A stretch of DNA of 64,000 bases from a virus: positions 62,001 through 126,000 of IMG/VR virus record IMGVR_UViG_3300027710_001079; one strand, given 5' to 3'. The notes beneath the pieces were generated by a model, which searched no databases, was not told the origin of the DNA, and saw only the letters and a list, made by a program, of their open reading frames with translations. Made by a program: the position numbers and the translations under genes. Positions 1-64,000 of this stretch are shown here, piece by piece (the first letter of the stretch is position 1; the number at the start of each line of letters is the position of its first letter).

Positions 1-1835
1 AAGCCCACTGCATTGCGATCATTGTCAGCAGCACCTAAGTTACTGGTAAGGATAAGGATAGCATTGCGGCCGTCCGCCTTCTTGCCGTTAGATCCAGTAA
101 CATAACCGTTATCCATCATTTGTAGCAGTACATTGGCAACATCCGGATGTGCTTTTTCAATCTCATCAAACAACAAGATAGCATTTGGGTGCTCTTGCAG
201 TTTAGTAATCAACATACCTGCATTGTCTTCAAAACCAACATATCCAGGAGGGGCACCGATAAACTTAGCAACTGAGTGTTTCTCTTGGAATTCACTCATA
301 TCAAAGCGAACTAGTTCTACTCCCATACTTGCAGCCAATACTTTAGCAGTCTCAGTCTTACCTACACCTGTTGGACCTGTAAATAGGAAACTACCTACTG
401 GCTTGTTCAAGCTCTTCAAGCCTGCTTGTGCAATAAAGATTTTATCTAACAAGATTTCGATAGCAGTTTCTTGACCAAACACTTTGTTACGCATGTTCTT
501 GTCGAGATCTTTAAGATTCTTGTTTTCTTTTTGTGCAATTTGATCTAGCGGCAAACCAGTCAGTTTACTGACTTCAAACAAAATTTCATCGTGATCGACA
601 ATACCTTGTTCTTCGTCTCGTACTTTAAATCTAGCACACGCACAATCAATTAGGTCAATTGCTTTATCTGGTAATTTCTTATCAGTCATGTACTTGATAG
701 AATACTTTACGCTATCAATTACTGCTTGATTAGTGATCTTAACACCGTGATGTTGTTCATAATACTTTTTAAGACCTTTGATAATCTTAATAGCGGTAGC
801 TTCATCTGGCTCGTTTACTACAACACGTTGGAATCGACGCATTAGGGCACGATCCTTTTCAAAGTGTTTGCGGAACTCTTCCCATGTAGTTGATGCTACG
901 ACTTTGATAGTACCTTTGCCTAACGCTGGCTTGAGCATATTAGCCATGTCATTAGATCCACCGCTTGCTGATCCAGCACCGTTCATCATGTGTGCTTCGT
1001 CAATGAACAAGATACAGTTCTTTTTCTTTTCAAGTGCAGTAATTACCATCTTTAGGCGTTCTTCAAAGTCGCCTCGATATTTGCTACCTGCTAGCAAAGC
1101 ACTGATATCTAAACTGTAAACTGTGTGCCCTTGAATAAACTTAGGAACCTTGCCTTCTTCAATCTTACGTGCTAGACCTTCTGCAATAGCAGTCTTACCT
1201 ACACCCGGATCACCGATCAGCATGACATTTGATTTTTGACGGCGTGCTAGTGCAAGTTGAATTTCTTCAATTTCTTTCTCACGTCCAATAACTGGATCAA
1301 TCTTTTTCTGTTTAACTCTATTGGTTAAGTTTGCACAGTACTGAACAATCATCTTTTCTAGTTGATTGCCACCTACTTCACTAGCTTCACCGTCTTCGTT
1401 CAATGCACTGTTATTCAGGAATTCGATAAACTTGTCTTTATCGATTTTAGCCTTACGTAGGAAGAAGTTAGCAAAGCTCTTCTTTTCGCTAAAAATACTA
1501 ATGAAGCAGTCAACTGGTTCAATTACTGTACGCCCGCCAAACAATACTTGTGTAAAAGCACGATTCAACATACGTTCTACAGTGTTTGTTTTCTTTGGGC
1601 GATAATTTTCTTTGTCGGTTTTAATGTCGTTAAGATCATCTCGAATAAATTTTTCGAGGCTCTTCTTTAGCAGTTCGACTTCGGCACCAAACTCTTTCAG
1701 CATCCCTTTGAACTTTTCATCAGTTACCATACTGTACAAAAAGTGTTCCAGCGTGATATACTCATGTTTATGTTTGGCAGCAACCTCAATTGCACGTTCA
1801 AACATTCCTTCGAGATCGTTATTTGGTTCCAGCAT
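1..1835 (-). CDS. clpA: ClpA-type AAA+ unfoldase, 3' end cut by window edge
   Basis: About 611 codons are visible, read from the ATG at 1835 leftward with no stop before base 1. An N-terminal Clp repeat-like region (about residues 1-140) precedes a first AAA+ module with Walker A GDPGVGKT near residue 205 and a Walker B FIDEAH about 70 residues later. A second AAA+ module has Walker A GPTGVGKTE near residue 485 and LLFDEIEKAH. The two modules follow each other without the long coiled-coil M domain of ClpB, so this is ClpA/ClpC-like, an unfoldase that feeds a peptidase. A phage ClpP is encoded at 38289-38909, its likely partner. The ClpP-docking loop would lie beyond the edge and cannot be checked. 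The start overlaps the def stop by one base (TAATG), implying translational coupling. Confidence 0.93.
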   Translation of the reverse strand, partial: MLEPNNDLEGMFERAIEVAAKHKHEYITLEHFLYSMVTDEKFKGMLKEFGAEVELLKKSLEKFIRDDLNDIKTDKENYRPKKTNTVERMLNRAFTQVLFGGRTVIEPVDCFISIFSEKKSFANFFLRKAKIDKDKFIEFLNNSALNEDGEASEVGGNQLEKMIVQYCANLTNRVKQKKIDPVIGREKEIEEIQLALARRQKSNVMLIGDPGVGKTAIAEGLARKIEEGKVPKFIQGHTVYSLDISALLAGSKYRGDFEERLKMVITALEKKKNCILFIDEAHMMNGAGSASGGSNDMANMLKPALGKGTIKVVASTTWEEFRKHFEKDRALMRRFQRVVVNEPDEATAIKIIKGLKKYYEQHHGVKITNQAVIDSVKYSIKYMTDKKLPDKAIDLIDCACARFKVRDEEQGIVDHDEILFEVSKLTGLPLDQIAQKENKNLKDLDKNMRNKVFGQETAIEILLDKIFIAQAGLKSLNKPVGSFLFTGPTGVGKTETAKVLAASMGVELVRFDMSEFQEKHSVAKFIGAPPGYVGFEDNAGMLITKLQEHPNAILLFDEIEKAHPDVANVLLQMMDNGYVTGSNGKKADGRNAILILTSNLGAADNDRNAVG

Positions 1836-2335
1836 TACTTGTATTTCCTTTTGATTGATTTCTTAACCGCCAATGCCCACTTAAGAGCACTTGTTCTATT
1901 TTGAAATGTGATTCCTTCTAGATGATCAAATTCATGTAGAAAGCATCGGCATTCGTAACCAAAAAATTCAGCTTCTTGGGTTTCACCTTTTGAGTTTTGA
2001 AACCTAACAAGAATTCCTCTTGGTCTTTTTATTTTAGCATAAATGTTAGGAAAACTCAAGCATCCTTCCTCTTCTTCGAGCAAGTCGTCTGTTACTCCTG
2101 CGATAATTGGATTGAAAAATGCCTGTGCATGATCTCGATATTTCTGATGTCCCATGACAAACATGCGAGTTCTAACACCTATTTGATTAGCAGATAATCC
2201 AATGCCGCCATTGGCAAGCATAGTTTCGATCATGTCTTTCTCGAGTTGAACAGGATCAGTTAGTGGGTTTTCAAAATCAAATTCTGGCATTCTTTCAGCC
2301 AATATTGGGTCTGGATTTTTTATAATTGTTAACAT
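1835..2335 (-). CDS. def: peptide deformylase
   Basis: 166 residues, a normal length for a type-1 deformylase, which removes the N-formyl group from new proteins in the cytoplasm. All three family motifs are present: GIGLSANQIG (from residue 44), EGCLSFP with the metal ligand Cys92, and HEFDH with ligands His134 and His138 and catalytic Glu135. Nothing essential appears to be missing. Deformylases are known as auxiliary genes in several T4-like marine phages. The gene lies between dnaJ (gap of 8 bases) and clpA (1-base overlap), so the three form one protein-maturation operon. Confidence 0.95.
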   Translation of the reverse strand: MLTIIKNPDPILAERMPEFDFENPLTDPVQLEKDMIETMLANGGIGLSANQIGVRTRMFVMGHQKYRDHAQAFFNPIIAGVTDDLLEEEEGCLSFPNIYAKIKRPRGILVRFQNSKGETQEAEFFGYECRCFLHEFDHLEGITFQNRTSALKWALAVKKSIKRKYK

Positions 2336-2343
2336 AATAATAT

Positions 2344-3177
2344 TTAAGATGCAATTGACCTTAGCGTATTTTTTTGATACTCTGTAAGATTGTTTGGAAC
2401 AGATACCTTAATAAGTATCATATGATTTCCTTTAATGCCGGGATTGTTCATTACAGGCATTCCGTAACCTTGTATGCGTAAGAAAGAGTCTGGTTGAGTT
2501 CCTTCTTTTATTTGAACAGTTAGTTTATCACCACTGATTGTACTTACTTCAAGATCTTTACCTAGCATTGCATCCCAAGCTGTGATATTAATCTGTTCGA
2601 TAAGATCATTGCCGTTTCTTTGAAACCTTGAATGAGGGCGAATTCGTACTGACAACATTGCATCCCCAGGTGGAGCCCCTACAAATGAATTATCTCCTGC
2701 ACCGGCAATTCTTAACACTACTCCGTCATTAATGCCAGCGGGGATTTTAACTTCAAATGTTCTTTCTTGATAATTGCCTAAACGATAGCTGGCAATGATT
2801 TCTTTACCAGCAAATGCTTCCTCTAGGCTAATAACAGTTTCAAGATTTATGTTTTTATTACGTGGTGACCGTCTGCCAAACATTGCACCTATGTCCGGGC
2901 CAAAATGGTGAAAGAATTGTTCGAATCCCGGAGGAACTCCGCCAGTGTTTGCCTGTTGCCACCCACCAAGTGGATCTTGTCCAAACGGACTAGGATTGTC
3001 ATATGCTGCTCGCTTTTCTGGATCTCCTAGTGTGGCGTATGCTTCTTGAATTTTTTGGAAAGAGGCAGTATCACCGCCCTTGTCGGGATGGTGTTTTGAA
3101 GCCAGACTACGAAACGCTTTTTTAACTTCGTCTTGTGTTGCTTCTTTTGAGATGCCTAAAGTATTGTAATAGTCCAT
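2344..3177 (-). CDS. dnaJ: DnaJ/CbpA-like J-domain co-chaperone
   Basis: 277 residues. The J domain (about residues 2-65) has the HPD tripeptide at 30-32, which stimulates the DnaK ATPase. It is followed by a short Gly/Phe-rich linker (about 85-110) and a two-part C-terminal substrate-binding region. The CxxCxGxG zinc repeats of classical DnaJ are absent, so it is a type-B/CbpA-like protein. It presumably works with host DnaK, since no DnaK is seen here. It is the first gene of the dnaJ-def-clpA operon. The predicted transcript start (about 3188) gives a leader of only about 11 bases, and no clear Shine-Dalgarno site is seen. Confidence 0.9.
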   Translation of the reverse strand: MDYYNTLGISKEATQDEVKKAFRSLASKHHPDKGGDTASFQKIQEAYATLGDPEKRAAYDNPSPFGQDPLGGWQQANTGGVPPGFEQFFHHFGPDIGAMFGRRSPRNKNINLETVISLEEAFAGKEIIASYRLGNYQERTFEVKIPAGINDGVVLRIAGAGDNSFVGAPPGDAMLSVRIRPHSRFQRNGNDLIEQINITAWDAMLGKDLEVSTISGDKLTVQIKEGTQPDSFLRIQGYGMPVMNNPGIKGNHMILIKVSVPNNLTEYQKNTLRSIAS

Positions 3178-3181
3178 AAGA

Positions 3182-3210
3182 AAAGGTATAGTTTATTATA
3201 CTATACCTTT
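3182..3210. repeat. inverted repeat around the dnaJ promoter -10
   Basis: Ten-base arms AAAGGTATAG (3182-3191) and CTATACCTTT (3201-3210) are perfectly complementary around a 9-base centre holding the -10 hexamer. On the minus strand the second arm runs into TTTTCTT, so the hairpin could also act as a terminator for the lysis operon. Alternatively it is an operator for a dimeric repressor. Confidence 0.6.
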
Positions 3211-3223
3211 CTCTAATTGTCAA
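3195..3223 (-). promoter_or_regulatory. consensus sigma70-type promoter of dnaJ-def-clpA
   Basis: TTGACA (3223-3218, minus strand), a 17-base spacer and TATAAT (3200-3195): a perfect match to the sigma70 consensus. It lies 18 bases upstream of the dnaJ ATG. Confidence 0.88.
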
Positions 3224-3229
3224 CTAAGA

Positions 3230-3433
3230 TTATTTCTTAGGTGCTTTTTCTGGAACTTTTGTTCCTTCATGCTTTTCGTGTATTTTTACAGTCCTGCACT
3301 TTTCAACTTCTTTTTGGGTCTTTGCATCTGTAGTTTTAACACAAACTTTTTTAGTTTCTGGTTTAGCTTCTTGAGCCTGGACTCCTGTAGCTAATACTAA
3401 TGCTAGACCTGCGACAAAAATAATATTTTTCAT
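3230..3433 (-). CDS. small secreted, Lys-rich protein
   Basis: 67 residues. Residues 1-20 form a clear Sec signal peptide with a hydrophobic core ending in VQA|Q. The mature part is about 46 residues, rich in Lys and Glu, with two cysteines (KVCVK and EKCRT) that could form a disulphide. It is the last gene of the lysis operon. A periplasmic role is likely, but the function is not recognised. Confidence 0.7.
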   Translation of the reverse strand: MKNIIFVAGLALVLATGVQAQEAKPETKKVCVKTTDAKTQKEVEKCRTVKIHEKHEGTKVPEKAPKK

Positions 3434-3444
3434 AGTTTTTCCTT

Positions 3445-3975
3445 TTATAGTTCTGGATCTGGGCCTTGCATAGGACCCGGTTTACCACTGCTTGACACAA
3501 ATGTTGAGCTAGGAGTAAATGATGGCTGAGTTACTGGCGGCCTTGCTGCTGGTGCTCCGAAACTTGGGCCTGCTGCTGGTGCTCCGAAACTTGGCGTTGC
3601 TGCTGGTGAACCAAAGCTACTGGGTGTGCCGAAGCCTCCTGCTGACGGCGAGCCAAATGCTGGGCCGCCGGTTGTTGGTGCGGAGATGCCCCCGTTGTTT
3701 GCTCCATTTAATTTCTCCTGAGTTCGACCAAATGCTGCAATACCTAACACAGCACCCATTGCGATGTGGAATAATCCAGCACCCTGTAGTGTTAACGGAT
3801 TCCATTGTGTAATTTGTGTGCCTGTTGTAGTTTGTAATAAACTCCACAGTACTGGAAATATAACCATGTCCATAGTACAAACAACCATGTACATCCAACC
3901 CATCATTGGACGCCACTTGGAATTCATCCAATCTTCTTTTTTCTTTTCGCTTTCGCTTTTAACTTCTTCTGACAT
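3445..3975 (-). CDS. candidate holin (GTA-type 3TM-like) with low-complexity tail
   Basis: 176 residues. A charged start (to about residue 18) is followed by a KWRPMMGW stretch and two to three hydrophobic segments up to about residue 85. The pattern resembles the gene-transfer-agent 3TM holin family, a resemblance recalled and not searched. The remaining ~90 residues are Gly/Ala/Pro/Ser-rich with repeated SFGAPAAGP-like units, which is unusual for a holin. The location among endolysin and spanin genes supports a lysis role: holes in the inner membrane that set lysis time. It could instead be a structural membrane protein. Confidence 0.6.
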   Translation of the reverse strand: MSEEVKSESEKKKEDWMNSKWRPMMGWMYMVVCTMDMVIFPVLWSLLQTTTGTQITQWNPLTLQGAGLFHIAMGAVLGIAAFGRTQEKLNGANNGGISAPTTGGPAFGSPSAGGFGTPSSFGSPAATPSFGAPAAGPSFGAPAARPPVTQPSFTPSSTFVSSSGKPGPMQGPDPEL

Positions 3976-3984
3976 GATCGCCCC

Positions 3985-4503
3985 TTATAGTGTAATTGGT
4001 AGCCACAGCCATAGTGCTTGGCTGACAAACAAACTGCCCACAGAACCAACTACTAAGCTGATCCAAAACATTGGCATACTTACTGCTAATATGCTAGCAG
4101 TTAGTAATACAATAGCAATCTGTAGCACACTGCCGCCCCATGTAAACCATGGTGATTTCTCGCGAGCAACTGCACGCTCTGCTTCTAGTGCTTTAGCTTT
4201 CTCTGCTATTTCTTTCTTGTCTGCTTCCATTCGATCTTTTTCAGCTTCGAACTTGGCCTTAACTTTAGGATCAGTTGCACTGGCAGCGGCGGTTTCATAT
4301 AGAACGCCTCGCACATTTTTCGCCTGATACCAACTCCACTGATTATTGGCAGCAATAGTGTTGTTCATAATCTTGCTGCTGTTCTGTCCGCCGATCATAG
4401 TGCTGATGGCTAAGATAGCAGCAAGGATAACAATTACGAATCCTGCTTTATCTTTAATCTTTGCTTCACGCTCTGAACGTGATAGTGGTTTTACTTCTGA
4501 CAT
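3985..4503 (-). CDS. DUF4337-like membrane protein
   Basis: 172 residues. A hydrophobic segment near residues 21-38 is followed by a motif close to NNQWSWYQAKNVR, characteristic of DUF4337 proteins as I remember the family. A charged coiled-coil stretch (about 80-115) and two further membrane segments (about 120-170) follow. The function of the family is unknown. It is between the outer-membrane spanin and the holin candidate, so it could be a second holin or a lysis regulator. Confidence 0.65.
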   Translation of the reverse strand: MSEVKPLSRSEREAKIKDKAGFVIVILAAILAISTMIGGQNSSKIMNNTIAANNQWSWYQAKNVRGVLYETAAASATDPKVKAKFEAEKDRMEADKKEIAEKAKALEAERAVAREKSPWFTWGGSVLQIAIVLLTASILAVSMPMFWISLVVGSVGSLFVSQALWLWLPITL

Positions 4504-4530
4504 TGTCGCTCCTAATAAGTGTAGTGTTAA

Positions 4531-4800
4531 TTATTTATTTGAATTATCAAATATTCGTTTCTGCTCAGTGTACCATTCATTCCAACCTTCTACCTTTAAA
4601 CTGCATTGATAATAAAGTCCGTAATTCTCTACTACAGTTTTTAGCAAATCTGTTATAGCAGGCTTTGATGGGTCTGCTTTTTGTAAAGCCTGACACTTTT
4701 CTAAAAGTTCTTTAGGTGCTTCAGGCCATTTTTGTTTTACGGGTACCGCAGTGGAACACGCTGACAGAAAAAATACAAGTGCTAAAATACCGTATTTCAT
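4531..4800 (-). CDS. o-spanin-like lipoprotein (Rz1 type)
   Basis: 89 residues. A short signal peptide ends in the lipobox LSAC (Cys15), so the mature protein should be an outer-membrane-anchored lipoprotein. A proline-containing stretch follows, with one further cysteine near residue 36 and another near 66. The start overlaps the stop of the upstream membrane coiled-coil gene by four bases (ATGA). This pairing is the standard Rz/Rz1 arrangement, here in series and not nested. The spanin complex fuses inner and outer membranes at the end of lysis. Confidence 0.7.
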   Translation of the reverse strand: MKYGILALVFFLSACSTAVPVKQKWPEAPKELLEKCQALQKADPSKPAITDLLKTVVENYGLYYQCSLKVEGWNEWYTEQKRIFDNSNK

Positions 4801-5276
4801 TTCTTAGCTCCTTCTGCGGCTTTATTCATTTCAGTAGCAGCATTGTGTAACTCGATAATTTCTTTTGGAACTGGACAAGTTTCGATATATTTGACAATTT
4901 CTTCTTTCTTGATAATTTCTTTATCAATGTATTTTGTAATATATTCAGTCTTGCCTTTGACAAACTCTTTCTGTTTTACAATCTTTTCTTGTATAATAGT
5001 ATTTGTCTGTTTACTTTCTTGTTCGGCTATTACTAACTTAGCTTCTAATTCTTTTACTCGTGCTTCCCACTTTGCTTCATTGGCAATTACTCCTTGGAAG
5101 TAAACGCCCACTAACAAAGCTAAAATACCGCCAACCTGTAAAGGCAAGCGGTATGTAGAAACAAACGGAATAAACTTGAGAACAAATGATGCCAACACTG
5201 CTAGCACGCCTGCTATTAATACTAATGCCCAAAACCAATCAGGTAACAGGCCCAGCATCCAAGTTAATTGCCACAT
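4797..5276 (-). CDS. i-spanin-like membrane coiled-coil protein (Rz type)
   Basis: 159 residues. Two hydrophobic segments (about 14-38 and 46-65) precede a long, highly charged helical region rich in Glu and Lys (about 68-130) and a short tail with one cysteine (ETCPVP). That is the expected architecture of an inner-membrane spanin: membrane anchor plus periplasmic coiled coil. The gene begins one base after the endolysin stop and overlaps the lipoprotein gene that follows. A second membrane span is unusual for Rz. Confidence 0.7.
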   Translation of the reverse strand: MWQLTWMLGLLPDWFWALVLIAGVLAVLASFVLKFIPFVSTYRLPLQVGGILALLVGVYFQGVIANEAKWEARVKELEAKLVIAEQESKQTNTIIQEKIVKQKEFVKGKTEYITKYIDKEIIKKEEIVKYIETCPVPKEIIELHNAATEMNKAAEGAKK

Positions 5277-5277
5277 A

Positions 5278-5904
5278 TTAAGCTCCTAGTACATGTAGGG
5301 CGTGATTGTAATGTTTAATGCGATCTTCGAGACCAATAAAACCGCCGTTGATTTTTTTGGTCATTGTTTTGATATCGCCAGCATCCGCTTCTTTATTCAA
5401 TCCAGTGCTTTCCCAGAACCAACATGCCGATTGTACAGCACCTTCAAATGTTGCTAGGTATTCAGGGACTTCTTCAACTGACATTTCTAAACTGGCTGCA
5501 AACCAAGAATAGTTTTCTTTACCAGTTAACTGAATCAACCCACGACCGCAGTAACGGAATCCGTCACCGCTTGCTTCGTCGCCGTTACCCATACGATTAG
5601 CATACACTCTATTAGCAATTGCTTCTTGCTTGTTTGCATACCGTGCAGCTAATTCATCTGAAGGAAAATATTTAGGAAATACTTTTCTTAGAGTCACTGC
5701 ACGATAGTTTAAGTTTTCTTTTAATGCTCTGAAGCCGCCGCTTTCATGAGCACATTGAGCAACAAACGCTGCTACACGCTCCGGTGTGTTGATCTGATAC
5801 TCTGGCAAAATTGCACACAATGCATCATACCATTGATCCACATACGGATTACCGTGAATCATTTCTGCTAGATGTTCTTTTTTAAAATCAAATGTAAAGC
5901 TCAT
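5278..5904 (-). CDS. GH19-like endolysin (muramidase/chitinase fold)
   Basis: 208 residues, matching family-19 glycoside-hydrolase phage lysozymes. The AHESGGF motif places the likely catalytic Glu at 54, with a second acidic residue at Glu63 in ALKENLNY. The conserved GRGLIQLTGKENY stretch is near residues 119-131. The enzyme should cut peptidoglycan glycan strands. There is no signal peptide, so it needs a holin for export. The start has AAGAGGTAATA just upstream, a good ribosome-binding site. Confidence 0.9.
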   Translation of the reverse strand: MSFTFDFKKEHLAEMIHGNPYVDQWYDALCAILPEYQINTPERVAAFVAQCAHESGGFRALKENLNYRAVTLRKVFPKYFPSDELAARYANKQEAIANRVYANRMGNGDEASGDGFRYCGRGLIQLTGKENYSWFAASLEMSVEEVPEYLATFEGAVQSACWFWESTGLNKEADAGDIKTMTKKINGGFIGLEDRIKHYNHALHVLGA

Positions 5905-5906
5905 TA

Positions 5907-5954
5907 TTACCTCTTATGTTTTCCGCCGCATTTTGGGCATTCTTCTTGATCCAT
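5907..5954 (-). CDS. 15-codon mini-ORF with CPxCG-H motif
   Basis: The ATG overlaps the stop of the upstream gene (TAATG) and its TAA lies two bases before the endolysin ATG. The product, MDQEECPKCGGKHKR, contains a zinc-knuckle-like CPKCGGKH. It may be a real micro-protein, or mainly a coupling device that carries ribosomes from 5954-6700 to the endolysin start. Its last codons supply the endolysin ribosome-binding site. Confidence 0.35.
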   Translation of the reverse strand: MDQEECPKCGGKHKR

Positions 5955-6700
5955 TACCATCGTTCCTTTTTAAAAACTAATGCAGTGTCTCCATTACGAA
6001 CTAAAAATTTATCATTAATTTTATGTATTTCGTAAGGACCTAAATATTTTTCTAAGAAATTAACCTGGCTTTGACTAGCTTCGTCTAACTGAATAGCACC
6101 TTGTAAGCTATCTTGTATTTCTTGATACGGACCCATTGCTAATAGTTCTAAATTAACAGATCCTGAAAACGGCTTAGAAATAGTAACGCTGTGATTCTCG
6201 TCAATTTTTACAGAATCAAACGGAGTTTTATCAAAGAATTCTTTAATAGCGTCTCCTTTAATTTCTAGCATTTTATTTCTGTAATCTTCTTCAGACAACG
6301 GAATGTCTTCTTGGATTGCCTGTTCGCTAAATGCTCTGCTTTTTCCGCCTTTATGATATCGGTATCTCCAATCAACACTGTCGACTAGTTGTCCAACACC
6401 ACTTAACAAATCTCTAATTTGTCCAGGCAAATGTTTAGTTCTTTGTATTTCTACAAACACTTGATATTTGCCATCCTTTTCTTCTCCGCTGCTCATGTCA
6501 GCATCCAGTACAAAAGGATAACCCTTTTCAATAAATTCCATTAAATCGATAGCAGGATGCTTATCGTTAACTTTGAATCCTAAAACTAACACATCGGAGT
6601 CTTGTCCCATTTTGCTAGTATATTGATCAATAGTAAAAGTTGTATCTACAAATCCTTGCAGATCACCTCTTCTAAGACCTTCAAACAACCGGTGCTTCAT
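5954..6700 (-). CDS. conserved hypothetical, possible virion protein
   Basis: 248 residues from the ATG at 6700, chosen because GGAGGAG lies six bases upstream; a longer reading to 6751 has no such site and overlaps the previous gene more. No recognised motif, signal peptide or membrane segment. The sequence is mixed alpha/beta with a charged middle. It overlaps the end of the upstream gene by 20 bases and is read from the late promoter at 7259-7266, which fits a late or structural protein. Confidence 0.7.
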   Translation of the reverse strand: MKHRLFEGLRRGDLQGFVDTTFTIDQYTSKMGQDSDVLVLGFKVNDKHPAIDLMEFIEKGYPFVLDADMSSGEEKDGKYQVFVEIQRTKHLPGQIRDLLSGVGQLVDSVDWRYRYHKGGKSRAFSEQAIQEDIPLSEEDYRNKMLEIKGDAIKEFFDKTPFDSVKIDENHSVTISKPFSGSVNLELLAMGPYQEIQDSLQGAIQLDEASQSQVNFLEKYLGPYEIHKINDKFLVRNGDTALVFKKERW

Positions 6701-7241
6701 TAGGTGCTCCTCCTGCAACTTCGCCGCCTGCCGCGGCTTCTTCCCCACCACCAGCTACAGCCGCTTGATTCGCTTGCTGCAACTGTTCGTATTTTAGAGA
6801 ATCTGCTAACGCACTATTCTCTTTATCTTCATGTCCTTGGAAGATATCCTGCATTAATTTTTTAGGAATAGTAATAGTCACAATCCAAACAGGATGTGCA
6901 TCTAGTTTTCCTTTTTTAGTATTAGGTCTAAAATCATCTGGACTGTATACTTTTCTAGGAACAAGCAGATTGTCTTTCTGATAGGTGATTTTACAACCGT
7001 AGTCTAACAATCTTTCTCCGCCACTAGGATCGGGCATCTCTTCACGAGGCCACATAAACTTGCAGGTAACCGAATACCTGTTTACAGTAGGACCTTCGAT
7101 TAGTTCACCGTCTTCCCAGTTTTTAAACACATAGATATCTAACTCGTCGATTACACGTTCAAAGTCTTTTAGGATTTGAAACGCAGTGTCGTTAGAGCTT
7201 AGAGTCTGTACGTTTTTAATAATATCTACAATATCGTGCAT
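6681..7241 (-). CDS. hypothetical late protein with Gly/Ala-rich tail
   Basis: 186 residues. The first ~135 residues look like a folded domain with alternating beta strands. The last ~35 are Ala/Gly/Glu-rich and probably disordered. No family recognised. It is the first gene behind a perfect T4-type late promoter core; the predicted leader is about 12 bases. Confidence 0.7.
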   Translation of the reverse strand: MHDIVDIIKNVQTLSSNDTAFQILKDFERVIDELDIYVFKNWEDGELIEGPTVNRYSVTCKFMWPREEMPDPSGGERLLDYGCKITYQKDNLLVPRKVYSPDDFRPNTKKGKLDAHPVWIVTITIPKKLMQDIFQGHEDKENSALADSLKYEQLQQANQAAVAGGGEEAAAGGEVAGGAPNEAPVV

Positions 7242-7258
7242 AGGGGTTCTCTTTGTAA

Positions 7259-7266
7259 TATTTATA
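7259..7266 (-). promoter_or_regulatory. T4-type late promoter of the lysis operon
   Basis: Exact TATAAATA on the minus strand, 18 bases upstream of the ATG at 7241. With T4 spacing the transcript starts near 7253. The site lies inside an imperfect inverted repeat (GGGTTCT 7244-7250, AGAACCC 7276-7282). Confidence 0.75.
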
Positions 7267-7349
7267 CGATTCGAAAGAACCCTATTTGATTAGCTTTTTT
7301 ATACTCTTGAGTAAATATCTGTGCAGGTCGCTCACAAAGGAGGCATAAT

Positions 7350-8090
7350 TTGTCTAGAGCAAAACGTAAGGAAAGAGTAATGGCTCGTCCTGAACAAGGT
7401 CAAAATCTGATTCAAATGAATCAATATCTGCGTAAGAAAACACAGGTCAATATAGTTCCGCGAAATTTATCGCAGGAAACATACTTAGAACTGCTGAAAA
7501 ATCCTCGAAAATACATCATTTTTGCTATCGGTCCAGCCGGCACGGGTAAAACTATGCTAGCCGTTCAAATGGCTATTAAGTTGTTTAAAGAAGGTGCAAT
7601 CAGTAAAATCATTGTAACCAGACCTGCGGTTAGCGTGGATGAGGAACACGGTTTCTTACCGGGTGATTTGAATGCTAAGATGGCACCTTGGACAAGGCCC
7701 ATTTTCGATGTATTTGAGGAGTATTACCATCCAAAAGAAATAGCAGAAATGCTAGAGGATGGAGCGATTGAAATATCGCCGTTAGCTTATATGCGAGGCA
7801 GAACCTTTAAGAACGCCTTTGTCATTGCTGACGAAATGCAAAACGCCACACCGTCACAGATGAAAATGTTATTAACTAGATTAGGCGACAACAGTCGCAT
7901 GGTAGTCACAGGAGATTTGAATCAAGCGGACCGTCCTAGAGAGAACGGCTTGCTAGAATTTTGCAGTTTATACGCCCAAGGAGGTGAGTATCGTATGATT
8001 GCGATGGCAAGGTTTGAGACAAAAGACGTTGAGCGTCACCCTGTAGTTCGAGAAGTATTAAAGATCTATAAGGAATCAGATAACGAATAA
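7350..8090 (+). CDS. phoH: PhoH-like P-loop ATPase
   Basis: 246 residues. Walker A GPAGTGKT at residues 61-68, a TRPAVSVDEEHGFLPGD stretch that is diagnostic for PhoH, and Walker B leading to ADEMQNATP near residue 163. PhoH proteins are ATPases/putative RNA helicases common in marine phages; the phage role is unsettled. I place the start at the TTG at 7350 because a strong AAAGGAGG is six bases upstream. An in-frame ATG at 7380 is the alternative. This is one of the few plus-strand genes, transcribed away from the lysis operon. Confidence 0.93.
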   Translation: MSRAKRKERVMARPEQGQNLIQMNQYLRKKTQVNIVPRNLSQETYLELLKNPRKYIIFAIGPAGTGKTMLAVQMAIKLFKEGAISKIIVTRPAVSVDEEHGFLPGDLNAKMAPWTRPIFDVFEEYYHPKEIAEMLEDGAIEISPLAYMRGRTFKNAFVIADEMQNATPSQMKMLLTRLGDNSRMVVTGDLNQADRPRENGLLEFCSLYAQGGEYRMIAMARFETKDVERHPVVREVLKIYKESDNE

Positions 8091-8120
8091 ACACCACATT
8101 CGCTAAACATAAATCGTACG

Positions 8121-8167
8121 ATCAGGTAGTGTAACCGTTTATCCGGCCTGCACACTACCTGATTTCT
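8121..8167 (+). terminator. rho-independent terminator after phoH
   Basis: Twelve-base perfect stem (ATCAGGTAGTGT at 8121-8132 with its complement at 8152-8163), 19-base loop, then TTCTTTA. It separates phoH from the convergent clamp-loader gene. Confidence 0.85.
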
Positions 8168-9091
8168 TTATTGTATTCTAGCTAATTTAATTATAGTTGC
8201 TGCCAGATTAATCTCTGGATCTGCAATAATAGTGTGGTCGACTAGTCCTTGTTTAATAATAAGGATGGCAGCATCTTTAGTATCTTCGTCAGTGCTAAAC
8301 AAATCTAAGTTATCGTAAAGCCATCTAAAGATCTCATCAATCTCTTCAGGCCTTGCTTTACTACATACTAGTGTCCTTGCTTCTTTGAACTTTTTCTTTT
8401 TAAAGAGATCAACCATATCAATCTTCCAATCCGATGTAGTGGAAGTTTCTGATGTTGGCTTAACCAATTGTCCGCCTTGCACATGCTGTTGTACAGTATT
8501 AATACATTTACGCAAGTCTGGATAAGTGGCTTTGACAAAAGTATCAAGATCGTCTAACTCAAATTCGATATTCTCTTCTACCAGGATGACCGCAACTCGT
8601 CCGGTGAACTCAGTTTGATCAACTCTGTCGATGTGGAATCCTTGACATCTACTGTGGATAGCAGGGATAATACGAGCAGGATAATTGCAAGTAAGTATGA
8701 AACGAGCGGTCGAAGCAAACTGCTCCATGACTCCACGGAGGGCAGCTTGTGCATTAGGTGTAAGATAATCTGCTTCATCAAGTAATACAACTTTAAAAGG
8801 TCCAAAAGGAATCATCGAAACAAAGTTTGTAATTTTGTCTCGAACATCTTCAACTGAGTTAGTACGACTAGCGTTGATCTCTAACACATCAAATTCTTCA
8901 ATGCCTAACTCATTGATTAATAGTTTAGCCATTGTGGTCTTGCCAATGCCAGCAGTACCACTGAGTAATAGATGAGGGATACTTTTGTCTTTAATCCAAG
9001 TATTGACCTGCCGGCGTTGTTGTGCATCTTTGAATACATAACCGTCAACAGTTTTCGGCCTATATTTTTCTACCCAGAGTTCTTTGCTCAT
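8168..9091 (-). CDS. 44: sliding-clamp loader subunit (T4 gp44-like)
   Basis: 307 residues, close to T4 gp44. An RFC-type AAA+ domain begins with WVEKYRPKT. Walker A is GTAGIGKTT near residues 45-53, Walker B LLDEADYLT near 105, and the arginine-finger motif SRC near 148. The ATPase loads the sliding clamp onto primed DNA with its gp62 partner, which I do not see here. It overlaps the next gene by four bases (ATGA). Confidence 0.93.
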   Translation of the reverse strand: MSKELWVEKYRPKTVDGYVFKDAQQRRQVNTWIKDKSIPHLLLSGTAGIGKTTMAKLLINELGIEEFDVLEINASRTNSVEDVRDKITNFVSMIPFGPFKVVLLDEADYLTPNAQAALRGVMEQFASTARFILTCNYPARIIPAIHSRCQGFHIDRVDQTEFTGRVAVILVEENIEFELDDLDTFVKATYPDLRKCINTVQQHVQGGQLVKPTSETSTTSDWKIDMVDLFKKKKFKEARTLVCSKARPEEIDEIFRWLYDNLDLFSTDEDTKDAAILIIKQGLVDHTIIADPEINLAATIIKLARIQ

Positions 9092-9498
9092 GATTTCAAT
9101 GTTTCCATAGTGATAATTTTGTCAATTTCTTTGCCGAAGTCTGCATCGTTATTAATAACATAGAGACCGTTTGAACTGCGATCTGTCTTTTTATCATAGC
9201 GGCGTGTCTCTATAACTCTACCACCGTTGGCATTATAAACAGTAAACTGAATTGCACGTTCTGGCTGATCAATACTTGGAGGACCTACACTTATTAAGGA
9301 ACCGGATAGTCGATTTATTTTATTTGCCGATTCACGTTCTTGATTCTGACGTTTCTCATCTTCCCATACTTCGCGACTTATTTTTGCAAACCAGCGTTTA
9401 ATAAACCCTGGTCGCTTAACTTTCTTTTTTTGTATTGCAGATTCAATTCTGTAGTCTACAGTTGACTCTTCTGCCGCGTATACTTGACCGTAACTCAT
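9088..9498 (-). CDS. conserved hypothetical protein
   Basis: 136 residues. A basic, helical start with KRPGFIKRWFAKISREVWEDE is followed by a C-terminal beta-rich part (about residues 70-130). No motif or membrane segment recognised. Four-base overlaps with the clamp-loader gene and with the gene upstream place it in one operon. Confidence 0.7.
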   Translation of the reverse strand: MSYGQVYAAEESTVDYRIESAIQKKKVKRPGFIKRWFAKISREVWEDEKRQNQERESANKINRLSGSLISVGPPSIDQPERAIQFTVYNANGGRVIETRRYDKKTDRSSNGLYVINNDADFGKEIDKIITMETLKS

Positions 9499-9935
9499 TT
9501 GTATTCCTTATCTAAATTTACACTGGTTAGTCCAGCAATGATTTGGAAGTTATCCCACGCTTTCTTAGCGACTGGATTTGACTCCAGTTCACTACTTGGC
9601 AGAACTGCTTCTAGCCAAATTTCAGGACGGCGTGTAGGATGAGCTCCAAACTTACGGGGCTGATGGAACTTGCCGGATTCCCACAGCTCAATGGACACAC
9701 TGCGAAACTGATCTTCATCAGTGTAGCCTGCCCATTCTGGGGCACTGCGACTGAATCCGCTAAATGAACTCATGTTCGGACCGCCACCGCCGTAACCATT
9801 CCAAATGCCTTGCCACTGGGCGTCATCATGCGGATCAAAATCAGTACGAGCAATAATGATTAAGACATCGTCAATGTCCACAACACCATCTACAATATCG
9901 CGAACGCATCGGCTATAACTCAGACCAATTTTCAT
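9495..9935 (-). CDS. conserved hypothetical protein
   Basis: 146 residues, acidic and rich in Trp and Gly (a GYGGGGPN stretch near residue 47). No known motif. Overlaps both neighbours by four bases. Confidence 0.65.
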   Translation of the reverse strand: MKIGLSYSRCVRDIVDGVVDIDDVLIIIARTDFDPHDDAQWQGIWNGYGGGGPNMSSFSGFSRSAPEWAGYTDEDQFRSVSIELWESGKFHQPRKFGAHPTRRPEIWLEAVLPSSELESNPVAKKAWDNFQIIAGLTSVNLDKEYK

Positions 9936-10084
9936 TTCTTTTCTCTCAGTAGTTCTTGTTTCATTCTATCACGCCAGCGAATTGCGTCTTCTTCGTAATC
10001 GAAGTGCGGACTTAATTCGTGATCCTCGTCCAGGTCGTCGACCCACACATAAACTTCTTTATAGTCGTCACAGAGTAATTTCAT
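9932..10084 (-). CDS. small acidic hypothetical protein
   Basis: 50 residues, starting MKLLCDDYKEVY and ending in a Lys/Arg-rich helix. Its ATG overlaps the stop of the gene upstream (ATGA at 10084-10081), and its TGA overlaps the start of the gene downstream (ATGA at 9935-9932). Exact coupling at both ends is the main reason to call it real. Confidence 0.6.
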   Translation of the reverse strand: MKLLCDDYKEVYVWVDDLDEDHELSPHFDYEEDAIRWRDRMKQELLREKK

Positions 10085-10542
10085 TCTTCAAACCTTGCTT
10101 TACGTTTGGCTTCGTGTTCTTCAAAATGTTTATCACATACATTTTTAATCCAACCGGATGTTTGTTTAGTAGCAGGTGAACCGCAATCTTCACAAGCTCT
10201 TTCTGCCCAGCTCTCTGCCATCCTTACCATTCCGCTGATTTCATCGTCTCCACCATCGTAGTAGAAACGTAGTCCGCCAAATTTTTCTTTAATTTGACGA
10301 ACTACAACTTGTGCTACTTCGTCTGGAATAGTGTGATTATACGGATTGTCTTCTAGCAATTGAGCACGAGTCTTATTCTTCCAATCGATATGACCCTGAA
10401 TATTAACACACAATGCTTCAAGAATGGGCCACCAGCCTTCACCACAGCAAAAACCTCCGTAGCCCTCTTCGAACATTTTTGGAAAGCGAGTTTCCATTTG
10501 TTCAGCAAACACCTCATACGGTTCTAGTTCATCATCACCCAT
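10081..10542 (-). CDS. hypothetical protein with C-terminal zinc-binding motif
   Basis: 153 residues from the ATG at 10542, which has GAGGTG upstream; a longer frame to 10572 would run into the phosphoesterase gene. A CCGEGWWP stretch near residue 33 is followed near the C-terminus by CEDCG and then C-DKH, spaced like a treble-clef zinc site. Function unknown. It starts one base after the preceding stop. Confidence 0.65.
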   Translation of the reverse strand: MGDDELEPYEVFAEQMETRFPKMFEEGYGGFCCGEGWWPILEALCVNIQGHIDWKNKTRAQLLEDNPYNHTIPDEVAQVVVRQIKEKFGGLRFYYDGGDDEISGMVRMAESWAERACEDCGSPATKQTSGWIKNVCDKHFEEHEAKRKARFEE

Positions 10543-10543
10543 T

Positions 10544-11392
10544 TTACACCTCAAAAATAAAGTTATCGTCAAATTCTACTTCACCTGGATAACCTCTAGG
10601 GTTGCAGACAACTCTAGTATCCCCTACCATATAGTCAAACTGTTGATGCATGTGACCATGAGTCCAAGCCTTAATCCTAGGATGATCTAGAATAAACTCA
10701 CTCAGATTGCTGGCATATCCACCGTTCATCAATGTGTCATCTTTGTACCGATCTCCTATGCTGAGAAACGTAGGAGCATGGTGAGTACATACAACTACTT
10801 TAGCATCTTGAGGCAGGCCTTGTACAACAGTTTGAATGTACTGCTTGGTCTTAATATGCTCAACCACAGCTCGCTTGGGTAAGAACTTTCTAAAGTTCTC
10901 ATTAGCAATACGAATGACTTTAAAGTCGTTCATCATATGCTCAATATGATACAGAGTAAGAGCATCGTGATTGTTCATGTCAGTCCAAAGTGTACCGCCT
11001 ATGAAATAAACACCGTCAATTTCTTTAGTGTTATTATCCAACAGATGCACATTGGTCAGACCCATTTTCGTAAATTCATCTCTCAAATATTTTGCACTTC
11101 GATCGAATTTACCGTGATAGTGTTCGTGATTACCCATCACATAGATAACATGCGGGAATTGAAAACTAACACGCTTAAAGAAATCTCGGAATCTTTGTGC
11201 TTTGCCTGCTTGACGCTTAAGATCTTCTAATGCACCGGGACTCCAGGGATCAAACTGAGCCGCAGGATGGTCATGAAGATCTTGTGCTGTACAAATGTCG
11301 CCAGACAGCACCAAAACGTCCGCACCATTTTGGTTCTGGAGGTTCAGATCATGAAACTCTAAGTGGAGATCTGATGCTAATTGGATTTTCAT
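10544..11392 (-). CDS. calcineurin-like metallophosphoesterase
   Basis: 282 residues. All family blocks are present: SDLHLEF (Asp8, His10), LSGDI, GNHEHY, a THHAP block and GHMH near the end, which together bind two metal ions. Substrate unknown: the fold covers phosphomonoesterases, phosphodiesterases and nucleases. It overlaps the cytidylyltransferase-like gene by four bases. Confidence 0.85.
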   Translation of the reverse strand: MKIQLASDLHLEFHDLNLQNQNGADVLVLSGDICTAQDLHDHPAAQFDPWSPGALEDLKRQAGKAQRFRDFFKRVSFQFPHVIYVMGNHEHYHGKFDRSAKYLRDEFTKMGLTNVHLLDNNTKEIDGVYFIGGTLWTDMNNHDALTLYHIEHMMNDFKVIRIANENFRKFLPKRAVVEHIKTKQYIQTVVQGLPQDAKVVVCTHHAPTFLSIGDRYKDDTLMNGGYASNLSEFILDHPRIKAWTHGHMHQQFDYMVGDTRVVCNPRGYPGEVEFDDNFIFEV

Positions 11393-11847
11393 TTTTTGCT
11401 TTCTGCTTCTGCCACACGCTTGCGTAGACTGCTGGAACTAAAACTGTGGTCTCTACCGTTAAAAACTAAGTTAATGCCTCTTTGTAAGCAAATAGCTTTA
11501 CCAGTAAATTCTTTCTCTTTGTACTCTATACCTAATATTCTAACATCAATTGGTAAAATGAGCAAGAGATCTTCTAGGTCTTTTTCAGTATTATACACCA
11601 CAATTTCGTCAACATAGCGAGTTGCAGCCAACTGAATTTGCCGTTCTACAATGCTTTGTATTGGCTCATTCTTTTCTGGACGATCCCACTTGGCATTGTT
11701 TTGTAACCCTGCAATAAGGTAATCGCAGTGATTGCGAGCTTCACTTAGCATAGCAATATGGCCTGCATGTAGCATATCAAATTGGCTAAAGGTAATGCCA
11801 ATCTTCATTCCTTGCTTTTTAAGCTCTTGTATTTTGTTGAAGATCAT
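11389..11847 (-). CDS. cytidylyltransferase-like nucleotidyltransferase
   Basis: 152 residues. GITFSQFDMLHAGHIAML near the N-terminus contains the HxGH motif of the nucleotidyltransferase superfamily, as in glycerol-3-phosphate cytidylyltransferase. A C-terminal SSSLRKR matches the ISTTxI/R block of these enzymes. The length fits the family. Substrate cannot be told; an ADP/CDP-linked sugar or alcohol is possible and would fit the glycosyl genes further along. Confidence 0.8.
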   Translation of the reverse strand: MIFNKIQELKKQGMKIGITFSQFDMLHAGHIAMLSEARNHCDYLIAGLQNNAKWDRPEKNEPIQSIVERQIQLAATRYVDEIVVYNTEKDLEDLLLILPIDVRILGIEYKEKEFTGKAICLQRGINLVFNGRDHSFSSSSLRKRVAEAESKK

Positions 11848-12017
11848 ACTAGTTCCTCAACAATGCCTAACACTTCTGCCATTATAAAACAAACACCTGC
11901 CATTAGCAAATTACCTGTAATCAAACAGCCACCTGCTACAATGCGGGTAAAACTTTTTACAAGGCTAACATAAAAATGTCCCTTGCTAGTATCTTTAGGT
12001 TGAACTTCAATTTCCAC
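11844..12017 (-). CDS. small one-span membrane protein (GTG start)
   Basis: 57 residues with a hydrophobic core near residues 28-52 (CLITGNLLMAGVCFIMAEVL). The start is the GTG at 12017 with AAGGA about ten bases upstream; no ATG is available before the in-frame stop. The TGA overlaps the downstream ATG (ATGA at 11847-11844), and the start overlaps the gene upstream by 11 bases. Confidence 0.55.
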   Translation of the reverse strand: MEIEVQPKDTSKGHFYVSLVKSFTRIVAGGCLITGNLLMAGVCFIMAEVLGIVEELV

Positions 12018-12159
12018 GTTTAAATAATCCTTTGATTGATTGTATTAGATTGTAAAATCTAAAATGATAGTTTGTTAACATAGCGGGACGATGCGGGCAC
12101 CGTCCTTGATTATAGTCGCAAGTTAATTCAATTTCTTTTCGACAGATATTACACTGCAT
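12007..12159 (-). CDS. small zinc-finger-like protein
   Basis: 50 residues. The N-terminal half has CNIC (Cys3, Cys6), Cys14 and CPH (Cys21, His23), enough for one metal site. The C-terminal half is basic and aromatic. The start has a strong GGAGGTG. It overlaps both neighbours by 11 bases. Confidence 0.55.
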   Translation of the reverse strand: MQCNICRKEIELTCDYNQGRCPHRPAMLTNYHFRFYNLIQSIKGLFKRGN

Positions 12160-12400
12160 TTCCACCTCCAAATTTTAAAGCGAACATAGTAGAATGTTTC
12201 TCTCCGTTATTCATAAAATTAAAAACAATTTTCTCTTCGGCTTGCAAAACAGCCCATTCAAAGTCTAGTCCCATTATAAGTCCTTGATCCTTGCACCATT
12301 CTGCAAGTTGTATTGCATGATTACTAGCGTGATAAAGTTTCATAAAATCAAGTTTTCTATATTGTACTATAGTATCAAATGGTATTTGAATATTAATCAT
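12149..12400 (-). CDS. hypothetical protein
   Basis: 83 residues, no recognised motif, soluble. Overlaps the upstream gene by eight bases and the zinc-finger gene by 11 bases. Confidence 0.6.
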   Translation of the reverse strand: MINIQIPFDTIVQYRKLDFMKLYHASNHAIQLAEWCKDQGLIMGLDFEWAVLQAEEKIVFNFMNNGEKHSTMFALKFGGGNAV

Positions 12401-12707
12401 CTGGTAACATTAGATCTACAATATCTTCGAAGCCATTCAGAGATGTCACGTGGTAGTCTTTATCGCCGATCATATAACAACTTGTCCAACTAATCTGATT
12501 ATTTGAGACCTCGTAAGGTTCCATCATTGCTAATAATAACAGTGTTTGTTCTCGTTCTTTGCCTTCCAACGTTCTTTTAGGAGGACCCGTAACTTTACGC
12601 AAGAATTCTTTCAACTTCACTGGGTCGTTTATAAGTCCAGCCATAAATTCTTCATAGTCAATTGGTTGTTTTGAGGATTTCAATGATCCGTTTTTGCTCT
12701 TGCTCAT
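12393..12707 (-). CDS. hypothetical protein
   Basis: 104 residues. A basic, Ser/Lys-rich start is followed by a helical middle and an acidic C-terminus. No family recognised. It overlaps the previous gene by 50 bases in another frame, which is long; the real start could be a little further in. Confidence 0.6.
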   Translation of the reverse strand: MSKSKNGSLKSSKQPIDYEEFMAGLINDPVKLKEFLRKVTGPPKRTLEGKEREQTLLLLAMMEPYEVSNNQISWTSCYMIGDKDYHVTSLNGFEDIVDLMLPDD

Positions 12708-12900
12708 GTAACCATTCCTCTTCTGGGCTAAACGTTGGACATTCTTTTAATAGCTTATCTAATTGCCATTTAAGTTGATATAAATCTTGTTTAACACCCC
12801 ACGCAACAAATCCGTCGTTGCGTGGATTGCTGCATTCTCGTGCTGCTGCACGAATTTGAGTAATAGCTTCGATAATATCGTAAGAATGTTTATAGCCCAT
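12658..12900 (-). CDS. small helical hypothetical protein, predicted leaderless mRNA
   Basis: 80 residues, helical and charged. The ATG at 12900 coincides with the transcript start predicted from the -10 at 12912-12907, and an in-frame stop lies nine bases further upstream, so no earlier start is possible. No Shine-Dalgarno is seen. First gene of the operon down to 8168. Confidence 0.65.
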   Translation of the reverse strand: MGYKHSYDIIEAITQIRAAARECSNPRNDGFVAWGVKQDLYQLKWQLDKLLKECPTFSPEEEWLHEQEQKRIIEILKTTN

Positions 12901-12906
12901 GTAGAT

Positions 12907-12935
12907 ATTTTATAGATTAAAAAAGGGTCTGTCAA
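12907..12935 (-). promoter_or_regulatory. sigma70-type promoter whose -35 lies in a terminator loop
   Basis: TTGACA (12935-12930), 17-base spacer, TAAAAT (12912-12907) on the minus strand. The -35 hexamer is the loop of the terminator at 12919-12943. Confidence 0.8.
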
Positions 12936-12943
12936 GACCCTTT
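12919..12943 (-). terminator. rho-independent terminator after the MazG-like gene
   Basis: Minus-strand stem AAAGGGTC/GACCCTTT with the six-base loop TTGACA, followed by six T. The stem and T-run are those of a standard intrinsic terminator. It ends transcription of the operon that includes the groES-like gene and doubles as promoter sequence. Confidence 0.85.
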
Positions 12944-12947
12944 GGTG

Positions 12948-13313
12948 TTATTGCACGAACGGTTTAAGATCTGGTGGAGTCCAACCAATAGGTTTTAAAA
13001 CCTTACCATCTTCACGCTTACGTACTTTGCCTGTTTCGCTATCAATCTTAGCAAAGTTAGTACGCATAACTTCTTTCCAACCGCCTTCTCCGTCAAATCC
13101 TGCACTATGGATAGCACCGACTGTGACAACAATAAAGTCTAGTAGTGCATCTAATGTTTCTACATTGTCGTTATTGTCAATGGCAACACGAAGTTCTTTC
13201 CACTCTTCTTCCATAAGATTAAGATAGAGTTTAAATTGTTCTTGATTAAAGCCTTCGACGCTTTGATCGCAGGCCCGCATAAATTTCTCTTGGTCACGAA
13301 ATGGATTTGTCAT
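12948..13313 (-). CDS. MazG-like nucleotide pyrophosphohydrolase
   Basis: 121 residues, all-alpha. EEEWKEL (about residues 35-41) and a later DALLDFIVVT provide the acidic metal-binding pattern ExxE...ExxD of the MazG/PRA-PH superfamily. These enzymes hydrolyse (d)NTPs or related nucleotides to monophosphates, and are common in marine phages, where effects on nucleotide pools or (p)ppGpp have been proposed. It shares one base with the groES-like stop. Confidence 0.8.
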   Translation of the reverse strand: MTNPFRDQEKFMRACDQSVEGFNQEQFKLYLNLMEEEWKELRVAIDNNDNVETLDALLDFIVVTVGAIHSAGFDGEGGWKEVMRTNFAKIDSETGKVRKREDGKVLKPIGWTPPDLKPFVQ

Positions 13314-13690
13314 TATTTTCCTACATTAGAAGTATTTTCAGCCGGTGCTCCCACTTGGAAGGCAAATAGAGCATCATTCGGCATATCATCACTTGACATT
13401 AGTATAGCATTATTATCTACCATACGCAACTCGATCATTTCGCCATCTTCAAGTTCGTACTCAATGCTTCTAGTCCAACGACCGTGCTCTATAAGAATCC
13501 ATTCGCCAACTTTAACTTCTTTTTGTTCAGGCCCGATAGCAAACACCTTAGCCCAACGAGGATGAATTCCCTGCACCTTACCGTTATCACTAGGAATGAT
13601 AATACCTGAAAAAGTTTTCTGACTATCAAAATTCATATCCGAAACAAGTACCTTGTCTCGAATAGGAACAATCTTACCTACAACTTTCAT
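13313..13690 (-). CDS. groES: GroES/gp31-like co-chaperonin
   Basis: 125 residues, versus about 97 for GroES and 111 for T4 gp31. It shows the Cpn10 beta-barrel pattern: a start like VPIRDKVLV, a hydrophobic mobile-loop segment SGIIIPS (about residues 28-34), and VKVGEWILIEHG later. Such proteins cap host GroEL so that large phage proteins fold. The C-terminal ~25 residues are extra. Overlaps the upstream gene by four bases. Confidence 0.8.
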   Translation of the reverse strand: MKVVGKIVPIRDKVLVSDMNFDSQKTFSGIIIPSDNGKVQGIHPRWAKVFAIGPEQKEVKVGEWILIEHGRWTRSIEYELEDGEMIELRMVDNNAILMSSDDMPNDALFAFQVGAPAENTSNVGK

Positions 13691-13905
13691 TTTTTACCTT
13701 TATTCATAGTGGCATTTGGATTACTTTCGTAATATGAATTAATGGTGTCTTCACGCTTCTTGACAATTCTGCCACCTGGGCCCAGTTCGTCACCTCGGGC
13801 GTTCATTCGTACATTACCAACTGCTGGCATTAGTTGATTTTTTTCTAGAAGCTGATCCATGTCGACTTCTTTGCCCTTCATTGTTCTATATACTTTACGT
13901 GTCAT
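13687..13905 (-). CDS. small basic conserved hypothetical protein
   Basis: 72 residues, starting MTRKVYRTMKGKEVD with a central AVGNVRMNARGDELGPGG. I remember similar small proteins next to structural genes of T4-like cyanophages, but the function is unknown to me. Good ribosome-binding site (AAGGAGTC) upstream of the ATG. Confidence 0.65.
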   Translation of the reverse strand: MTRKVYRTMKGKEVDMDQLLEKNQLMPAVGNVRMNARGDELGPGGRIVKKREDTINSYYESNPNATMNKGKK

Positions 13906-13915
13906 TTTTGACTCC

Positions 13916-14443
13916 TTATTTTAAAAACTCATGTATATCGAGTTTGTATTTGATACTGTCTACTTTATGGATACCTATTAGGTACAGCACATAACTGGCC
14001 ACACTACTGCCCCTGCCTACACCCCACACTATTTGATGTTCACGCATGGTGTCTACTAAGTATTTAAGATAAAATAACAAGTCGAACATGCCATGCTGGA
14101 TAAACAGAGTTAATTCTTCGTCTACCCTAGCCTTTTCGGATTCAGTCGCACACTGCTCGTATAACCAATCTACAATAGGAAAGTTAGAGTATTCGTTAGG
14201 CATAAACCAATCGCATTGATTAGCTTCGTCGAAAAGCTCTTTAGAATCAATATCAGTAGGTTCTTGGTAAATCTTTAAAAGAGGAGTATCCTCAAAGTTT
14301 TCCTTAACAGCGGTATTGAATTGTTTAATTTCAGCAGTATTGTCAAATAAAATCTTATCGAGATTTTTGATTTTACCAGAATACAATGCCTTAAATGCAT
14401 CGTCTGTGTTTAGTATTAACTGCCCGTAGTTGTCAGATCTCAT
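13916..14443 (-). CDS. DNA polymerase III alpha (DnaE)-like catalytic-motif fragment
   Basis: 175 residues. The C-terminal part has GVGRGSSVASYVLYLIGIH (about residues 142-160), which matches the PxRGSAAGSLVxYLLGI block of bacterial DnaE. The protein ends at residue 175, soon after this block, so the catalytic aspartates further on in DnaE are missing. Full DnaE is over 1100 residues. It may be a remnant or a small repurposed protein. I see no frameshift: ribosome-binding, start and stop look normal. Confidence 0.7.
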   Translation of the reverse strand: MRSDNYGQLILNTDDAFKALYSGKIKNLDKILFDNTAEIKQFNTAVKENFEDTPLLKIYQEPTDIDSKELFDEANQCDWFMPNEYSNFPIVDWLYEQCATESEKARVDEELTLFIQHGMFDLLFYLKYLVDTMREHQIVWGVGRGSSVASYVLYLIGIHKVDSIKYKLDIHEFLK

Positions 14444-14460
14444 TTAACAAGTTTAACATA

Positions 14461-14703
14461 TTAGTCTACGTTAATCAAGTCATCAAGATTGCCATTGTTC
14501 TTTTTAGTTGCACCCTGCAGGGCAGCTTGATTTCGTTTGGCCATTTCTTCTCTATAGGTATTGAGTACAACAATAATTTGTGGTAATACCTGATTCATTC
14601 CTGTTCTGGCCGCAATACCATACTTTCTAGTTAGATCCAAAATTCTTTCTTCTAATTCTGTATCTTTTAAATCTGCAGGATTGGCCAGTAACGGATTAAA
14701 CAT
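14461..14703 (-). CDS. small helical conserved hypothetical protein
   Basis: 80 residues, starting MFNPLLANPADLKDTELEERI, with one long amphipathic helix and an acidic tail (DDLINVD). No function known. It overlaps the structural-protein gene upstream by eight bases. Confidence 0.65.
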   Translation of the reverse strand: MFNPLLANPADLKDTELEERILDLTRKYGIAARTGMNQVLPQIIVVLNTYREEMAKRNQAALQGATKKNNGNLDDLINVD

Positions 14704-15274
14704 TAGTATATGTGCCGATAAATTTTATGAATACAGTGTCTCCTGCATCGGCAGTTGATATTTCAAATACATGAGATACTTCTGTATTAGTTCCTAGAAT
14801 GTGAGGTAATGTTAGACTTGCTTCTTTCTTCAACGTATTACTACCTTGTGTAAAATTAATAGATCCTGTGGAAGTAGTTGCGTTTAAAATTTCAAACCTT
14901 ACTGTTGAATATATGTTGCTGTCCGACGGCCAGTTAGTCACTGTCAAAGTTGCAGCCCCGTCAACTGTGACTTTATGATAGCCGCCTAATTGATAGTTTA
15001 TCTGCGTACTTGATGATATATCTTCAAGCAATGTTCCTGCAACTCCAGTAGCTTTGAGGACTCCGCGATATATACTGCCTTCGTAACCGTAGTCATTTAC
15101 ATCGTTTAGTTTTACAGAAGTTAATTCTAGTTGAGATAATTCTTGAGCAGCAGATTGCAGTGCATTTTTAATGCTGGCAAAATTATCTCGAAAACCTTGG
15201 GTATCATTGTCTACTCCTGGTACAGGGTATAAAACGTTGATATTGTTACTAAAATTGGTTACGGTGCTTGACAT
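14696..15274 (-). CDS. virion/tail-fibre-associated structural protein
   Basis: 192 residues. The start (TNFSNNINVLYPVPGVDNDTQGFRDNF-ASIKNAL) resembles the 'NDGTGDS-FxKVNxNF' N-terminal module of the other fibre genes here (26129-33120). The rest is Thr/Ser-rich and beta-predicted. Probably a short fibre or a fibre-attachment protein. A late-type core (15299-15306) precedes it. Confidence 0.65.
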   Translation of the reverse strand: MSSTVTNFSNNINVLYPVPGVDNDTQGFRDNFASIKNALQSAAQELSQLELTSVKLNDVNDYGYEGSIYRGVLKATGVAGTLLEDISSSTQINYQLGGYHKVTVDGAATLTVTNWPSDSNIYSTVRFEILNATTSTGSINFTQGSNTLKKEASLTLPHILGTNTEVSHVFEISTADAGDTVFIKFIGTYTNV

Positions 15275-15298
15275 ATGTTTCTCTCTAAGAACAGTAGA

Positions 15299-15306
15299 TA
15301 TTTATC
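15299..15306 (-). promoter_or_regulatory. late-type promoter core (GATAAATA)
   Basis: GATAAATA on the minus strand, one base off the T4 core, predicted start near 15293 and ATG at 15274. It overlaps the stop of the protease gene. Confidence 0.5.
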
Positions 15307-16870
15307 CGAAGATTGTAAGGGGTGTTGCAGAATTAAAAATCTGGTATAATGCTTTTGCTGGCCCGCCTTGTAAGCTGCCCCAGTTAGTGTATCCTGAACC
15401 ACCGTAGTAACTTTCGTTAACTTTCCATGTGCTGGCCGTAGAAGTTGTCCAATTTAAACATTGTTGTTGATTCATCCAAGGCCTTGCCTGTAATACACAA
15501 GCCAGTGCACCTACAACTTGTGGAGCGGCTTGACTAGTGCCAGATATGGCATTTAGATAATAATTAGAATTTCTAGGATCTGCTACAGCAGGATATGCAT
15601 ATGCACTGTTTGCGTAAGCACCCATAATATAATCTCCTGGTGCCCAAATATCTACTCCAGGACCGGTACAACTGAATTCTCTTTTATGCTCGGGATTAAC
15701 CGAAGCAGTTGCAAATGCTGCAATTGCACCGACACAGATTACACCATTAGTACCTGCAGGTGTTGCTCCTCTGTGATAGTAATAAGTAAAACCTGTATAT
15801 TCAGTCCAGTAGTTATTGTAATCAAGACCACCGCTAACATCAATTTTATGACGATCGTTACCGGCAGCAGCCACTACAATAACTCCAGCATTTATACAAC
15901 TTTCTATTTCTGCATTTAGTGCAGGATAGAAATATCCGTGTACACCTATGCCACCTTCGGGGATTCCGATAGTTCCGTATGCAGCAGTAGTAGTTGATAC
16001 TGCATAGTTAGTGTTACGATATCTAATACCTGTTAATCTCGTGTAACTGGAAAAGAAACCAAAACTGCAATTAACAATAGTTGGACGCTTATAGCCAGTT
16101 GCAGGGTCTACAGCTTTGGCTATGTGGAATGCTCTAATAGTTTGCCAGACTTCAAAATCATCTAACAGTCCTAATACCCTATTGTCAGTAATATCACGTT
16201 CTGTAGTAGCACCTGAACCTACAGATCTTAAACTGTAGATATTAGCACCCGGTGCCCAACCTTGTGTGTTACCCGCCGCAATACTCGCACAGTTTGAACC
16301 GTGCCCGTCACAGTCCCCTAAAAACCCGCCGGTGGGTGCCGAAGCAATAATACCATGTTGAGTCCAATCATAATCAATTACTCTACTACCGCCAGTGCCA
16401 TCTGTGTTAACTGCAAATTCTGGATGGTTAGGTTCAACACCTGTATCAATAATAATTATATCAACTCCACCGCCATTTAGATTAAAAGTAAATGGACCAG
16501 TACTAGAACTATATCCTGTTGGAAAATTAGTCACAGTGCTTAGTCCTCTAACTAGTCCCCAATTTTTTGAAGTCTGAAAAGGTTCGATTGATTTGTTAAA
16601 AATACCTGTTCTAATACCTGTTGTTCTTTTCTTAACGCCCATTTCAATAGGGTCTCTATGAACTTCTTTGATCCTAAGATCAGACATCAGTGCCGCTGCT
16701 TCTTCGTCAGTTAACATCACAGTAGAATTGTGCTCACTGTGTGTCATCGGGTTAATGATTTCTACAGCACGTTCTGGAATTGCCTCATCTGAATAATCCG
16801 TAGTTAAATCTGCATGAACGCTGGGCTTATCATTTGGATTTTCAACTACGACATAATATTTTCGTAACAT
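15302..16870 (-). CDS. subtilisin-like serine protease (S8) in the tail-fibre block
   Basis: 522 residues from the ATG at 16870, which has AAGGA six bases upstream; an ATG two codons earlier has no spacer. In the numbering from that earlier ATG, the triad is intact: Asp144 (IIIDTG), His192 (DGHGSNC) and Ser448 (ISGTSQAAP), with the oxyanion Asn340 (AAAGN). The first ~95 residues, including VMLTDEEAAALMSDL, resemble an I9-type inhibitory propeptide. There is no signal peptide. Its place among fibre genes suggests a virion-bound protease that cuts a host surface protein or matures a fibre. Confidence 0.88.
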   Translation of the reverse strand: MLRKYYVVVENPNDKPSVHADLTTDYSDEAIPERAVEIINPMTHSEHNSTVMLTDEEAAALMSDLRIKEVHRDPIEMGVKKRTTGIRTGIFNKSIEPFQTSKNWGLVRGLSTVTNFPTGYSSSTGPFTFNLNGGGVDIIIIDTGVEPNHPEFAVNTDGTGGSRVIDYDWTQHGIIASAPTGGFLGDCDGHGSNCASIAAGNTQGWAPGANIYSLRSVGSGATTERDITDNRVLGLLDDFEVWQTIRAFHIAKAVDPATGYKRPTIVNCSFGFFSSYTRLTGIRYRNTNYAVSTTTAAYGTIGIPEGGIGVHGYFYPALNAEIESCINAGVIVVAAAGNDRHKIDVSGGLDYNNYWTEYTGFTYYYHRGATPAGTNGVICVGAIAAFATASVNPEHKREFSCTGPGVDIWAPGDYIMGAYANSAYAYPAVADPRNSNYYLNAISGTSQAAPQVVGALACVLQARPWMNQQQCLNWTTSTASTWKVNESYYGGSGYTNWGSLQGGPAKALYQIFNSATPLTIFG

Positions 16871-16879
16871 TGACATTCC

Positions 16880-17962
16880 TTACGATATCACTGTTCTATC
16901 AGTGAATAGTCTCCAATTGGCTCCGTCATAGAAACAAGGCTGGCCACCACCCGCTGCATCTACTACATAAAGTATTGCACCTTGCCTTGTAATTGCACCT
17001 AACGCAGATAATTGTGCAGTAGTCGCAGTAGTTAATACAAAAGGACTGTTGACAGTAATTTGTCCAGCAGCACGTAAATTAAGATCGTTACCTGATTGAA
17101 TAGTTGCAGCAGTGCTTACTCCGGTAACCGTTAAAGTTGAGATATACAGAGTTTGAACAGTGTAAGTATTGCCTACTACAGTAACAGCACCGGTTGCACC
17201 TAAATTACCTGTCGCCCCAATTAGACCAGTTGATCCAGTTAGGCCTATTTGACCCGTTGCTCCAGTAATACCAGTGGCACCTGTTGCTCCTCTTAGACCA
17301 GTTGCACCATCTAATCCAGTAGCACCTATTCCGGTAGCACCGGTAGCACCTTGTCTTCCAGAGATTGTAAACGTCCAGTCTGAGTATGTACCAGTTCCGG
17401 TGAATGCAGTGACATTAATTAATAATGTGTTTCCAGTTAAGGTGTTAATAAATCCGCCAAGACCAAATGAGCTATCTGCCCCAACTGGTGTTATCTTTAC
17501 AGAACTACCTGCAACAAATGCAGTTTCGGTGTCAAGTTTATTAAGAACAAATGTTTTAATACCTGTACTGATTGAGTGAGTTGAAGTAGAAGTTAATCCT
17601 TCGTATCCGGCACCACTTGCTCCAATTGCTCCTTGCGGTCCAGTTGCTCCTTGTGGGCCAGTAGCACCAGCAGATCCTGTGCTGCCTTGTGCAGCCGCAG
17701 TTCCAGGAATTCCCTGTACGCCAGTAGCACCAGCAGGCCCTGCTGATCCACTTTGTCCAGTAGCACCTGTAGAACCTGCAAACGCTACAGTTCCGTCTAA
17801 ACCTCTAGGTCCTGTTGCACCCGGAATACCAGTAGCACCGGTTGCACCCCTAGGTAATGGACCTGCAACCCATGCCGTTGATGTACTGTTGTAAACCCAT
17901 AGACTGCCGTTGTAAGTATAAACCTGACCGGCTGTTGGGCTTGATGGAAAATTTATTGCCAT
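16880..17962 (-). CDS. collagen-like tail-fibre protein
   Basis: 360 residues. An N-terminal segment (about 1-38) with VYTYNGSLWVYN leads into Gly-X-Y triplets (about 38-118, mostly GAT, GPQ, GST). A globular beta module follows (about 120-208), then a second triplet run (about 209-262), and a C-terminal domain ending in CFYDGANWRLF. Collagen-like triplets form trimeric rods in phage fibres. The globular module is a near copy of one in the next gene. Confidence 0.8.
   Translation of the reverse strand: MAINFPSSPTAGQVYTYNGSLWVYNSTSTAWVAGPLPRGATGATGIPGATGPRGLDGTVAFAGSTGATGQSGSAGPAGATGVQGIPGTAAAQGSTGSAGATGPQGATGPQGAIGASGAGYEGLTSTSTHSISTGIKTFVLNKLDTETAFVAGSSVKITPVGADSSFGLGGFINTLTGNTLLINVTAFTGTGTYSDWTFTISGRQGATGATGIGATGLDGATGLRGATGATGITGATGQIGLTGSTGLIGATGNLGATGAVTVVGNTYTVQTLYISTLTVTGVSTAATIQSGNDLNLRAAGQITVNSPFVLTTATTAQLSALGAITRQGAILYVVDAAGGGQPCFYDGANWRLFTDRTVIS
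17339..17605 (-). repeat. globular module copy 1 (shared with 19835-20101)
   Basis: About 89 codons starting [10 protein letters not shown] and ending TFTISGRQG. The residues are mostly identical to the copy at 19835-20101, so the two neighbouring fibre genes share a recent duplication or recombination segment. Confidence 0.75.
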
Positions 17963-17965
17963 GTT

Positions 17966-20857
17966 TTATCCTATGTAAGCTACAGACCAGTTATCGTTAG
18001 CATCAAACGACAATGTTCCTACCGTTACTACTACTTTCATTGTGTCGCCTGCTGCTAACTTAGCAATGGTACTAACACCTGCATGGTTCATTGTTGTATT
18101 GGCTCCAAATTCTAACATACATAAAGCTGTAGAACTATTTTTATAAACGATAGCCTGACTGATAGTGCTTGACGAGTTACTGCTTGTTCGCATAACTAAA
18201 TGAGTTGAATATAATCCAGCAACTGGTGCTGTGAATATACCAGTCGATGTATTCAATGAGGTTCCTTGTTGATAATCTACAGTAAAGATAGTATTAGTTA
18301 ATGTAGTTACAGAATTAATGGGTCCTCCAGTACCTTCAACACGGAACGCTGGTCTTGTTGGCATAACAACATTGCCACCAACATGTAAGTTGCCGCCGAT
18401 ACCTGCACCGCCTACTACCTGCAATGCTCCGCTATTTGTTGAAGTTGCACTGGTTGTATTTGTAATAGTAAAGATACTGGTTAACGGATTTGCAATAGCA
18501 CCAGTTGCACCAGCAGGACCGGTCGCACCTGTTAATCCAGTAAATCCTCTTGCACCAGTTAATGTAATAACCCAGTTTGAAAAAGTTCCTACTCCGGATA
18601 CGCTATATGGCGTAATTGCTATATTTGTTCCAGTATACCAATTTATATATGCATCTGCACCAAATGCAAGGTTATCTAATGCAAGTAATCTAACTCTAGA
18701 ATTAGGACCATATGCTGTTTGAGTATTTGCTAAATTTACAGTGAATACCATTGTAGTTGAAGTAAATGCCACACTGCTCGTTGATACTAAGCTAGCAAAC
18801 CCTAAACCAGTAGCACCAAATTGTCCAGTGGCACCTGTTGATCCCCACAATCCAGTAGCACCTGTTGATCCGTGTATTCCAGTTGCACCTGTTGACCCAA
18901 AAGATCCAGTTGCACCTGTTGCACCTGGGCCAGTTGCACCTGTTGCTCCTTCCAATCCGGTTGCACCTGTTGATCCTCTAGAACCTACTGCACCAGTTGA
19001 CCCTTGTAAGCCGGAAGCACCTGTTGATCCAGAAGACCCCTGGAATCCAGTTGCCCCTGTTCCGCCGCTACCAGTAGCACCAGTTCCACCTTGAATACCT
19101 GTAGCACCTGTAGCACCCGACGAGCCTTGAAATCCAATTGGTCCTGTAGCACCTGTAGCACCTGTAGTTCCAGTTAATCCTGTAGCACCTGTAGCACCAA
19201 ACCCTGTTGCTCCGTTTGGTCCAATTTCTCCAGTAGCACCTTGTGCTCCAGTAGCACCAGTAGCACCACTTCCAGTAGCACCTGCAGGACCGGTAGCACC
19301 AGTAGCACCAGTAGCACCAGTACCGCCTTGAGCACCTGTAGCACCAAACCCTGTTGCTCCAGTAGCACCTTGAGCACCAGTTGCACCGATATTTCCCTCA
19401 GTTCCCTGCGGTCCTGTTGATCCTGTGCTGCCTTGCAGACCAGTAGCACCTGTTGATCCAATTTCACCTTGAGCACCTGTTGCTCCTTGGCCCGCAAATG
19501 TTCCAGGAATTCCTTGAACACCAGTAGCACCTTGGAGACCGGTAGATCCAGTAGATCCTTGAGGTCCAGTCGAACCTGTACTGCCTTGTAATCCTGTAGC
19601 ACCAGTTGCACCTGTAGAACCGGTAGAACCAATTTGTCCAGTAGCACCCGTAGCACCTGCACCAGTAGCCCCTTGCGGCCCTGTAGCACCAGTAGAACCA
19701 GTAGAACCAATTTGTCCAGTAGCACCCGTAGCACCTGCACCAGTTGCTCCTTGAGCACCAGTAGCACCTGTTGATCCAATATCACCTTGAGCACCAGTAG
19801 CACCTGCACCAGTTGCTCCTTGAGGTCCAGTTGCACCTGTTGATCCCTGTCTTCCGGAAATTGTAAATGTCCAGTTTGAATATGTACCGGAGCCAGTGAA
19901 CGCAGTTACATTAAGAGATAATGTGTTTCCGGTCAAGGTATTGATAAAGCCACCGAGACCAAAAGTTCCATCAACTCCTACTGGTGTTATCTTTACAGAA
20001 CTACCTACTGTAAATGCAGTTTCAGTTGAAAGTTTATTAAGAACAAATGTTTTAATGCCTGCACTAATTTCATGAGTTGAAGTAGAAGTTAATCCTTCGT
20101 ATCCAGCTCCGGAATCTCCTGCAGGTCCAGTTGCACCTGTTGCACCGTCAACTCCTGGTAATCCGCTTGCCCCAGTAGACCCCATAAAGGCCGCAGTACC
20201 TGGAATACCCTGAGCACCTGTAGCACCTGTTAAACCAGTTGCACCTGGGCCGCCGGTAAATCCTGTAGCACCGGTTGCACCTTGATATCCAGTTGCACCC
20301 GAAGCACCAGCCGCACCAGTTGATCCTGTTTCTCCAACTGATCCTCCTGGGCTTGCTGACACCCAAACCGTTCCATTGTAAGTAAACAGTTGACCTGTTT
20401 CTTGAGTGTCAAGCCACATATCTCCAGCAGCAGCCACTAACGGTCTTGATGTTGAAATTACCGCAGTTAACCTAGGTCCAGTTGCACCAGTTGATCCTCT
20501 AGTGCCAGTTGCACCACGAGCACCTGTTGCACCCATTGAAACTACATTGACTACACCTTCAACGATTTCTAAGCCGTTGCCTACTATAATTGTTCCTAGA
20601 GTAGAAGTAGTTGCAGTAGTAGCTACAGTTGTTACATTTAAAAATCCTTCTTGGTCAACATTTAAGCCATCGCCAATTTTAATCCCACCAATAGTGCTGG
20701 TAGTTGCAGTTGACACATTAAATGTGACTAGTTCATTATTAATGAATTCGCCTAACTGTCCTACAGTCATTTGTTTTGTTAGGTTGCCATCAGCAACAGG
20801 CATACTAGTTGCCGTTGTTATTGAACCAATAACAGGTAGATTACTAATGGTACTCAT
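17966..20857 (-). CDS. large collagen-like tail-fibre protein
   Basis: 963 residues. The N-terminal module [10 protein letters not shown] is shared with the next fibre gene. Triplets begin near residue 109, are broken by a TYNGTVWVS segment and by the duplicated globular module (about 253-341), and continue as a very long GAT/GST/GPQ rod to about residue 695. A third, diverged module (about 697-785) and a beta-rich tip (about 800-963) follow. It is almost certainly a trimeric fibre. It overlaps the upstream fibre gene by four bases. Confidence 0.82.
19835..20101 (-). repeat. globular module copy 2 (shared with 17339-17605)
   Basis: The second copy of the ~89-codon module, also starting [10 protein letters not shown], with scattered substitutions relative to copy 1. 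Confidence 0.75.
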
Positions 20858-23394
20858 TTAACTAAACACTCCACAATGCCTGATCCGCTTTCTAACGCAA
20901 ATGCAAATGGCTGTCGACCATTGCTTTCTGTGCTGCCTTTGCCATCCATGTACGGCCAAATAGGTTCTCCTTTTAACACGTATCCTTCTACCTTAACTGG
21001 TACACGCCCAGTTAAAGCAATGTATGTACCGCCTTCTAATTCGCTGTTCATCATGTATGCAGGCTTGCCGGACACTACGCCAATAACATAACAGTCGCTA
21101 GTAGTTATTGCAGTAACTTCTGCAACACCGCCTATCATCATAACTGTACCAACTGAGTATTCCTGGTCTGCTAGATACTTTTCTGCCAAGTCAGCATATA
21201 CTGCAACAGTAGCAGTTCCTCTAAAGAATGATCCTCTAATATCGCCCAAGTCATCTCTTGCAACAATTGTGGCAGTAATATTATCTTCATATCCTTTTGC
21301 AAAATAACTAAACCCGCCTACATACGGTACAATTTCTAAAGCTGCTGCCTGTGCATTACTCGCACCAGTAGCACCAGTTAAACCATCAGCACCAGTAGCA
21401 CCTTGAGCCCCAGTAGCACCAGTTGATCCTTGAGCACCAGTTGCACCTGTAGCACCATCAAATCCAGCCGGTCCGGTAGAGCCCGACAACCCGGTAGCAC
21501 CCGAACTACCAGTAAGTCCAATAGGTCCTTCTGGTCCTGTAGCCCCCATAGCTCCGGTTGCACCTGTAGAACCGATTGGACCAGTTGCACCATCTGGGCC
21601 AGTTGCACCGGTTGATCCCATTACACCTTCTGCTCCAGTAGCACCAGTTGAACCTGATGGGCCAGTAGCACCAGTTATAGGACCAACGCTGATTACAGAA
21701 GCATCGTTTAGTGTAAATTCAATTATGGTATTGCTAGAAGTTAGAGTAGCAGTAGTAATATATTTTCCAGCAGGACCAGTAGCACCAGTTGCTCCAGAAG
21801 CTCCTTGGTTGCCCTGTGTTCCAACTGCTCCGGTAGCTCCTGCAGGACCAGTTGCACCTGTAGCACCAGTAGTTCCTGGTATGCTAGGTCCTTCTGCTCC
21901 GGTAGCACCTGCAGGGCCTGTTGCACCTGTAGCACCAGTAGCACCTGTAGTACCTAATGGACCGGTAGCACCTGTGCTGCCCTGCAACCCTGTAGCACCT
22001 GTAGCACCAGTTGCTCCGATGGCACCTGTGGCACCTGTAGCACCTTGGCCAGTAGCACCTGTAGCACCTGGCTCGCCTTGGTTACCAGTTGCACCTGTTG
22101 ATCCTGTAGCACCAATACCAGTTGCACCCGTTGCACCTAACTCTCCCTGAATACCAGTTGCACCCGTTGCACCGTCTCCGCCAATTGGCCCAGTTGAGCC
22201 AGTAGCACCGTCTGGACCAGTTGCACCTTCAGCACCGGTAGCACCTGTAGCACCTAATCCAGTTGATCCTTGCGGCCCAGTTGCACCAGTTGCTCCTCGA
22301 AGGCCTGTTGCACCAGTTGCACCGAAGTTACCTGTAGCACCTGTTGATCCTAACGGACCAGTAGCACCTGTTGTGCCTAAGTCACCAGTTGGTCCTTGAA
22401 TACCTGTAGCACCAGTAGCACCAAAATTTCCAGTTGCACCAGTACCACCGACTGATCCAGTTGCACCCGGACTGCCGATACCAGTTGAACCAGTTGATCC
22501 TTGTCCTGTAGCACCTGTGGCCCCAGCACCGCCAAATGGTGCACCTGCACTCCAGTTACCATCTCCGTTTTGTTTGATATATAACGTGCCAGTACCTAGT
22601 TCTAAGAATGCAAAACCGAACGGCCTATCATCATACTGACTTCTTTCATCATACGGAGTTGGCCAATATCCTACAGCATCAATAACAAACGGTTGTCCAA
22701 TCTCACCAGTAGCACCTGTAGATCCTTCACCAGTAGCACCTGTAGCACCAATAGGACCAGTTGAACCAGTGCCACCTTGTCCTGCAAATGTTCCAGCAAT
22801 ACCAGTTGCACCTTGTAGGCCAGTAGCACCGGTTGATCCTTGAGCACCAGTTGCACCAGTACCGCCTTGTCCGGGAATACCTTGCGGCCCAGTTGAACCA
22901 GTGCCACCTTGGAATGCTGCTACTCCGGGAATTCCTTGGAGTCCTGTTGCACCTTGCTCGCCAGTTGCACCTTGGGCACCTGTAGAACCAGTAGCACCGC
23001 TGCCTGTAGCACCTTGACTACCTGTAGCACCTGCACTGCCAGCAGGACCTTGAGATCCAGTAGCACCAGTAGCACCCATAAACGCAGCAGTGCCCGGAAT
23101 ACCTTGCGGCCCGGTTGCACCAGTTCCTCCTGGATATCCTATATCACCTTTTGGACCTGTAGACCCAGTTGAACCGTCTTGACCTGTTGCACCAGTTGAT
23201 CCGCTGCCCGTAGCACCTCGTAATCCAATTGGTCCAGTAGCACCGCTTGCACCTACCGCGGTCTCTCTACTAAAAAATGTTCCTAATGTTTCTACAGTTG
23301 TATAGTATGTTTGTCTGGTAGAAGTATCTGCTACTGGTATCAGAACAGCATTGGTTAGTGTGTTTAACGGTGGTAAATTACTTATTGTGCTCAT
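20854..23394 (-). CDS. large collagen-like tail-fibre protein with shared C-terminal domain
   Basis: 846 residues. An N-terminal module ([10 protein letters not shown], about 1-48) is followed by triplet rods (about 48-225 and 285-695), split by a globular insert starting [13 protein letters not shown] (about 230-275). The last ~110 residues (from ADLAEKYL) closely resemble the end of the 2155-residue fibre, including an [15 protein letters not shown] core. That domain may be a trimerising or receptor-binding tip. Confidence 0.82.
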
Positions 23395-23397
23395 CTT

Positions 23398-26127
23398 TTA
23401 TTCAACTAGTAGTGCGTTTCCGTCAGAGTCAGTAATAATGATACCGTCTGGACCAGCCAGCACATTTAATGGTTGTACATCATCAACATTCTTAATTGGG
23501 AACTTGAGATATTTATCGCCACTGTAATCTAGTGTTTGATCAATAATTAATCTGTCAACTTCGAAATCAATTAATTTAAAGTCAAATCCATTGAGCTCAA
23601 TCTTTCTTTTAATTTTATAACCTTCACCAGGCAACGCATAACAAATTGGCATTGCTTTAATAAAGCCTAACGGTGCTCCAGTTGCCTGTTGAATAGTTCT
23701 CATAAATCTAGGACGTAAATATTCGTCTACTTTAATAGTTTTGCCGTATATTTGAACGCTTTCGAGACTATTTTGCCAGTTTTCGATGCTATTACTGTAT
23801 AAATTGACCAGCCCCTGATTAATTAAGAAACTGATATTATCGGGACTTTTTCCTAACATATTGCTTTGACTGTCAATAATATCAACATATACTAGATCGT
23901 AAACATAATTTCCCTGCTCATCTTCTGCAGGAATTGTTTTTACATCTCCAAAGTAAAATCTTTTGTTGTAAAAATAATTCTGTAGCCCTACTACATACTC
24001 AGCTAAGTTTAATCTTTCAATTCCGTATTCTAAAGTCATTCGAATATCTTTTTGTAAACCAAATGCAGGGTCTGCTGGGCGATATAATACTTTAGGATCA
24101 AATACATCTCTGTTATTAATAAAATCTCTGTAGACTTTTCGGCGTTGGCGTGCCATAAATGGACGCATATACACACTGCTAAACGGAGTAGGATCATTAT
24201 CACCGATAAGAATTGTAAACTCTTGATCAATTGTTGCTAGTCGATAAGCATTAGTAGCTTCTACGGTGAACGTATATGCACGATCAAAGGTAGTTCCGCC
24301 ACCGTCAATGGTAAATTCTGTAGGTTGATAGTAATCAACTTCAGTAGTTCCACCATAAGGAATTTTTCCTACAATACTTCCGTCATTCTTAAATTCTAAA
24401 CCTGCAGGCAATTCACCTTCTACAAACCTATATTGAATTCCTAAGTCAGGTAAATTCTCATGTTGTGCTACTACTGATAGCTCGCTTTGATATCCTGCTG
24501 CAATTGTACCTACGGTGGATGTAGTAATCCATTGTAAATCGGTGTTTACACTGCCTTGTAGTCTTAATTGAAATACTCTATCGCTTTTACTTTGATCTCC
24601 AGTTTTGGGATCAGTTTTAATCATCCTAATAGTAAATTTGTAATCTTCACTATATGCAGGTATGTATGGAATTTGTCCGTATAAGTCTCCGGACGTTTCA
24701 TTTAAATTAAATCCAGGCGGCTTTTGACTCTCACTTCCAATGAATAGAATAGTGTTGTCTGGAATGTCGTCTCTTAATGTAGTGTCGTATACTACAGTAT
24801 CGCCTACAAGTACAGGACTGTGTTTAATACCAATCACACACGTTGAAGTAGTTCCTGTTACTGAACTAATTGTATAAGTGGTATCGTATATTGCATCAGG
24901 TACATATGTGTCTAATCTAAGTAATTGTCCAACTTGAGGTAAGCTAGACACACTCTTTAAATGTACTTCACTCATACCGGCACGATTATACTTAGGCAAA
25001 AAGTCTGCACTTTCCCAAGTTGTCCCGTTCCAGACATAGCTGACAGTTTCATCTAATACATTGTACAAATCACCGATAGTATTAACTAATGGCAATTCGG
25101 CAAATGTATCAACTACACCTCTTACAGTTACAGGAAGACCACTAGGTCCGGTATTATACTGAGTATCAGCAATTGCTCGAACTTCTGGATTTACACTGAT
25201 ATTATCCCAAATCCAATTAACTGCACCTAGTTCGGGGTGCGGATCGTATGTTTGTATCCTAACAATTTGATAGTTAGCAGCACGACGAATACCTAAGTTT
25301 GCTGGACTTAACCAAGCTGGTGCATACAAGTAACTGTCTCCTGCTTGGAAACATCTTGCATCTGCTGAAATATACCCTGTGTCTGCACGTAAACTGTTTA
25401 CGTCAACTACTTGCAATTTAAATAATTTACGACTACTATTGAAACCGTCAGTTGCAGTTACATAGAATTGATAAATTTTCTTAATGTACTTTGGACGATT
25501 AGTTTTATTTTCAATAATGAAAGCACTATCATACGGATAACGATCATATTTTTCAGTATCATATCCGTTACCTGAAACGCCGACTGGCTCTTCTTGCACA
25601 GTTATCTCGTCAATGATACCAGTTAGTCTACCGTCTTCGTTCAGTTTTATTCCTTTAGGTAGTTGTCCGTCACCGTCTGCAATATAATACCTTAGTTTCA
25701 TATTTTCAAACAAGACATTGGCTACTGCGGACAATTGATAATCTACAATATGTTCGTTGACTGCAAAGCACTCACCGCTAGTTCCTACTGCTAAAAATCC
25801 ACTAGGAGTTACCCAGACTGGATCTTGATTACTAGTTACATCTACTGAAAAAGTACGGTCAGCTACACCCTGTGCATTTTTTGCACGAACTACAAATTGA
25901 CTTCTAATTGTAGAAGGTACACTCATAGGGTTTCCAATAATAAACCCAGTTGTAGTAGTTGATGTAGCGGTAGTTACTAATTGTAAAACCATTCCGTCTG
26001 GAAGCTTCCCGCTGATAACACTAAATGTAGATCCGGTGCCTTCGACTGAAAATGGTATATTAACAGCAGTTCGTTCTGTTAACGTGCCCAGGAACCCCGC
26101 ATTGGTAATCCATACTGGTGCTGTCAT
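23398..26127 (-). CDS. tail structural protein with putative Ig-like repeats
   Basis: 909 residues. Repeats of the type ...G.LPDGM/LPKGIKLNEDGRLTGI/LPAGLEFKNDGSIVGKIP match the He_PIG putative Ig fold, with at least four copies over residues ~20-640. The last ~240 residues are different: YMRPFMARQRRKVYRDF, then a folded region ending in IIITDSDGNALLVE. Likely a baseplate-to-fibre connector or a large fibre. It lies between two fibre genes in the same operon. Confidence 0.7.
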   Translation of the reverse strand: MTAPVWITNAGFLGTLTERTAVNIPFSVEGTGSTFSVISGKLPDGMVLQLVTTATSTTTTGFIIGNPMSVPSTIRSQFVVRAKNAQGVADRTFSVDVTSNQDPVWVTPSGFLAVGTSGECFAVNEHIVDYQLSAVANVLFENMKLRYYIADGDGQLPKGIKLNEDGRLTGIIDEITVQEEPVGVSGNGYDTEKYDRYPYDSAFIIENKTNRPKYIKKIYQFYVTATDGFNSSRKLFKLQVVDVNSLRADTGYISADARCFQAGDSYLYAPAWLSPANLGIRRAANYQIVRIQTYDPHPELGAVNWIWDNISVNPEVRAIADTQYNTGPSGLPVTVRGVVDTFAELPLVNTIGDLYNVLDETVSYVWNGTTWESADFLPKYNRAGMSEVHLKSVSSLPQVGQLLRLDTYVPDAIYDTTYTISSVTGTTSTCVIGIKHSPVLVGDTVVYDTTLRDDIPDNTILFIGSESQKPPGFNLNETSGDLYGQIPYIPAYSEDYKFTIRMIKTDPKTGDQSKSDRVFQLRLQGSVNTDLQWITTSTVGTIAAGYQSELSVVAQHENLPDLGIQYRFVEGELPAGLEFKNDGSIVGKIPYGGTTEVDYYQPTEFTIDGGGTTFDRAYTFTVEATNAYRLATIDQEFTILIGDNDPTPFSSVYMRPFMARQRRKVYRDFINNRDVFDPKVLYRPADPAFGLQKDIRMTLEYGIERLNLAEYVVGLQNYFYNKRFYFGDVKTIPAEDEQGNYVYDLVYVDIIDSQSNMLGKSPDNISFLINQGLVNLYSNSIENWQNSLESVQIYGKTIKVDEYLRPRFMRTIQQATGAPLGFIKAMPICYALPGEGYKIKRKIELNGFDFKLIDFEVDRLIIDQTLDYSGDKYLKFPIKNVDDVQPLNVLAGPDGIIITDSDGNALLVE

Positions 26128-26128
26128 A

Positions 26129-26653
26129 TTATAACCTAAACAAACTTACTTGAGCACGCCACGAAATTACATTAGTAGCAGTCAGTCCAGAAACATTATA
26201 GGCCTGGACTCTAACTCGATTGTCATAAATTGATGTATCTACAATATCCCAGTTTGCATTGCTAGTACTACCATTTTCGAACAAGCTCACAATTCCTGTG
26301 CCCAACACATGACTTGTAGTACTGTTCCACGTTACCATATAGCTGCTTCCAGAATCTTGTGTATCAGTAGTCTGATTCTCGGCTAGGATATCTATGCTGG
26401 CACCCCTGTATATTCTTTTATCAAATTCAAAAAGTTGTACAGCCGTAGAGTTGTCTCCTGGTAAGGTAAATGTTCCTCCGAATGATTGTAATTCAATGGC
26501 AGGAACTTCACCGCTGTCACTAATAACAACAGATGATGTACTGGAACTTTGAACTTGTGCAAAGTTTTGATTAATTTTGTGGAATGCTACTCGGAGACTG
26601 TCACCGTCTCCTTTGTTTGCACTTGTTCCAGTGTTGATGTATTGTAATGCCAT
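26129..26653 (-). CDS. short fibre-associated protein
   Basis: 174 residues. The start YINTGTSANKGDGDSLRVAFHKINQNFAQV is a version of the N-terminal module of the 2155-residue fibre, so both may attach to the same baseplate site. The remainder is beta-rich. Start and upstream stop overlap as TAATG. Confidence 0.65.
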   Translation of the reverse strand: MALQYINTGTSANKGDGDSLRVAFHKINQNFAQVQSSSTSSVVISDSGEVPAIELQSFGGTFTLPGDNSTAVQLFEFDKRIYRGASIDILAENQTTDTQDSGSSYMVTWNSTTSHVLGTGIVSLFENGSTSNANWDIVDTSIYDNRVRVQAYNVSGLTATNVISWRAQVSLFRL

Positions 26654-29600
26654 TAAATTCTCCCTACTACAACTTCAATGACGCCAATTGTTTGACCATC
26701 ATAATCTTCTAATGCTTTGCCAATTACTGAACCCATTGCAGGATTCTTTTCAGCAGTTGCAACACCCGGAGCACCACTAGAAATTAACATATCGCCTTTG
26801 CGTACTTTGCCTACAACTTTACATGGTACACGACCAGTTAGTGCAATAAAAATTCCGCCTTCTAATTCGGCATTCATTTTAAACGCCGGATTGGTTGCAA
26901 CTACTCCAGCAATCCTGCGGTCCATAAATTCTACCGCAGCAGTAACTTCTTTTGCACCTCCAAACACCATAACAGTGCCCGGCTCATAGTGTGCATCTGG
27001 CAAATATTTTTCAGCCAAGTCACCGTATTTTGCATAGTAAGCAGTACCGTATACTGTTCCAAACAAGTTGTCGCTTTGACCAATGTCTCCAACTCCGTTA
27101 GTACCGCTCTTTGTGATACTAGGAACAGTTGGAGTACCGGTTATGTTACCGCTAAATGTTGCAGTAACAGTACCTGCATTAAAGTTACCACTGCCGTCTC
27201 TAAACACTAATGTACTTGCACTATTAGAGCTTGTACCGTTAGAAGTAACAGTGAATGTTTGAGTCTCACCAGTTGTACTACCGCTTAGACCATAGCCGCT
27301 AGTTGCACCAGTAGCAACATAATCACCAGCAGTATCTGTTCCAAGTGCCACACTATTTGCTGAGATAGTTGTTGCAATATTAATGCCAGCTGATCCGCTA
27401 AAACTTGCAGTACCAGTTACATCGCCGCTCAGTTGAATAGTAACAGCAGCATCTAAACTTTGTGCAGTAGTTGCAGTTCCTTGGAATCGGTTTGCATATA
27501 CATTAACATAACGCTTGCCGTTCTCACCAATGTCGTATGTTAAGTTTGCACTTGGTTCTAATTTCTGTGTAACTAGAGTACCAACCATAGTGTCGCCACT
27601 GGTGTTTACATAATTAAGTTCAGTCCAACGTTTGTTTGTTGCGTCTTTATCAGCAACAGGATCAGCCATGTTAACAATACGGTTGTCTCCCATCTTGATA
27701 GTGTCGAGCATTTCTAAAACGCCTCCACGATCTAAGAATCCATTACCGATTGGACTGACACCTGCCGTTGTATTGTTTCGGTTTAGGCCTAAACGGCTAT
27801 TAACATAAGTTTGAATAGCACGTTCAGTTGGAACACTGTTATTGCTGTTGCCGCCCATTGTGCCGTCAACGCTAAACACCTGTACTAATGTTTGACCACG
27901 TTTAAAGCTAATGCCGTCTACATTGGTCAAACTAATCGGAGCACTGATACTAACAGTACCGCGACCTTGGTCAACACTAAAGAACTTACCAACTTTGAAG
28001 TTACCGTCTTGGTCAGTAGTAGCATAGTATACACGACCTTTTCCTACTTCTTGAGTTTCTAATGCCGCATCTGGCGGATTGTTTGGAGGTCCGTATAGAT
28101 CGTTTGGATACTTACTGTCAGCATAGCCGCCTGTACCAACGTTCAACATGTCGTGTCCAGTAACACGCATAGTAGAAATACGTACAGTGATATCACCTGC
28201 CTGGTTAGCTGTAATACCTGCTTTCAATGCTGTAGATAAAACTTGATGTTGTAGGGCGGAACCATCACTGACTCTCTCAACAACAATTTCACCCCATTCG
28301 TTATAAGTCTCGTCGCTGTTAATATAGTCTGTAATTTTATACAAATTACCTGCATGACCAAACACAAAATAGTAAGGAGTACTTGCAGTTAGACCAGCAC
28401 CAATCCTTGCTTGATCTTCAGCGTCAATGTCAACAACTTTAATTCTGTTATTACCAGTTTCACCATCTGGGTAGGCTGTTACAGTGGCTGTAGCAGAACC
28501 TCCGGTGATTGTGATATTTCTAACACTGGTTCCGGCGTAGCCTGCACCTTGATTAGTTAAAATAACTTTAAAAATTTGACCACTGCTGTTAGCTTTTCCG
28601 TAACCAACTGCTTGTGTTCCGGAGAATGTTAATCCAGTGCCGTTCGTCCATGTCCATGTTCGGTCAACTCTAACCTGTGTAGAACTAGAATTAACCCAAG
28701 TTACATAAGTTGCAGCACCGTTAGGATCAGTTCCGCCGGATGTTAAAGTTACACGGCTACCTATCATTATAGTTCCGCTTGCACCACTGATAGTAATTAA
28801 ATCAGTGTCTGTTGCGGTACCATTAACTGATGCTGTTCCTGCTGTACTTGGTGCAGGTATTGTTGCAGTATAATTTGTAGTAGTCGAACCAAATCCAGCA
28901 CCACCGCTGGTAATTGTCAGTGTACCTAAGCCTTGTCTATATAAACCGTTGCTCTCAGTCCATGGAGTTAAGTTGATATAATTGTAAGGAGTATCACTTT
29001 CTGCAAGTGCAGTATCTCCACCTAAGTCTGTATATTTTAATATACGATAAACATATGTCGGGTCTTCGTCTAATGTCAATACAGTACTAGGTCGGCTTAA
29101 TGTTGCTGCATTTACATCTAATAATTCTTGATTGTAATATACACGTAGAGTAGCTTTCTCACCGTTAGCAATTGCCGCTCTTAGTCCTTGTCCTTGTCCG
29201 TCATCTAATGATAGAGAATACACAGTACTGTCAAATGTGTCTTGTACCGCACTCTTAACATTATAAAGAACAACAGTTCCGCTATGGTTAACTTCAAGTT
29301 GACTCTGTGCAATAGGTGCGTAAGACAAACCAGTTACATACAAGGTTGCATCTTCGGCTTTGTTTGTGTATGTGCCTGCTGCGGTGATTGTAGCAATCTG
29401 GCTAGTAGCACGTTTGTTTCTTACTGCAATTGGCACTTCAGTTGGATCGCTGCCTTCTGACTTAAGACCGTTTAGACCGTAGGAAGTAGAACCAGCAATA
29501 CTACGACATTGAGCACCATTTAAAGAATAGTACGCACTATAGCAGTAGTAAGTAAACATGGAAACGTTTTCTACTAAACCACCGTTAGTTGCAAAAATAC

Positions 29601-32600
29601 CGTAGCCTAAGTCATTCATCTGTGTGAAGTCGTTAGCCAACATACTTCTATTACCAGCAGTGATTAAAGTAATCTCGCTTGGTAAAGGATGTGCCGGTGT
29701 TACAATAAACCCAGATTTAATTGTGGCCACATACGCTAGTCCAGTACCAAATGTTACATATGGATCTGAATTATACCCGCTACCTTCTGTGCTAATAGTA
29801 ATACCAGTAATTGCACCATTACCGTCTACACTAGCCACTGTTGCGGCAGCATTTGTGCCACCGGAACTTGGGAAGTTGATAACTGTTCCGATTGCGTATC
29901 CGACGCCGCCGTCAATAATTTCGTAACCAGTAATTGCACCTGAACTATTTCTAGTCCAGCTGATTCGAGCACCACCGATAACAATATTTGGGCAACCTTC
30001 AGTTGTTCCAAAGGTGAACGAACCGTTTGCATATCCTGATCCCGGGAATGATATAGAAACACTGGCAACATTACCAGTCACTCCGATCACCGCAGTACCA
30101 GTTGCATTTAAGCCACCAGCTTGTGTTGGAGCACTGAATCTTACCGGAACAGTTCCTGCATTGGCTTTAAATCCTGTAGCAATATTTCCTGCATTAGTAA
30201 TAGAAGCAATACCGCCTGGACGTAACGGATTTAGGTTTAAACTACCAGTACCATTTGTTGGATTAAAGTTACTGACAAAGCTGACTTCGTATGTAACACC
30301 GCTGTGAACAAAGAAGCAAGGAACTTGCGGACGTATAAATCCTTCACCGGGCACAACACTTGGACGACCAATGCTGCCAGTAGTTAATGCTGAATTAATT
30401 TTTACTGGGTAGCCTGTACCTGTTGCAGTCGTAATGCTAGCAGGAGTCATTTTAGTATTGCCGGAGAATCCGTCAATAAACATACCGCCTGCAAATACGT
30501 GTCTGTTTTTGCTCTTAGAGAAACTAGAAGCAGTTTGGGTATATGGAGACTTAGCAAGAATTTGACCGTCTGGGTCAAGTACCTTCATGAAGCCGCCATG
30601 TCCTTGACAACTAATATATCGATTAATGGTTGCATCGTTCATTAAGAACACATCCATCTGGTCGTTATACTTAGGAGGGTTAAATGCCGGATCGTTGTTA
30701 ACGATGCGTGAGCAGGCCTGCACTAAGTCTGCTAAGATAGCATCGGACCCACTACTGACTAATGTTCCGCCAACTGGATCAGTAAACACTTGGTCTTCAA
30801 CTGTTTGATAAGAAGTAACAGGTTGTTGATTCTTAATAATACGTTGACCAATTGTGTTAATATGATTAATAACTGCAACAGTTGCTGTAATTGCAGTAGT
30901 TACATAACTGTCACCAGCATTGATGGTGCGATTATCACCACCGTTAATTAAGTCATAGGCAATTGAATCGATAACAAATCCTATGTCTTTATTGAACTTA
31001 GTTTCGTCAAATACATAGCTAGGATATATTGTATCTAAGAACCCAACACATTCTGCTTTAATAAATTCTTTGTTGAGTAATAAAATATCACCAGCATTGT
31101 TATAACCACCACTGTTAGTTTGTGTAGTTAATGTATTAACTGGACGGCTAGCATCTCTTAGATAATGATATCCGTATTTGTACGGCTCGTATATATGCCA
31201 ATCACCGTAAGCAATGGTGTTACCTACTGTATAATTGTACGCACTCTTTTCAAAATTAACTTCGTTCTGTGCTAGAGAAACTGCAAAAGTATTGCTGCTT
31301 ACTGCTCGAACTTCACCTTGTGCAGAAACAGTACCACTGGTTTTGAAAATCTTTCCTATCCAATTAGTACTAACAACTCCTGCATCTACAGTAACAGTGA
31401 CAGTTTTTGTAACTGGGTCATTATCAGTTGAGCTAATAGTAACGCCTGCTGCACCTGCATAATCAGTCGCAGTGTTTAATTGTGTTACAATAATTCCGTC
31501 AATCTGTGCATCTCTAAAGAAATATGTGTTAGCCCACTTAGAACTACTGATACCAGGAAGTCTTGTTCCAACTAATGGTGCTGGCTTGATAACACTTCGG
31601 CGGAATTCATCACCACGGATAGAACAGTTTTCTGGAACCTTAATCGGGTATTGATCGTTGTGCTCACCTGACTCTACCATAATGGTAGATTGATTTTTGT
31701 TCTGTTTTTGACCCCACTGTAACTCTTCATTTAATTCAAAGTCGGCAGCATAAACATGCCACTTATCATAGTCAACAACATCTCCGTCTTGAAGCCCTAA
31801 ACCATCTTTAAACTCGACTACAATAGTATCTCTTACGTTTTGATCATCATCTAGTTCTTGGATGATTCTACTGATATATCCGTAGCTTTTAACTCCGTAG
31901 CTAGCGTCAGTAATAACAAATTTATAACCAATCCAGAAATCTGGAATATCAATGCTATCTGCAACGTCTAATAAGAACGCACATTCTGTAATAGCACCAC
32001 CAGATGTTACATATGCATTGTAGCTAAACGGTTCTGGCTCAACAGCCATACGATACGGTTTAGCGTAATCAACTGGGGTAATGTCATAATATTCGTAACC
32101 GTTTACATCGTCAAGAGTAATAGCTTCAACTAGACCAATTGCTTCGCTACTTGCACCAATGATGTAGTTTCCTGGGAAAATGCTTTTATTGATAAATGGG
32201 TCTGATCCAATATTAAAACTAGCCGGATCTAATGTTAATCTTAAACGGATTCCAAAAGAGCTAGTGTCTAACAGTGTACTAGGTGCAATAGAAGTAACAA
32301 CAGGATTTGCTACGCCGTTACTCATTGAAATAGTTTTTTGGTAAGGTCCTAGTACAATTTGGCTCGCTGCAATAAACTGTTCTGCTGCTGCTGCGGCACG
32401 ATTAACTGTTTTAAATGCATATGCAAATGCACGACCTCTCTTATAGCTAGGTAAAGAATATTGATGGTCGTCTCCACTTAAACTTACAAAGAAGTTCTGT
32501 CGACTTGCAAAACCACTGTTATCAACTAGTTCGTCGACATATGCTTTGTTAACAATGTGTGTAGAACTTGTAGGGCTTGCTAACAATGCTACATTGTCTC

Positions 32601-33120
32601 GAATGGTGCTTAACCCGTTATAAATGCTTTCACTAACACTGGTATTATCGTATCTAGTAATACCGTCGCGATTAACAAAGTTCTCAAACACCCATTTACG
32701 ACTAACTGCATCCCAGTCTGCATGTGGGCCTGTGTTGTCCATGTTAATAATACTGAAGGCATTTTCACCGCTGATATCTGCTGCCAGTGTCGGATTCTTA
32801 TCACTTGATAAGCTAGATGCGGTATTAATGATTCTAATTTCAGTTGAGCTTGTAACAAAATCAATGTTGATACCTGTGCCAGCTACTAAAATTTTATTAA
32901 GGAATTTATTACCTTCTGCGTTAACTTGTAAAATAGCATTGGGTCTTAATGTGCTAGGAGCTTCCTTGAGTCTTAAAAAGCTGAATCCGGCACCAAAACC
33001 CAACAATGTATAGATGTCTGTGAAGTTAGAGTTAACTTTCTGAAAAGCTGCATAGACGCTGTCGCCTGTTCCATCGTTTGGCTCGCTACCGATATTGATG
33101 ATCTGTTGATTTAGTGGCAT
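26653..33120 (-). CDS. giant tail-fibre protein (2155 residues)
   Basis: The N-terminal module (INIGSEPNDGTGDSVYAAFQKVNSNF) is the phage-fibre attachment motif seen in three genes here. Long beta-rich regions follow, with Gly/Thr-rich repeats between about 950 and 1400 and a TDQDGNFKVGKFFSVDQGRGTVS stretch near 1755. A C-terminal domain of ~110 residues is shared with 20854-23394. Probably the main long fibre used for host recognition. Late-type promoter upstream at 33142-33149. Confidence 0.82.
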   Translation of the reverse strand: MPLNQQIINIGSEPNDGTGDSVYAAFQKVNSNFTDIYTLLGFGAGFSFLRLKEAPSTLRPNAILQVNAEGNKFLNKILVAGTGINIDFVTSSTEIRIINTASSLSSDKNPTLAADISGENAFSIINMDNTGPHADWDAVSRKWVFENFVNRDGITRYDNTSVSESIYNGLSTIRDNVALLASPTSSTHIVNKAYVDELVDNSGFASRQNFFVSLSGDDHQYSLPSYKRGRAFAYAFKTVNRAAAAAEQFIAASQIVLGPYQKTISMSNGVANPVVTSIAPSTLLDTSSFGIRLRLTLDPASFNIGSDPFINKSIFPGNYIIGASSEAIGLVEAITLDDVNGYEYYDITPVDYAKPYRMAVEPEPFSYNAYVTSGGAITECAFLLDVADSIDIPDFWIGYKFVITDASYGVKSYGYISRIIQELDDDQNVRDTIVVEFKDGLGLQDGDVVDYDKWHVYAADFELNEELQWGQKQNKNQSTIMVESGEHNDQYPIKVPENCSIRGDEFRRSVIKPAPLVGTRLPGISSSKWANTYFFRDAQIDGIIVTQLNTATDYAGAAGVTISSTDNDPVTKTVTVTVDAGVVSTNWIGKIFKTSGTVSAQGEVRAVSSNTFAVSLAQNEVNFEKSAYNYTVGNTIAYGDWHIYEPYKYGYHYLRDASRPVNTLTTQTNSGGYNNAGDILLLNKEFIKAECVGFLDTIYPSYVFDETKFNKDIGFVIDSIAYDLINGGDNRTINAGDSYVTTAITATVAVINHINTIGQRIIKNQQPVTSYQTVEDQVFTDPVGGTLVSSGSDAILADLVQACSRIVNNDPAFNPPKYNDQMDVFLMNDATINRYISCQGHGGFMKVLDPDGQILAKSPYTQTASSFSKSKNRHVFAGGMFIDGFSGNTKMTPASITTATGTGYPVKINSALTTGSIGRPSVVPGEGFIRPQVPCFFVHSGVTYEVSFVSNFNPTNGTGSLNLNPLRPGGIASITNAGNIATGFKANAGTVPVRFSAPTQAGGLNATGTAVIGVTGNVASVSISFPGSGYANGSFTFGTTEGCPNIVIGGARISWTRNSSGAITGYEIIDGGVGYAIGTVINFPSSGGTNAAATVASVDGNGAITGITISTEGSGYNSDPYVTFGTGLAYVATIKSGFIVTPAHPLPSEITLITAGNRSMLANDFTQMNDLGYGIFATNGGLVENVSMFTYYCYSAYYSLNGAQCRSIAGSTSYGLNGLKSEGSDPTEVPIAVRNKRATSQIATITAAGTYTNKAEDATLYVTGLSYAPIAQSQLEVNHSGTVVLYNVKSAVQDTFDSTVYSLSLDDGQGQGLRAAIANGEKATLRVYYNQELLDVNAATLSRPSTVLTLDEDPTYVYRILKYTDLGGDTALAESDTPYNYINLTPWTESNGLYRQGLGTLTITSGGAGFGSTTTNYTATIPAPSTAGTASVNGTATDTDLITISGASGTIMIGSRVTLTSGGTDPNGAATYVTWVNSSSTQVRVDRTWTWTNGTGLTFSGTQAVGYGKANSSGQIFKVILTNQGAGYAGTSVRNITITGGSATATVTAYPDGETGNNRIKVVDIDAEDQARIGAGLTASTPYYFVFGHAGNLYKITDYINSDETYNEWGEIVVERVSDGSALQHQVLSTALKAGITANQAGDITVRISTMRVTGHDMLNVGTGGYADSKYPNDLYGPPNNPPDAALETQEVGKGRVYYATTDQDGNFKVGKFFSVDQGRGTVSISAPISLTNVDGISFKRGQTLVQVFSVDGTMGGNSNNSVPTERAIQTYVNSRLGLNRNNTTAGVSPIGNGFLDRGGVLEMLDTIKMGDNRIVNMADPVADKDATNKRWTELNYVNTSGDTMVGTLVTQKLEPSANLTYDIGENGKRYVNVYANRFQGTATTAQSLDAAVTIQLSGDVTGTASFSGSAGINIATTISANSVALGTDTAGDYVATGATSGYGLSGSTTGETQTFTVTSNGTSSNSASTLVFRDGSGNFNAGTVTATFSGNITGTPTVPSITKSGTNGVGDIGQSDNLFGTVYGTAYYAKYGDLAEKYLPDAHYEPGTVMVFGGAKEVTAAVEFMDRRIAGVVATNPAFKMNAELEGGIFIALTGRVPCKVVGKVRKGDMLISSGAPGVATAEKNPAMGSVIGKALEDYDGQTIGVIEVVVGRI

Positions 33121-33141
33121 AATTTCCTCTGTACTACACCA

Positions 33142-33149
33142 TATTTATT
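33142..33149 (-). promoter_or_regulatory. late-type promoter core (AATAAATA)
   Basis: AATAAATA on the minus strand, predicted start near 33136 and GAGGAAATT ribosome-binding site before the ATG at 33120. A TTGACA lies upstream at about 33170 but without a matching -10. Confidence 0.5.
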
Positions 33150-33281
33150 CTGGTAAAATTCTGTCAAAATAACAGCAGGTAGTATTCTACAAGTATTTAT
33201 TTTAAGTTACTCAAAGGGTGTTAAATGAAATTCCTGTAATAGTAAATAAAGTATCGAGTTAATACTTTTAAGGAGATATCG

Positions 33282-33626
33282 ATGTTTAAAGCAATTAAAG
33301 AATTCTTCCTAGGCAAGCCAGTTGAAACACCGGCAGCACCCAAGGTTGAAGAAACAAAGCCTGTACAGGCAAATGATGTGCCACTGCAACCAGTTGTTGA
33401 AGAAGTTCAACCGGTAGTAGAGGCAAAGGTTGATCCGGTATCAGTCGCATTGGATTTAGAACCAATGGATTTTGCAACCGCTACTACTCCGGTAACTGCT
33501 AAGAAGCCACGTAAACCACGTGCTCCTAAAGCTGTGGTTGCAACTCCGGCAAAAGCAACAAAACCTAAAGCAGAAAAAGCTGCACCAAAAAAGGTAGCAG
33601 CAATTAAAGTAAAGAAGGTAAAATAA
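33282..33626 (+). CDS. Pro/Ala/Lys-rich protein with histone H1-like tail
   Basis: 114 residues. A short amphipathic start (MFKAIKEFFLG) precedes an acidic Pro/Val/Glu-rich stretch (about 13-65). The C-terminal half is very basic with KKPRKPRAPKA and AAPKK repeats, like the tails of H1-type DNA-binding proteins. It may bind DNA or RNA, or act as a charged linker. AAGGAGATATC is a strong ribosome-binding site. It stands alone on the plus strand between two minus-strand operons. Confidence 0.7.
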   Translation: MFKAIKEFFLGKPVETPAAPKVEETKPVQANDVPLQPVVEEVQPVVEAKVDPVSVALDLEPMDFATATTPVTAKKPRKPRAPKAVVATPAKATKPKAEKAAPKKVAAIKVKKVK

Positions 33627-33649
33627 AAAGGGCTCTTAGAGCCCTTTTT
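33625..33649. terminator. bidirectional rho-independent terminator
   Basis: AAAAAGGGCTC (33625-33635) pairs with GAGCCCTTTTT (33639-33649) across a TTA loop. A-run and T-run on either side make it work for both the basic-protein gene and the convergent uvsE. Confidence 0.9.
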
Positions 33650-34664
33650 ATTTGGTTAAACTATATTCGTATAGTGCCTTAGAGGCTAAGTTTTTAGCTT
33701 TAGACTCACACATAATATCAAAGTCTTTCCTGAAAGTTAAGGCCCAATCATTAACTGACTTGTTCCAATAGAAGTTACTGTGTGCTCTCATTTTCTGTTT
33801 TTTGTAACCGTTTTCTAGCAACAATGCATGATCAGGTAACGTAATTGGACAATGACCTACTAGCACATCTTCCCTGCTAACACTATAATGAATAACAGGG
33901 CGAACACCACGCCATGATTCGATTACACGCTTACATCTATCGTCGGTGGCTTGAATGTACTCTCCTGTACGGATCCAGTGATGGTGTATATCAAGTACGA
34001 GGGCACAATGTTTTGCGAGTTCGATGCTCGAGTCGATGCCCCAGCAGTTTTCGTCGTTTTCGATTGTGATGCAGTTTCTTGCTTCTGGGGATAACTTTCC
34101 CAATGCGTCAATGATGCCTTCGGGACCGCGTTTACCCGAGATGTGAACATTGATTTTAAGATCTTGGAAGGTCTTACCGAAACCCATCCAGCGGGCCATA
34201 TCCACATGATATTCAAACTCCTCAATTGAACGTTCTACAATGCCGGGATTTTCACTAGCCAGCACAGTGAACTGACCAGGATGAAATGACAAGCGAACGT
34301 TATTAGTGCGAGCCAAAGCACCCACTTGGGCGAAGTGCTTTTCCGCATAAGCACGAACGTCTGGTAGACGCCAAAAGTAGCTATAATCAGGCTGGGTATA
34401 GACAGGAAGTATATCACTGCTAATACGAACCATTCGTAGAGATTCATCTAATGTACCTACTTTTTCTACCAGCTTACGGACAGCTTCAATATTACCTTTC
34501 ATCAGGTCCCACAGCTTTTCCTCTGCAACTAATTGGCTTTGACGTTTAAGCCAAGCCACAGTAGTAGATCCTGTGTTATATTGTTTAGCATCATCAGTAG
34601 ATTTAATACCGTCAACTTGACCAGCATGATCAATCCACTTGCAGGCAAAGCCTATTTTACCCAT
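33648..34664 (-). CDS. uvsE: UV damage endonuclease (UvsE/UVDE)
   Basis: 338 residues from the ATG at 34664 (MGKIGFACKW), the usual start of the family; a 12-codon longer reading has no support. TIM-barrel motifs are visible: RISSDILP, SFHPGQF, INVHISGKRG, ENDENC and LDIHHHW, which carry the metal ligands. The enzyme nicks DNA 5' of UV photoproducts and starts their repair, useful to a phage in sunlit water. Its start overlaps the small gene upstream by eight bases. Confidence 0.92.
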   Translation of the reverse strand: MGKIGFACKWIDHAGQVDGIKSTDDAKQYNTGSTTVAWLKRQSQLVAEEKLWDLMKGNIEAVRKLVEKVGTLDESLRMVRISSDILPVYTQPDYSYFWRLPDVRAYAEKHFAQVGALARTNNVRLSFHPGQFTVLASENPGIVERSIEEFEYHVDMARWMGFGKTFQDLKINVHISGKRGPEGIIDALGKLSPEARNCITIENDENCWGIDSSIELAKHCALVLDIHHHWIRTGEYIQATDDRCKRVIESWRGVRPVIHYSVSREDVLVGHCPITLPDHALLLENGYKKQKMRAHSNFYWNKSVNDWALTFRKDFDIMCESKAKNLASKALYEYSLTK

Positions 34665-34833
34665 TATCTTCTTTCTTAGTAAGAGTCCAAGATCCGTCAT
34701 TGTTATCGTGCCAATTTAGCACATCTCCAAAATCCCAACCTACTTGTGCTAGCATGTCGGGAGTAAAGGGCAAAATTAGATCTCCTGTTTTAGGATCTTC
34801 TTCAAGTGTCACTGTCCAGCGTTTTTGTTCCAT
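34657..34833 (-). CDS. small AbrB/SpoVT-fold-like protein
   Basis: 58 residues: RWTVTLEEDPKTGDLILPF, then PDMLAQVGWDFGDVLNW and GSWTLTKKE. This is the swapped-hairpin AbrB pattern of antitoxin-type DNA-binding or small regulatory proteins. I recall similar small genes in T4-like cyanophages. It overlaps the genes on both sides (8 and 32 bases). Confidence 0.65.
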   Translation of the reverse strand: MEQKRWTVTLEEDPKTGDLILPFTPDMLAQVGWDFGDVLNWHDNNDGSWTLTKKEDNG

Positions 34834-35116
34834 GATCTATAATTTTAACGGTTATTACACGCATAGTCTTGAAACTACGCCATTCTTGTTTGTCTGTATC
34901 AAAAACCGGAATGGTTTCTAAATCTAGCAGACGGGTTTGATGATGTTCGCGAATTGCTTCACTAGGCATCCAATCTTTATGAAGAGTACACTTCATAACT
35001 CGATGTTCCCCACTTACTTTAGTAAACTCAACTTCGCAGACGCCTTGGTAGAGGATGTCTTTGATAACTTGATACTGTGTTTCTACAGGGTTAGATGTAC
35101 CAGCAAAATCAATCAT
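34802..35116 (-). CDS. DUF2693/WYL_2-like small beta-barrel protein
   Basis: 104 residues. EVEFTKVSGEHRVMKCTLHKDWMP and a later WRSFKTMRVITVKII fit the DUF2693 (Sm-like SH3 barrel) pattern common in T4-like phages, function unknown. Overlaps upstream by four bases (ATGA). Confidence 0.65.
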   Translation of the reverse strand: MIDFAGTSNPVETQYQVIKDILYQGVCEVEFTKVSGEHRVMKCTLHKDWMPSEAIREHHQTRLLDLETIPVFDTDKQEWRSFKTMRVITVKIIDHGTKTLDSDT

Positions 35117-35289
35117 AGACGAATCTTAATAAGTTTATAGTTGACGTAGGCAAGGAAGAAATCAACAACTGCCCAGATGTATCTGCCCTCAGCAAGGGCA
35201 TCAATACCAGCAAAGCTCAACCATCCAATGATAAACCAAGTAATTTGATCTTGGTTATGAATATACCAATTACGAAATGAATTCCACAT
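35113..35289 (-). CDS. small membrane protein
   Basis: 58 residues with two hydrophobic, Trp-rich segments (about 16-30 and 37-53). AAAGGTG precedes the ATG at 35289. The TGA overlaps the next ATG. First gene of the small operon leading to uvsE. Confidence 0.6.
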   Translation of the reverse strand: MWNSFRNWYIHNQDQITWFIIGWLSFAGIDALAEGRYIWAVVDFFLAYVNYKLIKIRL

Positions 35290-35313
35290 AAAACACCTTT
35301 CTAATAATGTCTT

Positions 35314-35342
35314 ATTATACAGGAGTTATATCGAATTGTCAA
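35314..35342 (-). promoter_or_regulatory. consensus sigma70-type promoter of the uvsE operon
   Basis: TTGACA (35342-35337), 17-base spacer and TATAAT (35319-35314) on the minus strand. It overlaps the last codons and stop of the D-amino-acid dehydrogenase gene. Confidence 0.88.
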
Positions 35343-36507
35343 TCAACTCTACTACTTGTTTTGCCGTTGCAGGACTCAAAGTCCAACCCAAATGTCCGTG
35401 TCCTGCATGATAGAAAATGTTGCTGATCTTTTTACTTTGTCGTATAACTGGCATCATATTTGGAGTCATTGGACGTAAACAGGCCCATTGTGTATAATCA
35501 CGGGTGTCAATTTTAGGAAAGTTTGTATGTACCCAATCTAACAATGGCTGGATACGATCTCTGCGAATGTCATAGTTTTCACCTGTTAATTCAGCAGTAC
35601 CTGCAACACGGAAACGGTTACCCAATGTACTGGTAACAATCTTTGCCTGATCATCTAATAAACTTACTGTAGGCAAATATTTTTTATCAACATTATTGAT
35701 TGTAATGCTGTATCCTTTAACTGGATAAATGCCCAAGCTATCACCTATACTATTAGCTAACTGTTCAGAACCTACTCCTGCCGCAACTACCACTGCGTCA
35801 TATTCATTTGAAATAAATTCGAGCGTTGCAGGTTTACAGTTATAATAGAATATAACACCGTATTTCTTTTCTAATACATTTGATAATTTATAACAGAATT
35901 TGTGTATATCGCCAGTCCAATCATGCCATGTCCATGCACCGCCTACAATATCTTTAACATCAACAAGTGTTTTATCTAATGCCTTGGTCTGCATTGGACC
36001 TAGTATATCCCACGCTACACCATTACTTTGATAGATAGATTGTGCTTGTTTAGCATGTTCAAAGTATGTATGATCTTTGTAAAAATGTAGGATTCCGCTA
36101 GGACTTTGGTCGTATGATAACCCTTCTTCGATGCCCATTTCTTTATAAAGTTTACTGGCTTCTAAACCTAAACGAATAGTTTCTTTAGTGTTATTTTCGT
36201 AAGCACCGGTTGCAGTGTAATACAAAAACTTAGCCATCCACTTCCATTGTGCCCAATCTAGTCGGGGACGGATTAGCAGTGGTGCATCTTTTTTGAACAT
36301 CCACTTGATGCCCTTCTTGACATTTCCCCAAGTGGTCCATACCTCGCTATTGCTAACAGAGACCTGCCCGCCATTGGCAAAGCTAGTCTTCATTGCAGGA
36401 TAGCGTTCTGCTTCGTATACAGAAACGCTATATCCTTTCCGAGCAAGATAGTAAGCAGTAGTAAGTCCGGCAATACCTGCACCGATAACTGCTACTTTTT
36501 TGTTCAT
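35326..36507 (-). CDS. dadA: D-amino-acid dehydrogenase-like FAD oxidoreductase
   Basis: 393 residues from the ATG at 36507 (MNKKVAVIGAG), which overlaps the queD-like stop as ATGA. The dinucleotide-binding motif GAGIAGLTTAYYLARKG is at the N-terminus and the FAD-contacting GHGHLGWTLSPATAK near the C-terminus, as in DadA-type enzymes that deaminate D-amino acids at the membrane. Length fits. Peptidoglycan D-Ala is an obvious possible substrate, but this is inference. Other glycine/sarcosine oxidase-type substrates cannot be excluded. Confidence 0.82.
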   Translation of the reverse strand: MNKKVAVIGAGIAGLTTAYYLARKGYSVSVYEAERYPAMKTSFANGGQVSVSNSEVWTTWGNVKKGIKWMFKKDAPLLIRPRLDWAQWKWMAKFLYYTATGAYENNTKETIRLGLEASKLYKEMGIEEGLSYDQSPSGILHFYKDHTYFEHAKQAQSIYQSNGVAWDILGPMQTKALDKTLVDVKDIVGGAWTWHDWTGDIHKFCYKLSNVLEKKYGVIFYYNCKPATLEFISNEYDAVVVAAGVGSEQLANSIGDSLGIYPVKGYSITINNVDKKYLPTVSLLDDQAKIVTSTLGNRFRVAGTAELTGENYDIRRDRIQPLLDWVHTNFPKIDTRDYTQWACLRPMTPNMMPVIRQSKKISNIFYHAGHGHLGWTLSPATAKQVVELIDNSI

Positions 36508-37010
36508 GCAAACAGATCCTCGTTCCACTCTCTATGGCCTTCTCGGAAAGCCATGTTGCTCTGTGTTTCACGCACTTCTACGCGATAACACCAAAGGCGT
36601 TTGCTTTCTGCATCGCCCCACATGTCCGGAATGTAAACTCCGTTGACATACTTGTACAGCATATCGCTCAGTGCTTCACAGCCTAATGCTGGAAGGATAG
36701 TAAGTTTAGCCAACTTACGGCGTTCCATTTCTTTGTAGAATTCAAGTTCTGGATCATCAGCGGCCACTAGGGTTGTATGATCAAATTGATCCTCTAAGAT
36801 TTTTTTAAGTTCTTTTAGACCACCGTAGTCAGCCGCCCAATTACGAACGTCTAAGTCGTTGGTCCCAAAATAGAACTTCATTGAAAAACTGTAACCGTGA
36901 TTCATGTTACAGTGACTATCAGCACGCCATTGGCGATACGCACACGGGAAGGCGTCGTGATATTCTTTTGTTGATGTGTACTTATATTGTACGGGTTGTA
37001 GATTTGCCAT
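36504..37010 (-). CDS. QueD/6-pyruvoyl-tetrahydropterin synthase-like protein
   Basis: 168 residues. The arrangement CNMNHGYSF, then YGGLKELKKILEDQFDHTTLV follows the QueD family (HGH zinc site and FDH catalytic segment). However, the third zinc His is Tyr (HGY), and the position of the first zinc His reads CAYRQ where family members usually have AAHR. Metal binding may be altered. QueD makes 6-carboxy-tetrahydropterin on the way to queuosine and related 7-deazaguanines. AAAGGAG precedes the start. Confidence 0.7.
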   Translation of the reverse strand: MANLQPVQYKYTSTKEYHDAFPCAYRQWRADSHCNMNHGYSFSMKFYFGTNDLDVRNWAADYGGLKELKKILEDQFDHTTLVAADDPELEFYKEMERRKLAKLTILPALGCEALSDMLYKYVNGVYIPDMWGDAESKRLWCYRVEVRETQSNMAFREGHREWNEDLFA

Positions 37011-37096
37011 CTCTAGTCTCCTTTGTAAGGTAGCAAGTTTGACGACATGCAGAATTTATAAAGCGGGGTGAAAGTCGTTAAAGACCGCTAGTAACT

Positions 37097-37125
37097 ATTA
37101 TATAGGCAGATATTTATTCTGTCAA
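37097..37125 (-). promoter_or_regulatory. sigma70-type promoter with a late-type core in its spacer
   Basis: TTGACA (37125-37120), 17-base spacer, TATAAT (37102-37097), a full consensus on the minus strand. The spacer contains AATAAATA (37118-37111), a late-type core. An ~80-base leader runs to the queD-like gene. Confidence 0.88.
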
Positions 37126-37129
37126 GTAG

Positions 37130-38209
37130 TTAGGCTCTAATTTCACCAAAATTCTTCCAAGTGCCCGGAGTGCCAGTTCTGACACAAACCCACCCAATAA
37201 AACCCTGAGGTAGAGGATTGTCATTCCACACAATGTCACCTTGTTGATAAGCACCTTGTGTTGGCGGCTCAACTCCACGCATCTGTAGCTTGCCCCCAAT
37301 TCGAACGTTGCCACCAACTTCAAATGCTTCAGTTGGATTCTTTACGTTAATAGCCAGCTTACCGTATGCACGAATAACTGTGCTGTCGCGGAGCTCATGT
37401 CCAAATGTAATATGTCCCTGTTCGTCAACACTTACTCGAACTTGATCATCTGTAATAATATCCAGTGCTTTGGTATTCAAAGTACCAATACGACCACGAC
37501 CACGATCGTCTGAGTCAATTACTACTTCAACATTATTTGGATAATCGTAAACTGTAAACAATGCAGTAGGAGCATCTTGTCCTAAGCTAAATCTATTAGC
37601 AACTGGATTGTAAAAAACAAAGTCGTTGAAGTTTACAGCACCACTTACATTTAGGTCACGGAGTGTTCCTACAGTTTTTAAACTGGAATTAACAATGCCA
37701 CTACCTAAACTTTCGCTTGTTAGTACACTGCTACCGCCAATAAGATAGTTTCTGCCTTTGGCAATTTCAATGCTTTCTGTACTAAAGAATCGATCAGGCC
37801 CAGCCATTAATACCAATTGTTTATTATAAGGAGCACCTGGCCATAACAATCCTGTGCCTACGTTTGTACCACTTTCTCCGTGTGCAAACTCTAGGTATTG
37901 CTTTTCATAAATCTGATTAGTGATAATTTCTGTAGTACGAACAAATCCTGCATCTAATACACCGTAGATTTTAACATCCCCTCGGAATGTAGTGTTACCT
38001 TCGATATTCTTTACATTCAGCGTCTGTACTGTGATTTTATCATCTTCTACAACTAATGTCTGTTTTGTAGCAAGATCTTTAATACCTGTGCTACCAAAAT
38101 TGGTAATTGTACCGCCGTCGATAACATCGCCGCTAAAATCGTTCTCTACGATTAGTAAGCTACCGCGTGGAATATTTTCTAGATTACCTGCATCAAATGT
38201 CTTTACCAT
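37130..38209 (-). CDS. tail-fibre/virion structural protein
   Basis: 359 residues. An N-terminal beta region (about 1-100) is followed by segments such as NRFSLGQDAPTALFTVYD and a C-terminal tip ending GDIVWNDNPLPQGFIGWVCVRTG-TWKNFGEI, which is typical of fibre-tip or virion proteins. No enzyme motif. A late-type CTAAATAC core (38259-38252) lies upstream in a hairpin loop. Confidence 0.7.
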   Translation of the reverse strand: MVKTFDAGNLENIPRGSLLIVENDFSGDVIDGGTITNFGSTGIKDLATKQTLVVEDDKITVQTLNVKNIEGNTTFRGDVKIYGVLDAGFVRTTEIITNQIYEKQYLEFAHGESGTNVGTGLLWPGAPYNKQLVLMAGPDRFFSTESIEIAKGRNYLIGGSSVLTSESLGSGIVNSSLKTVGTLRDLNVSGAVNFNDFVFYNPVANRFSLGQDAPTALFTVYDYPNNVEVVIDSDDRGRGRIGTLNTKALDIITDDQVRVSVDEQGHITFGHELRDSTVIRAYGKLAINVKNPTEAFEVGGNVRIGGKLQMRGVEPPTQGAYQQGDIVWNDNPLPQGFIGWVCVRTGTPGTWKNFGEIRA

Positions 38210-38232
38210 GGTGTTGTTCCGTAAATGTGAGA

Positions 38233-38271
38233 AGCCCCTAAGTGCTTTTGTGTATTTAGCACATAGGGGCT
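38233..38271. repeat. 14-bp hairpin downstream of clpP, loop carries a late-type core
   Basis: AGCCCCTAAGTGCT (38233-38246) pairs with AGCACATAGGGGCT (38258-38271) with one mismatch. The 11-base loop and adjacent base contain CTAAATAC on the minus strand. No long T-run follows, so terminator function is uncertain; a combined terminator and late promoter is possible. Confidence 0.6.
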
Positions 38272-38288
38272 CTACAGTTTAGGAACGA

Positions 38289-38909
38289 TTATACGGGTCT
38301 ATTTTCCACTACTTGATCAGCAAGACCGTGCTGTACAGCCTCTGCGGCACTTAAAAATGTGTCAAACTTCATTGTTTCGAACATTTCTTCGTATGTTTTG
38401 CCAGCAGTATTGTGCTTAACGTACAGTTGAGTCAGGCGTTCATTTACTCGTTTAGATTCTTCAAAGCTACGTTTTGCATCTTCAAATTGCAGATCTTGTA
38501 CGTGTACTGATCCGCTTGTGCCCCGTGTTCCTGAACTAACACGATGGATCATTGTGCGAGACTCCGGAAGTACGAATCGTTTACCCTTGGCACCTGCTTG
38601 TGCAAGGAACGACCCCATAGAGCAGGCTTGCCCCATAACATAAGTGCAGACATCCGGTTTGATAAACTGCATAACATCATAAATGCTAAGTCCAGCAGTA
38701 ACTACTCCGCCTGGACTATTAATATAAAAATGAATGTCTTTGCTAGCATCTTGACTTTCAAGGTGAAGCATTTGTGCCACGATAAGATTGGCACTGTGGT
38801 CGTCAACTGGACCATTTAAGAAAACAATTCGTTCGTTTAGCAGTCGACTAAAAATGTCAAATGCACGTTCTCCTGAACTTGTCTTTTCGATTACCATTGG
38901 TACTAGCAT
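38289..38909 (-). CDS. clpP: ClpP-like serine peptidase
   Basis: 206 residues. Catalytic Ser97 is in GQACSMGS and His122 in MIHR, with Asp183 (KFDTFLSA) as the likely third residue; YINSPGG forms the oxyanion region. Relative to E. coli ClpP there seem to be about 12 extra residues between His and Asp. ClpP is the proteolytic chamber fed by Clp ATPases; the phage's own ClpA at 1-1835 is a natural partner. A prohead-protease role is an alternative. Confidence 0.92.
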
Positions 38910-38938
38910 AATTTTTCCTTTGTTTATTGTAGCACAGT

Positions 38939-39286
38939 TTAAAAAATAACTCTATCTTTCATTGCTCGGTCTGAATAAATTTGTAGACCTTTTTCACGAA
39001 TTAGGTCAGCACAGAATTGCGGTTCAGCTTCCCATTTAGCTCTCCAGAACTGTTCGTCAAGTTCTTTGCTACAATCAATAGCGTAAATTTCATAATGACG
39101 TTGCGAGTTAAATCTTGCCCGCATTGTTAGATTACTAATTATATTGTTTAATGGGTTATGTTCTTTTTTACGCTCGGCTAGGATGTTAATGAGATTTCTT
39201 TTATCCATATCCTCGTATTGAGTAATAGGAACAATAGCTTCTACACCGTTACAGTCCCAGCTGAATATAAATGCATTAGTTGTCAT
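38939..39286 (-). CDS. conserved T4-like hypothetical protein
   Basis: 115 residues: start with [21 protein letters not shown] and an end with [20 protein letters not shown] recall very similar proteins in T4-like cyanophages, without known function. Overlaps the upstream gene by four bases. Confidence 0.7.
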
Positions 39287-40053
39287 TTTGAAAGATGCTT
39301 ATCTAAAAATTCTTTTGTTCGGTTTCTTGAAAGGCGATCTGCTTCTGAATTGTACTCCATGTAGTATCCATATGCAACTCTTGATGGGAATTGCATATCA
39401 AATGCGTGGGTAGCATTTTTATACATGTGTAGGTCATATTTCTCTATGTTAGTACACCACTCCGGAGGAGTCCATGTGTCTTTGTCCCCGAAATGAATTT
39501 GAACAGGAAACTGAGGCTTAGTCCAGTCCCTACCTATGAAATTGTACCTCTTGGACCAGCAACTTGGATAGTATGCTACTGCCGCATCTACTCCTCCGAC
39601 CCTATCGTTATTTGCTAGATTTAACACAGTGCTTCCTCCGTGACTAAATCCTATCACTGCTATCTTTCCTGTATGCCACGGTTGTTGTTTAATATAATCA
39701 ACTAACTTACCAATGTCATAAGATCTTAATTCTGGATTAACAGCAGAGCTTCGATTGTTGCAGAGATTAGTAAACCCTCTTGGCAAAAAAGAGTCTACCA
39801 TAACACCGTTATATCCCCAGCGACTAACCTGTACTAGCCATTCCTTATAGGAATGATTTTGGGTACCGTCGCACCCGTGTGCAATAATAACGGTAGGCCT
39901 AGGCGTATGTTTTACTTCTTTAAAAAGATACTTCTCTTCAATGTTAACTCCGTTAGTATAATAATTTGTATCCTTTGTTGGATAAAACGGTTCTGTGGTA
40001 CTGCAACCAGTTATAAACAAAGTGAAGCATATTGTTAAGATAGTCTTTTTCAT
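39283..40053 (-). CDS. dienelactone-hydrolase-like alpha/beta hydrolase lipoprotein
   Basis: 256 residues. A signal peptide with lipobox FITGC (Cys17) predicts a lipid anchor. The hydrolase part has the nucleophile elbow GFSHGG (Ser about 144), Asp in GDKDTWTP and His in NATHAFD, a complete triad of the dienelactone hydrolase family. It should act in the periplasm or on the outer membrane, cleaving an ester; the substrate is unknown. Confidence 0.8.
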   Translation of the reverse strand: MKKTILTICFTLFITGCSTTEPFYPTKDTNYYTNGVNIEEKYLFKEVKHTPRPTVIIAHGCDGTQNHSYKEWLVQVSRWGYNGVMVDSFLPRGFTNLCNNRSSAVNPELRSYDIGKLVDYIKQQPWHTGKIAVIGFSHGGSTVLNLANNDRVGGVDAAVAYYPSCWSKRYNFIGRDWTKPQFPVQIHFGDKDTWTPPEWCTNIEKYDLHMYKNATHAFDMQFPSRVAYGYYMEYNSEADRLSRNRTKEFLDKHLSK

Positions 40054-40068
40054 TCAGCTCTTTCTAAA

Positions 40069-41283
40069 TTATTTGAACACCTTCAAAATCATAATATCTA
40101 CATTCATGCGTCCGTTCATAATAGTCTCTGTGGCTTTAATTTTACCAAACCAATCTGTAACCCGCTTCTGCGTGTTTTGTTCCTTAAACTCACGCAACTG
40201 GTCTGCTGGCTTACGTAGAGTTTTCTGGAAACTCTTTTCAGTAAAGTCAATAATACTAGTACCCTTGACGCTCAATCCTGAAGATGTCTTAGCAATATAA
40301 ATGCCAATTTTTCGAGTCTTGCTATTGTAAATGACAGCGGCTTGGGCCCCAATCAATCCTGCGGCTGGAACTGACACTGCACCAAGTTTATCATCAATAG
40401 TTTTAAACTTTAGCTTGGCCACTAATTCTTCTGCTGGTTTGACTTTCTTAGCACGTGGCTTCTTCAAGATTTTCTGTTCTGCGGCAATCTGCTCACATGC
40501 AGCCATAATCATTTCGTAGAACTCAATCAGCTTACGAACATTCTTTCGACTGTTGTGCTTGTACGCTTCACGCAACTGTTCATCGGCGTTACCACTAGCT
40601 AGTTCAGCTAACTCGTCAAAGTTACGCTGGAAGTATTGTTTAATGAATCGCGAATGTGCAGCCTTGGCACCTTTGCCTCGCAACAGATTGACAATCTTAA
40701 TATCTTTAGGGTTGAATGCCTCTGGATCTAAAATCCAGCTGTCAATTGCGATATCAAGTTCTTCGGTCATAGCACCTGCGGCTTCACGCATACGATCTTG
40801 AATAGTAGGTTGTACTACTGTGGTTTTCACTGTCTTTACTTCGCCGTCGTCTTCAACTTCGTCATCTTGACCTTGTTCAATTACCTTGGCAATCTCGTTC
40901 CGCAACCATTGTGCAGTATCTCGGCCTTGATTAAAGCCCTCGTGAACTTCTGGCATTCCGCGAAGCAGGCAAGCGGCAACGGCACCCATAGTCATACCAC
41001 AACGGCTGTCCTTAGTGTCTTTAAATGCTTTAATGTCTGATTTGTCGTATCCGTTTGCGGCCATCCAGTTAATAACCAAAGGCTTAAGATCCTTATTGGA
41101 CTTTTCCAAACGGTAGTAGGCCATAGCACCACGGAAGTGGCGATTGAATTGTTCCCCAGTCAGACCTTCAGTATTGTCCCACTTTGGACTATAATCACGT
41201 TTGGCATTCTCACGAATGCTTTGGCTAGTGACTTTTTCTTTTTTAACTTTGGGTTTAATCTTAATGCCTGCGACTGTAGCCAT
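40069..41283 (-). CDS. conserved hypothetical protein, early-expressed
   Basis: 404 residues, basic and helical, with an acidic linker near 145-155 (DDEVEDDGEVK) that separates an N-terminal region (start VAGIKIKPKVKKEK) from a long helical middle and a C-terminal domain from about 290 on. No signal, membrane segment or catalytic motif recognised. It follows a sigma70-type promoter and has a good AAGGAGC site. It could be a nucleic-acid-binding or host-takeover protein. Confidence 0.7.
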   Translation of the reverse strand: MATVAGIKIKPKVKKEKVTSQSIRENAKRDYSPKWDNTEGLTGEQFNRHFRGAMAYYRLEKSNKDLKPLVINWMAANGYDKSDIKAFKDTKDSRCGMTMGAVAACLLRGMPEVHEGFNQGRDTAQWLRNEIAKVIEQGQDDEVEDDGEVKTVKTTVVQPTIQDRMREAAGAMTEELDIAIDSWILDPEAFNPKDIKIVNLLRGKGAKAAHSRFIKQYFQRNFDELAELASGNADEQLREAYKHNSRKNVRKLIEFYEMIMAACEQIAAEQKILKKPRAKKVKPAEELVAKLKFKTIDDKLGAVSVPAAGLIGAQAAVIYNSKTRKIGIYIAKTSSGLSVKGTSIIDFTEKSFQKTLRKPADQLREFKEQNTQKRVTDWFGKIKATETIMNGRMNVDIMILKVFK

Positions 41284-41314
41284 TTTGTGCTCCTTGCTGT
41301 TTCAGTATAGTTAT

Positions 41315-41343
41315 ATTATACAGCCAGAACGGCTGTAAGTCAA
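41315..41343 (-). promoter_or_regulatory. sigma70-type promoter with palindromic spacer
   Basis: TTGACT (41343-41338), 17-base spacer, TATAAT (41320-41315). The spacer holds CAGCC-GTTCT-GGCTG (41335-41321), an inverted repeat that may be an operator. The sequence after the -10 (TATAATATAACTATAC) resembles that at the dnaJ promoter. Confidence 0.82.
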
Positions 41344-41618
41344 GAGGTGGTAATACCAGTTTTATCCAAAAACTCCGAATATTTCAACAGAAACATTGTG
41401 CGTTTTGGCTCGTTGTAAAAATCCAAATGTATAGATTCTTTGAGGTACTTATGTCCAAAATCCGAATCTAACTTCCATACTGCGTGTCTCCTAACAGTAA
41501 ATCCTAAAAAAGACTTCATCTTATCTCGAATAAGCATTACACTAGGAGGGGTATCTTTAGTCAGTTGGGTGTGCAGTTTGGCCCATTGTTCCAAATTTAA
41601 TACAATTGGTTTGCTCAT
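41340..41618 (-). CDS. hypothetical protein
   Basis: 92 residues from the ATG at 41618, which shares a base with the upstream stop (TGATG). Basic, with no recognised motif. Confidence 0.6.
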   Translation of the reverse strand: MSKPIVLNLEQWAKLHTQLTKDTPPSVMLIRDKMKSFLGFTVRRHAVWKLDSDFGHKYLKESIHLDFYNEPKRTMFLLKYSEFLDKTGITTS

Positions 41619-42154
41619 CAAAATTCATCATTTTGGTCCACGACTATCCAACCAAGTCGTTTTAGGTCTTCTCGAATCTCATCAGTGACTACTGATTCGG
41701 GTACATATCCATTGGGAAACTTAATGTTCAATTCTGGGTCATAATTATTGTCATTGCGGATACCTGAACAGTACCAATCAATGTAGTCGCCTTCTTGACG
41801 CATGTCTGCAATAATTCCACCCGCACTACGCCACGAGGCACTCCAAGTTTTATTAGACAAGATAGGAATAACTGCTAACTTTTGGAAATCATTGTTACAG
41901 ATTGCGGCATAAAGATTTTGAGCATAGGATTCGCTAACACGAACTTTTTCTAGTATCCAATCGGTAGTTACTAGGTCGTACTCCATACTATCAACTTTAG
42001 ATTCAGGGGTTTGCCATTTTTTGTCAGCATCTTCTAGAATCTTTTGAAACATGTCTAGGTAATCAGGATTAGGTTCTTCGCCTTTTTCTTTCATGCGTTC
42101 GACATATCCTTCTTTTTGAAAGGTATGTCGGTCTGGACTTTTACTAGGCTTCAT
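41618..42154 (-). CDS. conserved hypothetical protein
   Basis: 178 residues, acidic and Trp-containing (KTWSASWRSAGGIIADMRQEGDYIDWYCSG). No family recognised. Overlaps the upstream membrane-protein gene by four bases. Confidence 0.65.
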   Translation of the reverse strand: MKPSKSPDRHTFQKEGYVERMKEKGEEPNPDYLDMFQKILEDADKKWQTPESKVDSMEYDLVTTDWILEKVRVSESYAQNLYAAICNNDFQKLAVIPILSNKTWSASWRSAGGIIADMRQEGDYIDWYCSGIRNDNNYDPELNIKFPNGYVPESVVTDEIREDLKRLGWIVVDQNDEF

Positions 42155-42336
42155 ACAGTTACTCGTTTTGTATTTGAACGAATTTTACGGCATTCTTCTT
42201 TAACTGCGATCGGATAATCGGGATGGAACTCTGCAATATCACAGTTGTAATAATGCACTCTAGGCAACCCATTATTGACTAACATCAATATAGGAATGCT
42301 TAGAACTATTGCAATAATTATTATTCTTAGGATCAT
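42151..42336 (-). CDS. small N-terminally anchored membrane protein
   Basis: 61 residues from the ATG at 42336 (ATGA overlap with the gene upstream). Residues 2-22 form one hydrophobic span; the rest is a soluble, basic domain with Cys pairs (YYNCDIAE, EECRK). Confidence 0.6.
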   Translation of the reverse strand: MILRIIIIAIVLSIPILMLVNNGLPRVHYYNCDIAEFHPDYPIAVKEECRKIRSNTKRVTV

Positions 42337-43169
42337 GTCCAAAGACTATTACGTACTTTGATCAGACGAATCATCATTGCTTCATCTTCTTTTTCATAAG
42401 CTGCTTCAATCTTTTGAAGTAGCTTGTGGGCTTTGTTGCTGGCTTTCTGATCTGCAGGATCTTTCGAGTTTAGACTAGACATGAAGCTACCCGGATACTT
42501 GACACGCATAGCTTCGCAGTGAGCCGTCCAGCCGCTTGCGTCATATGGATCAGGACGATTGCGATAAGTGTCAGTCCACCATACATACAGCTCTTTGAGT
42601 TCTTTAGCGTTAACGGCTTGCAGAGTGGGCTTGTTGTAATCTGGATGATCTGGCTCGCACCACTCTGAATTAGTCAATGTCATTTCCCAGTCAAGATGAT
42701 CTAGCCCAGCTTGCGGGCTACGCCATACACGCCAGCGAAACCAACCGCTTGCCCAGAATGGAGGATTATATTTTGCACGGGTTTCTTTATCGCCCCAAGC
42801 AATATGACTCCATGCTTTTTCTATTTCAATAAAATCAACCAGCTCATTGAATAGGCAAGGCAAAAAGCGGTTCCCCACGTCCTGCCACTGGCCAGGCTTA
42901 ATATCCCGGGAATGAGCGGTAAGACTATGAGTGCGACTAACCCAACGGTTGTTAATGTAATATTTGATAGCATGTAGTTTATCCGTAGGCCAATAGACAA
43001 TCTTTTGAGCAATATCCAATCCTTCTTCCGCTAGCCAATATCGGAAGTTGTGCTTCATTTGTGCAGTAGTGGTCCATTCGTCCCACTCTTCTGCTGTGCC
43101 AGCTTTGAGCTTGGCTGTGCCGCGAATCCAGTCGGCAAATTTTGAGCAAGTCCAATAGTGATTACGCAT
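42333..43169 (-). CDS. conserved hypothetical protein, Trp-rich
   Basis: 278 residues with many Trp (for example FWASGWFRWRVWRS) and a charged helical C-terminus. No motif recognised. Phage-conserved to my memory, function unknown. It has its own promoter inside the gene upstream (43226-43254). Confidence 0.65.
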   Translation of the reverse strand: MRNHYWTCSKFADWIRGTAKLKAGTAEEWDEWTTTAQMKHNFRYWLAEEGLDIAQKIVYWPTDKLHAIKYYINNRWVSRTHSLTAHSRDIKPGQWQDVGNRFLPCLFNELVDFIEIEKAWSHIAWGDKETRAKYNPPFWASGWFRWRVWRSPQAGLDHLDWEMTLTNSEWCEPDHPDYNKPTLQAVNAKELKELYVWWTDTYRNRPDPYDASGWTAHCEAMRVKYPGSFMSSLNSKDPADQKASNKAHKLLQKIEAAYEKEDEAMMIRLIKVRNSLWT

Positions 43170-43473
43170 TTACTTTTCCAAACTTTAAATAAAATTCTGA
43201 TAGTTTTTTCTTTTCTAACTCAGCTATTATAGCATATTCGTAGCCCATTGTCAAGTGGCTATGGTTCCTATGCCATTCAGGTTTATCCACAGAATTTTTC
43301 ATGACATATTGTCCAGCTTCGGTGTTTTCCCATTCCCATAGTGGTTGGGCGGCATATAGGTCTGGGTCGTCAACATCGCCCATTCGAAACCGATGAACTA
43401 CAACTTTGTGGATTTCTTCCACACGGTCAACACCATTTTCTTCAATAACTCGACATCTTATTGACATGACCAT
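43162..43473 (-). CDS. hypothetical protein
   Basis: 103 residues; VHRFRMGDVDDPDLYAAQPLWEWE near the middle. No family recognised. An alternative ATG lies two codons in. A consensus promoter is embedded in its coding sequence. Confidence 0.6.
   Translation of the reverse strand: MVMSIRCRVIEENGVDRVEEIHKVVVHRFRMGDVDDPDLYAAQPLWEWENTEAGQYVMKNSVDKPEWHRNHSHLTMGYEYAIIAELEKKKLSEFYLKFGKVNA
43226..43254 (-). promoter_or_regulatory. intragenic consensus sigma70-type promoter
   Basis: TTGACA (43254-43249), 17-base spacer, TATAAT (43231-43226) on the minus strand, inside the gene 43162-43473. Predicted start about 43219, 50 bases before the ATG at 43169. Confidence 0.75.
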
Positions 43474-43805
43474 TTGAGATTAAAAATTGTAAGGAACTTA
43501 TCTGCATCGGCACGTTTCCAAAACTTCCATTCCTGATAGCTTAGTCGATTGACCATTTTCCAATCTTTTAACTGCTCAGCAGACCAATCGCATCTGCTAT
43601 CAAGATTTCCGTAGTCGGCAGTATAGTACAGGTACTGTTCGTCTTCAGAGACGTGCTCCCAATCTTCTTCAATGCGTATTCTCCATGCTAGATTTACTTT
43701 TCTAAGAACTACTCGAATCTTAGGTGCATGTTCCGACATATACTTAAGGTCTTGATACTTAGGTTCTAATTGTTCGAGGACACCAATCCAGGGATCACTG
43801 TTCAT
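43458..43805 (-). CDS. hypothetical protein
   Basis: 115 residues, acidic; YTADYGNLDSRCDW and SYQEWKFWKRADADKF. No recognised domain. Overlaps the next gene by 16 bases. Confidence 0.6.
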   Translation of the reverse strand: MNSDPWIGVLEQLEPKYQDLKYMSEHAPKIRVVLRKVNLAWRIRIEEDWEHVSEDEQYLYYTADYGNLDSRCDWSAEQLKDWKMVNRLSYQEWKFWKRADADKFLTIFNLKWSCQ

Positions 43806-43807
43806 TA

Positions 43808-44290
43808 TTATTTTTTCTTTTTAAAGTATCTACGCTTAGGTTTGTCTGTTTTTAAATTTAAAGGCTCGTGTGCAGTGTCTTTTAAACTCTTATCAAGTGC
43901 CGCATGAATTTCTTCAACTGAAGGACCTTCGTCGTATCCTGCAAGTTCTTCGTTAATTTCTTTAGCAATTTCTTCGAGAGGATTTGGACCATCTACTGGC
44001 ATCTTAATGCCTACTTTATTTAAGTATCGTTGATTCTTTAGGATGTCAGTTTTAATGTTCCTAAACAAATTAATAGGTCCTTTAGCATCAGGACTGATTT
44101 GATCATAATCTCTAACTTCGTAAACGTCGTCAATGCCTGTTTTAATTTCGATAATATACAGTTCTCGATCTGAACTGTGTCCTTCTTTTAAGTGAGCTAG
44201 ATCAACGATTTCTACCACTCTGCCTTCTACAAGTCTGCGTTCACCTAAATGAATCCAAACTTTGTCTTTGATGTTATATTCTTTTTTCAT
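43808..44290 (-). CDS. hypothetical protein with possible N-terminal SH3-like domain
   Basis: 160 residues. The first ~65 (DKVWIHLGERRLVEGRVVEI...YIIEIKTGIDDVYEVRDYDQI) read like a small beta barrel; the rest is charged and probably helical or disordered, ending in a Lys/Arg run. Function unknown. Overlaps the upstream gene by four bases. Confidence 0.6.
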   Translation of the reverse strand: MKKEYNIKDKVWIHLGERRLVEGRVVEIVDLAHLKEGHSSDRELYIIEIKTGIDDVYEVRDYDQISPDAKGPINLFRNIKTDILKNQRYLNKVGIKMPVDGPNPLEEIAKEINEELAGYDEGPSVEEIHAALDKSLKDTAHEPLNLKTDKPKRRYFKKKK

Positions 44291-44643
44291 ACTATTAGTA
44301 CTGCTACAATTACTAGATAAACTAGTTGGTGGGCCATTTGATCAAGTCCTAGATGATTCCAGAACTGAGGAGTGGTGATGTCTCTATTACCTTTATTCAT
44401 TTTGGTCCAATCAATATGATAATGCAATACGAAATCAATAAATCCTAGTAAGACTGCCCAGCTTACTGGAGTGAATAAGAACAAGATAGCCGCAGTAGCA
44501 ATTCCGTGTTTAAGGCTGTGCTTAATGCCCAGCCAATTAAGATAAATGCCTTTGTGTTTTACTTCTTCGTCTGTTTGATTAACAAAGTCAATATACCAAT
44601 GTTTAATCTGAAACAATGCCAATATGATTAATATTTCGATCAT
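44287..44643 (-). CDS. DUF3307-like membrane protein
   Basis: 118 residues with three to four membrane segments. The FWNHLGLDQMAHQLVYL block near the C-terminus is typical of DUF3307 and includes conserved His. Function unknown. ATGA overlap with the galE stop. Confidence 0.7.
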   Translation of the reverse strand: MIEILIILALFQIKHWYIDFVNQTDEEVKHKGIYLNWLGIKHSLKHGIATAAILFLFTPVSWAVLLGFIDFVLHYHIDWTKMNKGNRDITTPQFWNHLGLDQMAHQLVYLVIVAVLIV

Positions 44644-45644
44644 GGATTACTCACTAGTTCTTTGTAAAGAGTCGATCGGTACCATTGTAGTGCATCTTTT
44701 ACAATAGTTTTACAATCGCTTGATTTTGGTTCCCAACCTAACACTGCTTTTGCTTTTGATATATCTGCATAGTTCATTGGTATATCGCCCGGTCTACGAG
44801 CACCGATGCTGAATTGTATACCTTGCCCTACTTGCAATTGATATTCTGCAAATACCTGCAACACACTCTTTCCTGAGCCAGCACCAATATTAAATGCATT
44901 AGTAACGCCACCAGCTTCTAAGTATTGAAGTGCTTTGACGTGTGCATCTGCAATATCCCAAATATGTGTAAAGTCACGAACAGCAGTACCATCTGGCGTA
45001 GGATAGTCATTGCCGTTGAATCTAAACTCAACAGCTTTACCGTCTATTACATTTTGAATACTAGGGATAAGATGTGATGGCTTAGGACGATACTCTCCAA
45101 TAGCACCATCGGGTGCCGCACCACTTGCGTTAAAATATCTCAAACTGACTGAACGAATATTATGTGCAACACTAACATCACGCAACATACATTCTACTGC
45201 CCACTTGCTAGCACCGTAGCTAGTAACAGGAGTTTTAGGATGATCCTCGGTAGTAGGTAATTTTGAAATATCTACTTCACCGTACACTGAGCTAGTAGAA
45301 CTAAAGATAACTTTGTCTACACCGTATTTGGCACATGCTTCTAATAGTGTTGCAGAACCGCCTACATTATTTTGATAGTAGCGAAGAGGGTCAGTGACAC
45401 TAGCACCTACTTCGCTACTTGCCGCAAGATGGATCACTGCATCAAATTTGTATTTTTCAAAAAGCAGAACTAAAGACCATTTGTTGTTTATGTCGCCACA
45501 AATTGCAGGCCAGTAGGGACTTGCCCACGGCCTTGCTTTTGCCTGCATGTCAAATACAACAGGAAAATACCCGTGTTCGAAAAGCATTTTTGCGACATGA
45601 CTACCTACGTAGCCACTACCGCCAGTGACTAATATATGTTTCAC
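44640..45644 (-). CDS. galE: UDP-glucose 4-epimerase
   Basis: 334 residues, GTG start at 45644 (GTGA overlap with the gene upstream). The NAD-binding GGSGYVGSHV and the active-site STSSVYGE and YGASK (Tyr/Lys) motifs of short-chain dehydrogenase-type epimerases are intact, as is the ARRPGD substrate motif. It interconverts UDP-Glc and UDP-Gal and would supply the glycosyltransferases nearby (45812-46510, 49987-52079). AAGG about ten bases upstream serves as ribosome site. Confidence 0.9.
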   Translation of the reverse strand: MKHILVTGGSGYVGSHVAKMLFEHGYFPVVFDMQAKARPWASPYWPAICGDINNKWSLVLLFEKYKFDAVIHLAASSEVGASVTDPLRYYQNNVGGSATLLEACAKYGVDKVIFSSTSSVYGEVDISKLPTTEDHPKTPVTSYGASKWAVECMLRDVSVAHNIRSVSLRYFNASGAAPDGAIGEYRPKPSHLIPSIQNVIDGKAVEFRFNGNDYPTPDGTAVRDFTHIWDIADAHVKALQYLEAGGVTNAFNIGAGSGKSVLQVFAEYQLQVGQGIQFSIGARRPGDIPMNYADISKAKAVLGWEPKSSDCKTIVKDALQWYRSTLYKELVSNP

Positions 45645-45799
45645 TTTACGTTAGCTACCTTAGTTTCTAACAATTCTTTGATGAATTTCAAAGCCTTGCG
45701 GTCAGTATCGTATACGAACTCTTTTTCGTTGTTCTCGTCATCTCTGATTAGAATAACAATACCGTTCTCGACTTTTCTCAATTCAATACTTTCGAACAT
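45641..45799 (-). CDS. small acidic hypothetical protein
   Basis: 52 residues, starting MFESIELRKVENGIVIL and ending in an amphipathic helix. The TGA overlaps the GTG of galE. No recognised family. Confidence 0.55.
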   Translation of the reverse strand: MFESIELRKVENGIVILIRDDENNEKEFVYDTDRKALKFIKELLETKVANVK

Positions 45800-45811
45800 G
45801 GTGATCTTTCT

Positions 45812-46510
45812 TTATTTTGGAACACTTAAATTATAGTTAAAGTGGAAGATACCGATATGGCTAACTTCCTTACTCAACTCCTGATCGCACCAAACTTCAT
45901 AACCTGCCTTCTGTGCTTGTTGACAGAAATAGATATCTTCACCAATCTCAAGATTGAGTTCAGGAATATATTCTTGCAGGTAGTGAGGTTGGGGGATTTT
46001 TTCATAAACTGAACGATGTACTAACACACAGCCATGTGGTAAGACATCGATCAATTCCATTGGAGGGCTGTCATCTCTAGTTTCGAATTCACGGAACTGT
46101 CCATTAGACCCTAGCATACCTGTAAAGTTAGCATTAGGGAAACGGCGTCGACGATAGTTTACTCCAACAATCGGTTTGTTTCTTTTGAGCAATCGAATAG
46201 GTGCATCAATAGGGAACTTCATATCTGAGTCAACCCACCAAATATAGTCGAAGTCGCTTTTGAGAAAGATATCAGTTAAGTTGCGGCGAGCAATAGTAAT
46301 AACTGAACCAATGTTGAATGCACAGTTAATCTTAATTCCGTTGGCAACAAGATTAGCTGCCGCCATTGCTAAGTGCTGTGCAAATTCAGCATTGACCATT
46401 TCCATTGCTGGAACAGCGATCATAATGCTAGGTGCTCTACCTTGTTGTGCAGGTGCAGCCGCAGGTGCTGCCGGTGCCGGCTTAACATTGAACTTGGGTT
46501 TGTTTTTCAT
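45812..46510 (-). CDS. GT-A-type glycosyltransferase
   Basis: 232 residues. An Ala/Pro-rich start (about 10-25) is followed by a GT-A fold: NxGSVITIARRNLTDIFL, then WWVDSDMKF with the DxD metal motif near 93-95, and a late GEDIYFCQQAQKAGY acceptor-site motif. Transfers a sugar from a nucleotide donor to an unknown acceptor: host surface, phage fibre or DNA. Confidence 0.8.
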   Translation of the reverse strand: MKNKPKFNVKPAPAAPAAAPAQQGRAPSIMIAVPAMEMVNAEFAQHLAMAAANLVANGIKINCAFNIGSVITIARRNLTDIFLKSDFDYIWWVDSDMKFPIDAPIRLLKRNKPIVGVNYRRRRFPNANFTGMLGSNGQFREFETRDDSPPMELIDVLPHGCVLVHRSVYEKIPQPHYLQEYIPELNLEIGEDIYFCQQAQKAGYEVWCDQELSKEVSHIGIFHFNYNLSVPK

Positions 46511-46542
46511 GGGATCCTTTGTTTTATTCTTTTAATTATCTA

Positions 46543-46590
46543 AGATCAAGCACCTACTATTGCGTTCTTGATTATCGACGTGCTTGATCT
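46543..46590. repeat. 11-bp inverted repeat over the end of a lipoprotein gene
   Basis: AGATCAAGCAC (46543-46553) and GTGCTTGATCT (46580-46590) are perfect complements with a 26-base loop. The second arm is within the last codons of the LPP20-like gene. It could be an operator or a weak terminator; no T-run follows. Confidence 0.5.
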
Positions 46591-47168
46591 AAAACTTCAG
46601 TAGCAGTCTGGTCCAGCGTCTTGCCGCCGACTCTACCTTCAAGTTTTACCTGCTTGTTTTGATCATAAGTAGCCGCCATAGCCTTAACATCTTGTTGACT
46701 GATTTTTAGCATAACAAATACTCTAAAGTTATTTGCTTCTGGATTAAAGATGACCATTTTCTTTTCGACACCGTAAGTACGTACTACGCTCTCGGCAATC
46801 AAATTTACAATCACATCTTGACTCTGAGCTCGACCTGTTGGGCGATCTGGTGAGCCAGTTTCGTCGTATCGAATAATTGTACGATTATTCATTTCGCCGT
46901 TAACTCGATCTGCAATTTTTGCTTTTGCCTTAAGTGTAGCTTTCTTCATAGCCATTTCCATTGAAGGGCTAACATCTTCGGCTACTGCATAATACATACC
47001 GTTTTTATCCCAAGGCTTGTACCATGCTTTCATTTCCGACCCTACGTCGACATGATCAAGATACCAAGTGGGCACAGTCTTTTTATCTAAATTCTCAGTC
47101 ATCAGTTCTGTCATAGACGAACATGCAGACAACGCTAGTACTGCTAGAACAATTGAAATACGCTTCAT
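46572..47168 (-). CDS. LPP20-like lipoprotein
   Basis: 198 residues. Signal peptide with lipobox LSAC (Cys16). The mature part has the alternating helices and strands of LPP20-type bacterial lipoproteins (MKKATLKAKAKIADRVNGEMNN and IAESVVRTYGVEKKM). Presumably displayed at the outer membrane. Function unknown; superinfection exclusion is one possibility. Confidence 0.7.
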   Translation of the reverse strand: MKRISIVLAVLALSACSSMTELMTENLDKKTVPTWYLDHVDVGSEMKAWYKPWDKNGMYYAVAEDVSPSMEMAMKKATLKAKAKIADRVNGEMNNRTIIRYDETGSPDRPTGRAQSQDVIVNLIAESVVRTYGVEKKMVIFNPEANNFRVFVMLKISQQDVKAMAATYDQNKQVKLEGRVGGKTLDQTATEVLDQARR

Positions 47169-47293
47169 TTTACATTCTCCTGAATGATAATTTTAGTTTG
47201 ATCAACACCTCTGTCGACGATTTTTGCAATGCCGGAAGCCCCGACAGTAGCTAGGATGATTCCAAAGATTGTCCCAACAATAAAGTTTGTCAT
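47165..47293 (-). CDS. 42-residue membrane protein
   Basis: One hydrophobic span (residues 4-23, FIVGTIFGIILATVGASGIA) and a short charged tail. AAAGAG precedes the ATG at 47293; the TGA overlaps the lipoprotein ATG. I recall near-identical small proteins in T4-like cyanophages. Confidence 0.6.
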   Translation of the reverse strand: MTNFIVGTIFGIILATVGASGIAKIVDRGVDQTKIIIQENVK

Positions 47294-47313
47294 AACTACT
47301 CTTTCTGTGTGTG

Positions 47314-47892
47314 TTAAAATTTGTCAACTATGATCCATTTTGTTGGACCATATCTGCAAACAATTCCTTGAAACTGTATAATGTCTTTACCATTCCAACC
47401 AGTTTCGAGATACCATCTACATTCTTCTCCGTTGTGGTAAAATGCATTGGGATAATTTGTATGGGATCGTAATCTACGAACATCATCTATAATTGTTCCA
47501 ATTTTAGGATTTAAAAGAGGTCTATCTTTTTCTTCCTGCTCTTTACAAACTACGAAAGTCTCACTTGTTATTGTACTTGAATATAGTCCTGTGAGCAAAT
47601 TTTTCTTTGCCAATTCAGTTGCGGCCCCGCAGGCTTTGGCATGACTGTAGTCACCTGACCAGATAAATTCACCTTTACCTTGATGCCACTTTCCGCCAGT
47701 GTATCCTTCTAGACTGGCTGTGCATTTGTATTGCCCTTTACCAAACGGATTAACTTCGGCTACTACATTTTTAATTTCATGTATCCGCCCAACTTCTTTT
47801 GAAGTTGTTCGCTCTTTCATAATGCAATCTTGTGCAATTGCAGAATTGGTAAAGAGTACAGCAGTTAGTAAGATTTGTGTCGAAAGTTGCAT
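47314..47892 (-). CDS. secreted Cys-containing protein
   Basis: 192 residues with a cleavable signal peptide (about 1-20, AIA|Q). The mature protein has about six cysteines, consistent with disulphides in the periplasm. No family recognised. Overlaps the upstream lipoprotein gene by 28 bases. Confidence 0.65.
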   Translation of the reverse strand: MQLSTQILLTAVLFTNSAIAQDCIMKERTTSKEVGRIHEIKNVVAEVNPFGKGQYKCTASLEGYTGGKWHQGKGEFIWSGDYSHAKACGAATELAKKNLLTGLYSSTITSETFVVCKEQEEKDRPLLNPKIGTIIDDVRRLRSHTNYPNAFYHNGEECRWYLETGWNGKDIIQFQGIVCRYGPTKWIIVDKF

Positions 47893-48221
47893 CTGTAGTA
47901 AATCTCATCTATGTTTGCGTTAATCAAATAGTCTATACGGCCATCTGCAATTTCTTTGTTTTTAGGAAACTCTTTAGAAAAGCCGCCCCAGGAGGTTACT
48001 TCAAGGTAAGCATCTCGACGCTCACGTTGAGTAGGACGGATACTGCGTAACCATTCAACTTGCTCTTTGGCAATGTTACAATCTGGTTTGAAACTGCCCA
48101 AAGCGTGTGATGACGGAAGAATTCGTTGTGCAGGACTTGCACATCCTACTAGACTAGCGGCCGTTGCAATCAGTACGAATTTGCCAAATTTTGTGCTTAA
48201 TAGCGTTAATGCTGGCACCAT
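47865..48221 (-). CDS. small lipoprotein
   Basis: 118 residues from the ATG at 48221; a TTG eight codons earlier is less likely. The hydrophobic stretch near 13-26 leads to lipobox LVGC. Mature part begins ASPAQRILPSSH. It overlaps the upstream lipoprotein gene by 68 bases in another frame, which is unusually long. It resembles that neighbour in layout (CSTTSYRI versus CASPAQRI, then a DC and a WL motif). Confidence 0.65.
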   Translation of the reverse strand: MVPALTLLSTKFGKFVLIATAASLVGCASPAQRILPSSHALGSFKPDCNIAKEQVEWLRSIRPTQRERRDAYLEVTSWGGFSKEFPKNKEIADGRIDYLINANIDEIYYRCNFRHKSY

Positions 48222-48396
48222 TTGATTTTGTGTCTTTCTCTGCAAATTGCAGTTGTTCAGTTAACCATCCGTTAATTCGATTTTTATTCCAGCAATCAAT
48301 TGGAATATTACTAACTTCTGTAGGAGTTAGAATTCGATAGCTAGTAGTCGAACAGCCAGCTAACAAAATGATCACTAAAGAAAAAACCTTAAACAT
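48154..48396 (-). CDS. small lipoprotein, predicted leaderless mRNA
   Basis: 80 residues from the ATG at 48396. Signal peptide with lipobox LAGC (Cys15). Mature part CSTTSYRI...DCWNKN. The predicted transcript start (48396) falls exactly on the ATG and no Shine-Dalgarno exists. First gene of the envelope-protein operon. Confidence 0.7.
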   Translation of the reverse strand: MFKVFSLVIILLAGCSTTSYRILTPTEVSNIPIDCWNKNRINGWLTEQLQFAEKDTKSNGASINAIKHKIWQIRTDCNGR

Positions 48397-48402
48397 GTGT
48401 AT

Positions 48403-48431
48403 ATAATACAGCACATTTAAGGTTTTGTCAA
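48403..48431 (-). promoter_or_regulatory. sigma70-type promoter of the lipoprotein operon
   Basis: TTGACA (48431-48426), 17-base spacer, TATTAT (48408-48403) on the minus strand, right after the upstream metallopeptidase stop. Confidence 0.8.
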
Positions 48432-48447
48432 GTATTGATTTTACCAA

Positions 48448-49173
48448 TTATCTGTTTAAACGGTCTAAACTTTTATAAACTTTTTTGATTAATTTACGTA
48501 AAACTGGATGGTTAACATCTTTGGAAAATGCGTTAACATACGCCCAAAGATTAACACTGTCTTCGATTGCAATGTCTTTAACTTTGTTTAATTTTTCAAT
48601 TACTTGTGGATAACTATTTCTATCTAATAATTCGTTAGCAATGTTATATGCATAGGCATTGATTTCATCTGGACTACTTAGATACCAGCGATTTTCTTCT
48701 GCTTCGTCGTACTCGTCATCGCCTTCTTCATATGCGGTTTCAAAGTCCCATTTTTCAACTTCTAAGAAATCTCTTGCACGGAATTGTTGCATGTGGATAA
48801 CTTCGTGACTCAATGTGTCTGCAATTTTTCTTGTGATAATGTCAAATTGTGGTTCATCAATCAACATAACATCTTGCATTGGGTTAGTAACCAAATATAT
48901 CTCAATGGCAACATCCCCAGCCTCGTCTAAGCCTCCGTCGTAGTATCCATTGAGCTCGATATCGTTTTGATCCACTTGTGTAGCTTCTGCGTGTTTAACA
49001 TCAATGTTAAAACGCTTTCCAATGAATACCCCGAGATCCTGAATTAATTCGTCAACTGCATAAAATTGGTTTACTATTTTAGGTTTGATATCATCAAATA
49101 TTTCAAGAACTTCTTTTCTTGTTGGAACCACTACTTTTCTATCTAACTTTGGGCAGCAGTTGAATTTTTTCAT
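48448..49173 (-). CDS. HExxH metallopeptidase-like protein A
   Basis: 241 residues from the ATG at 49173 (a GTG at 49191, overlapping the upstream stop as GTGA, is the alternative). SHEVIHMQQ carries the zinc motif HExxH. An SSPDEINAYAYNIA segment ~55 residues later has an Asp/Glu that could be the third ligand. Paralogue of the next gene. It may cut host protein or act in phage assembly. Substrate unknown. Confidence 0.75.
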   Translation of the reverse strand: MKKFNCCPKLDRKVVVPTRKEVLEIFDDIKPKIVNQFYAVDELIQDLGVFIGKRFNIDVKHAEATQVDQNDIELNGYYDGGLDEAGDVAIEIYLVTNPMQDVMLIDEPQFDIITRKIADTLSHEVIHMQQFRARDFLEVEKWDFETAYEEGDDEYDEAEENRWYLSSPDEINAYAYNIANELLDRNSYPQVIEKLNKVKDIAIEDSVNLWAYVNAFSKDVNHPVLRKLIKKVYKSLDRLNR

Positions 49174-49187
49174 TTTTGTTCTTTTAC

Positions 49188-49925
49188 TCACTTTTTTAAC
49201 CAATCAGATGTTTTATAAGGCTTTGCTATTTCCTCGGCATTAGGAATATAATTCATTACCTTCTTTTTTAATTTACGGATTACTCTGTGACTGTGATTGT
49301 GATCAAATGCATCTAGATACATTCTGAAGCCGTCCTTTTTTAATCTCTTATCATTGAGATCAGTGTTTAGATAATTTACTATAGATGTTTTATCCTCCCC
49401 GAACCTGTCAAGAAGCTGACAAGCAATGTTAAAGCTGTATGCATCAATTTCGTCACTGTTTCCTAGGTATATTTGTTCGTTGCGTTTTCTTGCTAGGTTT
49501 GCAGAACTTTCATACCCGGGAATGTCTTTGTAATCACGTCTGCGATATTGTCGCATGTGAATAACTTCGTGCATTACTGTGTCTGCTATTGCCATGCAGA
49601 CTCTGCGAAATAAATGCTTATTTGCTTTAATAATTACGTCAGGTGAATGATATTGTATACAAAGCGTGATAGACGTTTTGCCTTCCTGATCTAATACACT
49701 GTCATATAAGCCGCCCACCCATACGCAGTTTTTTTCTGTTTTAGTGTTGTAGCAGGATCTAACTTTGACAGGTATTTTAAAAAATCTTAAGATTTCTCGT
49801 AGCTTGTTAGAAAAACTAGTCGGTGATAAGGACTTGCCTACAACATTGTAGCTTGTAAAGTTTACCATTTCTGCTATTAGATTCCTATCTAACGCAGACC
49901 AATCAAAAGTAGCAGCTTTAGTCAT
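49188..49925 (-). CDS. HExxH metallopeptidase-like protein B
   Basis: 245 residues. MHEVIHMRQYRRRDY matches SHEVIHMQQFRARDF of protein A, and LGNSDEIDAYSFNIACQLLDR matches its LSSPDEINAYAYNIANELLDR, so the two are tandem duplicates with diverged N-termini. No signal peptide, so cytoplasmic or virion-borne. Confidence 0.78.
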   Translation of the reverse strand: MTKAATFDWSALDRNLIAEMVNFTSYNVVGKSLSPTSFSNKLREILRFFKIPVKVRSCYNTKTEKNCVWVGGLYDSVLDQEGKTSITLCIQYHSPDVIIKANKHLFRRVCMAIADTVMHEVIHMRQYRRRDYKDIPGYESSANLARKRNEQIYLGNSDEIDAYSFNIACQLLDRFGEDKTSIVNYLNTDLNDKRLKKDGFRMYLDAFDHNHSHRVIRKLKKKVMNYIPNAEEIAKPYKTSDWLKK

Positions 49926-49986
49926 AAATCCCTCAGCTATTTTACATAATTATTCTTAAATCAGTCCACGTTATCAGGGTAGTTAA

Positions 49987-50925
49987 TTATGATAAAATGT
50001 TAACCCATTTGTCAATAACGTGCTGCCAGTCGTAACTTTTAGCATGTTCTTGGATTTCCAAGCATCGTTGTCTGTACTTGTTAGGGTTATCTTTATAATA
50101 ACTTAAAATTTCCACAGTTTTTTCTAAGAATTCGTCTTCTGCTACGGGCACAGCATGTCCGCCTGCATCACCAATTCTCTGGGCCCAGTGTCCAACATTA
50201 GTACCGATTACTAGCTTGCCGGCCGCACCGCCCTCCATTACAGGAAGTCCAGCACCTTCTTCTGTACTAGCTGCGATAACAGCGTCTATGCCTTTGTAGA
50301 ATCCCGGCATAGTGATAAAACTATTGTGATATTGCTGTGCAACTCTAAACTCTAATCCGGCACGTTTTACTGCTTCTTCAACTAGCCAGCCACGCTTATG
50401 ATACTTAGGCTGTGCTAGATCGCTAGCAACCATATCTTGTGCAAACTCTTCTTTTCTGTGGAAGCTGCCTGTGTATCCTACAACTTTTAAATTGTCGTTA
50501 GGTGTGCTGTAAAAAGTATTATAGTTAATAGCCACAGGAGTTAGTTCAGCAGGCCGCTCGATACCTAGTTCTTTACTAAGATCAACTAGCCATTGGCTAA
50601 CACAACCGTATCTACGGAAACGTTTAAAGTCTTCATATCCGTGATGATGAATCAGTTCAGTCATGTCTAATTTAGCATGACTGATAATAACACACTGTTC
50701 GGGTGCTACTGTAGCATAGTTATATCCTAAGAATCTCCATCCGTGGGGAGTAGTTACAAAAATATCAGTTGTGGAATTTAATTCCAACATTTCTTCTCTA
50801 GTGTAACTTTTGTTCCAAGGAAGTAGTTGACAGTTAAATCCGTGTCCCCATAGATATTTGAACAGCTCGTAATGAACTGTTCCGAATGCCCAGTTAGGCT
50901 CAAAGTAAAAAACTACTCTTTTCAT
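49987..50925 (-). CDS. GT-B (GT4-like) glycosyltransferase
   Basis: 312 residues. The C-terminal domain contains [16 protein letters not shown], the E-x7-E donor-binding motif of GT4 enzymes. The N-terminal half ([20 protein letters not shown]) would bind the acceptor. Sugar and acceptor unknown. ATGA overlap with the next glycosyltransferase. Confidence 0.8.
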
Positions 50926-52079
50926 TTCTTGTCCATCGGTGGATAGTACTTACGCAACCAATCAAGGTTTTCTCGATCTGGATGATCCTGGTACCATCCT
51001 TTGCCGCTATGCACATCGTAGACCATCTGGAAGTATTCTTCATACATCGGTGCAACTCGTTCTAGGCTAAAGTTCTCACCAAACGCACGACACGCGGCCG
51101 GATCAATCTTATCGATGTTTTCAGCAGCCCAAACAAACTGATCAAAGGTTCTGCAACGATATCCAGTAACTCCGTGTACATTATTTTCTGTAAATGATCC
51201 CCAGTCTGTTGTGATAGTAGGAGTACCACTTAACAACATCTCTACTTGCACACCACCGAATGGTTCTGTGTACAGACTAGGAACAAATGCCCCTTTGGCA
51301 CGACTCATTAATTTCTTACGAGTCTCTACATCTGCGTATCCCACAAACTCGACGTGGTCTGGAGTTTCTGCGTAACCCATTGATGCTAAGTTGTTTTGAC
51401 CAGCCATGATTAATTTTGCACCAATCTTTCTAGTTACTTCGATTGCAAGGTGTGCTCCTTTGCCTTCATATACTCGCCCTAAGAACAAGAAGTAATCTTC
51501 TTTCTTTTCTGGCTCATAAGTAAAGTCTTCTAAGTCGAAGTAGTTAGGGACAACACCGTGATACCAATCTTGATTGCATGTTCCTACACTTTGTAATCCA
51601 AAGAAGGCATGCATAATAGCATAGCTTTCAAAGATCTTCCAACGTGCCCAATGACCGCCTGCATATCCAATACCCGGTTCAACAACAATTAAATCGTTGT
51701 GTGCATCGCATACTGCACGAACACCTGATCCCCAGAATGGTAGAATAAAATCTTTAGGTTGTTTACGTAGTCCAATTTCTCGAATAGCGTTTGCATAGAA
51801 TGTTTGATATGCGTGATCGCCTGTATCAAACTTAAAGAAATTTTTACGCCAGTCGTAACTGCCGTAGGCAATTTCTAAATCTTTGTTTGTGGTAACAGTG
51901 ACATGCTCGTCGCATACTAGGTCGCTGTCTTCATGTCCATAGTGGATAACATAATGCCCACGCTCTTTCATCATCTTGCCGAATTTAACGACTTTCTGAG
52001 TATAAGCACAGGCATTATATTCTTTACTGGATACTGTGTGGGGCAAGCCCAATATGTGGAATCTGAATTTTTGGCTCAT
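50922..52079 (-). CDS. GT-B (GT4-like) glycosyltransferase
   Basis: 385 residues. [20 protein letters not shown] and [21 protein letters not shown] are characteristic of the second Rossmann domain of GT4 enzymes. Together with 49987-50925 and GalE it forms a sugar-transfer set, likely to modify host surface glycans or phage components. Confidence 0.85.
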
Positions 52080-52091
52080 AATTTAATTGGT

Positions 52092-52167
52092 TGGTGCTGC
52101 CTGTCGGAATCGAACTGACGACCTTCGGATTACAAAACCGGTGCTCTACCAACTGAGCTAAGGCAGC
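52092..52167 (-). tRNA. tRNA-Thr(UGU), CCA encoded
   Basis: 76 bases. Acceptor GCTGCCT pairs with AGGCAGC; D arm GCTC-AGTTGGTA-GAGC; anticodon loop TTTGTAA (UGU); T arm starting with GTTCGATTCC. CCA is encoded. The anticodon stem (CCGGT/TCCGA) has mismatches at both ends. Reads ACA, likely common in the phage's Thr-rich fibre genes. Confidence 0.88.
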
Positions 52168-52191
52168 GATGTTTTTATTTAAGTAACTACT

Positions 52192-52220
52192 ATATTAGCG
52201 TTATTAGATCTGAATGTCAA
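52192..52220 (-). promoter_or_regulatory. sigma70-type promoter of tRNA-Thr
   Basis: TTGACA (52220-52215), 17-base spacer, TAATAT (52197-52192), about 25 bases upstream of the tRNA. It overlaps the stop of the 2OG-oxygenase gene. Confidence 0.65.
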
Positions 52221-52855
52221 GTTTCTCTGATCTCTTTAAGTTTGCTCCAGTACTGGATAGTAAATCTATCATACTCTGGATTTCTGTCTTTTTTTACTAC
52301 AGGAGTTACACAGTGGTATACTCTGCTAGGAAAGATAACTAATCTATTATTTTTAAATTCAATAGTTTTAAGAGGTTGTTTAGTTTCCCAATCTCCGAAT
52401 ACAAAATCTCCACCTGTAAATTTAGATGGATCTTTAGCAAACATATAGTTCATTGTGGCAGTAGGATTATAATCTCTATGCCAACTGTAATGATCCTCAT
52501 GGGTATATTTGCTCATTAGCATCTGACTAGAATCAGTATATAACATGCTGGTAAAGAGGGAATCATTTGCTTCAAGTAATATTTTCTTTACTTCGTCGGA
52601 CCAAATTCTTTGTTCAAGATAAGTTGAGATTTGAAAACTATTTGGTCGTGAAGCGTATTGCTGGAACAGCCACATATTCTTACTGCTTTTTGACCCGGGA
52701 CTAATGACAATACCCTGGTTACTATTAACCTTGCTAGTAACCATTCCGGGAATTAATCTACAAGCTTCATTAATAATCTGCAAATTGTACACCCACGGTA
52801 CAAAATCATCTATCACAATATGAACAAATGGTTCTTTAAAAATTTCGTATTTCAT
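52217..52855 (-). CDS. 2-oxoglutarate/Fe(II)-dependent oxygenase
   Basis: 212 residues. The ligands of the prolyl-hydroxylase-like double-stranded beta helix are visible: WHRD (His-x-Asp), GGDFVFGD, then FPSRVYHCVTPV with the distal His, and the Arg in YDRFTIQYW that would bind 2OG. Substrate unknown, hydroxylation of a protein or small molecule likely. Four-base overlap with the methyltransferase gene. Confidence 0.85.
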   Translation of the reverse strand: MKYEIFKEPFVHIVIDDFVPWVYNLQIINEACRLIPGMVTSKVNSNQGIVISPGSKSSKNMWLFQQYASRPNSFQISTYLEQRIWSDEVKKILLEANDSLFTSMLYTDSSQMLMSKYTHEDHYSWHRDYNPTATMNYMFAKDPSKFTGGDFVFGDWETKQPLKTIEFKNNRLVIFPSRVYHCVTPVVKKDRNPEYDRFTIQYWSKLKEIRET

Positions 52856-53583
52856 TTAGGATACATGTATAACCAGATCATTGTGCTAGGTCTTGCTTCA
52901 ACACACAATAACATTTTATCATAGTCATCTAAATCGTCAATTAACGGCATATAGGGATTTTTATTCCCTTGCCTTATCAGTTTAATATTGTGAGTTTCTG
53001 CAAATCGTGCAACTAATTTATCAGTTAGACCAGGTCTATTACAGTCATGACTTTCAACCATAACTGAAGTTTTTGCTAACTCGGGCACCACTGTGAGATC
53101 AAGGATGTCTTCTTCTGCACCTTCGCAATCCATAAAGATAAACGGATTGTCAGCGGTGGCAAGGAATGATCTATAGTTGCTTATAGTGCAATCTGTGCTG
53201 AATAGAATTTTGTTTACACCGTTAGCGGCAGCATTTTCTCTTGCAATGTCTACAGCAGTTTTGTTTACATCGAACACTACAGTTTTTGTCTGTGTTCTTT
53301 TTGCTAGACCTATGCCATAGTAACCTTCAGCACAACCTATGTTTAAGATTAAATCGTGCGGCTGATTAATAACTCGCTCAATGTCTTCAAACAATTCACA
53401 CTCGTATAATCCTAGTAATTTACTAGCACAGTCGCCGTCGCCCCAGCTAAACTTGTGCAAGATTTTCATTGCTTGAAACGGTCCTTGGTATACGAATCCC
53501 TGTGTCCTTTGGTACACTAATTCTGTGAGTTCGGCTCTACGTGCCCATGAGGCTCTGATATAATTGTTTTTAACTTCTGACAT
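52852..53583 (-). CDS. FkbM-like SAM methyltransferase
   Basis: 243 residues. ILNIGCAEGYYGIGLA is the SAM-binding motif I, FDVNKTA motif II, and MDCEGAEEDIL is the typical D-x-EGAE of FkbM-type O-methyltransferases. It sits between two oxygenase-like genes. Acceptor may be a glycan, consistent with the glycosyltransferases further along, but this is only suggestive. Confidence 0.8.
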   Translation of the reverse strand: MSEVKNNYIRASWARRAELTELVYQRTQGFVYQGPFQAMKILHKFSWGDGDCASKLLGLYECELFEDIERVINQPHDLILNIGCAEGYYGIGLAKRTQTKTVVFDVNKTAVDIARENAAANGVNKILFSTDCTISNYRSFLATADNPFIFMDCEGAEEDILDLTVVPELAKTSVMVESHDCNRPGLTDKLVARFAETHNIKLIRQGNKNPYMPLIDDLDDYDKMLLCVEARPSTMIWLYMYPK

Positions 53584-53584
53584 T

Positions 53585-54280
53585 TTAAGAATTCTTTTTT
53601 ATTAAGTTAATTAGTTCGGGTGCTGACAAACTGTCAAAGTCCAGGCCTATGTTCATTCGAATACCAGTGCTGAACTTATGTACACTATGCCATTCTAAAT
53701 GATTAAACACATACCAATATCCTGGCTCTATTTGAGCACTGACCACATGTTCGATTTTATCTAAATCTGGTATTCTAGTAGTGTGAATAATTTCAAATGG
53801 TTCTTTTTCTCTGTACCATCTAGTCTCTTCTCCGTTACCTTCGAGTAGCATAAACAAAGAACTTTTTCGTTTATGGCCTTTATGTGGCGGTAGGATTTCT
53901 CCTCCGTGACTAATTTGAAATATAGGAACTGGCTCGCCGGGAGTGGGCTCTTTTAAAAACTCCGGAGTTAGTGAAAGGAATTCGGAAGTATCTTGTTCTG
54001 TAAGAAAATATTGAGTAAAGTTAATAACGTTACTTTCTGTAAAGTATTCCTTGATTTGCCGTCCTCGGCGAATCAATTCTTTTGAATCTCGACTGCCTAT
54101 TAAATTAAATGTAGCTCTCGGATTGTTTCTAGGGTCGTCATAGTTGTTTCTAAAAACAAGGTTATCAGTACTTGTCTTAACACGACCTAGCAGACTTTGA
54201 CAAAAATCATCTGCAAATTTTAAATTTGTTTTGTATATGTATTTGTCGGCATCAACATCCGATATTATAGTTTTAATCAT
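53585..54280 (-). CDS. Asp/Asn-hydroxylase-like cupin protein
   Basis: 231 residues. SHGGEILPPHKGHKRK followed by WYVFNHLEWHSVHKF and IRMNIGLDF resembles the beta-helix core of aspartyl/asparaginyl beta-hydroxylase-type proteins (metal His residues and a 2OG Arg). One canonical Asp ligand is not obvious. Hydroxylase function is likely but unproven. Confidence 0.6.
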   Translation of the reverse strand: MIKTIISDVDADKYIYKTNLKFADDFCQSLLGRVKTSTDNLVFRNNYDDPRNNPRATFNLIGSRDSKELIRRGRQIKEYFTESNVINFTQYFLTEQDTSEFLSLTPEFLKEPTPGEPVPIFQISHGGEILPPHKGHKRKSSLFMLLEGNGEETRWYREKEPFEIIHTTRIPDLDKIEHVVSAQIEPGYWYVFNHLEWHSVHKFSTGIRMNIGLDFDSLSAPELINLIKKNS

Positions 54281-54294
54281 ACTTTACTAAAATT

Positions 54295-54395
54295 TGGTAC
54301 GGTCGGTAGGCTTCGAACCTACAAGGGCAGTGTCTAGGACTGTGCCCGGTCCCCGCAGTGAACTTTGGGAGCTTTTCCAATTTGCTCACGACCGC
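54295..54395 (-). tRNA. 101-base tRNA-like gene, Leu-like, anticodon uncertain
   Basis: Acceptor GCGGTCG pairs with CGACCGT (one G-U); discriminator A and CCA are encoded; D region AGC-AAATTGGAAAA-GCT is leucine-tRNA-like; T arm GTAGG-TTCGAAG-CCTAC is perfect. Between D and T arms are 47 bases that do not fold into a standard 5-bp anticodon arm plus variable arm. The best hairpin has loop CCTAGAC (anticodon TAG, Leu) but with C at position 33 in place of U. It may be a real class II tRNA with an enlarged arm, or a tRNA-like or decayed gene. Confidence 0.55.
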
Positions 54396-54397
54396 AA

Positions 54398-55192
54398 TTA
54401 ATTATAACTTATTTTCTTCTCCGACGCAAGTCCTAGAAACATCAAAGTTTGGATAACATATCGACCTGGATCAAACTGCCACCATTCTTTTCCAATCTGC
54501 CAACTACCCGGAGCAGAGTGATGGTTATAGTGCCAGCCTTCACCGAATGTTAAGTACGACCACCACCAAACATTATGTGATTGATCTCGATAGTCAGTTG
54601 CAACCCGTGTTCCGAACATTGGGCTATGATCAATCCAATTACTCAATCTAGAAGCCATTGTGTTAAAAAATACAGGGATAATGTAGAGAAATACTGCAAT
54701 CATTGGATCAATTGCCACTAACACTGCTACTACTAGTAAGACTATTAGCATATAGTACTCGTGCATAAATCTATGAACAGGGTCGTTTATAATATCTTTT
54801 ACAGACCATTTGTTAAATTTTCCACCGTAGTCACCAACGAACGCACCTATTGGGCCTAGTACTACTGGGCTGTGCGGATCACCGGGTTTGTCTGCAAATT
54901 TATGATGTGCTCTATGTACAAATACCCATCCCACTGAGCTACCAGTACAGCCTAAATTTCCAAAGAAGCTAAACAAATATTCTAAGGGTTTCCAAAGTTG
55001 ATACGATTTATGTGTCAACAATCTATGAAAAGTAACTGTAATACCGAGACAGGTAATTAAAAAATATCCAACTAAAGAAAGTAGCCAGTAGTTCCAACTA
55101 ATAGGAGTTACTATTGCCCACACAAAAATACCAGCAGCGGCTAACTGCATTGCAATAAAAAACCACTCTCGTGGATAAAAATACTGTTTCAT
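54398..55192 (-). CDS. membrane fatty-acid desaturase 1
   Basis: 264 residues from the ATG at 55192 (ATGA overlap with desaturase 2). Three His boxes of the acyl-CoA/acyl-lipid desaturase family: HRLLTH, HRAHH and GEGWHYNHH, with four hydrophobic spans. These di-iron enzymes put a cis double bond into an acyl chain. Family members are delta-9 type; the position cannot be told. Confidence 0.88.
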   Translation of the reverse strand: MKQYFYPREWFFIAMQLAAAGIFVWAIVTPISWNYWLLSLVGYFLITCLGITVTFHRLLTHKSYQLWKPLEYLFSFFGNLGCTGSSVGWVFVHRAHHKFADKPGDPHSPVVLGPIGAFVGDYGGKFNKWSVKDIINDPVHRFMHEYYMLIVLLVVAVLVAIDPMIAVFLYIIPVFFNTMASRLSNWIDHSPMFGTRVATDYRDQSHNVWWWSYLTFGEGWHYNHHSAPGSWQIGKEWWQFDPGRYVIQTLMFLGLASEKKISYN

Positions 55193-55947
55193 TTTTTTAC
55201 AATCCTTATCACGTAAGATATTAAATCTACTTCCCACCAATGTTCTTGCAAGTTCCATTTACTGGGATTTGTATGATGGTTATTGTGCCATCCTTCGCCC
55301 CATAGTAAAATTGCAAAAGGCCATAAATTTTTACTTTCATCACGGTGCTGGTGGTTAGTATAACCGTGACTGTGTCCAAAATATGTAAAGCTGTTTAATG
55401 CAAGATGAGTCATTGCAAGTGGCACAGCCCATGCAAAATAAAATAGCCAAGGACTTATTAAAAATAACAACCCTGCCCACCCTATTACTAAAATCTTATA
55501 ATATTTGTTAATCCATAGATGATGGTAGGTAAAGAGATCTCTAATTAGATATCTTTTTAATTCTCCACCATAATTTAAAATGTGTGGGAAAAACACTCTC
55601 CAACCGTTGATATTAGGTGCATGAGGATCTTTTTCAGTATCGCTGTACGCATGATGTTCTCGATGAATGTGAACCCATCCTAAAATGCTTCCTCTACCTG
55701 CCTGGATAGCAAACCAACTGAACAGCCATTCTAATATAGGATATTTGAATTGAAAACTTTTATGGGTCCAATATCTATGCATCATCATGCTGACCCCTAC
55801 TCCTGCATACAAAAAGTACCCAAGTAAGATAGTCAATGCTTCGGTAACTCCTATGTCGAAAATCCAAAAGCCGGCTACAGCAATCAATAGACTGATGATC
55901 TGTAAAAAGGATACGAATCCCGAGCTTGCTGCAAAGATATTTTTCAT
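55189..55947 (-). CDS. membrane fatty-acid desaturase 2
   Basis: 252 residues. His boxes HRYWTH, HREHH and GEGWHNNHH. The ATG at 55947 is exactly where transcription from the late core 55953-55960 would start, with no Shine-Dalgarno: a predicted leaderless mRNA. Four-base overlap with desaturase 1. Confidence 0.88.
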   Translation of the reverse strand: MKNIFAASSGFVSFLQIISLLIAVAGFWIFDIGVTEALTILLGYFLYAGVGVSMMMHRYWTHKSFQFKYPILEWLFSWFAIQAGRGSILGWVHIHREHHAYSDTEKDPHAPNINGWRVFFPHILNYGGELKRYLIRDLFTYHHLWINKYYKILVIGWAGLLFLISPWLFYFAWAVPLAMTHLALNSFTYFGHSHGYTNHQHRDESKNLWPFAILLWGEGWHNNHHTNPSKWNLQEHWWEVDLISYVIRIVKK

Positions 55948-55952
55948 ACCTA

Positions 55953-55960
55953 TATTTATT
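55953..55960 (-). promoter_or_regulatory. late-type promoter core of the desaturase pair
   Basis: AATAAATA on the minus strand; with T4 spacing +1 is 55947, the A of the desaturase ATG. Confidence 0.55.
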
Positions 55961-56001
55961 AGGAGTTTTTTCCAAGAAAAAATTTAGCAGTTATATACCT
56001 A

Positions 56002-56008
56002 CTAAATA
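56002..56008 (+). promoter_or_regulatory. late-type promoter core of the symporter operon
   Basis: CTAAATA on the plus strand, the variant reported for cyanophage-type late promoters as I recall; predicted start near 56014, followed by AAAAGGA before the ATG. Confidence 0.5.
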
Positions 56009-56025
56009 AAATTTTAAAAGGATTC

Positions 56026-57393
56026 ATGATGGAAATTATCACAGCCTCTCTGCTTTTTATGCTGACAATGTTTGGTGTATTAATGTATGCAGGAAGAAAT
56101 TGGAGTTCGAGCAATATGAGTTTTTTGTTTGCCAATAGATCGTTAAATTACATTCCCGCTGGCCTTGCAATCAACGCTCATTGGTTTTGGGCTATTGCAT
56201 TATTTGTAGGACCAACAGTGGCGTATAATTGGGGCTGGATAGGTTTATTATGGTTTGCTATTCCTAATGCATTGAGTTTATTAGTAATGGCATTTATTGG
56301 GTCCAGGATACGTAACAACTACACAGACGGATTTAGTTTAAGCGAGTACATCCAAGAAAATTTTAGTCCAAGACTTGCAAAATTATTTCAGTTAAAATTT
56401 GCATTAATTTCATTTGCAGGATTGTTATTGTCCTTTACCGCTATTGGCAAGCTATGGGCATTCTTAGGACTGGCAGCGTTTGTAGATCCTGTTTATGCAA
56501 CACTGGTTGTGGGGCTTATTACATTAGGATTTACTCTGCGTGGCGGTATAAGAAGTAGCATTTTTAGCGGTGCAACTATGACCCTCTTGTGGATTCTATT
56601 TTTTGGAGTCTCGGCATTCAGTGTGTTTACTTCAGATGTTTCGATTCTCGTAACAGGAAAGAATGCACTGGAAACTATTTGGAATGAAAAGTTTTTAACT
56701 AATTTTGCATTGGCATTTTTAGTTGCTATCGGCGTGGGTGCTACTAGTCACGGAATGATGTGGCAAAAGACATTCTCAATGCCTAAAGAAAATATTTGGC
56801 CTAGTTTTATAATTGCTTCAATAATATTTGTTCTAATGGTACTATCATTAGGAAGTTTATCACTATTCACATTTGCTTCCGGAACAGCAGTAAGTCATCC
56901 TGAATTATCTGCATTAGCTGGAATAGCAACACTGTTTGGGGCAAGCGGCCTACTTGTATTTTCTATTCTGTTAATAGGTCAAACGTCTACTATCATGGAT
57001 TCTGCAATCACCTACATGGCCAGTCTAAGTTCACGAGAATGGGTAAAGAAGGACGATCCTAAGGTCAGTAAAATTGCTATGATTCTGTTTATAACTGCGG
57101 CATGGATTGTTTCATTTTTAAAGTTAGAAATCTGGACCATCTTTATGTTGATGGGAGCTATTAGAATAGTGATGTTTGCTACAATTTCTACTCATGCGTT
57201 AGGTTTAAAGATTTCAGAAGCAGCAAGTTTTTATAGTTCTATAGTAGCAATTATTGGTGCAATTTATCTTTCTTATACTGCAAGAATTGATAAGCTCCCA
57301 ATATATGATATGTATTCTGCATATTTTGCTATCGGCTTACCTTTGTTAGCAATAGTCGGAAGCCACTTCTTTAACAAATTTAAAAGGCATTAA
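56026..57393 (+). CDS. SSS-family (SLC5-like) solute symporter
   Basis: 455 residues, about 12 membrane segments. NAHWFWAIALFVG and GGIRSSIFSGATMTLL match sodium/solute symporter signatures (recalled). The two tandem ATGs (56026, 56029) are both possible; AAAAGGA favours the second by spacing. Transporters of this size are rare in phages. It probably imports an organic solute used by, or exports a product of, the enzymes that follow. The PP-loop gene begins right after its stop. Confidence 0.8.
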   Translation: MMEIITASLLFMLTMFGVLMYAGRNWSSSNMSFLFANRSLNYIPAGLAINAHWFWAIALFVGPTVAYNWGWIGLLWFAIPNALSLLVMAFIGSRIRNNYTDGFSLSEYIQENFSPRLAKLFQLKFALISFAGLLLSFTAIGKLWAFLGLAAFVDPVYATLVVGLITLGFTLRGGIRSSIFSGATMTLLWILFFGVSAFSVFTSDVSILVTGKNALETIWNEKFLTNFALAFLVAIGVGATSHGMMWQKTFSMPKENIWPSFIIASIIFVLMVLSLGSLSLFTFASGTAVSHPELSALAGIATLFGASGLLVFSILLIGQTSTIMDSAITYMASLSSREWVKKDDPKVSKIAMILFITAAWIVSFLKLEIWTIFMLMGAIRIVMFATISTHALGLKISEAASFYSSIVAIIGAIYLSYTARIDKLPIYDMYSAYFAIGLPLLAIVGSHFFNKFKRH

Positions 57394-58611
57394 ATGTTAT
57401 CATCGAGATCTAATGTTGGATATTACAAAACCGGCAACAAATTATTCACTGAAAAAATTGAAGCAGTTATCGAGGCGAACAAAACTAAGGCCGATGTAGA
57501 GTGGGAATTCAATAATGATATCTGGGATGCAGTAGACTGGACTGTTGAGCCTACACTAAGTTTAAATGAACTGTATAAACTTCGTGCTCAACAAATTCGC
57601 GACAAGTATGATTATCTTGTTTTATTTTCTAGCGGCGGTTCTGATAGCAGGAACATGGCTTATGCATTTTTAAAAAACGGAATTCATCTTGATGAGATTG
57701 TTGCAGGTTCTCCGGCGTCGGGCTTAAACAATTGGAACAATGATTTAACCTCTCATAATCCTGAAAATACTATTACTGAAACCGTTGTTGCACAGATGCC
57801 TTTCATGCACGAAATATCAGTTAACTATCCTAATGTAAAGTTAACAAATCATGATTATTTCATCGATATGGTTAATTATAAACCGGATGAGTGGATTAGA
57901 AAATGCGGCAATTATATACACCCGACATATGCAGCTAGATATAATCTAGAAAGATATTCTCATCTTAAAAAAATATTAGACTCTGGAAAGACAATTGGTT
58001 TTATATACGGAATAGACAAGCCCTTTATTACTATTCATAAGGGCATGGTATGGTCGTTAATATACGATTACGGAGTCAGCAATGCGTTCCAGTCAATTGA
58101 CCATCCGCTCGCAGATGTTGAATTATTTTATTGGTCGCACGAGTTGCCTGAAATAGTAATTAAACAGAGCCATGTAGTTACCAAGGCTGCTCATGTTCCA
58201 GAAAACGTGCATAGTATAATGGATACTATTCATAATGATTCTAGAGAGAACTATAAAGAAATTTATAGTAAACACTCCGCTAGATATCAACGTGCAATCA
58301 TTCCTTACATTTACCCCATGCTTGAAGAATTTCCCTGGCAGTGTGCTAAACCTGCATTAGTGTTTATGGGAGAACACGATGCTTGGTTTGATAAATTGCA
58401 CAAAGGAACAATAGTTCATCAAAAAATAATGTCAGACTATGATCGATTTATTAAAAGTATTGATCCTAAATACTTTAGAACAAGGCAACAAAATTGGGAT
58501 ATTGAAGTAGACGAACATTCTCATTTAGATCCTAACTATGTTATCGGCTTTAAACCCTGCATGTTAAAAAAGAAAATTGGTCCAGTTTCTAATTTCCTAC
58601 CAAAGTTATGA
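57394..58611 (+). CDS. PP-loop (SGGxDS) adenylating enzyme
   Basis: 405 residues. LVLFSSGGSDSRNMAYAFL places the PP-loop SGGSDS at 80-85, which binds ATP as in asparagine synthetase, tRNA-thiolation enzymes and other N-type ATP pyrophosphatases. The rest has no signature I know, so the substrate is open. It may activate an acid as an acyl-AMP for amide formation. ATG follows the transporter stop directly and the end overlaps the ATP-grasp gene by four bases. Confidence 0.72.
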   Translation: MLSSRSNVGYYKTGNKLFTEKIEAVIEANKTKADVEWEFNNDIWDAVDWTVEPTLSLNELYKLRAQQIRDKYDYLVLFSSGGSDSRNMAYAFLKNGIHLDEIVAGSPASGLNNWNNDLTSHNPENTITETVVAQMPFMHEISVNYPNVKLTNHDYFIDMVNYKPDEWIRKCGNYIHPTYAARYNLERYSHLKKILDSGKTIGFIYGIDKPFITIHKGMVWSLIYDYGVSNAFQSIDHPLADVELFYWSHELPEIVIKQSHVVTKAAHVPENVHSIMDTIHNDSRENYKEIYSKHSARYQRAIIPYIYPMLEEFPWQCAKPALVFMGEHDAWFDKLHKGTIVHQKIMSDYDRFIKSIDPKYFRTRQQNWDIEVDEHSHLDPNYVIGFKPCMLKKKIGPVSNFLPKL

Positions 58612-59855
58612 ACATAGCTATATTTGGAAGCAATCACTGTTTACATTTTTTCTCTCAGTATCTGGAAAAATATGAAAACGTTAATAATGTCTATCACTAT
58701 TCTGCAGGACCCCTACATGTACCTACTGAAAAATATCATCCTATAATTTTTAAAGAAACTTTAGAAGAATATTTAAATGAAGTTGATACGTTAAAAGAAA
58801 AAGAAATAGATTTAATCATACCGTTAACACTGCCTTTCCAATTATGGTCTAAGTTTCAAAATAAGATTAGAAGTACAGGAATCTCGGTATTGTCGCCAAC
58901 TTCAGATCTTGCGATGTTAGAATGGTCTAAAATTTACGGTAAAAAGTTTATGCAGTCAATTGGTGTACCGACTGCTAAACATAAGACATTGTTGTATGAC
59001 GAGGTTATAGATAATTTTTTTACAATAGAACGTCCCTTTGTTTTAAAATTTGATCAGGATTTTAGATTTGGCAGACAGTCGATAGTTGTTACAGAAAATA
59101 ACTTAAATGAAGTTTATACAAACTTTTTGGATACTGGTAAAACAAGGATGTCTGATCTGCTTAAAAAAGGTGATCATACTGATTACATAATAGAAGAATT
59201 TTTAGCAGGCCCTGAATATTCTTTGCATATTTTATGTAACGGAACTAATTGGTCATACTTAGGATCTTCAAGAGACTACAAAAAAGAGTTTAACAGTGAC
59301 ACTGGAAATAATGTGTGTAGCATGGGATGCTATTCTGTAACTGATCCTATAAATGATCAAGCTGTTCAAATTGTTAACCAAGTACTAACAGCACTGGAAA
59401 ATAACGGCACTCCTTATGTAGGGGTTTTATATCTGGGAATGATAATACATAACGGAGTACACAAAGTACTAGAGATTAATACTCGCCCAGGTAATCCAGA
59501 ATTTAATACGATATTGTCTATGATAGACGATAACATAGTAGAATTATTTTTTAATTGCGTCAATAACAATGTAAAAAAATCTATTAGATTTAAATCAGGC
59601 AGTGCTGTTACTATACAACTGGTCCATAAAGATTACATTTTAGAATATCGAGAAAACGTAAAATATCCTATATTGAAAGACATCCCACCTGACATAATTG
59701 TTAGTTACGGATCATTAGACCCGCACCTTCGATATTGTAATCTTACTGCTACAGGAGAAACACCTCAGCTAGCTTCTGAAAAAATATCAGATTATTTAGA
59801 TAAACAATATTTGGGCGATTTTAGATACAGGACAGATATAGGTATTTTACCTTAA
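58608..59855 (+). CDS. PurD-like ATP-grasp ligase
   Basis: 415 residues, close to PurD (about 425). An N-terminal Rossmann-like part (MNIAIFGSNHCLHFF) is followed by an ATP-grasp domain with RPFVLKFDQDFRFGRQSIVV, and EINTRPGNPEFNTI, which aligns with EFNARFGDPETQ of glycinamide ribonucleotide synthetases. It joins a carboxylate to an amine using ATP. Pairing with the PP-loop enzyme suggests a dedicated pathway, not purine synthesis. Confidence 0.78.
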   Translation: MNIAIFGSNHCLHFFSQYLEKYENVNNVYHYSAGPLHVPTEKYHPIIFKETLEEYLNEVDTLKEKEIDLIIPLTLPFQLWSKFQNKIRSTGISVLSPTSDLAMLEWSKIYGKKFMQSIGVPTAKHKTLLYDEVIDNFFTIERPFVLKFDQDFRFGRQSIVVTENNLNEVYTNFLDTGKTRMSDLLKKGDHTDYIIEEFLAGPEYSLHILCNGTNWSYLGSSRDYKKEFNSDTGNNVCSMGCYSVTDPINDQAVQIVNQVLTALENNGTPYVGVLYLGMIIHNGVHKVLEINTRPGNPEFNTILSMIDDNIVELFFNCVNNNVKKSIRFKSGSAVTIQLVHKDYILEYRENVKYPILKDIPPDIIVSYGSLDPHLRYCNLTATGETPQLASEKISDYLDKQYLGDFRYRTDIGILP

Positions 59856-61313
59856 AAGAGTTTCAAGATATTTCATTATTCTTGTAACTATTCTTGATCG
59901 TATTTCTTCTGAATATGTATTATTAGTTGAAGTTATAATTTTTCTTATTTCCGGCCAGGTGTAGTCAAGCCCTGCAAGTCCCACAGTATCGCCCCATCTC
60001 ATAGTTGGTTTTTTGTTCTTTGATTCTAGATAAGAAATACTGTTCTTTGATATTTCAATAGCGTCAGAGTATGTCAATCCCATATTGTTAATCCAACCTT
60101 GCTCGTTAGTTGAGTAACCGTACTTTGTAGGGTTTTTCATAAACTCACTACTCCATGCAAAATTTTTAATAGTTGGATCTAAAAATAATGGATTTATATT
60201 TGCAGCATCTAGTTTGAATGCATCGCTACCTACTATTTCAATCCATTCTTCTGCTGACTTTTTATCTTCGTAGGGTAGTCCTATCATAAAATTACCAATT
60301 GTAAAGACATCATCACCCCATATGTCTTTACATTGTTGAAGAGTATCTATTATTTTTTCTCTAGAAAGTCCTTTTCCGATTGCTTTATTTCCTCGATCGT
60401 TTAGGCTTTCAACTCCAAATAATGCAACTTTTAATCCACTTTCTTTTAATAATGAGATTGTCTTTGGGTGTGCATGTAATAAATCTAACCTCAAATAAGT
60501 TACAAAATTAATTTTAAAAGGTAATTTTGAATACACATTATCATATAGTATTTCTAATTTTTCAACACTATCATTGTGTGTATCGTCTAAGTAGACGTAA
60601 TTTGTTGTACGATATCTTTCGTAATTTTTTAAAAATTGATTTTTTAATATTTCAGTTTCTTTTAAGTAGTCTAATTTCTTTTTACCGTTTAACGGAAATG
60701 AACAAAAATTACACCTAAATATACAACCTCTAGATATTTCTATCGGCAATCCTTCTCGGTAATCAATAGCATCTGACTGGTGCCACGAAAATTTATCTGT
60801 ACTAAAATTAAATGTAGACGCTGTAATATCGTCATTAACAATAACACACCCATCTTCTACTGTATATTTAAAAAATGGATTTTTATCCTCGCACCATTTA
60901 GTAAAATTAATAACTGATGTATCGGCATATCCTTCTATATAAGTATCAAACAACTCTCCGCTGTCTCTTTTAAATGCTTTTGCACCGCCAGATACAAACC
61001 GGCATTTAGATTTTTTTGAAGAAACTAAATTTTTAATTTTCTCAGTTTGTTCTTTTGTAAACAGTGTTTGGGAAGAAGCCATTGCAGGAGTAAGGAATGT
61101 AGTTGAAAATCCAATCCAAATTGTTCCTTCATCAACATGCCGATCTAATATACTTAAAAATTTGTCAAACCCGATTTTTAAAATTTGAGGGAAATATTCA
61201 ACAACTTGAACTGTGTAACCATTGTTCCTTAATTGGTTTGCAATTTGATATGCTCCAATTGATCTAAAAGGGATTGAAAAACCCACGCCAGTGAAAATTA
61301 TAATTTGTGCCAT
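59847..61313 (-). CDS. radical SAM enzyme with B12-binding-like N-terminal domain
   Basis: 488 residues. An N-terminal Rossmann region (about 1-130, starting MAQIIIFTGVGFSIPF) is arranged like the cobalamin-binding domain but lacks the usual DxHxxG. The [4Fe-4S] motif is Cys197, Cys201, Cys204 (RGCIFRCNFC). A GNFMIGLPYEDK stretch is typical of this radical SAM class. Methyltransfer or C-C bond chemistry is likely. Its 3' end overlaps the ATP-grasp gene by nine bases, tail to tail. Confidence 0.85.
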   Translation of the reverse strand: MAQIIIFTGVGFSIPFRSIGAYQIANQLRNNGYTVQVVEYFPQILKIGFDKFLSILDRHVDEGTIWIGFSTTFLTPAMASSQTLFTKEQTEKIKNLVSSKKSKCRFVSGGAKAFKRDSGELFDTYIEGYADTSVINFTKWCEDKNPFFKYTVEDGCVIVNDDITASTFNFSTDKFSWHQSDAIDYREGLPIEISRGCIFRCNFCSFPLNGKKKLDYLKETEILKNQFLKNYERYRTTNYVYLDDTHNDSVEKLEILYDNVYSKLPFKINFVTYLRLDLLHAHPKTISLLKESGLKVALFGVESLNDRGNKAIGKGLSREKIIDTLQQCKDIWGDDVFTIGNFMIGLPYEDKKSAEEWIEIVGSDAFKLDAANINPLFLDPTIKNFAWSSEFMKNPTKYGYSTNEQGWINNMGLTYSDAIEISKNSISYLESKNKKPTMRWGDTVGLAGLDYTWPEIRKIITSTNNTYSEEIRSRIVTRIMKYLETLLR

Positions 61314-61318
61314 CGTCC

Positions 61319-61330
61319 TATTTATAAATA
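61319..61330. promoter_or_regulatory. palindromic bidirectional late promoter
   Basis: TATTTATAAATA contains an exact TATAATA-type T4 core TATAAATA on both strands (plus 61323-61330, minus 61326-61319). With T4 spacing the plus start is 61336 (ATG 61337) and the minus start 61313 (the ATG itself). Both divergent radical SAM mRNAs would lack leaders. Confidence 0.75.
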
Positions 61331-61336
61331 TGGGTT

Positions 61337-62233
61337 ATGCAGCCTATTAATTTTTATTACGAACTATCGCCAGAACAAAATCATTTTCCTGTTATATATG
61401 TTGATATTACTCATCGATGTAACATGGAGTGTGCTAATTGTTTTATTCCTAACAGAGATGTTCCAGATATGGATAAGGATAGACTTTATGATGTATTAAA
61501 ACGATTACCCTTTAAAACTGAGATCAGAATGTTAGGAGGGGAACCAACTGTTCGAAAAGACATATTTGAAATCGTAGAAAAAATTAGAGAGCTAGGACAC
61601 AGACCAAATATGCAGTCTAACGGTCTTATGCTTGCTAAACCAGGATATGCTAAAGACTTAGCCAAGGCAGGTATGCGTAGCATCTATATTAGTGTTAACG
61701 GTGCAGATGATAATGATGTTTACGAGACCATGGACGGAATGCGATGTGCTGAAAGAAAAATTGCAGCATGGCAAGCGTGTGTTGATGCTAAGATGAATGT
61801 TAATTTGGGGTGCATCATGCAAAAAGGCACTAACGATCATATCCCAGCTAGACTATTTGAACTGTCAAAGACCATCGGTGGCAATCCTATTTTTAGATTT
61901 AGAAACGTTGGACAAATTGGAAGATACACATTAGAGCAAGATCAAAATTGGACATTTGAGGAAACTATAAACAATGTATGTGCAGTGTTTGGAAAAGACC
62001 CAGAATGGGCTAAGAATAGAAACACTATTGCGGGATTCACTGAGCCCAACATTATTTTCTTTCCGTTAGATGAAACTAAAAAATTAAAAACGCCTTGGGT
62101 AAAAATTACAAACTGGAGCCCCACAGATGGTAAAGTTCCTGATCCAGGCAGCAAGAGAAGAGGTCGATTAACTCAAAATTTTAAAATTGCTCCTCATTTT
62201 GAACATATCATTTTAAATGAAAATGTCTATTAA
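61337..62233 (+). CDS. radical SAM enzyme without SPASM domain
   Basis: 298 residues. Cys28, Cys32, Cys35 (CNMECANC) and MLGGEPT at ~65-71 are those of the SPASM/twitch-type peptide-modifying radical SAM family. No C-terminal Cys cluster is present and the chain ends early, so it lacks the auxiliary cluster. Opposite in direction to the B12-type gene, sharing its promoter. The end overlaps the cupin gene by 17 bases. Confidence 0.85.
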   Translation: MQPINFYYELSPEQNHFPVIYVDITHRCNMECANCFIPNRDVPDMDKDRLYDVLKRLPFKTEIRMLGGEPTVRKDIFEIVEKIRELGHRPNMQSNGLMLAKPGYAKDLAKAGMRSIYISVNGADDNDVYETMDGMRCAERKIAAWQACVDAKMNVNLGCIMQKGTNDHIPARLFELSKTIGGNPIFRFRNVGQIGRYTLEQDQNWTFEETINNVCAVFGKDPEWAKNRNTIAGFTEPNIIFFPLDETKKLKTPWVKITNWSPTDGKVPDPGSKRRGRLTQNFKIAPHFEHIILNENVY

Positions 62234-62960
62234 ACCTCTTAGTACTCCGTGGAACGATTGTACAGACACCTTGTTACATTCTAAATCTCTTGACGAGTGG
62301 TACACAGATAAACCTAAATTAGGATACAATGTTTTTAAGTTGCCTAGTCAGTATTCTTTTAATCTCAAAGAAATGCAAGACCAAGTTTCTTCTCTTTTAG
62401 AAAAACAAAATACAATAAGCATTTCTAAAAATGCCAAAGGTGAAAAATTCAATAGGTACAAGGGACTGGGATTTTTTTCTAGACCTAATTGTGCAACTCC
62501 GCTCGAGGATCATTTTACCAGAAGAGATGTTAAGCACGGTGTAACATATGCCGACGATCTGCATCTAAATGCGAATCTACCAGACTTGATAGAAAACGAT
62601 TTTACAGAAACTACCTGTATAATGAACGAGTATTTTAATAATATCTTTTCGTCTTTTAAATCAAAGATTACAAAGGCTAGCTTATTAGAATTGCGGCCTA
62701 TGGGATGGTTAGGATCGCATGTTGATTTTCCTTACTATAAAACAGTAAGGTTACATACTAGCATATTTGGTAATGAGGGTGCTTGGTACGAAGTTGAAGG
62801 AGAAAAATTTCAACTACCTCAAGACGGGCATTGGTATTTTATAGATACTGGAAAGTATCATTCTGTTTGGAACCACGGACCAAACAGTAGAATCACCTTA
62901 AATGTAAATTTAGAAATTCAAAGTGATCCTAGAGAATTAGCATTACTGGGTCTTTTGTAA
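62217..62960 (+). CDS. Asp/Asn-hydroxylase-like cupin protein
   Basis: 247 residues (an ATG two codons in is equally possible). GSHVDFPYYKTVRLHTSI and FIDTGKYHSVWNHGPNSRITLNVNLEI match the aspartyl/asparaginyl beta-hydroxylase fold: His-x-Asp, distal His and a 2OG-binding Arg. Coupled to the radical SAM gene, it may hydroxylate the same product or a carrier-bound substrate. Its 3' end overlaps the ACP gene by 18 bases, convergently. Confidence 0.7.
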   Translation: MKMSIKPLSTPWNDCTDTLLHSKSLDEWYTDKPKLGYNVFKLPSQYSFNLKEMQDQVSSLLEKQNTISISKNAKGEKFNRYKGLGFFSRPNCATPLEDHFTRRDVKHGVTYADDLHLNANLPDLIENDFTETTCIMNEYFNNIFSSFKSKITKASLLELRPMGWLGSHVDFPYYKTVRLHTSIFGNEGAWYEVEGEKFQLPQDGHWYFIDTGKYHSVWNHGPNSRITLNVNLEIQSDPRELALLGLL

Positions 62961-63185
62961 AGACTTAATGTAGTCAATAACCATCTGCACTGTTTCAATA
63001 GTTTCGGCAACCTCCTCGTCTATTTCTAATCCAAATTCATCTTCAACAGACAGTAACATTTCTACAGTATCTAAGCTGTCGCCACCTAAGTCTTCAACAA
63101 ACTTCATGTTGGGCTGTATATTTTTAATATCAATCCCTAGCTGTTTACTGATAATTTTTTTTACTTTTAGTTCTACTTCATCCAT
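62943..63185 (-). CDS. acpP: acyl carrier protein
   Basis: 80 residues, acidic, the usual length. LGGDSLDTVE has the phosphopantetheine-accepting Ser37 in a DSLD motif, with the four-helix pattern (helix II VEMLLSVEDEFGLEI). Needs a host transferase to become active. It follows desaturase 3 (8-base overlap), so acyl chains on this carrier may be precursors of a phage lipid. Confidence 0.92.
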   Translation of the reverse strand: MDEVELKVKKIISKQLGIDIKNIQPNMKFVEDLGGDSLDTVEMLLSVEDEFGLEIDEEVAETIETVQMVIDYIKSLQKTQ

Positions 63186-63948
63186 GATCTTTCCTTAATG
63201 CTATTAATTTAATTAGCTGTGCTGACATATCAAATTCCCACCATTTGATTTTTTGATTCCATTGTTGTGGATTTTTATGATGGTTGTTATGCCATTCTCC
63301 AACAATGTACCCTACAAAAATATTGTTGAAAGAGCCATCGCCCGTATTGAAATTTCTATAATTTAATATTGCTTCTCGATGATTTAAAATATTAATCGAT
63401 ATATAAGCTAACCACAGCAACAGTACACTTACATTATATACAAGTGCTAACCTAAAGTCAATGAATCCAAGTATTACATAAAATAATAGAATAATTCCTA
63501 GATAGTAGTTGTGTGCTATCATTATCCATTTATCGTTTAGAGATTCCGCAGTCCGTATCGGAATCTTTTTAAAGTTCCAATCAAACATTGCTATTTTAAA
63601 AAAACTTAGATACTTGCCGTGTGGATCTTTTTCTGTATCTGAAAATATATGATGTGCTCTGTGCGACATAGCATATGCGTAAGGTGAACCTGCACATGCC
63701 AGCGGCGATGCAATACTCATGATAACATGCCAAAATCTAGTTGTTTTAAATGAGTTATGTGAAAAATATTTGTGTAATGCAATATTATGCAGTACCTGCA
63801 TAAAAGCATAAAACAACAAGGCTGAATACAGTATAAAAGAGTATTGCCCTGTTTGGACAAAATATCCCAATGCTGCTGTGCCTAATAATACTTGTAAGAT
63901 AATAGTGCGTGTTGTAGTTGCAGCACTGCCCCGAAACATTTTTTTCAT
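63178..63948 (-). CDS. membrane fatty-acid desaturase 3
   Basis: 256 residues. His boxes HKYFSH, HRAHH and GEWHNNHH, four hydrophobic spans. It is related to desaturases 1 and 2 but diverged. Start overlaps the stop of the gene upstream (TAATG). Co-transcribed with ACP. Confidence 0.88.
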   Translation of the reverse strand: MKKMFRGSAATTTRTIILQVLLGTAALGYFVQTGQYSFILYSALLFYAFMQVLHNIALHKYFSHNSFKTTRFWHVIMSIASPLACAGSPYAYAMSHRAHHIFSDTEKDPHGKYLSFFKIAMFDWNFKKIPIRTAESLNDKWIMIAHNYYLGIILLFYVILGFIDFRLALVYNVSVLLLWLAYISINILNHREAILNYRNFNTGDGSFNNIFVGYIVGEWHNNHHKNPQQWNQKIKWWEFDMSAQLIKLIALRKDHG

Positions 63949-64000
63949 TAGCGTTTTCTAATAAGAGGAATAAACCATTTTGAAATATCAATTTCTCCTG
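63948..64000 (-). CDS. C-terminal end of a gene cut by the right edge
   Basis: A reading frame enters from the right edge and ends ...GEIDISKWFIPLIRKR with TAA at 63950-63948, overlapping the desaturase ATG as TAATG. The 16 residues seen do not identify the protein. Confidence 0.55.
   Translation of the reverse strand, partial: GEIDISKWFIPLIRKR

Follow-up and report, generated by a model that had tools for sequence, protein, structure and literature searches.

The closest described systems to the element analysed here are PeSLs, which Arbiol et al. 2010 and Comeau et al. 2014 are said to have described as composite promoter-terminator motifs in the T4-type phages RB49, phi1, nt-1 and PST, and which belong to T4-type phages and are active early in infection. 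PeSLs have also been reported to mediate gene shuffling (by citation in the available part of PMC4503421). A second point of comparison is the kayvirus 515A1, whose early promoters and terminators were mapped by RNA-seq, with the consensus TTGACW, a 17-base spacer and a start 6 bases past the -10 box (available sections of PMC7698491). A third is recycling termination, in which the polymerase can remain on the DNA after RNA release and restart at a nearby promoter; in the available part of the source, recycling termination and facilitated reinitiation were shown in vitro, not in cells (PMC11347151).

Here, we propose that positions 12907-12943 (minus strand) of the window hold a compact cassette that joins a terminator to a promoter, in a tailed phage that most likely uses the host sigma70-type RNA polymerase, a reading to which we give a probability of about 0.82. 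The window is the whole 64-kb stretch of DNA that was analysed (62001-126000 in a virus record of 192,832 bases). The clamp loader has its matches among T4-type and jumbo-phage relatives, PA5oct being the closest at 56.7%. Like PeSLs, the element joins a strong sigma70-like promoter, recognised by sequence (11/12 consensus, 17-base spacer), to an overlapping stem-loop within a few dozen intergenic bases, and it is sited where neighbouring genes differ among relatives; the structure and the overlap are seen, and termination is predicted. The register differs. RB49, the type phage of PeSLs, has hairpins that occupy the spacer (e.g. TTGACAGGGGATCGGTGATCCCCTATAAT), whereas here the hairpin is shifted, being centred on the -35 box, which sits in its loop. 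About eleven of the RB49 sites listed have an inverted repeat between the boxes (by eye). Among A-N7-TTGACA-N7-T sites, fully paired arms were found (by eye) at 0/7 in T4, 0/11 in RB49, 0/26 in KVP40 and 0/29 in nt-1. We draw the conclusion that the element probably works like a PeSL, the sequence-level features tested all being present except the hairpin register, and that the -35-in-loop register is a variant of PeSL-like promoter-terminator elements, an assignment well supported by comparison, with function predicted. In the part of the literature covered, no title or abstract describes a terminator loop that contains a -35 box, and the PeSL papers may include an earlier description. As a separate observation, the RB49 inverted repeat fills the 17-base spacer at, for instance, 121708-121736 (minus strand; AY343333), and the related virus contigs L045, L108 and L273 carry spacer hairpins akin to those of RB49.

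Anatomy of the element and chance expectation

The minus strand at 12943-12922 is a perfect 22-base inverted repeat, AAAGGGTC-TTGACA-GACCCTTT (Table 1). The original prediction had placed here a hairpin around TTGACA with a T6 tract, the hexamer serving as the -35 box of a promoter with a 17-base spacer and TAAAAT; sequence, coordinates and box positions all agree with it, and a scanner found the 11/12 promoter and the terminator independently. Two details need amending. TTGACA does sit in the loop region, but its first T and last A pair, so that the folded loop is not six bases but four, TGAC; and T6 is present, but three of its six T pair with the AAA of the stem and only three remain past the full stem. 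Folded as RNA, 12943-12922 forms 9 bp with a TGAC tetraloop at -11.8 kcal/mol, against a mean of -4.65 (sd 1.95) in shuffles (z -3.67). The layout of an intrinsic terminator, a GC-rich stem and then a U-tract, is present (9 bp, 4 GC pairs, T6).

Table 1. Features of the element and two related elements of the window (window coordinates)
Feature	Position	Strand	Basis
Terminator hairpin AAAGGGTCT-TGAC-AGACCCTTT, 9 bp	12922..12943	-	Sequence, scanner, fold; conserved in relatives
T6 tract, predicted RNA release region and start of promoter spacer	12919..12924	-	Sequence; function predicted
-35 box TTGACA, hairpin loop region	12930..12935	-	Scanner
-10 box TAAAAT, 17-base spacer; relatives mostly TATAAT	12907..12912	-	Scanner, relatives
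ATG of 80-aa ORF, 6 bases past -10; predicted leaderless or nearly leaderless mRNA start	12898..12900	-	Inference
Upstream gene, MazG-like nucleotide pyrophosphohydrolase, 121 aa	12948..13313	-	PHROG 671 E 4.7e-35; PRA-PH PF01503
Downstream gene, 80 aa, without family match	12658..12900	-	ORF list and family searches
Related element, terminator-like hairpin with -10 TATAAT in loop; promoter TTGACA 3223-3218	3181..3211	-	Register scan
Related element, terminator-like hairpin with -10 TATTAT in loop; promoter TTGACA 48431-48426	48383..48426	-	Register scan

The -10 box at 12912-12907 matches 5/6 of its consensus, which completes the 11/12 promoter. After the stop codon of the MazG-like gene the minus strand reads CACC-AAAGGGTC-TTGACA-GACCC-TTTTTT-AATC-TATAAAAT-ATCTAC-ATG. 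The 47-base intergenic gap is wholly occupied by the element, and stop codon, terminator, promoter and start codon are packed into 53 bases (12950-12898).

How readily would such an arrangement arise by chance? TTGACA occurs 54 times in the 64-kb window. With at least 7 consecutive flanking pairs it is expected 0.066 times per dinucleotide shuffle (2500 shuffles), and without a -10 requirement a hairpin-flanked TTGACA turns up in 22 of 300 shuffled windows, a frequency that would suit mere coincidence of a terminator and a -35-like hexamer. Once a -10 box of at least 5/6 at 16-18 bases is added, the expectation falls to 0.0012 per shuffle (3/2500), against the one observed. The hairpin by itself is unremarkable; its combination with a correctly spaced -10 box is not. 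By these 3/2500 shuffles and the conservation of the element in relatives we reject a chance origin, the probability of which is next to nil. Over 5-21 kb, the scanner totals as such are not above shuffles (34 promoters vs 37.2; 13 terminators vs 10.9).

Conservation and stem pairing in relatives

Loci of relatives were chosen by protein similarity to the MazG-like gene, as the best 80 of about 600 per search and hence the nearest relatives; removal of duplicates left 127 unique of 231 loci. At 31 of the 127 MazG-gene ends a -35-like box lies in the loop of a terminator-like hairpin, with a -10 box at 17 bases (spacer 17 in 31/31), and most of these relatives match the promoter at 12/12 positions. 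By the thresholds used, 92/127 ends have no cassette; one of them (L690) has a -35-in-loop cassette with a poor T tract, and the others show no promoter with 11 or 12 matches. The remaining ends comprise 2 with a -10-in-loop hairpin, 1 with a weak hairpin and no promoter and 1 that is cut. With 31 cassettes against 1 promoterless hairpin, and no other strong promoters, terminators at this gene end are therefore nearly always joined to a promoter. In many relatives a C interrupts the T run.

The genes downstream of the cassette vary among relatives. In several of them the next gene starts within the stop codon (ATGA) and the cassette is absent, and one such next gene (N-terminus like MKIGFTCSTFDL) stands behind the cassette in L166, L586 and L665; judged from these sequences, gain and loss of the cassette take place while the flanking genes stay the same. 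The marking of gene exchange that is a PeSL feature is thus found here as presence or absence at the same gene end, with differing next genes.

Found in 72 virus contigs, the exact 22-mer is accompanied by a -10 box of 6/6 in 62 and 5/6 in 10, with a spacer of 17 in 71. Its upstream context is MazG-like by motif in 52/72 and other in 20/72, and downstream there are at least 35 different N-terminal readings (taken from the first ATG, so that some are not real starts). Several upstream contexts and so many downstream readings, together with the reported gene shuffling by PeSLs (PMC4503421, available part), are what one would see if the cassette were kept mainly as a short shared recombination site for gene swaps, its transcription roles being secondary. 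Recombination alone does not explain why differing stems come with the same loop and spacing, and both boxes and the pairing stay intact; we consider this account very unlikely.

Across 19 distinct cassettes the covariation score is 0.112 vs 0.023, and 98.2% of cells are paired vs 93.8% in shuffles; neither value is reached by any of 500 shuffles. Two pairs are altered on both sides (two being reached by 22/500 shuffles), in five cells (0/500). The stem GGGTC/GACCC becomes GGGAC/GTCCC or GGGCC/GGCCC. Independent stem events are few (4 further pair types) because the relatives are close.

A wider set comprises 23 distinct arm pairs that flank a hexamer resembling the -35 box, in most cases TTGACA, and come with a -10 box of at least 5/6; in 19/23 the spacer is 17. 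Many of these loci were fetched by TTGACA between A and T runs, so that 23 is not a frequency, and complementary arms were demanded only in the exact 22-mer search. A G-U pair occurs on the promoter strand in 9/23 arm pairs, while a parallel scan allowing A-C in place of G-U found 0 A-C pairs. Since a G-U pair becomes A-C when the opposite strand is read, the hairpin seems to be selected as RNA made in the direction of the promoter, as expected of a terminator acting on upstream transcription.

This strand bias also bears on whether the hairpin might act as DNA. Phage N4 has DNA hairpin promoters, and the perfect inverted repeat around the -35 box would suit a cruciform in which that box is exposed in the loop. 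Wobble pairs confined to the promoter strand (9/23 vs 0 A-C) are not what one would expect of a DNA cruciform, and the -35 box, the -10 box and the 17-base spacing are ordinary; we hold an N4-like cruciform promoter to be highly improbable. A DNA hairpin function of the N4 kind is thus disfavoured here, on the indirect evidence of the G-U strand bias. The original prediction that a single element both stops and starts transcription gains support at the level of sequence from the paired stem changes with the loop hexamer and the -10 box at 17 bases kept, from G-U pairs confined to the promoter strand, from the location between stop and start codons, and from a presence that varies among relatives.

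Hairpin registers and spread among phages

The original prediction had also suggested a genome-wide search for TTGACA in a loop, which yielded one more copy in the record and many in other phages. The second copy (record G000:C1, 190775-190796, minus strand, locus L043) reads AAAAACCAGTTC-TTGACA-GGACTGGTTTTTT, then TGTATAAT; its stem differs from that of the first copy and its -10 box is a full TATAAT. The 22-mer itself occurs once in the record, with no other copy when up to 3 mismatches are allowed. Among nine long related contigs, G004 carries both of the record's elements and AAAGGGTC is also in G008; in the other seven, none of the matches listed has arms that pair throughout (by eye).

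Which registers do terminators take relative to promoters? Of the 45 sites examined as the record's own promoters, 2 have the -35 register and 2 the -10 register. In other virus contigs, 805 promoters were counted, none chosen by DNA pattern. Terminators are centred on the -35 box at 12 of them (0.70 in shuffles), on the -10 box at 5 (0.20) and in the spacer at 3 (0.00), with none centred at 15-25 bases; separate upstream terminators peak at -45 to -40 (10 vs 0.15 shuffled). The preference likely arises since a box placed in the loop requires no complementary copy in the opposite arm. As for the -10-in-loop hairpin at 3181-3211 (minus strand), its tail adjoins the ATG of ORF 2344-3177, and the transcript of its own promoter would contain the right arm only and would therefore escape termination.

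Outside the record the design is also present in PA5oct (186470), in the cyanophages S-CREM1 and Sf-CH11, in Acinetobacter phage Phab24, in Staphylococcus phage vB_SscM-1, in kayvirus 515A1 (near 131656, 136757 and 32844) and in Lactococcus phage bIL170 (near 23540). Sf-CH11 and S-CREM1 have a weaker -10 box (CATACT, TATACT), and their stems are shorter or differently centred. That the carriers come from different families suggests, at sequence level, that the design was invented repeatedly. 515A1 resembles the record in its TTGACW promoters, 17-base spacer and some -35 boxes in terminator loops, and differs in belonging to another phage family with a Gram-positive host. Its 49 listed sites, some of which are terminal-repeat copies, give 46 distinct TTGACW promoters; in 4 of these a terminator loop contains the -35 box, against none in 20 shuffles of each, and the parts of PMC7698491 examined do not describe this overlap. 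Three further 515A1 hairpins are shifted upstream. Two of them, at 119145 and 125138 (plus strand; L766 and L767), show yet another register, the right arm of the terminator containing the -35 box TTGACT and the left arm its complement.

With the loci holding the 22-mer left out, the strict pattern in virus contigs has fully paired arms in 4 of 103 distinct sites vs 0.49 expected, 1/1000 shuffles reaching 4, which is a modest excess. In genome contigs of bacteria the count is 1/118, not above shuffles (0.39; 334/1000 reach 1). Another pattern, AAAAA-N3-7-CTTGACAG-N3-7-TTTTT, gave at least 120 rows, 92 of them distinct, and at least 27 of the distinct ones form a hairpin of 8 bp or longer; a -10 box of at least 5/6 follows in at least 19/27 with the hairpin vs at least 27/65 without.

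Among named phages, Blast found no match to the 1.2-kb locus. Blast of the 36-base cassette gave weak matches in 10 records (E 0.1 to 5), including Phab24, Sf-CH11 and S-CREM1 and also sequences from Mycobacterium and Streptomyces. In the named records seen, existing annotation covers at most half of the element (Phab24: 'terminator' only).

Proposed function and leaderless starts

How might one short element both stop and start transcription? A polymerase from the MazG-like operon would transcribe the hairpin and be released at the U-tract, between the -35 and -10 boxes. As duplex DNA, the same bases would form a sigma70 promoter, with the -35 box in the loop region, the U-tract in the spacer and the -10 box just after. 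The promoter's own transcripts would begin downstream of the hairpin, which could therefore not stop them. No multisubunit RNA polymerase domain or gene was found in the record, and the host polymerase is for this reason the likely user of the promoter.

Termination may be partial, given the three T past the full stem and the C-broken T runs of many relatives. These same two features would suit an arrangement in which a genuine promoter accompanies a hairpin that, instead of terminating efficiently, stabilises the 3' end of the upstream mRNA or marks a site of its processing, with upstream polymerases mostly reading through. We judge this unlikely: GC-rich stems with direct T runs recur with many different stems, the standard layout of an intrinsic terminator, and the scanner scores the hairpin as a terminator. 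Taking the hairpin as a terminator, then, what becomes of the released polymerase? In recycling termination, as here, restart is near the site of release, the promoter in this case being at the release site itself; the difference is that recycling termination is an in vitro mechanism at ordinary terminators, not a sequence family. Since recycling has been seen in vitro (PMC11347151, available part), feeding of the promoter by upstream traffic is possible. We offer only tentatively, as a rather doubtful extension, that RNA is released at the U-tract while the enzyme stays on the DNA across the -35 and -10 boxes and restarts in place. If so, the flow of the upstream operon would feed the downstream, often leaderless, gene, and the -35-in-loop and -10-in-loop registers would be convergent hand-over solutions of unrelated phages. 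The predicted release site lies inside the next promoter, and the cassette is therefore a natural test of in-place restart by terminating polymerases.

The new mRNA is predicted to begin at or next to the ATG. Of 31 MazG-end cassettes, 30 were counted (one had no usable start), and the distance from -10 to ATG is 5-6 bases in 13/30, 18-23 bases in 16/30 and 52 in one. Most of the 18-23-base group show an AAAGGA-like ribosome site, for which the 5-6-base group (L117, L126, L131, L143, L166, L582, L586, L591, L637, L645, L653, L665, L705) leaves no space. If transcription starts 6-7 bases past the -10 box, mRNAs of the 5-6-base group would begin at or next to the ATG and are predicted to be leaderless.

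The element shows how far control signals can be compressed in phages. Because it turns up with unrelated stems in several groups of phages, the design can be searched for and annotated. The cassette could also be used as it stands, as an insulated part, in building gene circuits.

Two other arrangements were observed in the record. At 154183-154386 of G000:C1 (minus strand, L035), three near-identical consensus promoters form a tandem array at intervals of about 90 bases, separated by A/T-rich repeats. In the window, at 15302-16876 and 16880-17962 (minus strand), a subtilase-family protease gene (PF00082) adjoins an ORF whose translation contains collagen-like GATG repeats.

Follow-up and report, generated by a model that had tools for sequence, protein, structure and literature searches.

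Late transcription in phage T4, which depends on gp55, gp33 and gp45, is a textbook system, and its studied members produce leadered mRNAs that in T4 itself mostly bear a Shine-Dalgarno (SD) sequence. The T4 late octamers occupy positions -13 to -6 relative to the transcription start (PMC1524935). T4 gp55 recognizes only a -10-like element, the DNA upstream of which is not conserved, and in the late complex the DNA is open between -12 and +2, with gp33/gp45 lying upstream (PMC7892883). The marine T4-like phages S-PM2 and Syn9 use a late promoter, NATAAATA, in which the first octamer base is relaxed (PMC2984593); for the pelagimyophages late promoter prediction has been reported as unsuccessful (PMC7029224). 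Bidirectional promoters have been described from bacteria: in E. coli, separations of 18, 10 and 23 bp are common between their divergent starts, and a polymerase bound in one direction keeps another from binding in the opposite direction (PMC12825309). The 'bidirectional promoters' of rV5 are likewise sigma-70-like, and the open-licence literature yielded no account of T4-type late promoters that are leaderless or bidirectional, which is weak evidence of their absence.

The DNA examined here, henceforth the window, is a stretch of 64,000 nucleotides that represents bases 62001-126000 of a 192,832-base IMG/VR virus record. A preliminary description had reported in it a T4 late core on each strand of a 12-bp palindrome, and both the sequence of this perfect palindrome, TATTTATAAATA, and its coordinates are exact (Table 1). 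It is found once in the window, where 0.05 copies are expected, and once in the whole record. The T4-type late octamer TATAAATA is present exactly on both of its strands with a 4-bp overlap, such that the locus combines the 8-bp element of T4-type late promoters (TATAAATA or NATAAATA) in each direction with the shared or overlapping -10 elements on opposite strands that characterize the bidirectional promoters of Warman and Grainger. The minus-side octamer lies exactly 5 nt from its ATG, which lacks an SD sequence; on the plus side the spacing is 6 nt rather than 5, and the DNA upstream of each octamer is coding sequence of the opposite gene. The starts calculated earlier from the T4 spacing, one base before the plus-strand ATG and on the minus-strand ATG, are arithmetically right, and the T4 geometry predicts leaders of 1 and 0 nt, in keeping with the suggestion of mRNAs without a leader.

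Table 1. Positions of the palindrome, its octamers and predicted starts, the flanking genes and two further late sites, in window coordinates unless marked otherwise
Feature	Position	Strand	Remarks
Palindrome TATTTATAAATA, proposed bidirectional late promoter	61319..61330	.	Sole copy in window and 192.8-kb record
Late octamer TATAAATA of plus-strand gene	61323..61330	+	6 nt to ATG 61337
Late octamer TATAAATA of minus-strand gene	61319..61326	-	5 nt to ATG 61313
Predicted +1 of plus transcript, 1-nt leader	61336	+	T4 octamer at -13..-6 (PMC1524935)
Predicted +1 of minus transcript, at A of ATG, no leader	61313	-	T4 octamer at -13..-6 (PMC1524935)
Radical SAM protein, 298 aa, CxxxCxxC motif CNMECANC	61337..62233	+	PF04055, 8e-20, 72.1 bits
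Radical SAM protein, 488 aa	59847..61313	-	PF04055, 3.5e-15, 57 bits
Asp/Arg beta-hydroxylase-like protein, 247 aa	62217..62960	+	PF05118, 1e-8
Late site AATAAATA, d=5, before 252-aa desaturase-like gene 55189-55947	55953..55960 (record 117953-117960)	-	
TATAAATA, longer-spacing class (17 nt), before gene 6681-7241	7259..7266	-	

Based on these features we propose, at a probability of roughly 0.7, that two T4-type late promoters, each leaderless or nearly so and excluding each other in occupancy, are merged in the palindrome. The motif, its start-locked 5-nt spacing, its enrichment and its recurrence are observed directly and are set out below; we infer dependence on gp55, the actual start sites, leaderless translation and competition between the two directions. 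As a gp55-type holoenzyme would read a single 8-bp -10-like element and no -35, 12 bp would be enough to serve both strands. Initiation on each strand at the A of the ATG, or at the base preceding it, would give rise to leaderless or near-leaderless late mRNAs, which would have to be translated without a Shine-Dalgarno sequence by direct recognition of the 5'-AUG, to which a 70S ribosome would bind (reviewed in PMC9031893). Since the bubbles predicted from T4 geometry (61324-61337 and 61312-61325) overlap and each complex would cover the start of the opposite gene, occupancy should be mutually exclusive, and with one polymerase per site at a time the two genes would compete molecule by molecule while sharing a late, replication-coupled timing. 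The earlier contention that their expression is obligately linked is hence rejected on steric grounds, as overlapping -10-type elements cannot open at once; what links the genes should be timing and mutational fate, in competition for occupancy, and not simultaneous firing. The direction taken may, as a speculation, depend on the polarity of the loaded sliding clamp.

The palindrome is shared with T4, which uses the identical octamer and has the identical 12 bp at 116450-116461 between its divergent late genes 26 and 51. Together with the occurrence of the exact palindrome in well over 100 IMG/VR stretches, this removes the ground for calling the arrangement unusual, as had been done initially. 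However, the T4 26/51 site has SD-bearing leaders on both sides, unlike the predicted 0 and 1 nt here, and none of the 30 start-proximal sites of T4 is nearer than 12 nt to its start codon, 23 of them having an SD motif. A bidirectional late palindrome as such is not new to nature, and the difference is the leaderless, start-codon-fused version. The predicted separation of 61313 and 61336 is like that of the 23-bp class among the prokaryotic bidirectional promoters of Warman and Grainger, in which a symmetric -10 serves both strands, but those are bacterial sigma-70 promoters, whereas here a T4-type late octamer is combined with predicted starts on or next to the ATGs.

The two genes, separated by 23 bp, are both of the radical SAM type as first read, with scores above the Pfam Radical_SAM cutoff of 29.5 bits. 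The 488-aa protein resembles cobalamin-dependent radical SAM enzymes, the TIGR04479, TIGR04072 and HpnJ models all scoring far below cutoff. The 298-aa gene is probably co-transcribed with the 247-aa hydroxylase-like gene, and a hydroxylase-like gene follows it in loci L002-L006 and L012-L014 as well. We retained 80 IMG/VR relatives of the 298-aa protein (34-89% identity), and in most of the closer ones a late-type element, in some cases CTAAATA or ATAAGTA, lies 4-8 nt ahead of the 298-type ATG. None of these closer relatives has the 488-aa gene as its divergent neighbor, other genes lying upstream there; a pattern scan of IMG/VR for 488-aa homologs returned none, and distant homologs (26-34%) turned up in fetched loci. 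The conservation of the palindrome in relatives, put forward originally as a check, thus fails at this locus because the 488/298 pair itself is not conserved and the 298-aa gene has a different divergent partner elsewhere. In L018 and L019, homologs of the hydroxylase-like, 298-type and 488-type genes lie in a row in one direction with the 488-type downstream, which suggests that the three work together in one pathway and that in the window a shared divergent promoter provides their co-expression in place of an operon. Similarity searches of the locus against phage isolates, both as DNA and as protein, gave nothing useful. The surrounding metabolic island (window 54398-62960 and 63178-63948) includes three fatty acid desaturase-like genes, a PurD-like ATP-grasp protein, the two radical SAM proteins and the Asp/Arg hydroxylase-like protein.

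We then examined the recurrence of the palindrome with start codons on both sides in IMG/VR, scoring an ORF where an open frame of 60 aa or more, or one running off the contig, was present on a given side. The 5/5 form, CAT-N5-TATTTATAAATA-N5-ATG, occurs in 113 stretches, of which 101 have ORFs on both sides. The asymmetric 5/6 form, which chance would favor twofold over 5/5, is found in 26 (both ORFs in 10), the 10/10 form in nine (both ORFs in two), and a control palindrome of equal base composition at 5/5 spacing in five, none with both ORFs. To handle the redundancy of IMG/VR we counted pair types: the 5/5 and 5/6 sites with both ORFs represent 26 gene-pair types from 45 protein clusters, and the palindromic arrangement has therefore arisen repeatedly. 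By inspection of the sequences, these types include pairs in which the partner of a radical SAM-like gene is hydroxylase-like (L106) or resembles glycosyltransferases (L103). Judged at the sequence level, the compact two-way start-codon design is a real, little-noticed layout for late genes that recurs in many phages.

These counts bear on the alternative that a single strand is active here and that motif symmetry alone accounts for the opposite octamer. Near-palindromes are easily formed from ATAAATA because of its partial self-complementarity, and the octamer before the 298-aa gene recurs in relatives where its divergent partner does not. We nevertheless regard this as unlikely, given the exact 5-nt spacing on the minus side in a gene lacking an SD sequence, the far greater frequency of 5/5 over 5/6 or 10/10 sites in IMG/VR and the presence of both ORFs at most of the former.

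The fixed quantity behind the merged sites emerges from the most frequent pair type, two small divergent phage proteins of about 137 and 126 aa, for which we fetched 65 IMG/VR contigs (L338-L401). Their intergenic region comes in two versions, one of 22 bp with the octamers merged into the palindrome and one of 34 bp with the octamers apart; across the two versions, the octamer is exactly 5 nt from the 137-aa start in 62 of 63 readable loci (four re-read from their own ATG; the exception, L399, has 6 nt), and the divergent 126-aa start shows the same 5 nt in the printed sequences. As the 5 nt are kept in the merged and separate forms alike, what is conserved is the start-codon spacing, the palindrome being the fully merged state. 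Furthermore, we counted NATAAATA sites in about 1 Mb of IMG/VR DNA surrounding the palindromes; with the palindromes excluded, 86 of 208 are at d=5 (5 nt between octamer and ATG). The same mode accounts for 24 of 29 sites among the matches listed for a 517-kb palindrome-bearing contig, and for 28/52, 14/36 and 12/28 in three more large ones (gaps of 3-12 nt, no ORF filter, in all four). The present phage, the pelagiphage HTVC008M and many jumbo phages of IMG/VR have this zero-leader spacing more often than any other.

Across the 192.8-kb record, exact TATAAATA is found six times, both strands taken together, always 5-17 nt ahead of an ATG, the site at 151297 being start-proximal only via an internal ATG of its ORF; the relaxed NATAAATA has 25 sites, 19-20 of which, depending on the ORF set, are within 40 nt of a gene ATG. 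Of all 7-mers with 15 or more copies in the record, ATAAATA has the highest start-proximal fraction (20/25 against a background of 11%; binomial p about 5e-15), a non-random placement right upstream of genes as is typical of T4-type late promoters. It also ranks first for fixed spacing, with a d=5 mode of seven sites, the SD-like AAGGAGA coming behind. When the last octamer base is changed, only 7 of 176 sites are start-proximal. An SD motif is found in none of the six d=5 genes versus 42-44% of other genes in the record, and four of the six stand at the head of divergent units; a second class of sites is placed 17-31 nt from the ATG, some with an SD motif. This placement marks the octamer as a genuine promoter-like element of the record, in leaderless as well as leadered styles. 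We also considered and ruled out a chance origin of the palindrome, based on the palindrome count, the placement of TATAAATA, the 7-mer ranking and the IMG/VR controls. The record has a second bidirectional late site, TATAAATATTTATT (record 129849-129862; L086, G000:C1:125500-145000), in which TATAAATA on the plus strand and AATAAATA on the minus strand overlap by 2 bp in a geometry opposite to that of TATTTATAAATA, 9 nt and 17 nt ahead of divergent ATGs.

The octamer five bases before an ATG could also be read as a translation-initiation element, such as an A/U-rich site recognized in SD-like fashion by the ribosome or by S1, in mRNAs starting further upstream. Five nucleotides is the usual SD spacing, d=5 is also where AAGGAGA has its peak in this genome, and co-directional genes have d=5 sites between them in some cases; in HTVC008M, too, several are inside gene runs and not at unit heads. 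Yet the octamer also occurs 17-31 nt upstream, in places along with an SD motif, where a ribosome site is impossible, it is the late promoter consensus of T4 and S-PM2 (PMC2984593, PMC1524935), the heads of divergent units in its own record have more than their share of d=5 sites, and a ribosome-binding role gives no cause for merged palindromes. Hence, we hold this possibility to be slightly less probable still than activity of one strand alone.

Among cultured phages, NATAAATA at 5 nt is absent from T4, Syn9, pf16, RaK2, Atu_ph07 and Phosso, the last three being covered over 200, 400 and 400 kb respectively, and is found once in S-PM2. S-PM2 and Syn9 share with the present phage the relaxed first octamer base, but their sites are leadered (one and none at d=5, respectively). 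HTVC008M has 9 of 18 start-proximal NATAAATA sites at exactly 5 nt, the spacing also preferred here. Gene starts throughout are ORF-based, except in the named HTVC008M and T4 cases, for which the deposited starts were used; those in HTVC008M that follow the octamer by 5 nt belong to the tail tape measure, baseplate wedge, CsgF and tail completion genes, among others. Its genes for the DNA end protector (gene 2-like, start 18916, minus strand) and head completion protein (gene 4-like, start 18943, plus strand) are divergent, with a gap of 5+8+8+5 bp made up of back-to-back octamers that are each 5 nt from a start. These octamers, one of which is TCTAAATA, abut without palindromic overlap, whereas those of the window overlap. 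HTVC008M carries annotated genes of the gp55, gp33 and gp45 (sliding-clamp) types.

A further proposal, early use by the host polymerase of a sigma-70-type bidirectional promoter with a symmetric -10 (TATAAA), draws on the predicted 23-bp separation of 61313 and 61336, a common E. coli class (PMC12825309), but appears improbable, as the full NATAAATA is selected, few sites being start-proximal once its last base is changed, and the genes that the octamer marks in HTVC008M are late structural ones. That the perfect dyad between two divergent genes is an operator for a dimeric regulator is very improbable indeed, in view of its single copy in the record, the genome-wide occurrence of each half as an octamer and the 26 gene-pair types served by the same palindrome in other phages.

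Extending the reading of TATTTATAAATA as a merged late promoter pair, we give somewhat better than even odds to the generalization that in many uncultured and pelagibacter-infecting phages of the T4 superfamily the late promoters are fused to start codons, the mRNAs from these promoters are leaderless and divergent pairs are merged into 12-bp palindromes, each a single site from which two leaderless genes are driven. If so, a distinct mode of late transcription-translation coupling would exist inside the T4 late system. Were the promoters ATG-locked across a broad set of marine and freshwater phages, then promoter, transcription start and translation start would be one element, which may explain why late promoters have been difficult to predict in pelagimyophages (PMC7029224). 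The rule NATAAATA-N5-ATG would then find late genes together with their correct start codons in metagenomes, and leaderless translation in phage takeover would become testable, for which HTVC008M on Ca. Pelagibacter ubique is a suitable isolate.

Searches for gp55 (phrog_234, phrog_12791) and gp33 (PF16805) found neither in the 192.8-kb record, which is probably partial because its DNA polymerase (record 50238-52907, L084) resembles that of 345-490-kb phages, most closely that of 470-490-kb ones; the closest polymerases are those of the jumbo phages Phosso (50.5% identity) and Atu_ph07 (47%). By this likeness the complete genome is probably several hundred kb long. Genes like gp55 are present in five of seven palindrome-bearing large contigs, and also in RaK2, Atu_ph07 and Phosso. 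Phage S21 was likewise not found in the 192.8-kb record, so that it could not be connected here with leaderless late genes, although HTVC008M encodes S21. Auxiliary genes of the present phage (L084, L085 and window 1835-2335) code for GTP cyclohydrolase, cysteine dioxygenase, ferredoxin, part of an ATP-dependent protease and peptide deformylase. At window 16880-23394 we observed three consecutive tail fiber proteins (360, 963 and 846 aa) that share many tail-fiber profiles, some of them collagen-like.
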